Shown one piece after another: positions 1 to 30,582 of a stretch of 30,582 nucleotides of DNA. The notes under the pieces are model-generated. The model searched no databases, was not told where the DNA came from, and was given only the letters and a program-made list of their open reading frames with translations. The translations under genes were made by a program, and so were the position numbers. The number at the start of each line of letters is the position of its first letter. Within the stretch, counting starts at the first letter, position 1. Source of the stretch: a virus; the IMG/VR virus record IMGVR_UViG_3300005822_000040, positions 1-30,582 of that record; one strand, given 5' to 3'.

Positions 1-1
1 A

Positions 2-58
2 CTCAGTTCTGGTTCTCGGTGGGTCGTTTCAATCATTAAGGACTTGGTGGCTGTTTAA
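2..58 (+). CDS. C-terminal end of an upstream gene (partial)
   Basis: The frame starting at base 2 is open from the window edge to a TAA whose last A is also the first base of the next ATG. It encodes 18 residues ending in KDLVAV. The one-base TAATG junction is typical of translationally coupled phage genes. In this position a tail or head-completion protein would be expected, but too little is visible to name it. Confidence 0.65.
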   Translation, partial: LSSGSRWVVSIIKDLVAV

Positions 59-1248
59 TGTGGCGCACACCGCTTTCATTGTTTGGCGGCAGCGGGGTCG
101 CTAGTCTCACCTTCACATCCGATACCTACATCGGTGACTTGTTCGCCTATCTAGGCTCTCCTTCCATTGCGGTAGAGGTCACCATTACGGCTGACAACGC
201 TGATGTTGCCGCTATCTTTATCAGCTCATCATTTGATCCTGCCAGCACGTTCACGTTTGTGGGAACTAATGGTGGTCGCTTCATTGGTGAGGGTGGTGCA
301 GGTGGTGCTGGAGGCGATGATAACGGCGCGACCGGAACAGCTGGCAGTAAGGGCGGCGCTGGTGGCGCTGCAATCGTATCAGCCCTCAACATCGACATTG
401 ATATTGATGACGGCTTTTTGCTCGGTGGTGGTGGTGGCGCTGGTGGTGGTAGCTACGACGCTGGTAGTGGTGGCACTCCGGGTGGTGGTGGAGGCGGCGG
501 CATTGGCTGGGGTGATGCAGCTGGAGGCGCGGCTGGCGATCCAACCGGCACGCCGATAGCAAGCGCTGGAACCGCAGGCAGTCAAACAGCAGCCGGTAAC
601 GGTGGGTCAGGCGGCACATCTCTTACCAATGATGGTGGTGATGGTGGTGGCTGGGGTCTTGCTGGTGAATATGGGCAGCACGCCAATCCAACCAATAACC
701 CACTTGGAGTCAATAATTTAAGAGGTAATGGTGGCTCCAGAGGTAGTGGTGGTTCAGCATTCTCACCACTAAGTGGAGCGGTTGCTACGTTCACAGGCGC
801 GAAGAGTCAAGCAACCCTGCGAACAGAGAACAGGATTAAGGGCGAAACTGACGGCAACCTCGTTCTCGGTGATGTGAGCATCTCTGGGTTCCATGTCGGA
901 ATCGGTCACGCAAGCGAGACTTATGGCTTTACGTTCGAGACCGATGGAGACCTCACCAAGATCAACAGCGACACTGGCAACACAACCACTTCATTCTGGA
1001 GCGGCAACGCATTTACTGCGGCTAACTATGAGGTTCGCCTGACCTCTGATACAAAGGCTGGTACGTGGGATGTTAGCGCCGGTACTGACAATGATTGGCT
1101 TCCACTAAGCAGCGGCACTAAGACATGGACATTCGCTACAGCTGCCTCATCACAGAACGCTGGTGCAATTTACGAAATAAGACGTACTGATGAGACGCTG
1201 CCGACTGCTGGCGGCAGACTCAAAGCAGTAGTAGTTTACGAGCCTTAA
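58..1248 (+). CDS. Glycine-rich adhesin/tail-tip-like protein
   Basis: This is a 396-residue protein. Residues about 1-70 are an ordinary beta-rich head. Residues about 71-235 are a glycine-rich tract with many GG, GGG and longer glycine runs broken by Asp, Ala, Ser and Thr. Residues about 245-396 are a non-repetitive C-terminal domain rich in Thr, aromatic residues and Gly. Polyglycine folds of this sort occur in phage receptor-binding adhesins, for example T2/S16 gp38, and in glycine-rich domain proteins next to tail fibres. The gene starts at the TAATG junction with a GGTGG about 7 bases upstream, and the next gene begins 2 bases after its stop. The location before the tail hub and fibre genes supports a host-recognition role. 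That role is inferred; no specific family is certain. Confidence 0.65.
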   Translation: MWRTPLSLFGGSGVASLTFTSDTYIGDLFAYLGSPSIAVEVTITADNADVAAIFISSSFDPASTFTFVGTNGGRFIGEGGAGGAGGDDNGATGTAGSKGGAGGAAIVSALNIDIDIDDGFLLGGGGGAGGGSYDAGSGGTPGGGGGGGIGWGDAAGGAAGDPTGTPIASAGTAGSQTAAGNGGSGGTSLTNDGGDGGGWGLAGEYGQHANPTNNPLGVNNLRGNGGSRGSGGSAFSPLSGAVATFTGAKSQATLRTENRIKGETDGNLVLGDVSISGFHVGIGHASETYGFTFETDGDLTKINSDTGNTTTSFWSGNAFTAANYEVRLTSDTKAGTWDVSAGTDNDWLPLSSGTKTWTFATAASSQNAGAIYEIRRTDETLPTAGGRLKAVVVYEP

Positions 1249-1250
1249 TA

Positions 1251-4200
1251 ATGACAGAGAAGACGGTCTTCGATTTGCCAATCGGCGCTGGTCAGTACAC
1301 TGAGCAGTCAGAGCGTGGCGCTGTGGGTCGCTGGTACTCGATGGACAAGGTTCGCTTTCGCAAGGGGCTGGCTGAGAAGGTCGGTGGTTGGTCTCAGGTT
1401 GATCCACAATTTATTGGCACCTGTCGTCGCCTGAAGGATTGGTCATCTCTTGATTCAAAGCGATGGGTGGCAATTGCTACTGACATCAAGCTGTACTTGT
1501 GGCAAGACGGCACCCTGTACGACATCACTCCACTGAGGCGCACTGAGACGCTGGTAGCTCCGTTTGAGACGTTCACTGGTGAGTCACGTGTGCGCGTCAC
1601 TGATATAAACAGTGGAGCGCAGGAAGGCGACTACGTGACGTTCTCGAACACTATCGTAGGTGCGTCCAGTGGACTGACCTTCGATGGTGAGTACGTGATC
1701 GACACGATCATCGACCCTGACAACTATGAAATAACCAACGCAGGGACAGCGGCTACTGGTGGCTCTGGTGAGGGTGGTACAGCAGTTGTCGCTGAGTACC
1801 AGATAAGTGCAGGTGCGAACACGGCTGTGACAGCCACAGGCTACGGCACAGGCCCATACGGTCGAGAGGGCTACGGTAACGCTCGAACAGGCTCAACGCT
1901 CGTTCTGGGGATTCGTACGTGGTCTCTGGATACGTGGGGCGAGGACCTTCTCGCCTGTCCACGTGGTGGAGCTATGTACTGGTGGGATCGCTCCAAGGGC
2001 ACCGGCACACGAGCAGCACCGTTTGGTGGTGATGCGCCACCCACGAACGAGGCTATGATCGTCTCGCAGAGAGATCGTCACGTGATTGCTCTGGGAGCCT
2101 TCGATTACTTCAATGACAAGTTCGATCCTCTACTGATTCGCTGGTCATCGACTGAGGACCTGAATGACTGGGTGCCTACGAGCACCAACACATCAGGCGA
2201 CCTCAGACTCTACTCAGGGTCCAAAATCGTCACAGGTGTACGCTCACGCCTTGAGACGGTCGTATTCACTGATGTCAGCGTCCACACCATGCCGTTCTTC
2301 GGTGGCTTCGATGTGTTCGGATTGAATACGGTTGGTGAGAATGTCTCGATACTGGGTCCAAATGCCGCTGTGCCGATCGACGCTCGCGTGGTCTTCATGG
2401 CTGAGTCTGACTTCCACATCTACGATGGTATCGTCAAGGTGCTGCCGTGTGATGTGCGCAATCTTGTGTACGACTACATCAACGTCGATCAGCGTGACAA
2501 GGTGTACGGTGGGTTGAACCGTGAGTTCAACGAGGTCTGGTGGTTCTATCCATCGTACGACCCAGAGGCATGGGTACAGCAAGCATTTGATCTGAGGCTT
2601 CCACCGGGTTACGAGCTTGCCAACAACGATCCGATCATTGGTGACCCGTGCTGGGATGATGTTATTTATCTCGCGAAGTACGAGGGCACTAACGGGCAGA
2701 CCTCATACACTGAGTTGAAGCAGTCACTCACCCATACGTTCTACGGCAATGCCCAAATATCCACAGCACAGGCAAACTACGGCTCATCGGCAGTCGTGTT
2801 TGATGGTACATCTGACGGCATTCAGGTTAGCAGCCCAACCTCTACACAGCTGCTGAGTACGGACGAGGTGACGGTTGAGGGTTTTGTCTATCTCAACTCA
2901 TTACCAGTGGGAGCCGGTACTGACTGGCAGTGGGTCAATCAGGCGAATACGGATGTTAGTAACTTCGAGGTCAGGTTTGGCAATCTGAACGGAAGTCTCT
3001 ATCAGATTGAGGCTCGATTTGGATTCGGCAACACACCAGTTGGTGTTATAGCCCCTCCCTCAACAGGTGCATGGTATTACTTCTCAGCCCAGCGTCGTCT
3101 GAACGGTGCCAACTATTACGTCGATATTTTCTTTGGGCTGGCTTCTGGTGGGACCGCTAGTCGGGTGTCGCAAACCCTGAGCAACAACAACCCATCGAGC
3201 AACGTGGCAGGCGTGCCAATCACAATTGGTGCTTGGGATAACGCAAGCACTCAGGTATTCACACAGGTGCTCGACGGCTATGTAGATGATGTTCGTGTAA
3301 CCAAGTGTGCGAGGTTTGGCAACGTCTCGTCAGTCACCATCCCATCTGACTACGTAACGGTTGGTGGCTCACCATCCTCGATCGGTTATTCCTACGGGTT
3401 CAACTCGGCTGGCTACACTGAGGTTGCTGCTGTAGCTGATAACAACTACGAGCATGATTACTTACTAACCAACGACGAGCCGATCCTGACACCCACTGAG
3501 AGTGAGTACGCAGTCGAGCTGGATGTGAATCCTCTTATTGGCGCTGGTGTTGGCAGAGCAGGCATCTGTTTCCTCAGAACTGATCTGAATGGTCAGGGAG
3601 AGACGGACGCTGACGATGCTCAGCAGCTGATGTTCGAGCTGAACTATGATGACAACCGGGTGGAGGTCTGGAAGAAGACAGCAGCCGGTGTAGCGGTGCC
3701 TACCAACCAAGGCTCCAACACGGTGGACTTCACGACGCTGACAGGCTCTGCCATGGCGCTTGGCACGAAGTACGTCCTGACCGCTCAGTTCAATACACCT
3801 ACACTGACGCTATACGTGGATGGCGTGCAGGCGTTCCAGTTTGCACTGGACGCAACCGAGCTTACTCAGTTTGCTTCAGGAACTTTTGGGCTGCATCAAG
3901 CACCCGGTACTGTAAACGATCTTTATCGCTTTTATAATATTGCGGCTGGTCCTATTGGTGTGCTTACTGCGACTGATTTTGACATCAGTCCGATTGAGGT
4001 AAACCGATATGTGATGTTCAATTATGAAGAGGGTTCATGGGCAACCGGCAAGATGGCGCGTACAGCATGGGCTGACCGCTCACCATTGTTTGAGAAGCCG
4101 TACGCGACTGGTGCTGACGGCTATATTTACGAGCACGAAACAGGCACTGATGCCAACGGTGTCGGCATGGAAAGCCATATTGAGTCGTTCGATATGGAAA

Positions 4201-4478
4201 TACCAAACGCTGGTGAAGAGCTAATGCACGTTGACCAACTCATCCCTGACTTCCTGACGCTCGAAGGTAGCGTTGATGTGGAACTCACCGGGAGGAAGTA
4301 CCCAGCTGCTGACAGAATAACCAAAGGTCCGTACACGGTTGATGCGACGACGCGAAAGGTATCAACCAGAATACGTGCTCGTCAGGTTGCAATCAGGGTG
4401 TCGTCCAACGATACAGGCGACAAGTGGCGCATGGGAGTCTGGAGAGGAAGGGCAGGTCCACACGGTAGACGAGGATGA
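1251..4478 (+). CDS. P22 gp10-like tail/DNA-stabilization protein with LamG insertion
   Basis: This is a 1075-residue virion protein. The N-terminus, with RWYSMDKVRFRKGLAEKVGG, is typical of a widespread podovirus tail hub family annotated as packaged-DNA stabilization or tail accessory protein. The conserved EVWWFYPS motif is at residues 428-435 and the conserved continuation NRYVMFNYEEGSW starts at residue 918, followed by TAWADRSPLFEKP and a PDF strand near the end. In ordinary members these two motifs are only a few residues apart. Here about 480 residues intervene. They contain one clear LamG/concanavalin-like domain (about 467-700, ending in the usual YVDDVRVTK strand) and a second lectin-like segment (about 705-915). 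Members of the family sit at the head-tail junction and keep the packaged DNA in. The start has only a weak ribosome binding site and probably relies on coupling with the gene upstream. Confidence 0.75.
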   Translation: MTEKTVFDLPIGAGQYTEQSERGAVGRWYSMDKVRFRKGLAEKVGGWSQVDPQFIGTCRRLKDWSSLDSKRWVAIATDIKLYLWQDGTLYDITPLRRTETLVAPFETFTGESRVRVTDINSGAQEGDYVTFSNTIVGASSGLTFDGEYVIDTIIDPDNYEITNAGTAATGGSGEGGTAVVAEYQISAGANTAVTATGYGTGPYGREGYGNARTGSTLVLGIRTWSLDTWGEDLLACPRGGAMYWWDRSKGTGTRAAPFGGDAPPTNEAMIVSQRDRHVIALGAFDYFNDKFDPLLIRWSSTEDLNDWVPTSTNTSGDLRLYSGSKIVTGVRSRLETVVFTDVSVHTMPFFGGFDVFGLNTVGENVSILGPNAAVPIDARVVFMAESDFHIYDGIVKVLPCDVRNLVYDYINVDQRDKVYGGLNREFNEVWWFYPSYDPEAWVQQAFDLRLPPGYELANNDPIIGDPCWDDVIYLAKYEGTNGQTSYTELKQSLTHTFYGNAQISTAQANYGSSAVVFDGTSDGIQVSSPTSTQLLSTDEVTVEGFVYLNSLPVGAGTDWQWVNQANTDVSNFEVRFGNLNGSLYQIEARFGFGNTPVGVIAPPSTGAWYYFSAQRRLNGANYYVDIFFGLASGGTASRVSQTLSNNNPSSNVAGVPITIGAWDNASTQVFTQVLDGYVDDVRVTKCARFGNVSSVTIPSDYVTVGGSPSSIGYSYGFNSAGYTEVAAVADNNYEHDYLLTNDEPILTPTESEYAVELDVNPLIGAGVGRAGICFLRTDLNGQGETDADDAQQLMFELNYDDNRVEVWKKTAAGVAVPTNQGSNTVDFTTLTGSAMALGTKYVLTAQFNTPTLTLYVDGVQAFQFALDATELTQFASGTFGLHQAPGTVNDLYRFYNIAAGPIGVLTATDFDISPIEVNRYVMFNYEEGSWATGKMARTAWADRSPLFEKPYATGADGYIYEHETGTDANGVGMESHIESFDMEIPNAGEELMHVDQLIPDFLTLEGSVDVELTGRKYPAADRITKGPYTVDATTRKVSTRIRARQVAIRVSSNDTGDKWRMGVWRGRAGPHGRRG
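2556..4001 (+). other. LamG-like double domain inserted in the tail hub gene
   Basis: This segment encodes about residues 436-917 of the tail hub protein. It separates two motifs that are normally adjacent in the family (EVWWFYPS and NRYVMFNYEEGSW). The first part has the LamG pattern, including an AVVFDGTSDGIQV strand and a closing DDVRVTK strand. The second part has an LTLYVDGVQAFQF strand pair. Base composition near the right boundary (about 3900-3970) is visibly richer in A and T than the flanks. LamG folds usually bind carbohydrate, so a surface-glycan binding role is inferred. Confidence 0.65.
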
Positions 4479-7400
4479 CGAGACAGAGAGTTGCGCTTCC
4501 GTCCTTTCGTGAAGAGGGACCGATAAAGCCGTACGATATGCGGCAGCTCGTCGCTGCGCTTGAGTATCGTCTTCAGTCTTTGGAGGATGTCGGCTCAGTT
4601 ATTCCCAGCACCACGGTTGATGGTGATCTCGACAACCTCTATGCCCCACTGAACCACACACATGTCGTTGCTGACATCACCGACTTCGATGCGAATGTGC
4701 CGTCGAGCATCTTCGATCTGGATGATGTTGACGGCTCTCCAGCTATTGGTGAGACGCTCATCTGGGATGGCAATGATTTTGTGCCCGGTACTTCTGGTGG
4801 GTCTCACACGCTCGGTTCGCACAGTGATGTGTATATCCCGACACCAAACGATGGTGATGCGCTTACCTATGTGAATTCCACTGGTCGATGGGAGTCATTA
4901 CCGCAGGCAGGTGCCGGTGCAAACACGCTGCTCGATCTTGATGACACCGACATTGCCACACAGAACCAGTACGACCTACTGTTCAATGCGGATGGTGAGA
5001 ACTGGCACACCACTGCGACCGACCTACAGTGGAACCCGGTTGATGATTATCTCCAGCTTGCACTGGGTCACTCGATCAACTGGAGGAACGCATCTGAGGT
5101 AAGTGTAGAGCTGCTTGTTCTCGAAGACGCTGGCTTACAGGCTGACCCCGACATCGGCAGTGTTGTGATGCTGCTTACAGGCGAGACAGCGGTTGATGGT
5201 GCAACCTCAATCACATCAGACATAGGCAACCACACCTTCACCAGCACTGGGGCTGGCACCGCTGAGGTTAGTACGAATCAGGCGTACTTCGGGACTCGCT
5301 CACTCAGGACGCATTACCCAAGCGGAGTTAATTTTGGAATCTGGACTCAAACTGGAACCAGTGCCGACTTTGATTTTGCTGGTGGTGATTTCACAATTGA
5401 GTTTGATTTCTATTCAGAGGTGCAGTCAGGAACACAGTACCCACTGGTAAGAGGAGGTATTACTGGTGGGTCCAATCTGAGCTGGTATGTAACTGTCGGC
5501 GTTGGTGCCAATATCGACCGAATTGATTTTGCCTACTCAACCAACGGGACTGGCTACACCCTTGCGGGAACTGCGACTCCCGGCTTTACAGTTGGAGCGT
5601 GGTACAGGGTAGCCATTTGTCGTAACGGTGCAGACCTACGCTACTACGTTGAGGGCACTCAGGTTGGTACAACTAAGAATGTAGGTACGTCTGTATTCTT
5701 TGGTGGTAGCGGGTCCCTTGAGATGATTAACAATTCTGGCATCTCAATTTGGTATATGGACAATGTTCGTATCACCAAGGGAGTTGCTCGATACACTGGT
5801 GCGAGCTACACGCTTGATACTGGACCGTATGATGGGTCGTCTGGTTTCTTCTCTGGCTTTGTGGTTGGTGATCCTGTCTACCCAACACAGATCGACGGAC
5901 TGACAGCCAAAATCACATCAGCATCGACTGACATTGACGGTACGCTGAATGTTGATGGTGCGGCTGTTCTACAGGACACGCTGAAGATAAAAGGAATTAC
6001 AGAGGCTGACAGTTTTGTCCGGCTCGGTGCTGACATAACTACAGCGACACCACCTACCACGGAGACACCAACATCCCAGTTGCAGTTCTGGGACATTGAC
6101 TATACTGACCAGATTGGTGCGGTCGGTTACTTCGCTGGCAACATCTTTGGGCTTCGCAATGAAATGTGGAACGGTCCAGCACAGTTCGAGTATCGCGACT
6201 CAGCAGGCACCCTGAAGGATTACCTGCAAGCCTACCCAAACGCCAACACCAACATCAAAGCCGTCGGACAAGTTGACCTTTACGTCAATGATGGAGCACT
6301 TGGACTCACTGCAAAGAACGGTGGTGTTGACATCTATGTCAACAACAACCTGAAGGCAGAGTTTGGCACTCAGGGGCTTGATATACACAGCGCCACTAAT
6401 GCTGATAATGCAGTCAACATTGTTCGCTTCTCGTGGCTGAACGGCACCGACAGGGGCTTCGTTGGGTACTCGGCCACAGACGATCTGTACGTGCTCAATC
6501 AAGTTACAAACGGTAGTGTAATTATTACCCCTAATGGTACTGGTGTCGTTAATGTGACAGGCGCTGTTGACCTCGATAGTACGCTGAACGTCGATGGCAT
6601 CAGCACGCTCAATAACGACCTTGCAATAACCACGACGCTCGATGATGCAACTGGTGACGAGGTTGCGCTGTCGCTTGACTACACCACCAACAAAGCAACG
6701 TCTGGAGCTGACACTGGCTTCCAGATGACCATGACGGATACGCTGAGTCCGGGTGCATCATTGTTTGCTGATTACCGTCTTGGTGCGGTTACCCTGTTTG
6801 ATTGGGGTATCGACGGAACCTACAGAATTTACGATGCCACAGGCGCTGACTCAGCTGCGTTTAGTCATGATGGTACGGATTTTAATACATCCTTTGTCAA
6901 CACCACCGACTGGAACCTCAACAACATTACCAATGTAGATATTCATGACGGTGGAGCGCTGCGTCTATTCCACACTGACAATACATCCAGCTATACAATG
7001 AGTAGAAATGCTGCAACCGTCACTTTTGAGTCATCTGTCACATCAGACAACCTTGAATTTCTTGGTCACCAACAGATTAGGTTTAATAAGAATACGGCTG
7101 GCAACACGCAATTTTTTATAGGCGAGGATTCTACTATTTACGGTAGTAATTCTACGGCGTATCTTGAGCTATGGGGTGAGCAAAGCTCTACCAAATATGC
7201 GTTGCGAATGCAGGTTAATTCGGACACAGCTGTTTTTGCATCAATAGGAGCAGGGGCTATTGATCAGGTTCTTTTTGGAACAGCTATTTGGGCAAATAAT
7301 AATATAGAGGTGCATGACGGCAGCTCTCTGGTTATCTATAACAGCACTGATAATGACTCTGCTGACTTCAGTCACGATGGTATTGACTTTAATACTGTGT

Positions 7401-8359
7401 TTACCAACACGACCGACTGGAATGTCACCGGACTCGCAGGCTTTAATGTCGCCAACTACAGCTTCGATGTGGACCAGACTGTCGGCGCTGGTCAGGACAA
7501 CTTCGTCCTTACGTATGACGACGTATCTGGGCTGATCTCACTGGAGGCGGCAGGTGGTGGCGGCATCGGCGGCTCGATCACTGACAACCAAGTCGCAGTG
7601 GGCGCGACCACAGCTGATGACATTGAAGGTTCAGCCAACCTCACTTGGGATGGCACCGATCTCGATGTAACTGGTGGTATAACTGTGTCCGGGGATGCTA
7701 TCTTCAGTCAGCTTGCCAGTGGCAGTACAGCGACGATGGTGCTTACAAACAACCAGCCTCGCCTTGATATCATTGACGACAACGCAGCAGCAAATACTGG
7801 TATATGGTCGTTCGCAAATGTGGCTGGCAACTTTAGGCTGACACCCTTCAGTGATGCGTACTCAGCAGGTAATAACGCAATCCAGATAACCCGGTCTGGT
7901 AACAATGCGAACATCGGCTCCTTGCAGGCGAACGCAAGGTGGGAGGTCGTCAACAACACTGACTTCTGGGTCAGAGACGGGGCAGAGCTTGTAATTCTCG
8001 ATTCTTCTGATGCCGACAGTGCTACGTTCAGTCATGATGGGACGGATTTTAACACTGCCTTTACCAACACGACTGATTGGAACATCACCAGCCTTACGTC
8101 TATTCAGGCTGGTACTGTTGACGCTGACTTTGATGTGGTGACTGCCACTAACGTATCGACTGATGGATACCTTCAGCTCAGGACCGCCACAGATACTGAG
8201 CTTAACGCCATCGCGAATGCAATCAACACCGACGCAGGTAAGATACAAGGAGCTGTAGTTTACAATACGACGACCGACAACCCGGTCTATGCAACAGGCA
8301 ATACAGACGGCGCGGTCTGGGTAGACGGTGCTGGCACAACGGTGAATACACCAGTGTAA
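4475..8359 (+). CDS. Tail fibre protein with LamG-like domain and repeats
   Basis: This is a 1294-residue protein starting in the ATGA overlap with the tail hub gene. The N-terminal 100 residues contain YAPLNHTHVVADITDF, a typical tail-fibre segment, and probably attach to the tail. Residues about 223-450 form a LamG/concanavalin-like domain ending in MDNVRITKGVARYTG. The rest is a beta-rich shaft with TLNVDG repeats (about residues 490 and 700) and three copies of DSAxFSHDGxDFNTxFxNTTDWN at residues 792, 961 and 1181. The end (YNTTTDNPVYATGNTDGAVW) looks like the C-terminal tip found in other podovirus fibres. No chaperone-type intramolecular peptidase is obvious. The segment at about 7070-7310 is AT-richer than its surroundings, suggesting module exchange. 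Host receptor binding is the expected role. Confidence 0.85.
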   Translation: MTRQRVALPSFREEGPIKPYDMRQLVAALEYRLQSLEDVGSVIPSTTVDGDLDNLYAPLNHTHVVADITDFDANVPSSIFDLDDVDGSPAIGETLIWDGNDFVPGTSGGSHTLGSHSDVYIPTPNDGDALTYVNSTGRWESLPQAGAGANTLLDLDDTDIATQNQYDLLFNADGENWHTTATDLQWNPVDDYLQLALGHSINWRNASEVSVELLVLEDAGLQADPDIGSVVMLLTGETAVDGATSITSDIGNHTFTSTGAGTAEVSTNQAYFGTRSLRTHYPSGVNFGIWTQTGTSADFDFAGGDFTIEFDFYSEVQSGTQYPLVRGGITGGSNLSWYVTVGVGANIDRIDFAYSTNGTGYTLAGTATPGFTVGAWYRVAICRNGADLRYYVEGTQVGTTKNVGTSVFFGGSGSLEMINNSGISIWYMDNVRITKGVARYTGASYTLDTGPYDGSSGFFSGFVVGDPVYPTQIDGLTAKITSASTDIDGTLNVDGAAVLQDTLKIKGITEADSFVRLGADITTATPPTTETPTSQLQFWDIDYTDQIGAVGYFAGNIFGLRNEMWNGPAQFEYRDSAGTLKDYLQAYPNANTNIKAVGQVDLYVNDGALGLTAKNGGVDIYVNNNLKAEFGTQGLDIHSATNADNAVNIVRFSWLNGTDRGFVGYSATDDLYVLNQVTNGSVIITPNGTGVVNVTGAVDLDSTLNVDGISTLNNDLAITTTLDDATGDEVALSLDYTTNKATSGADTGFQMTMTDTLSPGASLFADYRLGAVTLFDWGIDGTYRIYDATGADSAAFSHDGTDFNTSFVNTTDWNLNNITNVDIHDGGALRLFHTDNTSSYTMSRNAATVTFESSVTSDNLEFLGHQQIRFNKNTAGNTQFFIGEDSTIYGSNSTAYLELWGEQSSTKYALRMQVNSDTAVFASIGAGAIDQVLFGTAIWANNNIEVHDGSSLVIYNSTDNDSADFSHDGIDFNTVFTNTTDWNVTGLAGFNVANYSFDVDQTVGAGQDNFVLTYDDVSGLISLEAAGGGGIGGSITDNQVAVGATTADDIEGSANLTWDGTDLDVTGGITVSGDAIFSQLASGSTATMVLTNNQPRLDIIDDNAAANTGIWSFANVAGNFRLTPFSDAYSAGNNAIQITRSGNNANIGSLQANARWEVVNNTDFWVRDGAELVILDSSDADSATFSHDGTDFNTAFTNTTDWNITSLTSIQAGTVDADFDVVTATNVSTDGYLQLRTATDTELNAIANAINTDAGKIQGAVVYNTTTDNPVYATGNTDGAVWVDGAGTTVNTPV
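6848..6916 (+). repeat. Tail fibre repeat, copy 1
   Basis: Encodes residues 792-814 of the fibre: DSAAFSHDGTDFNT followed by SFVNTTDWN. The repeat is clear at protein level, and the central part AGTCATGATGG..CGGATTTTAA is shared with copy 3 at DNA level. Confidence 0.85.
7355..7423 (+). repeat. Tail fibre repeat, copy 2
   Basis: Encodes residues 961-983 of the fibre: DSADFSHDGIDFNT followed by VFTNTTDWN. It lies 169 residues after copy 1 and is preceded by an AT-richer stretch. Confidence 0.85.
8015..8083 (+). repeat. Tail fibre repeat, copy 3
   Basis: Encodes residues 1181-1203 of the fibre: DSATFSHDGTDFNT followed by AFTNTTDWN. It lies 220 residues after copy 2 and close to the C-terminal tip domain. 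Confidence 0.85.
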
Positions 8360-8364
8360 GGAGG
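8358..8364 (+). promoter_or_regulatory. Strong ribosome binding site for the 39-residue gene
   Basis: AAGGAGG, a near-perfect Shine-Dalgarno sequence, overlaps the fibre stop codon and lies 4 bases before the ATG at 8369. It is what makes the tiny reading frame behind it credible. Confidence 0.75.
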
Positions 8365-8368
8365 ACGT

Positions 8369-8488
8369 ATGTTTTGGTTAGGATTGGTGGCAGGGGCGCT
8401 CATTGTGGCGCTCATCCCACCTGAGTACGAGGACCGGCTTCGAGTCGGAATTATCAATCAGTGGCAAAAAGTTACTAAGAAGGGGTAA
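8369..8488 (+). CDS. Small single-span membrane protein (39 aa)
   Basis: A short gene with a nearly ideal AAGGAGG ribosome binding site just upstream. The product starts MFWLGLVAGALIVALIPP, one hydrophobic segment of about 15 residues closed by a double proline. It continues with a charged tail (EYEDRLR) and ends with KKG. It fills exactly the gap between the fibre stop and the acetyltransferase start, one base before the latter. The role is unknown. Small membrane peptides at this place in podovirus genomes could help virion assembly or DNA entry, or act as an extra lysis factor. None of these can be decided from the sequence. Confidence 0.65.
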   Translation: MFWLGLVAGALIVALIPPEYEDRLRVGIINQWQKVTKKG

Positions 8489-8489
8489 A

Positions 8490-8996
8490 ATGACTACGAT
8501 CAAGATCAGACCGGCTAAGCCCTTGGACACGTCGAATCTGGTACGGCTGCTCACAGCCGCACACGACGAAGCAGGCGCTTACCCACCAGTCGATCAGAGC
8601 TTAGGCTTGAACTGGATCACACAGACCCTCACGAACGGGTACGTTATCGTTGCAGATGTGTCTGGCAGACTGGTGGGAACATTGGCTCTCACTAACTATC
8701 AATTTCCATGGTCACCCAAGTGGTACATGTACTTGGAGTGGTTATACGTGCAGAAGAAGTTCCGCAAGGGTGGAGCTTTCGAGGCGCTGATCAAGGCTTG
8801 TCATGCCTACGCTGATCAACACGATGCGCCCATTCTTGCAGGTGTTTCCTCGGCTGACCGAGATGTATTCTTGAAGGACAAGGTGTTCCAGCACCACGGC
8901 TACAAGTACATCGGTGGAGATTTCATTCGTCCAAGTAGGAGTGAAGTCAGTGGGCAGCAAGAAAAAGAAAACGACTCAGACATACAAGCCGCCTGA
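8490..8996 (+). CDS. GNAT-family N-acetyltransferase
   Basis: This is a 168-residue protein, normal GNAT length. It opens with the beta-1 strand ITTK-like pattern TIKIRPAKPLD and has VIVADVSGRLVGTLAL in the middle (beta-2/beta-3). The core strand YLEWLYVQKKFRKGGAFEALI (residues about 83-103) corresponds to the acetyl-CoA binding motif A. FQHHGYKYIGGDFIR is the usual closing motif. I chose ATG 8490 rather than an upstream in-frame ATG at 8403, because 8490 follows the 39-residue gene with an AAGGGG about 4 bases upstream. GNATs of this type are found among virion genes of many phages. The target may be a virion protein or a host protein, and the substrate is not predictable. Its 3' end overlaps the next gene by 47 bases. 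Confidence 0.85.
   Translation: MTTIKIRPAKPLDTSNLVRLLTAAHDEAGAYPPVDQSLGLNWITQTLTNGYVIVADVSGRLVGTLALTNYQFPWSPKWYMYLEWLYVQKKFRKGGAFEALIKACHAYADQHDAPILAGVSSADRDVFLKDKVFQHHGYKYIGGDFIRPSRSEVSGQQEKENDSDIQAA
8937..8941 (+). promoter_or_regulatory. Ribosome binding site that selects GTG 8950
   Basis: AGGAG with 8 bases to GTG 8950, inside the end of the acetyltransferase gene. The in-frame ATG at 8914 has no comparable site, so the GTG is the better start. Confidence 0.65.
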
Positions 8997-9897
8997 GTGG
9001 GTTGAAGGTGGTGCCAAGGATGCGATGACTATTGGTCGTCGTATCGGCAACCAGCAGTACGAGGCATATACAGGCGAGCGCGTAGCTGGTCTGTCGCAGA
9101 ACGAGCAGATGGGCATGGACCTTGCTCGTGAGACAGGCGTTGGCGATCCGTACTATCAGGAAGGCGCGGCGCTGGCGAGACGTGGAACTGAGCAGTTCCG
9201 CGATGCTGACATGTCTGAGTACATGAATCCGTACATTAAGGGCGCACTGGACCCAGCAGCTCGTGAGATACGCGAGGAAGGCGCGAGAGGCGCTGCTGAG
9301 CTGGATTCAAGAGCTGCATCTATGGATGCCTTTGGTGGTAGTAGAGCGGCTCTCATGCGCTCTGAGAACCGTGAGAAGACCCTACAGGGTGTCAAGGACC
9401 TCTACGGTGAGGGCTACGCCAAAGCGTACGAGAGTGCCGTCAACATCTGGGGTGATGAGCGAGCCAGAGATATGCAGGGCGCTGGGCGCTTCATGCAGAT
9501 CGGTGATGCTATCACCAATGCGAGAAAGACAGACATCCATACCCTGATGACAACTGGTGCCACCGACCGTGGTATCCAGCAGGCAATGCGCGACTTTGAC
9601 TACAACCAGTTCATCGAGAACCGAGACTGGGACTTCCGCAACCTTGGTGGTCTGATCGCAGCACTGGAAGGCACAAGGGGTTCCTACTCAACCAAGCATA
9701 CATCGACCGAAGAGACTAGCGGTGGCGAGGTGGCTCAGGCTCTGGGTATTGCCGCAACACTGGTTGGTGCTTTCTTTAATCCAGCAGGAGCGGCAGCAGG
9801 CGCTGTCGGTCAGGTTGGCACCAACACTAATTGGTCACAGCCAGACGCATCCGGCTTGCAGACCATCCTTTCAACGCCAGCCCCAATTGGAGGCTAA
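8950..9897 (+). CDS. Probable internal virion/ejection protein
   Basis: This is 315 residues from GTG 8950, chosen for the AGGAG 8 bases upstream; an in-frame ATG at 8914 would add 12 residues. The start is basic (GSKKKK), followed by YKPPEWVEGG and then ERVAGLSQNEQMGMDLARE near residue 40. That is a pattern common to a family of podovirus structural proteins encoded between the tail genes and the large ejection protein. The middle is alpha-helical and Ala/Arg rich. The end has a hydrophobic Ala/Gly segment (QALGIAATLVGAFFNPAGAA), as seen in proteins that insert into membranes during DNA entry. It is co-oriented with and immediately upstream of a second protein of similar kind and the giant virion protein. 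Function is inferred mainly from order and composition. Confidence 0.6.
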   Translation: MGSKKKKTTQTYKPPEWVEGGAKDAMTIGRRIGNQQYEAYTGERVAGLSQNEQMGMDLARETGVGDPYYQEGAALARRGTEQFRDADMSEYMNPYIKGALDPAAREIREEGARGAAELDSRAASMDAFGGSRAALMRSENREKTLQGVKDLYGEGYAKAYESAVNIWGDERARDMQGAGRFMQIGDAITNARKTDIHTLMTTGATDRGIQQAMRDFDYNQFIENRDWDFRNLGGLIAALEGTRGSYSTKHTSTEETSGGEVAQALGIAATLVGAFFNPAGAAAGAVGQVGTNTNWSQPDASGLQTILSTPAPIGG

Positions 9898-9900
9898 ATC

Positions 9901-11214
9901 ATGGGTATTCGCGACTCAATCTCTCAGGCTGGAATGGCTGCAAAAGCGTACGCAGACGAACAACAGAACACCAGACCTGCCACCCCCGGCAGTGCCGTAC
10001 CGGAAGTTGCCAGCACCCCTGCGGCAGCACCAGCAAACGATACAACAGGGGCTGGTGGGTCTGGTCCTGACTCTCCACCCCAATCTGGTGGTCCCGATTG
10101 GGTTAGTCCCGGTGGTATGCCAACCGATAAGACCGACCAAATGGGCATTGGTCAGGTGGAAGAGCTTGAGAAGTCGGCTGCGAATGTGGCGAACGGCAAA
10201 GCACCAGATGGTCCTGCACTAAGTGACCCTGATGTATCAACCGCTAAAATTGCTGATCAGAAGGTCAAGCTCAATGAGAGCCTTGACGCTTGGGGTGCCA
10301 ACCCAGAGAAGGCTTTGAATCAGCTGAAGAACGACAACCTGAAGCGCCTCAAGCAGCTGGAGAAAGAGGGCGCGATAGACAAGAAGACGTACACCAATCT
10401 CAGGGATCGCTGGAAGAACATCTTCAATGTCATTCCCAAGGAAGACTTCGGCATGGTGCTGATGGACTTCGGGATGCGAGCGATGATGGCTGGCGAAACC
10501 ATGGGCAGCGCAGCAGCTCTCGGTGCAGCAGGCTCAGGCGCACTTCAGGGTGTGCAGGCTCGTAAGGAGCAGGACTACCAGCGTGGTGTTGAGCAGGAGA
10601 AGTTGGCTGGCGATATGGCTCGTGCTGATCTGAGCGCTTCGACCGCAGCTCTTACTGCGAGCAAGAAGGGTTCTGATACCAAGGACACTCAGGAAGGTGT
10701 CATGGAATGGAGAGACGGCAAGTGGGAATACATGGAAAAGCTGAACCCGGAAACAGGAAAAATGGAGAGGGTGATGCCGTCCGCTCTTGCTGGAAGACCA
10801 CCAACTGACAAGTGGAAGATCGACCGACTTGTTGCTGGAGGTATGTCACCAGAAAAAGCTGACAGGATTATCCTGCTCGGACAAGACCCTCAGCGAGCAA
10901 AAGAGATTGCGGTATCGTCATGGAACGCATTTGAACGTGACGCTGACGCGACAATCACAATTGGTGGAAAAACGTACACCAAGCGTGATGTCAAGAAGGC
11001 TGATATTGCAGACCTTAAAAGAGCGTACATGGATGAGACGCTTTCCATCCTTGGTATTCCACCAGAGGATCGAGGTCCAGCACAAGGTGGTGGCGCTTTG
11101 AACCAAGGTGGTGAGCCTGATGCCTATGAGTGGCTGAAGGATAAGCCATCACATTACACACCAGAGCAGTGGGACGAGTACGTCGCAAGTCGAAAAGAAG
11201 CGGTAGGGTGGTAA
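9901..11214 (+). CDS. Probable internal virion/ejection protein
   Basis: This is a 437-residue protein with a strong ribosome binding site (GGAGG at 9889-9893, 7 bases before ATG). Residues about 20-75 are a low-complexity Pro/Ala/Gly/Ser linker. Residues about 115-180 are helical and charged. FGMRAMMAGETMGSAAALGA (about residues 190-210) is a hydrophobic Gly/Ala segment of the type seen in ejection proteins, followed by a coiled-coil-like stretch (QARKEQDYQRGVEQEKL). The second half is soluble and includes a GGMSPEKADRIILLGQ helix pair. The gene is followed 3 bases later by the giant protein gene, so the two are probably made together and may act together in the virion core. No enzymatic motif is seen. 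Confidence 0.55.
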   Translation: MGIRDSISQAGMAAKAYADEQQNTRPATPGSAVPEVASTPAAAPANDTTGAGGSGPDSPPQSGGPDWVSPGGMPTDKTDQMGIGQVEELEKSAANVANGKAPDGPALSDPDVSTAKIADQKVKLNESLDAWGANPEKALNQLKNDNLKRLKQLEKEGAIDKKTYTNLRDRWKNIFNVIPKEDFGMVLMDFGMRAMMAGETMGSAAALGAAGSGALQGVQARKEQDYQRGVEQEKLAGDMARADLSASTAALTASKKGSDTKDTQEGVMEWRDGKWEYMEKLNPETGKMERVMPSALAGRPPTDKWKIDRLVAGGMSPEKADRIILLGQDPQRAKEIAVSSWNAFERDADATITIGGKTYTKRDVKKADIADLKRAYMDETLSILGIPPEDRGPAQGGGALNQGGEPDAYEWLKDKPSHYTPEQWDEYVASRKEAVGW

Positions 11215-11217
11215 CCC

Positions 11218-14200
11218 ATGGCTGAAGAGCTTAGCTTTGAAGAAGAGATGGCGAGGGCACGAGAGAGCCTGAGTCGCAGAGAAGAAGAAGTCACCCAGCA
11301 GATCGAGCCTGAAGAAGAGCCGCCTGCCGAGGTGCCTGCTCTTGGCGCTGGTGAGGTTCCAGCAATTGGCGAAACATCTCGTAGTGATCTCACTCCTGAG
11401 CGTCCACGGACGTTTGAAGAAGAGATGGCTCTTGCTCGCGGCGAAGAGCTTCCAGACACAGATCAAAACACAGGCTTCCTTGGAGACGTAGGCACCGACA
11501 TCAAGATCGGCGCTTCGATGATTGCCAAGGGTCCGATGATCCGTGCTGAAAAAGAGCGCGACTTCAGGGATCAAACTAAGAATAAGGTCGCTGAGCAGTT
11601 GACTGAACCAGACATCGCAGGCATCGAGAAGATCGCTGGCAAGAAGATCGACAAGATGGACTGGTTTGAACTCAATAATGCCGCTACCGATTTTTACGGC
11701 ACGACCGGCGAAGGGTTCCTCGGTAAGCGTTTCGTGTGGAACAACATGCTGCGCGAGATGATGGGCTTCCGTGAGGGAGACAAGGATCGCGACGGCTCAC
11801 CGGGGTTATCCAATCTCGTCACAGGTGAAGAGCCTAGAGAGGCTGGCGAGCCTACAGGTGCGCCTGCGTTCGAGGGTGCCTATGAGTTAATCAGCGGTAG
11901 CCTGAGAAGCAACAAGGCTAACGTGCTCACTGGCGCTGTTGGTGTCTTGAAGCTCGATGGTCAGGCGATGTACGAAGGTATCGCTCGACCAATCATGGAG
12001 AGCACTGGTGTAGATAGTAGGGAGAAAGCAGAAGCAGCTGCCAAGGCTCTCGATGAACTGTACCTCGAATACACAGACGAGATGCAGGAGCAGGAGCAGA
12101 AGACCTTCATCAACCCAGAGGCAACGAAGAACCCATTGACATGGTTCTCTGGTGACGACACCAAGAGCTGGAAGGGAATCCTGCACACCACCTTGCAGCA
12201 AGGTCCGATGCTTCTGTTGATGGCTGGTGCATCAAAGGGAGGCGGCATGGTTGGTGCAAGCCGCTACACCCGGAGCATGAGAACACCTCTTCAGACCATG
12301 GAAGAGGTTCAAAAGATTCAGAAGACTGGTGCCACGATCGGTGGCGCAGCAGCTGGTGGTATGGCAGAGATGTCTATGATTCGTGATGGTGTCTTCACTG
12401 AGGTGAATCGACGCATCGAGAACGAAACCAGTGATGAGATGTGGGCTAACAACGAGCACTACTCAAGACTCGTTGCTGGTGGTATGACACCCGAAGAAGC
12501 CAAGCAGATCGTTGGCTACTCATACGCCAACAGCGCAGGTGAGATGGCAATGGTTATCTCTGGCGCTTTGCTTGGTACACCCATGGGCGCGTTTTACGGT
12601 CAGACGGTTGGTCGCTCAGCTGGACGACAGCAAGCCAAGCAGTCGATCCTCGCGCAGATGGGTAGAGGTGCCCTGTACGAGACTGGTCAGGAGATGGCTC
12701 AGGAAGGCACTGAGCAGATCGCATCGAACCTTGCAGTCATGCGTATCAACCCAGAGGCGAAGGTCTTTGACGATGTGCTCGAAGCGATGGCGGCAGCAGC
12801 CTTTACCTCAGCACCATACGGTGCAATATCTGGTATCGGTAGTGACAAGGGCGCTGGTGTAGCGAAGGACTACGACAAGTTGGTTAATCTGTCGCAGCCG
12901 TGGATGAACGCAGCCAACGAGCGCTGGAAGTTCCAGAACAAGAAAGGACCGAACACCTCGTTCGCAAACGATGCCTCACCACAGGATCAACGTGATGCGA
13001 TGATCGAGCTTGAGCGCCTTCAGGAGAAGGAGGCTGAGGCATTCGACAAGGTTCGTACCGAAACGTACGAGCTGATGGAACGCAATGGTGCCGACAAAGA
13101 AAAGCTGCTTGAGCACAAAGCGCGAGCTGATGGATACCGTCTCGATCTGGCAATGATTGCGAAGCGGCGCAAGGCTCGCCAGATTGCCAAGAAGCAGGCA
13201 GCAGAAGAGAAGAGGGCGCTGGCAGAACGCGCAGCAGCCAAGGCACAGGTCGAGAGAGATGTCTTCACGATCGAGGACAACACTCGTCTGGTCGAAGGGA
13301 TGCAGGCTATCCAGCGTGGCGAGGAAGTTCATCCAGAGATGTACGACGAGTTGTCGAAGATGGGCTACGGCACGTTCGACCAGAGAGGCACAAAGTTCAT
13401 ACTCACCCAGCGTGGCGCACGTGGTCTCGAAGAGCTGGCGACTCAGGCTTCAGACCTCAAGGATAAACTGGAAGCTGGCTTCACTGGCGCTGACAGGCGT
13501 GTTGATAGCAACCTTCGTGATGCCTACCAGAACCTGACCGAACAGGAGTTCGAGGATCAGGTTATGCGTGACGATGACACGAGGCTCTGGAATAAGCGCA
13601 AGTGGAATCAGGATAAGGATAAATCTGTAACGATCAACGGTGTTGAGCAGAAGAAGTCTGTTGCCGTACTGGACGTTGACGCTCTCAAGTGGGTCAACGA
13701 CAACATGAGTCACAGCGCTGGCACGAAGTTGCTGCGCACGGTGGCTAAAGAGATCGAATCTCTTGGCAGCGGCGCTGAGTCTTACAGGTATGGTGGTGAT
13801 GAGTTTATCGTCACTCACCCAGACCCAGACAAGCTCCAGTCGATGGTCGAGCAGGCTATCGCACGTGTGAACGCTCTGCCGCGAATGGAAGAGGCTGGCA
13901 AGAGCATCAAGATACAGGTCTCTGTTGGCTACGGTCAGGACTTCGATACAGCTGATGTGGCTCTCAATCAGGAGAAGGATCGACGCATCGCATCAGGTGA
14001 GCGGGTTGACTCTCGTGTCGAGGGTGCGACCCCACCATCATTGCGTCTCACTGAGCCAGACAATAGTCCTCAGATGACCCTGTTCGCGATGAGTAAGGAC
14101 TATAAGAAGTTCGATGACGATCAGATTCACAAATCGGACAACAACACCGGAGACCCTGAGTACTGGGATGAGTACGTCAGTGCTGGTGATTTGTTCTACA

Positions 14201-17200
14201 ACTCGCAGGTGTTTGGCACCAGAAAGGTTTCAGAGCAGGAGATGGGGTGGATCGAGGGCACGATCGAGGACTACTTGCCATCAACCAATCAAGGCAATCC
14301 ACCAGTCACATTGATGCACGACTACACGTGGCTGTCTGAAATCTCACCAAACCAGTACGAAGAGATGCTGTCGATGCCGTTCGGTGCTCAGAACGTACGC
14401 GGCATCTTCTCAATGGATGACCCATCGCATGGTGTCTTTCTGTTCGCTGATGCAATCATTGCTGAGGTGAGACGCGGCTTGAAGTCGGGTAACAAGATCG
14501 GCACTTGGAATGGCATCAAGTACAAGATCAAAGAAGGTGACACCGTTGAGATAATCGACGGCAAGGGGAAGATTCGCAAGGCGAAGGTCACTGACTTTAC
14601 GATAAAGAAGCCGAAGTACAGCTACGGCACAACATCATTCTCTGGAGCTGAGAAGCGCCTGCAAAAAGAGGCGATCGACACTCGTCAGCGAATCAATAAA
14701 CTGATCCGCAAAGAAGAGTCTCTACTGAAGGCTCGCCTGAAGATGTCCGAGGTTAAGCGGGAGGATCGAGACCACCCAATCAATAAGCAGCTTGCGGAGA
14801 ACTTTGAGAATCAGGGTCAGCTTGAGCAAGAGTTGCGCATGTTCCAGTCGGCGCTGGCAAGAGAGCGTCAGGCACGGTGGAAACGTCCTACTGACGAGAA
14901 CGTGGATCGCGGCGCAAATAGTCTCACCGTCGAACTGGATGGTGACGTGCTTGTGTTCGACCCTGAGATGAATTCACTAATTAGGTCTACAGATACAGAG
15001 GCATCGGTAAATCAAAAATACAACATTGGTTATGATTGGTCGCTTCCTACCAATACTTTTCAGGCGACATTATCCAATGGTGACCATCGGTATTACCGTT
15101 TCTCGTCAGATGGTGACGGAAACTTAATGGTGATGGAGAAGGTTCAAAGAGCATACAAGCCAGCGGTGGATGTTTCCCACATGATTGGTCAGTCACCAAA
15201 AGCCATCATTCAAAAAGTAACTAATGACGATGGACTTGATTTTCATGGTCGTACTGGAGATGTGCTGGAAGAGGCTCTTGGTAAGGTGCCGAACTTTAGT
15301 CAGCGCTCTGAAGATGCAAAAGCAAAAGAGAGAAAGTCTTTTGCTAAGCAACTTAAAATTGATTCTGCACCATACGCTGAAGAGAGGGGTGATATATACC
15401 TCGGTCAGATTCGTCATGCGAAATCATCTAAGTGGTACGACAACTTCGGCAACGAAGAGGCATCCAAAGACGAAGAGATGACGCGAAAGCATGTTGAGAT
15501 GCTTGTCGCTGACACCGTGATGCACGAGACGGTTGGTCACTTTGGTATTCGCGGTATCACGAAGGACTACGAGTCTTACATCAAGCTGACTCATGCGATG
15601 GTCGATGCTTTCCCAGAGGTGGCTGAGGCACTCCGGTGGATGGGGTACACATACCGTACCGACATCAACAAGGGTGAGGACCTCGACCGTGCTAACAAAG
15701 CCCTGCTGGGCGAAGAGATCATGGCATGGAAAGCTGGTGAGCTACTGAGCAACCCAGAGCTGAAGGGTATGACTCTGCCACAGCAGAGCGCGATACGGCG
15801 CTTCATCACGTGGTTCAAAGAGCAGCTCATCCAGCTTGGCTGGGGTAAGGTTTTCCGCAAGTACAAAGCAGCTCAGATTCGTGCCGCTCGCAGGCGGCTG
15901 TACAACCCAACCAATGCACATGTGCGCGAGCAGGCTTTCATCGAGCTGTACGGCAAGGGTGATCAGGCTGGTTTAATCCATTCTGGTCAATCTGCTGAGC
16001 GAACTGGTGCATGGAAGAAGGGCAAGAAGACAAAGCGTGGTGTCGTCATCCGGGCAGCAGACAGCTTCCTTACCGACAACGACCTGCTGAATATCATTGC
16101 TCGCTCTCATGACGCTATCGTCAACGGGCACTCAAAGTGGACCTTCAAGGACTTCCATGGTCAGCCGCACAATTTGTACATGCGCGACATGGAGATATTC
16201 AGGAAGCCCATTTATGAGGTGATGGTCAACGGTGTTCGTGGTCGAACTGAAGAAGAGGTTCTGAGTGAAGAGGACTTGGCACCCGCACCTCCAGTGCCGA
16301 CTCTTGCCGAGGCATACAAGGAAGCCACTGGCGAGGATATGCCAGAGGGCTGGAAGCCGCTGACACCCGGTGACTTCAAAGACGCTGCCAAAGAGATGAT
16401 GGCAGAGAAGGGTGAGCTGTTTGATGAGTATCAGGCTGCACGAGAAGCCGCAGGAGGCAAGCTCGGTCCACCTGTGTTCCTGTATCAGAAGGAGACAGGT
16501 GGTGCGGCAGGCGATAACGTAGCCGGTAAGGTGCAGTCGATCATCAGTAAGGCGAAGAAGGAGAAGGTGCGCCGAGAGAATCTGGTTCGTGCGAAGAAGG
16601 CGAAGATCGAGGCAGGCGAGCGCATGTATGGTGAGTCCTTCAATCAGGACAGGATTCCGATCTTCCCAGAGGTAGCCACACTTCAGGGCTTTATCGAGGC
16701 AGCAAAGCAGGCGCTACCGAGCGCGAAGAACAAGGGCTTCATCTCCGAGATGGAAATGGAGGCAGCTGGCTTCATGGAGCAGCTGTGGCCTAGCAGGTTC
16801 AGAAGCATTGTAATTGACCTGTTTGGAGGCACTGATCCAGCAGACCTCAGCAGTCGCCTTGGCATATCAGAGAAGCGCATCAAAGAGCTACGGAACCCCG
16901 GTCAGCAGATGACCGAGGAAGAGGCTAATGCTGTATCGAAGTTAATGAAAGAGACCGACTCTCAGAACTCTATGTTTTATGAGTCGCAGGTTGATCCGAA
17001 GAACCTGATGCAGAATAACAACCTCATCCTTAGCGACTTTATTCCTGTTCTCGGTCAGTACGCTCTCAGTCAGCAGGACCCAGCGTTGACGACACTCAAT
17101 ATTTTGCTTGGCGAAAACCATGCCGCGTTTGAGGCTTACTTAAAAGCGGTGGCGAAAGAACTGTCAGATGATCCTGATGAAAGGTCTCAAGCATTGATGG

Positions 17201-20200
17201 AGAAGCAGGAAATTCTTAGCTCTCCGATTGATGTTACCAAGATACAGATACCGAAGGACTGGGTTCTCGATCGCATCAAGGACCCTGTTTACGATGTGTC
17301 GGTGAGTGCGCCGATACGGGTGCCAACCCCATGGAAGACTCACTACGAAAGGCTGTACGGTGAGAAGCCACCTGCTGGTATAGGTAATGATTTTGAGGCT
17401 CTTCCTGCCGAACAGTATCAGGCTATCAGGGAAGAGCAGAGGCGAGATGAAAAGGAAGGACCGAACATTGGTTACGATGAGCAGCTTGGCAGGTGGATCA
17501 CCACCAAGGCTGACCATCAAACGCAGAACTATTACTCCAACCTCATGCCACTGTGGACTGTGCCCGGTTCGTACAAGGGTGCCGTCTTCTGGCAGCGCCC
17601 AGAGGGTAACGTAGATAGCTACCACTTCGAGTTTGCACATTATCGGGAGCGGTCTGAGTCTGCTGAAGCTATGGGGGAGATGTCCGGTATCTGGGGGCAT
17701 GTCCGTTACGGTGAGTCGATAGACGCTGATCCAAATGCGCCGATAGCGCCGAACCCTGATAAGCAGGGTAGGGCAATGTTGTTCGCTGAGTCACAGGCTG
17801 ACTACATCCAGAGAGCAGCAAAAAGATACAGCTCGTCAGCAGAAGAGCATCGCCTGACGCAGCAGTACCTTGAAGACGGTCGCGCCTTGAAGCAGATGTT
17901 CGGTGGCTACATGCAAGCCATCAACACTCGACTCAGGACAGCTGTCGAAGAGGACTTCCAGAACATTGTCGATCGTGTTGACGACAGTGAGATGGAGAGC
18001 TTTTATGGAGAGAACCAGTTCGCTCTGCTTAGCGATCATGACAAAGAGGTTCTCAAGCAGATCGTTGCAGCAAACCACTTCTACAATCAGGTAGAAGAGC
18101 TACCTGCCATCAATGAATTCAATGAGGCTATTGATTCTATTCGAGATAGCTTTGAATGGAAGAGACTGAAGCGTGCAGCTCGTGATCAGCAGCCGCAACA
18201 GCAGACTGATGACCTTGGTGATTCTGGGGATATAAATAAAACCAAACTGAAGACAACCTTTGTCGGTGATGCTCGCATGTTCGAGTGGGCAGACCACCGT
18301 GCTATGGACCTCATCTTCACTTCAATTCGTGATCTCAGTACCCAGTACCACCAGCACATCATAGAGCAAAGAACTATAGGTGGTCCGGGCACGGCTGCTT
18401 GGGACAAGCTCGTGGCGAATGGTGGAAAGATCATGAACTTGAGTCCTGTCAACAGGGTTGATACCGCTATAGCTGCCCACGTTCTGGCGAATGCCAAATC
18501 AAATGGCAATAATCAGCCGGGACATCGCCTACCGTTCATGAGTGAAATTGCTATCGACAGGCTCGCTCTATTTATTGCCGACTTCGAGCAAAGGGGTGAG
18601 AGAGAGTCTCGCGCAGAAGCAGAATCCATTTTTGAGAGCATCAGTAACCAGCAGAGCTACGTTCTTAATCTGGACTTGGATGCACTGGCGAGTCAGTTTA
18701 ACGAGAGTGAGATCAACGCTCGCTCATTGCAGTTGATGCTCAATGATTTCCGTGGAACACCGTTTGGAACGAGCTATGGCTTACTAACAAAGCATGTTCT
18801 TGGAAACACATCTCTCAGCGCGTATGGCACAAAGGATCAGCTGGACACATTCGACAAAGTGATCATTGATGAACTCAAGGAGTACATGAAGGTTCGCTTT
18901 GCCGAAAGGTCAATGGAAGACCTCAACAACAAGATTTACGATAAGAAGCAAACGCTTAATAACCGCTGGGATTATGGGCGAATGCTGCTGGAACACTGGC
19001 TTGGCGACTTTCAGGTTGAGTACGCAAAGCTGCGCGTTTCAGATGACCCGAATGCACCTTTCGAGCACGTCAATGATGAGCTTGCCAATGGCATGAGCAT
19101 TGAACGAGCGAGAGAGATGATTGCTGAGCATGACATCGAATCGTTCGATAAGTACGTCAAGCGTAAGTGGGAAGAGCTTTGGAATAATTCGACAACCGCA
19201 GAGATTGAATCTTATGAGCAGGATGGTGGCGACAGTGATACGCCGACCCCAAACTGGTATGAGCGTTACGCGGAATCATACAACGATCGACCACCCGGTG
19301 TGTTCGTCATGCAGGTTCCTGTTCAGTGGGAGACGGTTGGTGATGTTGAAAACGAGATCGTTGAGACTGTTGAGTGGGTAGTAAAAAGACCAAGCACTGA
19401 TAGGAATCGCTGGACAATATTTATTGACGGTGAGGAGAAGTACGACAGCGTTTCAAACACCCACATCATCAACAAGATCACGATGTATATTCGTGACTAT
19501 TACGACCATCAAAACATCACCGCTCCAGCAAATGGTTTCCCATCGCTGCGCCCTGAAATCAAGGCTATAAACGATGAGCTGAAATCTATGGAGAACCGCA
19601 AGGCAGAGGGTGAGCTTCAGAGTGGCGCTGAGTTCGCTCAAGCCTTTTCGGAGTCGGTAGACTTTGATGTTCAGCGAGGTGAGTTTGGTGACATGGAAGA
19701 GTCTTTCCTGCGCATCATTGAATCGAACAAGAAGAGCGGCTGGCAAGAGCGTGTCCTGATCGAGAAGAATGAGCAGTGGCGCACCGCTCAAATTCTCTAC
19801 GGATTCAGCGAGGCTGTTAGGAATGGCTATGCGCGTATGCACCTCCCATGGGGGTCGCAGTCTGGCTCACGTGGTGGGTACGGTCGTAGTAAATACGAGT
19901 CCACTTCGTATGTTCATTCAACCAACGAGATTGAATACGAGCTGAGCACTCAGGTCATTCGTGGTGAAAGGCGAGACATTCTAATCGTCAAGCCTGACAA
20001 CACTGAGGACTCGATGTGGATAGATGTCACCAGCGATAACCTGATCCCGATGAACCCTGACAGGACAATCAGTGATAATCCTGATCAGTACGAGGGGTAC
20101 TTCTCAGGCGAGATCACGAAGCAGCTGGGTCGAGATGTTGCCGAAACGATTGCCAGAAAGATGAGTAGCAGCAACAAGGCTGCGAAGCGCAACCTGCTGA

Positions 20201-23200
20201 TGGTGTCGAAGACATCGTGGAACCCTGACACTACTGGTCAGCAAGAGCTTATGGACAGCTACTTCATCCATGACACGCAGGGCAACATCATTGAGATCGC
20301 TGCCAGCAGGGAAGAGGCGAACGCCAGAAGGGAAGAGCTGACAAAAGAAGACCAGACAGAAGCCCCGACCAACCTGAAGGGAACTGTAACAAGCGGTGAG
20401 CTTGGTGGTCCGATACAGATTCCACGGACGTATTACGCAGGCAGTCCTGCATACCGTGCTGACTATGGTAGTGGTTACCAACACACCTTTGCCAGACCGT
20501 CTTATGAGGGCGGCAGAGCAAACTACGATCTGGTTATGCCAGCGCGTATCAATGGTCACCTGAAGCGCTTTGGTCTGAAGATCGAAGAGGGTTACGCGAA
20601 GGTCGAGGATCAGCATAAGGTTGACTCGATGTATGGTGGTGGCGATCGTATCAGCTACATGGTTCCCCAGAGTTTGGTTGATCAGTACCCGAACATACGT
20701 ATAGATCAGGTTGGTGGAGAGAACTTCGGCTTCATCATCAACTCCGACAGGGGTGTTGTAATGCCGACCATCTTCTCTACGAAAGAAGCAGCTGAGGTGG
20801 AGATGGATGGCTGGTACAGGGCGAACTCTGCTGATGACAGTGGTCGAGTGAAGGTCTATCAGGTCACCTTCAATGATGATCTGAGGAAGTTCCATGAGCG
20901 CCCACAGAACCCGTACCTCGGCATCAAGTACCAGATCAACAGCAATGAGAAACTCAAGGAAGCTCTCTCCAAGATCGGCAGCAACGAACCAAGCCTGCTC
21001 GAACGCTTCCTCGACTGGCGCAAGACATGGAAGGCATCAGTCAACATCGGCATGTTCGATCGGTTCTACGGCATCCTTCATGCGCTGAAGATGACTGGCT
21101 CGTCAACAGAGGGATACATCCTCACAAGGATGAGCACTGGTCTCGACTCCATCATGAAGGGTGTGTTCGAGTACGGTCATCCGGTGTGGCGTGATGGTGT
21201 GGTTGTCAATGAAGGTCGTGGCTTGCTGAAGATTCTGGAGCCGGTCGCTGATCAGGTTGAGCTGTGGGCTGGCTACATGGCTGGCAAGCGTGCCAAGGGT
21301 CTGATGCTCGAAGGCTACAATAAGCTCAACGCCCATGATAAGTCCATTCTCGACAGGGAGGCTGGCAACTACGAAGGCGAAGACTTCAACGAGAGGCTCT
21401 TCAATCTACTGGTCGATGTCACTGACGTAGGTGCGACAGACAAGCCAGCGATGATGACTCGTCGCGATATTCTGAAGGGTATGGCTGCGCTGGGTGTTGC
21501 TGCAAATGTGCCGATGCCGGGGAACACCTCACTGGAGAAGGCTGCGATCGAGTTGGTCCTGCCGATGCTCAAGAAGAGTAACTTCAAGAAGTTCCGCAAC
21601 GCAGCTGGCAGGGCGCAACGAGCGGCTCGTACAGCCACGACAGCCGAGGCAATGGACCTCGACCGCATAGTTGATCCAACTAAGGCGTTCAGGAAGCCTG
21701 AGCAAGCCAGATACACATGGGTCAAGAAGTTGATGGAGTCCGATGGGGTCACTCGCGAGCAGGCTGAGGAAGCGATCGACAGCGCCATCAAGAAGGGCTT
21801 CGAGGACCAGATGGCTGCGGACATAGCCAAGGCTGCGAAAGAGAAGTCTGACAAGAAGACACGTGGCACCTCGTCGCCGGATGTGAACCGGGTTGTGAAC
21901 AACATGATCGCTCAGGGTCGAGAGAGCCTGTTTACGCCAACCGACATCAAGGAGTTGATAGCTCTGGGTGATGACTTCCCGATCTTCGATCAGGTTTCCG
22001 AAGACTACGCATCGTTCAACAAGAAGATGCTGGACTTCGCTGAAGAATCCGGTGTGATCAACTCTGAAACCAGACCGCTGTGGGAGGATGCTGACTACAT
22101 ACCGTTCTACCGCATAGCGGATGATCGTCTGGTCGGACCTCTGGCGAAGACGGCAGGTGTTGCTAACCAGAAGTCACCGATTGATCGGCTCAAGGGTGGG
22201 CAGAATAATCTCGGTGATCTGGTTCACAACATCTTCATGAACGCTACCAACCTGATGGACTCTTCTGTGAAGAACAATGCGGCACTTGAGATCGTCAATC
22301 AGCTTGAGCCAACCGGCATGATGGTCAAAGAGAAGTTCGACCCTGATGCGCAGGTGCCTATGGAGGACATCAAGAAGATACTGAAGCGCAACAATATTGA
22401 ACTCGATGACCTTGAGGCAGAGGTACAGAAGGGCTTGCAGACGATGTTCGCTGTGCAGGCACCGAAGGGCGATGGTGTTGTCTCGGTGCTGCGCGATGGC
22501 AAGAAGGAATTCTACCGAGTTGATGACCCACTACTGTATCGCTCGATGGCTGCGATCAACATGGAGCGCCTGCCAGACTGGGTAGCCCCAGCTCGATTCG
22601 CCAAGCGATTCCAGACAACGATGATCACGATCGACCCCGGCTTCATGGCGGCGAACTTCATCCGAGACTCCATGTCGGCTTTCGTACTAAGCCGTGACAA
22701 CTTCATCCCGATGGTTGATGGTGTGCGTGGCTTCAAGGAGGCGATCACAGAGGGTGATACCTATCAGGCAATGGTTGCATCTGGTGCTGCTTTCGAGTCA
22801 GGCATCATCAATCAGGGCGACCCGAAAGCTACTCACAAATACATCAAGCGTGCGATGCGAGACGCTGGGTTCCAGCGCACCCTACTGAACACACCTCGCA
22901 AGCTGTTCAACGCATGGAAGAAACTAGGCTCTGCGACTGAGAACGCCAACCGTATCGCTGTGTATCAGGCAGCAATCAAGGCAGGCAAGACGCAGCAGCA
23001 GGCGCTCTACGAGGCGAAGGACATCATGGACTTCTCCATGAGCGGTGACTACAAGGCTATCCAGTACCTGATCCAGACAGTGCCGTTCATGGGCGCTCGT
23101 ATGCAGGGTCTGCACAGGCTTGGACGTGGCGCGAAAGAGAACCCGGTTGGCTTCCTGATCAAAGGCACAATGATCGGAGTTGCTGGTATGGGCTTGTGGC

Positions 23201-24315
23201 TACGCTACCGCGACGATCCACGCTACGACGAACTGGAAGACTGGGACAAGGATGCGTACTTCCACTGGTGGATTGGTGATCTACACTTCCGCTTGCCGAA
23301 GGGCTTCGAGGTTGGTGCGATCTTCAACACCATTCCTGAGCGCATCTTCGAGTACTACTACAGCAGAGAGACGGATGCAGGTAAGCACCTGATGCGTCGT
23401 ATGGGTCACATGTTCTTGGAGACATTCAACATGAACCCGATACCGCAGATTGCCAAACCACCAATAGAAGCGGTTGCTAATTACGACTTCTTCCGTGGCA
23501 GGAGCGTCGAGTCGCCGTATGAAAAAGACCTGCTGCCAGAAGATCGTTACGCGAACTACACCAGCGAGACCATGCGTGAAATGGCTATGCTGTTCCCGCA
23601 GGGCTGGAGCACAAAGTGGTATGGCGAGATCAAGTCACCGAAGAAACTTGAGCACATGTGGGCTGGTTACACTGGCACGATGGGACGATACATGCTGAAC
23701 GCTGCCGACATTGGTATGCGCGTGCTGATGGACTACCCGGTGCAGCCAGACTGGGATGCTTCAGACCTGCCGGTGCTCAGTCGATTCTTCCGTGGTGATA
23801 GACCTCGGCGCACGCGCTACGAGGAAGAGTTCTACCGTGAGCTTCACGACACCGTGATGGTAATGAACTCCATGCGTAAGGCAGACAGGGCTGGTGAGGA
23901 TGGTCGCTACGATGAGCTTGAAGCGTTCTTCCCAGATGAGGTTGATCGGGCGAGAGAGCTTCAAGGTTACAGCAGGGAACTACAGAGGCTGAGAAAAGAA
24001 GCCAGAGAAGTTTACGCTGACCGGGACATAACCAAGGAAGAGAAGCGATCTGAGCTTGACGACATTCAGCGTGAAAAGAATGAGGTGATGAAGGAAGCCT
24101 ACGAGTCCAGACCGGGCGCTGCTCCAAAGGATGAAGAGGTCAACCTTGAGACGCTGATGGACACGTTCGACCCGACCTCACCGGACGGCAATCAGGAGAT
24201 GAAAGTTCAAGCACCAGAGACTACTCAACTATTTGCTGGAGTTACTGACATGTCTCCAGCGCAACTTCACCGGCTTGAGAAAGCCGACAACTACAGGCCA
24301 ACAGGTAATGAATGA
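11218..24315 (+). CDS. Giant polyvalent virion protein with GGDEF and metallopeptidase domains
   Basis: This is a single 4365-residue reading frame. Visible parts in order are as follows. A repeated FEEEMAxAR motif (residues 7-15 and 66-74). A hydrophobic Gly/Ala-rich region (about 325-480) like the membrane-active part of ejection proteins. A coiled-coil region (about 610-690). A GGDEF domain (about 780-930: metal site D819-V-D, N827, GGDEF at 859-863, K920). A metallopeptidase-like site HETVGH (1436-1441) with a possible third ligand in GEEIMA (E1499/E1500). An HTH-like stretch (about 1876-1905). A segment resembling the phage EIQSDW-type domain (2160-2197). A Tat-signal look-alike (3412-3428). 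A C-terminal region like LPD38 (about 3800-4060, with TVPFMGARMQG at 3954-3964). A final coiled coil (about 4240-4300). Proteins of this layout are known as polyvalent proteins and are thought to be packaged and injected. No N4-type RNA polymerase motifs are present. Segments near 14950-15420 are AT-richer, suggesting acquired modules. Confidence 0.8.
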   Translation: MAEELSFEEEMARARESLSRREEEVTQQIEPEEEPPAEVPALGAGEVPAIGETSRSDLTPERPRTFEEEMALARGEELPDTDQNTGFLGDVGTDIKIGASMIAKGPMIRAEKERDFRDQTKNKVAEQLTEPDIAGIEKIAGKKIDKMDWFELNNAATDFYGTTGEGFLGKRFVWNNMLREMMGFREGDKDRDGSPGLSNLVTGEEPREAGEPTGAPAFEGAYELISGSLRSNKANVLTGAVGVLKLDGQAMYEGIARPIMESTGVDSREKAEAAAKALDELYLEYTDEMQEQEQKTFINPEATKNPLTWFSGDDTKSWKGILHTTLQQGPMLLLMAGASKGGGMVGASRYTRSMRTPLQTMEEVQKIQKTGATIGGAAAGGMAEMSMIRDGVFTEVNRRIENETSDEMWANNEHYSRLVAGGMTPEEAKQIVGYSYANSAGEMAMVISGALLGTPMGAFYGQTVGRSAGRQQAKQSILAQMGRGALYETGQEMAQEGTEQIASNLAVMRINPEAKVFDDVLEAMAAAAFTSAPYGAISGIGSDKGAGVAKDYDKLVNLSQPWMNAANERWKFQNKKGPNTSFANDASPQDQRDAMIELERLQEKEAEAFDKVRTETYELMERNGADKEKLLEHKARADGYRLDLAMIAKRRKARQIAKKQAAEEKRALAERAAAKAQVERDVFTIEDNTRLVEGMQAIQRGEEVHPEMYDELSKMGYGTFDQRGTKFILTQRGARGLEELATQASDLKDKLEAGFTGADRRVDSNLRDAYQNLTEQEFEDQVMRDDDTRLWNKRKWNQDKDKSVTINGVEQKKSVAVLDVDALKWVNDNMSHSAGTKLLRTVAKEIESLGSGAESYRYGGDEFIVTHPDPDKLQSMVEQAIARVNALPRMEEAGKSIKIQVSVGYGQDFDTADVALNQEKDRRIASGERVDSRVEGATPPSLRLTEPDNSPQMTLFAMSKDYKKFDDDQIHKSDNNTGDPEYWDEYVSAGDLFYNSQVFGTRKVSEQEMGWIEGTIEDYLPSTNQGNPPVTLMHDYTWLSEISPNQYEEMLSMPFGAQNVRGIFSMDDPSHGVFLFADAIIAEVRRGLKSGNKIGTWNGIKYKIKEGDTVEIIDGKGKIRKAKVTDFTIKKPKYSYGTTSFSGAEKRLQKEAIDTRQRINKLIRKEESLLKARLKMSEVKREDRDHPINKQLAENFENQGQLEQELRMFQSALARERQARWKRPTDENVDRGANSLTVELDGDVLVFDPEMNSLIRSTDTEASVNQKYNIGYDWSLPTNTFQATLSNGDHRYYRFSSDGDGNLMVMEKVQRAYKPAVDVSHMIGQSPKAIIQKVTNDDGLDFHGRTGDVLEEALGKVPNFSQRSEDAKAKERKSFAKQLKIDSAPYAEERGDIYLGQIRHAKSSKWYDNFGNEEASKDEEMTRKHVEMLVADTVMHETVGHFGIRGITKDYESYIKLTHAMVDAFPEVAEALRWMGYTYRTDINKGEDLDRANKALLGEEIMAWKAGELLSNPELKGMTLPQQSAIRRFITWFKEQLIQLGWGKVFRKYKAAQIRAARRRLYNPTNAHVREQAFIELYGKGDQAGLIHSGQSAERTGAWKKGKKTKRGVVIRAADSFLTDNDLLNIIARSHDAIVNGHSKWTFKDFHGQPHNLYMRDMEIFRKPIYEVMVNGVRGRTEEEVLSEEDLAPAPPVPTLAEAYKEATGEDMPEGWKPLTPGDFKDAAKEMMAEKGELFDEYQAAREAAGGKLGPPVFLYQKETGGAAGDNVAGKVQSIISKAKKEKVRRENLVRAKKAKIEAGERMYGESFNQDRIPIFPEVATLQGFIEAAKQALPSAKNKGFISEMEMEAAGFMEQLWPSRFRSIVIDLFGGTDPADLSSRLGISEKRIKELRNPGQQMTEEEANAVSKLMKETDSQNSMFYESQVDPKNLMQNNNLILSDFIPVLGQYALSQQDPALTTLNILLGENHAAFEAYLKAVAKELSDDPDERSQALMEKQEILSSPIDVTKIQIPKDWVLDRIKDPVYDVSVSAPIRVPTPWKTHYERLYGEKPPAGIGNDFEALPAEQYQAIREEQRRDEKEGPNIGYDEQLGRWITTKADHQTQNYYSNLMPLWTVPGSYKGAVFWQRPEGNVDSYHFEFAHYRERSESAEAMGEMSGIWGHVRYGESIDADPNAPIAPNPDKQGRAMLFAESQADYIQRAAKRYSSSAEEHRLTQQYLEDGRALKQMFGGYMQAINTRLRTAVEEDFQNIVDRVDDSEMESFYGENQFALLSDHDKEVLKQIVAANHFYNQVEELPAINEFNEAIDSIRDSFEWKRLKRAARDQQPQQQTDDLGDSGDINKTKLKTTFVGDARMFEWADHRAMDLIFTSIRDLSTQYHQHIIEQRTIGGPGTAAWDKLVANGGKIMNLSPVNRVDTAIAAHVLANAKSNGNNQPGHRLPFMSEIAIDRLALFIADFEQRGERESRAEAESIFESISNQQSYVLNLDLDALASQFNESEINARSLQLMLNDFRGTPFGTSYGLLTKHVLGNTSLSAYGTKDQLDTFDKVIIDELKEYMKVRFAERSMEDLNNKIYDKKQTLNNRWDYGRMLLEHWLGDFQVEYAKLRVSDDPNAPFEHVNDELANGMSIERAREMIAEHDIESFDKYVKRKWEELWNNSTTAEIESYEQDGGDSDTPTPNWYERYAESYNDRPPGVFVMQVPVQWETVGDVENEIVETVEWVVKRPSTDRNRWTIFIDGEEKYDSVSNTHIINKITMYIRDYYDHQNITAPANGFPSLRPEIKAINDELKSMENRKAEGELQSGAEFAQAFSESVDFDVQRGEFGDMEESFLRIIESNKKSGWQERVLIEKNEQWRTAQILYGFSEAVRNGYARMHLPWGSQSGSRGGYGRSKYESTSYVHSTNEIEYELSTQVIRGERRDILIVKPDNTEDSMWIDVTSDNLIPMNPDRTISDNPDQYEGYFSGEITKQLGRDVAETIARKMSSSNKAAKRNLLMVSKTSWNPDTTGQQELMDSYFIHDTQGNIIEIAASREEANARREELTKEDQTEAPTNLKGTVTSGELGGPIQIPRTYYAGSPAYRADYGSGYQHTFARPSYEGGRANYDLVMPARINGHLKRFGLKIEEGYAKVEDQHKVDSMYGGGDRISYMVPQSLVDQYPNIRIDQVGGENFGFIINSDRGVVMPTIFSTKEAAEVEMDGWYRANSADDSGRVKVYQVTFNDDLRKFHERPQNPYLGIKYQINSNEKLKEALSKIGSNEPSLLERFLDWRKTWKASVNIGMFDRFYGILHALKMTGSSTEGYILTRMSTGLDSIMKGVFEYGHPVWRDGVVVNEGRGLLKILEPVADQVELWAGYMAGKRAKGLMLEGYNKLNAHDKSILDREAGNYEGEDFNERLFNLLVDVTDVGATDKPAMMTRRDILKGMAALGVAANVPMPGNTSLEKAAIELVLPMLKKSNFKKFRNAAGRAQRAARTATTAEAMDLDRIVDPTKAFRKPEQARYTWVKKLMESDGVTREQAEEAIDSAIKKGFEDQMAADIAKAAKEKSDKKTRGTSSPDVNRVVNNMIAQGRESLFTPTDIKELIALGDDFPIFDQVSEDYASFNKKMLDFAEESGVINSETRPLWEDADYIPFYRIADDRLVGPLAKTAGVANQKSPIDRLKGGQNNLGDLVHNIFMNATNLMDSSVKNNAALEIVNQLEPTGMMVKEKFDPDAQVPMEDIKKILKRNNIELDDLEAEVQKGLQTMFAVQAPKGDGVVSVLRDGKKEFYRVDDPLLYRSMAAINMERLPDWVAPARFAKRFQTTMITIDPGFMAANFIRDSMSAFVLSRDNFIPMVDGVRGFKEAITEGDTYQAMVASGAAFESGIINQGDPKATHKYIKRAMRDAGFQRTLLNTPRKLFNAWKKLGSATENANRIAVYQAAIKAGKTQQQALYEAKDIMDFSMSGDYKAIQYLIQTVPFMGARMQGLHRLGRGAKENPVGFLIKGTMIGVAGMGLWLRYRDDPRYDELEDWDKDAYFHWWIGDLHFRLPKGFEVGAIFNTIPERIFEYYYSRETDAGKHLMRRMGHMFLETFNMNPIPQIAKPPIEAVANYDFFRGRSVESPYEKDLLPEDRYANYTSETMREMAMLFPQGWSTKWYGEIKSPKKLEHMWAGYTGTMGRYMLNAADIGMRVLMDYPVQPDWDASDLPVLSRFFRGDRPRRTRYEEEFYRELHDTVMVMNSMRKADRAGEDGRYDELEAFFPDEVDRARELQGYSRELQRLRKEAREVYADRDITKEEKRSELDDIQREKNEVMKEAYESRPGAAPKDEEVNLETLMDTFDPTSPDGNQEMKVQAPETTQLFAGVTDMSPAQLHRLEKADNYRPTGNE
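13555..14007 (+). other. GGDEF nucleotide-cyclase-like domain inside the giant protein
   Basis: Residues about 780-930 of the giant protein align end to end with GGDEF domains. DDTRLWNKRKW corresponds to the DxLTGLxNRR start. AVLDVDALKWVND carries the metal Asp (D819) and the guanine-contact Asn (N827). YRYGGDEF has an intact signature (G859-F863). SVGYG is the strand after it, and ADVALNQEK has the phosphate-contacting Lys (K920). The Asp that follows GH-x-x-G in diguanylate cyclases is Thr (T836), and no RxxD inhibitory site precedes the signature. Activity is likely, but product specificity is uncertain. Confidence 0.85.
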
Positions 24316-24772
24316 CCTTCACTTGATCAGGGACTCCTACGGCGACAAAGAGACGCTGGGCAAGTTTGTGGATGAGGTTGGTATGACGATGGCGCACACG
24401 ATCGAGCGACCATGGATCATGGGGCCGGACCCCGGTGGCATGTCGTTCGAGTCATGCGTGCCTGATGGCATCTACCAGCTCGTGCCGCACACCCGACCCA
24501 GTGGTCGCAAAGTGGTGGCTCTGGTCAACCCGGACTTGGGTGTTTGGTATCAGAAGGAAGACAGACCTGATACATGGGGTAGGTACTTGGTGCTCATCCA
24601 TAGTGGCAACTATGTCGAGGATATTGTTGGCTGTGTCGCACCCGGAGCCACCCGGACGATTGCCAACAATCGACGCATGGTGACCAGTTCACGAGCGACC
24701 ATGGATAAGCTCGACGTACAGCAGTACTCACGACTCATCATTGAGTCCACAAATGGAGCGCACGATGCCTGA
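24308..24772 (+). CDS. DUF5675-like protein, candidate endolysin
   Basis: This is a 154-residue protein starting at ATG 24308, which overlaps the end of the giant gene by 8 bases (ATGAATGA). It shows the DUF5675 pattern: an early hydroxyl-rich strand (TMAHTIERP), an FESCVPDGIYQLVPH segment where the family has TLE..IP.G.Y, then GRYLVLIHSGNYVEDIVGC with the conserved H-x-G-N and GC. It closes with SRATMDKL. The His followed by Gly-Cys recalls the catalytic motif of L,D-transpeptidase-type folds, so action on peptidoglycan is a reasonable inference. It is the first gene of the lysis cassette, directly before a holin-like protein and spanins, and no other cell-wall hydrolase is visible in the window. 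Family assignment is fairly good; the lytic role is inferred from position. Confidence 0.6.
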   Translation: MNDLHLIRDSYGDKETLGKFVDEVGMTMAHTIERPWIMGPDPGGMSFESCVPDGIYQLVPHTRPSGRKVVALVNPDLGVWYQKEDRPDTWGRYLVLIHSGNYVEDIVGCVAPGATRTIANNRRMVTSSRATMDKLDVQQYSRLIIESTNGAHDA

Positions 24773-25052
24773 CGTTTATCTGAATGGATTCATCTGCTTT
24801 GGTGGATTAGCCCTTCACTTCGCGATGAAGTGGGCTGAGCACCGCAGAACTGTAGCGAAGGTCAGCCTGATGGAGTACGTGGGTGAGGTGCCAGCACAGA
24901 CAGCTGTCGCCGTGATAGGCTCTGTCGTTGCATTCACTGTTACTCAGGCCATGGACTGGATGAACCCCGGCATGGCACTGGCGTGTGGCTACATGGGCAA
25001 CTCAGTTGCTGAGAACCTGACTAACAAGTTCTTGAATAAGGCAGGGCAATGA
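24765..25052 (+). CDS. Holin-like small membrane protein
   Basis: This is 95 residues from ATG 24765, which has GGAG 6 bases upstream and overlaps the previous stop by 8 bases. An upstream in-frame ATG at 24741 lacks this. Three hydrophobic stretches are visible: VYLNGFICFGGLALHFAMKW near the N-terminus, AVAVIGSVVAFTVTQAM in the middle, and MALACGYMGNSVAENL near the end. They are separated by short charged loops (WAEHRR) and the protein ends with a basic tail. Size, topology and position between the candidate endolysin and the spanins fit a phage holin. The next gene overlaps by 4 bases. Confidence 0.65.
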   Translation: MPDVYLNGFICFGGLALHFAMKWAEHRRTVAKVSLMEYVGEVPAQTAVAVIGSVVAFTVTQAMDWMNPGMALACGYMGNSVAENLTNKFLNKAGQ

Positions 25053-25285
25053 GCGAGATCAACATACCTCAGATTGTTATCGAGCTGCTGATACTTGCAG
25101 GCGCTTTCCTCGTCATGTATTGGCGACAGCGCGTGGAGGCAGAGCACCGTTTTACCAAGCTGGAAACGCTGGTGAAGGGTCTTGGTGAAGACCACCAGAA
25201 ACTCGAAGTTCATGTCACCGGGATCAAGCAGAGTATTCAAGAGCTACATGGGCGCATCAGTCGCGTCAGGGACAGGCTCACATGA
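25049..25285 (+). CDS. Membrane-anchored coiled-coil protein of the lysis cassette
   Basis: This is a 78-residue protein beginning in an ATGA overlap with the holin-like gene. One N-terminal transmembrane segment (IVIELLILAGAFLVMYW) is followed by a charged amphipathic helix rich in Lys, Glu and Leu with heptad spacing. The gene is coupled by another 4-base overlap to Rz. Proteins of this shape are often second holins, antiholins or holin partners. The exact role is not decidable. It could also be a structural remnant of a duplicated i-spanin, since the layout (anchor plus coiled coil) is the same. Confidence 0.6.
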   Translation: MSEINIPQIVIELLILAGAFLVMYWRQRVEAEHRFTKLETLVKGLGEDHQKLEVHVTGIKQSIQELHGRISRVRDRLT

Positions 25286-25752
25286 ACCCATATATCACTG
25301 GTGGGATGATCTTGATCATCGTGATACTCAGTTGGCAGCTGAAGTCATCCATCACCCGTAACGGTGAGTTGACTGCGAAGCTGGAGACTCAGGTTGAAGA
25401 AACGATCGAAGCTGTCCAAGCCAACCACAGCAACTTTACGACCATCACAGGGCTTGAGAAGGCGCTGAAGGACATGGTGGCAAGTAGGGCAGCAGATGCT
25501 GCCGCACGTGAGGCTATGCTGGTAGAGCGCGACACAGAGCTTGCAGCAGCCAGAGCGGAGAACGAAGTACTAAGGGGTGAACGGGAAGATGAAGCTGATA
25601 CCAATATTGACTGCGCGGACCTACGCTCTCTTAGCGTTGGCCTTTTCTGCCCTGTTGCTGGCGACCAGCTGCGCGAGCGATCCAGAGGTCCGAGTGGTGA
25701 CCAAGACGGAGACAGTGGAGCTTCAGGTGGAGGTGATCAAACCTCTCCCTAA
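25282..25752 (+). CDS. Inner-membrane spanin (Rz-like)
   Basis: This is a 156-residue protein. An N-terminal membrane anchor (YITGGMILIIVILSWQL) is followed by a long periplasmic helical region (about residues 25-105) rich in Ala, Glu and Arg, as in Rz i-spanins that link the inner membrane to the o-spanin and fuse the membranes at the last step of lysis. The C-terminal 40 residues are unusually polar and Gly/Ser/Asp rich. That fits the fact that this DNA is also read in another frame as the signal peptide and start of the o-spanin. Confidence 0.8.
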   Translation: MNPYITGGMILIIVILSWQLKSSITRNGELTAKLETQVEETIEAVQANHSNFTTITGLEKALKDMVASRAADAAAREAMLVERDTELAAARAENEVLRGEREDEADTNIDCADLRSLSVGLFCPVAGDQLRERSRGPSGDQDGDSGASGGGDQTSP

Positions 25753-25903
25753 GTCGCTGACAAACCCCCTTCCATACCCACCCGCATTGCCAGAAAATTT
25801 TACCGTGGACGATATGCTCGAATTGACCTTCGCCCTGTTCGACACCTTGGACGTGGCGAACGCTGATAGGGCGAGGTCGAAAGAGCTTACGCAGCCTGAG
25901 TAG
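25589..25903 (+). CDS. Outer-membrane lipoprotein spanin (Rz1-like)
   Basis: This is 104 residues from ATG 25589, which is inside the Rz gene in a different frame; an in-frame GTG at 25577 is an alternative start. It begins with a basic n-region (MKLIPILTAR), a hydrophobic core (TYALLALAFSALLLATS) and a lipobox-like LLATSC with a likely acylated Cys at about residue 28. A proline-rich stretch (KPLPKSLTNPLPYPPALP) follows, which is the hallmark of Rz1 proteins. It runs 151 bases beyond the Rz stop and adds an acidic helix, so it overlaps rather than being fully embedded. It works with the Rz protein to disrupt the outer membrane. Confidence 0.8.
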   Translation: MKLIPILTARTYALLALAFSALLLATSCASDPEVRVVTKTETVELQVEVIKPLPKSLTNPLPYPPALPENFTVDDMLELTFALFDTLDVANADRARSKELTQPE

Positions 25904-26114
25904 GCTTTTCGCGATACTCTTCAGTAGACGAGATCATGTGATCCCCATGGGTCGGGCAGCTCTGTGCTGTCATCTGTTCAGGCTCGAACGTCTGGACACA
26001 GCCACACCCGAAAGCGATATGGATCACTTTCTCAAAGTCTGTGAAAAACTTAGCATTTAGGGTGTTCATATTCACACTGTATGTGAAAGTTTCATCAGTG
26101 GCAAGTATGTTCAT
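25887..26114 (-). CDS. Small Cys-rich protein, unknown
   Basis: This is a 75-residue protein and the last gene of the minus-strand block. It has two cysteine pairs that could bind zinc: FGCGC in the middle and SCPTHGDH near the end. The ATG at 26114 overlaps the upstream gene by 20 bases. A second ATG at 26069 would begin after the palindrome at 26071-26087 and give a 60-residue product. Its 3' end overlaps the Rz1 gene by 17 bases on the opposite strand. The function is not recognised. Confidence 0.55.
   Translation of the reverse strand: MNILATDETFTYSVNMNTLNAKFFTDFEKVIHIAFGCGCVQTFEPEQMTAQSCPTHGDHMISSTEEYREKPTQAA
25893..25909 (+). terminator. Possible rho-independent terminator after the lysis genes
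   Basis: AGCCT, loop GAGT, AGGCT, then TTT gives a 5-bp stem with a 4-base loop and a four-T run. It spans the Rz1 stop codon (25901-25903). The stem is short, so termination may be weak. There is no matching A-run before it, so it would serve only the plus strand at the junction with the convergent genes. Confidence 0.4.
26071..26087. promoter_or_regulatory. 17-bp palindrome, operator-like, second site
   Basis: TTCACACTGTATGTGAA has 6-base inverted arms (TTCACA/TGTGAA) around 5 bases. It shares length and outer arms with the palindrome at 27460-27476. It lies within the first 45 bases of the small Cys-rich gene, just upstream of an internal ATG (26069). Confidence 0.45.
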
Positions 26115-27141
26115 CGTGCATCACCACCTCAAAGTCCTTCCTGACCACACCCAGATGCTCGTCTCCGCGCCAATGTGGTTTGACCCACACCTCTTTTCCT
26201 GACTTGTAGCGCCTCCAGAAGCCGCGTACCGAATGCAGGCGCTTCTTGGGTTGAAAGACACTGCGTCCGGTCTGGGATGGATCAGGCGCGTCTACAGGCA
26301 GTTCTACGACGATGTGCTCGAAGCGTGGGAACTGACGGCGCTTACGTGGCTTCTTGGGCCTGTACGTGAGCGGCAGAGGCTTGACCCCGGCAGTCTTGCT
26401 GCGCAGGACCGAGGCGAGGTGGAATGATTCGAGCCACGCGATGATCAGACCCTTGCACATGTCGATCGCGTGCTTGCCCTTCTCGGTGACCGTGACCCCT
26501 TCAGCCTGAGCCATAAGGAACTGGGTATCGTTCCACGTGTGTCCCTTGGTCATGTGAACCTCTACCGGGCAGTACGACAGGCGCTGCTCTGGTCGGATGG
26601 TTCCGGGCTTGCGTGGAGCGCCAAGCGTGAACGCATCTGAGTCGTTCACCTCGACCCCGCTCTCCCGGTAGAAGGCGATGTTCGCAGTGATCCATGGCTC
26701 GTCAGCCTCAACACCCAGCTCAGGATATGGCTTGCCGTTCTGCGTGGTGGTCTCTTGCAGACAGATCATGTAGGTGTCTTCACCGAAGCCCTCGACAATC
26801 AGCGTACACCACTCGTGTGGCAGGTGGAGTTCGCGGGTGTTCCTGATGTACTTCAGCTCGTCTTCGTACTGGTGACACATCAGGCCCAGCGTCTGGGCTG
26901 TGGTCTTGTACTTGACCGATGAGCGCACGCAGGTAGCCAGCCACGCATCGACCGGGTAGGACTGGTCCGTCATCTTCCTGAAGTCGTCGTCCGTGTCAGC
27001 GTGGAACAGCGTGTCGTTCAGTGCCATCCACTTCTGCTTGGGTGGGCGCTTGTTGGTTAGTGCAACGCACTCGACGTACTCAAGGTATTCGAGCCATTCG
27101 TGGAAGGCTGGTCCGAGGTAGCCTGTCTTCGGCTTCTTCAT
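26095..27141 (-). CDS. Conserved phage protein with C-terminal RGFWRRYKSGK motif
   Basis: This is 348 residues from ATG 27141, preferred over GTG 27150 because AAGGAG (27150-27155) ends 8 bases before the ATG and overlaps the GTG. The C-terminal block HSVRGFWRRYKSGKEVWVKP followed by HWRGD and a closing hydrophobic strand occurs in a group of uncharacterised phage proteins. The first part is acidic, with an extended Trp- and Tyr-rich region. A basic linker (KKPRKRRQFPR) precedes the end domain, which suggests nucleic-acid contact. No catalytic motif is visible. It overlaps the gene before it by 4 bases. Confidence 0.7.
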   Translation of the reverse strand: MKKPKTGYLGPAFHEWLEYLEYVECVALTNKRPPKQKWMALNDTLFHADTDDDFRKMTDQSYPVDAWLATCVRSSVKYKTTAQTLGLMCHQYEDELKYIRNTRELHLPHEWCTLIVEGFGEDTYMICLQETTTQNGKPYPELGVEADEPWITANIAFYRESGVEVNDSDAFTLGAPRKPGTIRPEQRLSYCPVEVHMTKGHTWNDTQFLMAQAEGVTVTEKGKHAIDMCKGLIIAWLESFHLASVLRSKTAGVKPLPLTYRPKKPRKRRQFPRFEHIVVELPVDAPDPSQTGRSVFQPKKRLHSVRGFWRRYKSGKEVWVKPHWRGDEHLGVVRKDFEVVMHDEHTCH

Positions 27142-27410
27142 GACCGGCACTCCTTGAGGAACTTCTTAGCAGCCTTGCTCGCGCCGTTACGTGCCCCGTA
27201 CGAGGCGAACTGATTCACGACAGGTGTGAGGCTACGTCGCTTCTTGCTCTCGACAGGGGCGCTTAGATAGCGCTCGTGGTCGAGTGGGACTTTCTTCACA
27301 ACCAGACCCTTGTCCATTATCAGGATGGGCATGTACTTGCGTCCCGGCTCACCAACCAGCACGGTCTTCACGCCGCTGTCAGATCGGTAGTTTTGTAGTC
27401 GGATTTCCAT
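27138..27410 (-). CDS. Small basic protein, unknown
   Basis: This is 90 residues from ATG 27410 with GGAG 7 bases upstream. The first 18 residues of the longer open frame cover the promoter and are not used here. The N-terminal half is beta-rich (KTVLVGEPGRKYMPILIMD). The C-terminal half is basic and helical (ASKAAKKFLKECRS). It is the first gene after the promoter at 27436-27464, so it may be transcribed independently of the genes upstream. Function is not recognised. The basic end would suit DNA or RNA binding. Confidence 0.6.
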   Translation of the reverse strand: MEIRLQNYRSDSGVKTVLVGEPGRKYMPILIMDKGLVVKKVPLDHERYLSAPVESKKRRSLTPVVNQFASYGARNGASKAAKKFLKECRS

Positions 27411-27435
27411 TGTCTTCTCCATGTGCTGAAAAGAC

Positions 27436-27464
27436 ATTATAACACATCCTGATAAAAAATTCAC
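27436..27464 (-). promoter_or_regulatory. Sigma-70-like promoter
   Basis: On the minus strand a perfect TATAAT (27436-27441) lies 17 bases from a partial -35 (GTGAAT, 3 of 6 matches, 27459-27464), with an A/T-rich spacer. It reads toward the 90-residue gene starting at 27410. The -35 lies inside a palindrome, which suggests repression or regulated activation. Confidence 0.6.
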
Positions 27465-27476
27465 ACTCAGTGTGAA
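27460..27476. promoter_or_regulatory. 17-bp palindrome, operator-like
   Basis: TTCACACTCAGTGTGAA is a perfect inverted repeat: two 8-base arms around one central base. It covers the -35 region of the promoter at 27436-27464 and lies in one of the few noncoding gaps (67 bases) of the minus-strand block. Size and symmetry fit a dimeric HTH regulator. Confidence 0.65.
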
Positions 27477-27477
27477 G

Positions 27478-27705
27478 TCAGTGTTTGTCCAACAGGTCGG
27501 AAATCTCTTGTTTGACCTTCAGTTTGGTGATTGTCACCTCTTGAGCCTGATCCTTCAGATACCTGATCAGTTCCTCCAGCAGCTCTTCCTGAGACAGCAG
27601 TGGGCGGCGCTCGCGTATCCTGATGACCTCACCTTGGATCAGGTTGGTTAGATGGTTGTAGTCAGCCACGTTTCCACGCTCTGAACTCGACCTGTATGCC
27701 ACCAT
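27478..27705 (-). CDS. Small charged helical protein, unknown
   Basis: This is 75 residues from ATG 27705, which has AGGT 6 bases upstream. A GTG at 27669 would give 63 residues and only an 8-base overlap with the SAP gene, so the start is uncertain. The product is alpha-helical with many Glu, Arg, Lys and Leu residues (RIRERRPLLSQEELLEELIRY) and a C-terminal amphipathic helix. No family is recognised. It lies between a SAP-domain gene and the promoter at 27436-27464. Confidence 0.5.
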   Translation of the reverse strand: MVAYRSSSERGNVADYNHLTNLIQGEVIRIRERRPLLSQEELLEELIRYLKDQAQEVTITKLKVKQEISDLLDKH

Positions 27706-27901
27706 CTGGTGACCTGCGAACGCCAGCATCAGCTGTATCGAAGTACTCCCAGAGCCTATTGGCAAGCTCTTGCTTGGTGCCAGAGACCTTCAGGCTGTTG
27801 TCTTCGCAGAGCTTCCTGAGCATTGGCTTGGTGATCCACATCAGCCCGATCATTACAGCCTGCCGACCAGCCTCTTGCAGTTCTGGTGATACTTTAGCCA
27901 T
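27662..27901 (-). CDS. SAP-domain mini-protein, probable DNA binding
   Basis: This is 79 residues from ATG 27901, which overlaps the upstream stop by 8 bases. ITKPMLRKLCEDNSLKVSGT followed by KQELANRLWEYF (about residues 22-53) is a good SAP motif: helix, Gly-Thr-Lys turn, helix. SAP motifs bind AT-rich or branched DNA. In eukaryotes they occur in chromatin proteins, and in phages they are found fused to nucleases or alone. Here the domain stands nearly alone, flanked by a short helix before it and an acidic/basic tail (FRAWKRG) after it. A role in phage DNA organisation or replication is inferred. Confidence 0.75.
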   Translation of the reverse strand: MAKVSPELQEAGRQAVMIGLMWITKPMLRKLCEDNSLKVSGTKQELANRLWEYFDTADAGVRRSPDGGIQVEFRAWKRG

Positions 27902-28319
27902 CGGGGAACTCTCTCTGCACCTGCACCAGTCGATCCTTGACGCGATCGTCGGATAGAGCAACCCATGGGTCACGCATGTACAGGGTGGTAGCGAGGCTCA
28001 GGGCAGCACCCCACTGAGCGCCGCTCAGATTCTGCTTGGCGATCTTACCTTCCTTGTTGAACGCAGCCTCATCCATCTTCTTGCGGTCAGCGTCCCAGAC
28101 GTTCTGGTTGCTCCACTGAGTGTGGTCGAAGTTCTCGGTGATCATGATGCGCAGAGCTTCAGCAGCAGCGATCTGTATCGACTGCTCATAGCCCGGTCCA
28201 AGACCTCCCATCTCGACAGTCCAGACAATATCGTTATTGTCCCAGCGGCTGAGCCACTCGGCAGCATCGAGTCCATATCGTTCTTGTAGTTCAGCGTGGT
28301 CGTTTCGTACTTCAGTCAT
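27894..28319 (-). CDS. Conserved phage protein with GGLGPGYEQ motif
   Basis: This is a 141-residue soluble protein. The motif EMGGLGPGYEQSIQIAAAEA near residue 37 is found in many uncharacterised phage proteins encoded among replication or early genes. The rest is helical, with WGAALSLATTLYMRDP near residue 105. It has no recognisable catalytic residues. It overlaps the gene before it and the gene after it by 8 bases each, so it is part of a coupled series. Confidence 0.65.
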   Translation of the reverse strand: MTEVRNDHAELQERYGLDAAEWLSRWDNNDIVWTVEMGGLGPGYEQSIQIAAAEALRIMITENFDHTQWSNQNVWDADRKKMDEAAFNKEGKIAKQNLSGAQWGAALSLATTLYMRDPWVALSDDRVKDRLVQVQREFPDG

Positions 28320-28602
28320 TATATCCCTCCAGTTCTTCTTTTATGCTTCGACCGTCTGCCACTGGTTTGTATGGCTTCGATCTCAAGCATCCAATAATTA
28401 TCAGACCAAGGACGAACGGTGTGAGAATCGCCCATGCTCCATGTTGACCTGCGTCCTTCACTCGCTTGTAACCTGCCCACCAAGCGAACAGCACCCAGCA
28501 CAATTGTACGAACATGATCAGGTCTTCGTTCAGCGTCATACCAGCAAATACACAGACGAGCAGACTTGCAATCATGTAGCCCCAGTATGTTGGCCTATCC
28601 AT
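28312..28602 (-). CDS. DUF805-like small membrane protein
   Basis: This is a 96-residue protein with three hydrophobic segments (IASLLVCVFAGMTL, IMFVQLCWVLFAWWAGY, AILTPFVLGLIIIGCL). Between the last two is RVKDAGQHGAW, similar to the R-x-D-x-G-x-x-G-W signature of DUF805 inner-membrane proteins. It is shorter than many bacterial members. The tail is charged. DUF805 function is unknown. In a phage it may change the host membrane during infection. It overlaps its neighbours by 8 bases each. Confidence 0.6.
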   Translation of the reverse strand: MDRPTYWGYMIASLLVCVFAGMTLNEDLIMFVQLCWVLFAWWAGYKRVKDAGQHGAWAILTPFVLGLIIIGCLRSKPYKPVADGRSIKEELEGYND

Positions 28603-29179
28603 GAAGCATCCTCATCTGTGGCTTAGCCCAGTGATCGAAGTCACGTTGCAGTGTATTCAGCAGGTCACCCTTGCCACAGACGAACGGCATATTCCTGACC
28701 AGCTTCGCCTTCTGTTCCAGCTCGTCGCGTATGTACATATTTGTAGCGTTGCATGTTCCAGACGTAGTGTCTGATGTGGTGGTGGTGGCTGTTGATCCAC
28801 CCTGCCAGTAGTAAGCCATTGCATCATCCCTTCTTTGTTTTGCGCCCATCTTCTCTTGCTCCATAAATGGATTGAGCCTCATCGCGAGCATGTCTTTCTT
28901 TGTCTTTGTGTGGAACGCATAAGCAGTGCCCTCGCCAAACATCCGATCGAGAATACGCGAACCTTTCTCATAGAAGTCACGAGCAAAGGCTGGATCAAGC
29001 ATTGCCTCAGCGACCTTCTCGTTGAGCTTACGCTTGTCACAGGTCCACACTTCTTGCTGGGCGAACTGATCGAACTGGTGATGCCAGAACCCGGAGTTCC
29101 TTCGTTTGAAAGACTCCGGGTCCTGTCGAGGATCACCGTACATTTCCTTCCAGCTGAATGGTGTTTTGGTGATAGCCAT
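28595..29179 (-). CDS. Unknown phage protein (194 aa)
   Basis: This 194-residue soluble protein is not recognised. The N-terminal half is aromatic-rich (FWHHQFDQFAQQEVW). A helical middle (residues about 50-120) is followed by a Ser/Thr-rich loop (GGSTATTTTSDTTSGTC, about 127-143) and then a helical end. Its start overlaps the stop of the coiled-coil gene by one base (TAATG). Nothing indicates the role beyond its place in the coupled SSB gene series. Confidence 0.6.
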   Translation of the reverse strand: MAITKTPFSWKEMYGDPRQDPESFKRRNSGFWHHQFDQFAQQEVWTCDKRKLNEKVAEAMLDPAFARDFYEKGSRILDRMFGEGTAYAFHTKTKKDMLAMRLNPFMEQEKMGAKQRRDDAMAYYWQGGSTATTTTSDTTSGTCNATNMYIRDELEQKAKLVRNMPFVCGKGDLLNTLQRDFDHWAKPQMRMLHG

Positions 29180-29604
29180 TACTTACGCTTGTCTTTGATC
29201 TCCTTGGTGATCTCCATGTTCACGTCAGGCAGGCGCTTCAGGATTTGACCGTACATCTCCTTCATCTCGTCGCCGCGCTTCTCAAGTTGATTCTCCAGCT
29301 TGTCGCGGTACTTGTCCTTGACTTTAGCGATGCCGTCATCTCTGTCTTTCGCAGCCTTGCGCTCAGCCTCACCGATGCGCTTATCAGCGTCCATCGTGAC
29401 GGACTCTTCACGCATCTTCAGTTTGTGCGCAACCATCTCATCGCTGATCTGTTTCGTCTGTTCGAGGTTTTTATTCTCGACCTCAAGCTCGTGGTTCTCG
29501 TCCTCCAGCTTGTGCGAAACCTCCAGCAGCGTCGTGCATCGTTCTTCGAGCATGGTGATCCGTTCACTTAGAACTTCTTCACGTTTTTTATCTAATCCAA
29601 ACAT
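29179..29604 (-). CDS. Coiled-coil protein, unknown
   Basis: This is a 141-residue protein almost entirely predicted as coiled coil from heptad-like spacing of Leu, Val and Met (residues about 10-60), with many Glu, Lys and Asp. A second charged helical part (about 65-125) ends in KEIKDKRK. It lies 15 bases after SSB, so it may be coexpressed and could scaffold or bridge other phage proteins. No domain is recognised. Confidence 0.6.
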   Translation of the reverse strand: MFGLDKKREEVLSERITMLEERCTTLLEVSHKLEDENHELEVENKNLEQTKQISDEMVAHKLKMREESVTMDADKRIGEAERKAAKDRDDGIAKVKDKYRDKLENQLEKRGDEMKEMYGQILKRLPDVNMEITKEIKDKRK

Positions 29605-29619
29605 TGTTATTGCCTCCAG

Positions 29620-30039
29620 TTAAAACGGTATGTCGTCGTCAAAATCTTCGTTCGGCGCAGGGTCAGGCTTAGCGCTTGGACCGCTATGGTTCGGTGCGTC
29701 CGAGCGCGAGCCAATGAATAGCGTGTTGTTCGCACGGACCTTCGTGGTCCAGCGATCGTTGCCATCCTTGTCCTGCCACTTGTCGGTACGCATCTCGCCC
29801 TCGACGTAGCACTGTGACCCTTTGCTCAGGTACTTCTCACAAGCCTCAGCCTGATTACCCCAGACCTCGATGTTCATCCACTCGGTACGCTCTTTCATCT
29901 CACCTGTCTGCTTGTCTTTCCATGTCTGGGAGACAGCCAACGAGAAGTTGCAAACAGCCTGACCGGATGGCAGGAACTTGATCTCTGGGTCTTTGCCGAG
30001 GTTGCCCAAGGCAATGACTTTGTTGATACCTCTACTCAC
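29620..30039 (-). CDS. ssb: Single-stranded DNA-binding protein
   Basis: This is 139 residues from GTG 30039, with AGGAGA (30047-30052) 7 bases upstream. The OB-fold is recognisable from NKVIALGNLGKDPEIKFLPS, SLAVSQTWKD, TEWMNIEVWG, KYLSKGSQCYVEGEMRT and a TTKVRANN strand (residues about 5-110). A short Pro/Asp-rich linker leads to the acidic tip DDDIPF (134-139), the sequence that binds host replication and repair partners in gammaproteobacteria. It protects single-stranded DNA during phage replication. The tail is shorter than that of E. coli SSB. Confidence 0.95.
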   Translation of the reverse strand: MSRGINKVIALGNLGKDPEIKFLPSGQAVCNFSLAVSQTWKDKQTGEMKERTEWMNIEVWGNQAEACEKYLSKGSQCYVEGEMRTDKWQDKDGNDRWTTKVRANNTLFIGSRSDAPNHSGPSAKPDPAPNEDFDDDIPF

Positions 30040-30205
30040 AATCTATTCTCCTAATGCGGTTATCTCGATTTACAAATCTGTGTACAACTACGTCGCAATA
30101 GAGGCAGCGCTGTACGAGCACCTCGCAATCAGTTAGCGACTTCTCGATCCTGATGGTGTCTGGTGCGTGGAAGCCGAACCAGCATTTTATCTTTCGTATG
30201 CTCAT
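30032..30205 (-). CDS. Zinc-ribbon-like mini-protein
   Basis: This is 57 residues from ATG 30205, preferred over an upstream ATG at 30226 because GGAGGAAGA directly precedes it. KCWFGFH near the N-terminus and QRCLYCDVVVHRF later supply Cys and His residues in a zinc-ribbon-like arrangement (C-x(4)-H and C-x(2)-C). The end is basic (NRDNRIRR). It overlaps the SSB start by 8 bases. A nucleic-acid-binding role is plausible but unproven. Confidence 0.6.
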   Translation of the reverse strand: MSIRKIKCWFGFHAPDTIRIEKSLTDCEVLVQRCLYCDVVVHRFVNRDNRIRRIDCE

Positions 30206-30402
30206 TCTTCCTCCACCACCCAGCAATCGACGCTGACGTTCTTGACGTTGCGAACAACGACACAGCGAACACCATCATCTACGTCGATCACCTCGACGTA
30301 CTGGAACTTGCCACTGGCGTATCCAATGATTGCTGCCGCTCCGAGCGATAGGACCACGATAACGAAGATGACAACAAGAAGCGCAGCGGCAGTATCACTC
30401 AT
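30202..30402 (-). CDS. Small membrane protein, unknown
   Basis: This is a 66-residue protein with one strong N-terminal transmembrane stretch (AALLVVIFVIVVLSLGAAAI, residues 6-25). A beta-rich hydrophilic part with many Val and Asp residues follows, and the end is acidic (WVVEEE). It overlaps the next gene by 4 bases (ATGA) and the gene before it by 8 bases. Function is not recognised. Confidence 0.6.
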   Translation of the reverse strand: MSDTAAALLVVIFVIVVLSLGAAAIIGYASGKFQYVEVIDVDDGVRCVVVRNVKNVSVDCWVVEEE

Positions 30403-30565
30403 TGCCCTGCCCCTCTCTCAGCACATTGCGCATCTTCGTGTACGTGATACGAGCGGTTCCCTGATCCATTTCATTGAGACCCTTCGCCATGTCAGCAGCT
30501 TTGAGTAAGTCTTCCATGGAATCAGACTGGTGCATGGCACGCTCAACCTGAGCCAGCGTTGGCAT
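30395..30565 (-). CDS. Small helical protein, unknown
   Basis: This is 56 residues from ATG 30565, with AGAGGG about 7 bases upstream. The frame stays open to the window edge, so a longer gene starting outside cannot be excluded. The product is helical and mixed-charge (MPTLAQVERAMHQSDSMEDL) with a basic middle. It is coupled by an 8-base overlap to the next membrane protein gene. Confidence 0.5.
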   Translation of the reverse strand: MPTLAQVERAMHQSDSMEDLLKAADMAKGLNEMDQGTARITYTKMRNVLREGQGNE

Positions 30566-30582
30566 GACCTCACCCTCTGTGC

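Follow-up and report, generated by a model that had tools for sequence, protein, structure and literature searches.

A GGDEF domain of a phage-specific branch, with Thr at the guanine-reading position, in a giant and probably ejected phage protein

The window, as we call the whole stretch of 30,582 nucleotides analyzed here (virus record IMGVR_UViG_3300005822_000040), encodes a giant protein in a late-gene neighborhood, preceded by virion and DNA ejection genes (Table 1). Two curated Pfam domains were detected in this protein, GGDEF (residues 784–905, E=8.9e-14 with the whole protein) and LPD38, and the protein is co-linear with that of the nearest relative, L003, with 59% identity across 4026 aligned residues. 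The zincin-like HETVGH motif recurs in nine relatives (L003, L024, L026, L037, L049, L055, L060, L077, and L094). Great length, a multi-domain make-up that includes an LPD domain, and a gene adjoining those for virion and ejection proteins (phrog_3287 and phrog_4287, both upstream) are the features of a polyvalent protein. A gene at positions 4475 to 8359 encodes 1,294 aa with a concanavalin-like domain (Laminin_G_3); its product probably belongs to the tail or serves in adhesion. The GNAT gene sits directly 5' of the ejection-protein gene and overlaps it; the same family and arrangement are found in L026.

Table 1. Genes, domains, and residues of the window discussed in the text.
Feature	Position	Strand	Basis or remark
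Virion structural protein	1251..4478	+	phrog_3287, E=2.5e-63
GNAT acetyltransferase gene, ahead of ejection gene	8403..8996	+	phrog_1249, E=2.2e-15
DNA ejection protein homolog	8914..9897	+	phrog_4287, E=8.9e-16
Gene between ejection gene and giant gene, no assigned function	9901..11214	+	
Giant polyvalent protein, 4,365 aa	11218..24315	+	single open ORF
GGDEF domain, residues 784–930	13567..14007	+	Pfam PF00990, AF2 model, superposition
K793, equivalent of cross-dimer base-stacking Arg (IsPadC Arg537)	13594..13596	+	
D819, metal-binding Asp	13672..13674	+	67/67 of phage branch
N827, guanine sugar-edge Asn	13696..13698	+	67/67 of phage branch
T836, replaces guanine-reading Asp	13723..13725	+	branch: Asp 56, Asn 8, Thr 3
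GGDEF motif, residues 859–863 (metal D861, general base E862)	13792..13806	+	
K920, phosphate-binding Lys, PleD K442 equivalent	13975..13977	+	67/67 of phage branch
Phage-specific C-terminal extension, after last GGDEF helix	13975..14037	+	branch motif, diverged in window
HETVGH zincin-like metallopeptidase motif, residues 1436–1441	15523..15540	+	motif only
LPD38 domain, residues 4000–4187	23215..23778	+	Pfam PF18857, E=4.4e-41

Similar genes precede the giant gene in several relatives. The phrog_4287 ejection family is found upstream of it in L003, L026, and L045, while the upstream gene matches a virion-structural family in L027, L061, and L094 and, weakly, a DNA-ejection family in L050. 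The interval between the ejection and giant genes is also paralleled, by a gene of 387–513 aa at the equivalent place in L003, L026, L045, and L061. In its C-terminal part, the giant protein matches a protein of 3,190 residues from Aeromonas phage phiARM81mr whose annotation reads putative virion structural protein, and LPD38 has been reported from phage-type polyvalent proteins alone (PMC5512222). Given these two matches and the upstream ejection and virion genes, the giant protein is likely packaged and ejected with the phage DNA. Gene order and family thus support a probable virion association of this polyvalent protein, as proposed in an earlier note on this DNA.

The domain itself is a genuine GGDEF domain with intact active-site residues. 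Its match to Pfam PF00990 (E=1.5e-15 for the sub-region) is accompanied by a match to NCBIfam TIGR00254 that exceeds the cut-off, and SadC, DosC, and PleD were matched in a phmmer search against the PDB. The AF2 model, for which 59 branch sequences served as input, is confident (pLDDT 92.3, pTM 0.84) and superposes on 3ign (Z 17.4, rmsd 2.5 over 144 residues), on PleD with GTP-alpha-S (2v0n, Z 16.4), and on the Geobacter Hypr domain (6d9m, Z 16.1). Sequence profile and fold therefore both place the domain in the diguanylate cyclase family, and a chance match to GGDEF was rejected on the basis of the Pfam and PDB matches, the model, and its superpositions. The domain also ranks with the better conserved stretches of the giant protein, with a dN to the nearest relative of 0.16 versus 0.35 for the whole protein (dN only, without dN/dS, as synonymous sites are saturated).

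All of the residue positions assigned in that note (D819, N827, T836, GGDEF at 859–863, and K920) were recovered in the translated ORF. The gapless alignment to PleD that it described holds for the block from D819 to T836 and breaks down beyond it, where the spacings to GGDEF and K920 differ. GGDEF follows the metal Asp by 40 residues in the window versus 41 in PleD, and the phosphate Lys follows it by 101 versus 115; in the superposition, 142 model residues span 157 residues of the PleD chain. The equivalences of K920 with PleD K442 and of K793 with IsPadC Arg537 come from superposition ranges (5llx for K793) and assume gap-free alignment ends. The metal Asp, guanine Asn, GG[D/E]EF motif, and phosphate Lys are thus all in place, and the inhibitory RxxD site is indeed absent, its two positions being G850 and A853. 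The guanine-reading Asp (PleD D344) is replaced by T836, so that we do not file the domain as a GTP-specific diguanylate cyclase. Counted against a cyclase reading is the alignment of Arg446, the second phosphate ligand of PleD, with I924; the branch to which the domain belongs has an Arg at 923 instead.

To define this branch, a profile-guided scan of viral contigs was used, in which 120 relatives were found and 80 kept. Score-based grouping yielded 67 deduplicated phage-type sequences, which we compared with 71 bacterial homologs from a genome scan; the latter were drawn by the pattern DxD[SG]LK[WF][VI]N and so do not represent GGDEF domains at random. No further relatives were gained by searching with the L005 domain alone, and several nominal phage matches on unannotated fecal contigs proved to be ordinary bacterial-type GGDEF domains and were excluded. 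The number of relatives in a single scan, together with a publication from 2017, overturns the idea that GGDEF domains in giant phage proteins are rare. GGDEF in polyvalent proteins was already known; the defined phage branch and its breadth appear to be new, as do its relaxed selectivity positions and pyrophosphatase neighbor.

In a tree with position 836 masked, one branch parts the phage sequences from 12 sampled bacterial sequences (SH-aLRT 97). All 67 phage-branch sequences have the metal Asp, the guanine Asn, Gly835, the general-base Glu, and the phosphate Lys, and 66 have D861. At 63 of 81 loci (near-copies included) the ORF with the domain is 1,000 aa or longer, and the proteins that carry the domain are mostly 1,000–6,000 aa long; YuA and Bordetella phages have it in stand-alone proteins, and it was also found on a few bacterial genome contigs that are probably prophages. 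Matching PHROGs families exist and are all listed as function unknown.

Stand-alone members include L009:4010-4477 and L012:1534-1989, from Pseudomonas YuA-like and Bordetella phages, and the neighbors of such genes are an anti-restriction gene in YuA and DNA-binding or exonuclease genes. On a contig labeled as a Microbacteriaceae MAG (L113:6235-6705), the GGDEF protein closely resembles that of Bordetella phage MW2, and the contig may therefore be a phage binned by mistake. A sub-group (L041, L052, and L074) carries the GGDEF domain late in the protein, at about residue 2000, with LPD38 and RadC-like domains, and L041 additionally has an ADP-ribosyltransferase domain.

The C-terminal motif K..[RK]..G.R..RG..P is present in 52 of the phage-branch sequences and in none of the 71 bacterial homologs, while the bacterial ADxxMYxxK signature shows the reverse distribution (1/67 versus 56/71). 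The phage sequences also often have HxSGDEF instead of RxGGDEF. Such features could indicate a GGDEF-fold nucleotidyltransferase with some other output (a linear dinucleotide, NTP hydrolysis, or a different linkage) shaped by the C-terminal extension, for which the GGDEF-like OptS of Panoptes, which makes 2',3'-c-di-AMP (PMC12657218), offers a parallel. We consider this quite improbable, as the catalytic residues, among them the general-base Glu and phosphate Lys, are those of a diguanylate cyclase.

The positions that govern base choice are less constant. Asp at 836 is the ordinary state of the branch (56 of 67 sequences), which makes the Thr of the window a derived state, and the remainder have Asn (8) or Thr (3); among the bacterial homologs, 70 have Asp and one Asn (Fisher P=0.002, relatedness ignored). 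Position 836 lies outside both scan patterns, so that these counts are not biased by the search. Parsimony on the 836-masked tree requires 11 changes, roughly one per non-Asp lineage, and Thr836 is common to the window and its nearest relative (L003/L004) with a separate origin in L063. Position 793, equivalent to the cross-dimer base-stacking Arg that is the other published selectivity position (PMC6456294), is Arg in 45/67 phage sequences versus 70/71 bacterial ones. Thus, both positions are relaxed in the phage branch relative to the bacterial homologs; an association of non-Asp836 with non-Arg793 is only suggestive (Fisher P=0.03, relatedness ignored).

These residues can be compared with those of the Hypr enzymes described in the portion of PMC6456294 used here, where Ser/Thr variants at the guanine-reading position carry GGDEF and not GGEEF, as does the window, and where a Hypr domain is recognized by Ser (or Thr) at that position together with GGDE[F/Y]. 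T836 with GGDEF conforms to this pattern, although the enzymes assayed there had Ser only. At the stacking position, Hypr enzymes have Tyr, Ser, Ala, or Gln for Arg; K793 of the window is not Arg, yet it is a charged relative of it. An altered base choice in the window domain is plausible. An Asn and a Ser have been implicated in guanine/adenine recognition in the GGDEF fold (PMC12657218), and the retention of N827 argues for mixed rather than adenine-only nucleotide use, in which guanine may still be preferred. With Asp the ordinary state of the branch and Asn827 kept, a product made using ATP is a possibility and not a prediction, and we hypothesize only that it might be cGAMP or c-di-AMP.

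A simpler reading is that of an ordinary diguanylate cyclase, which makes only c-di-GMP and tolerates Thr836 because Asn827, invariant across the branch, still reads guanine. The predominance of Asp at 836 would fit, as would mutagenesis of canonical enzymes, in which four of five D-to-S mutants were inactive and the fifth, GSU3350, remained a pure diguanylate cyclase (PMC6456294). This reading has difficulty with the replacement of Asp836 about ten times in the branch versus once among the 71 bacterial homologs, and with the relaxation of position 793, and we regard it as possible but rather unlikely.

Cyclases release PPi. Thirteen relatives have a phage-type inorganic pyrophosphatase domain (PF18823) in the same chain as GGDEF, and in 6 of these it lies at most 35 residues away, on either side; in random placement, none of 20,000 trials reached the observed closeness, with the caveat that the proteins are related. 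The two domains are directly adjacent in L037, L044, L045, L048, L053, L058, and others. Such adjacency fits what an active, PPi-releasing enzyme would favor, and the shared chain in relatives supports such activity of the GGDEF domain. In the part of Iyer et al. (2017; PMC5512222) considered here, PPi clearance by the InPase domain is discussed for replication or transcription, and the GGDEF-pyrophosphatase link was not found.

On the other hand, no pyrophosphatase domain was detected in the giant protein of the window, which we count against activity. Degenerate GGDEF domains that serve as receptors are well known, and a catalytically dead domain, retained for nucleotide sensing or for its structural role within the ejected protein, would agree with this precedent and with the missing pyrophosphatase partner and guanine-reading Asp. 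Active-site residues that are invariant in 67 divergent sequences, combined with the lack of an RxxD product site, are however the reverse of the usual receptor pattern, and this explanation seems to us very unlikely.

We find the evidence evenly balanced for the whole of the reading that we prefer, namely a catalytically competent dinucleotide cyclase of the phage branch, in a probably ejected polyvalent protein, with its base choice loosened; its core, an active, feedback-free cyclase in such a protein, is in our view the best reading, and the interpretation given in the earlier note is partly supported. The activity, dimerization, delivery, product, and purpose of the window domain we infer as follows. 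GGDEF cyclase activity needs a dimer. Two copies of the domain would meet, each with one purine NTP, and E862 of one copy would activate the 3'-OH of the partner-held nucleotide, whereupon PPi leaves. A 3',3'-cyclic dinucleotide would then form without feedback, the primary inhibitory site being absent. T836 and K793, in place of the guanine-reading Asp and the stacking Arg, would probably loosen the choice of base and give a mixture of c-di-GMP and cGAMP, and the product would perturb host cyclic-nucleotide signaling in the first minutes of infection. In the papers retrieved, we found no activity assay of a phage GGDEF domain or of a branch member.

It is known that phages degrade or sequester the cyclic-nucleotide signals of host defense. 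More speculatively, many phages might inject a dinucleotide cyclase, often fused to a pyrophosphatase, and several lineages, that of the window among them, might independently have loosened its base choice, flooding the cell at entry with adenine-containing cyclic dinucleotides (e.g., cGAMP) that confuse or feed nucleotide-based host defenses such as CBASS or Panoptes; we attach a low probability to this scenario. If a phage enzyme this widespread produced such signals on entry, the strategy would be the opposite of signal destruction. Together, the conserved branch, the C-terminal motif, and the pyrophosphatase that often lies alongside define a set of proteins for assay, and from the repeated loss of the guanine-reading Asp one can predict which members should make products other than c-di-GMP.

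Among known systems, the polyvalent proteins of Iyer et al. (2017; PMC5512222) resemble that of the window: they are giant phage proteins of many domains, encoded near virion genes, in which GGDEF is accompanied by LPD38, zincin-like, InPase, ART, or SNF2 domains, and a nucleotide-signal role was already proposed for them. In the part of that paper drawn on here, GGDEF is called not very widespread, in contrast to the breadth of the branch, and no branch-specific signature or change at the guanine position was found. The Hypr GGDEF enzyme GacA of Geobacter (PMC6456294) shares the non-Asp guanine-reading position with GGDEF, the Asn contact, and the replaced stacking Arg. The window domain differs from it in having a Thr rather than a Ser, a Lys at the stacking position rather than Tyr/Ser/Ala/Gln, a phage-specific C-terminus, no Rec domain, and an activity that is only predicted. 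With the canonical cyclases PleD, WspR, SadC, and DosC it has in common the fold, metal Asp, Asn, general-base Glu, and phosphate Lys, but it departs from them in Thr836 and lacks RxxD, the ADxxMYxxK/GRN C-terminal signature, and a sensory domain. Finally, the stand-alone GGDEF-like proteins of Pseudomonas phage YuA and other Mesyanzhinovviridae belong to the same branch and have the same C-terminal motif, whereas they are only 157–185 aa long, are encoded among DNA-metabolism genes, and have Asp at 836.
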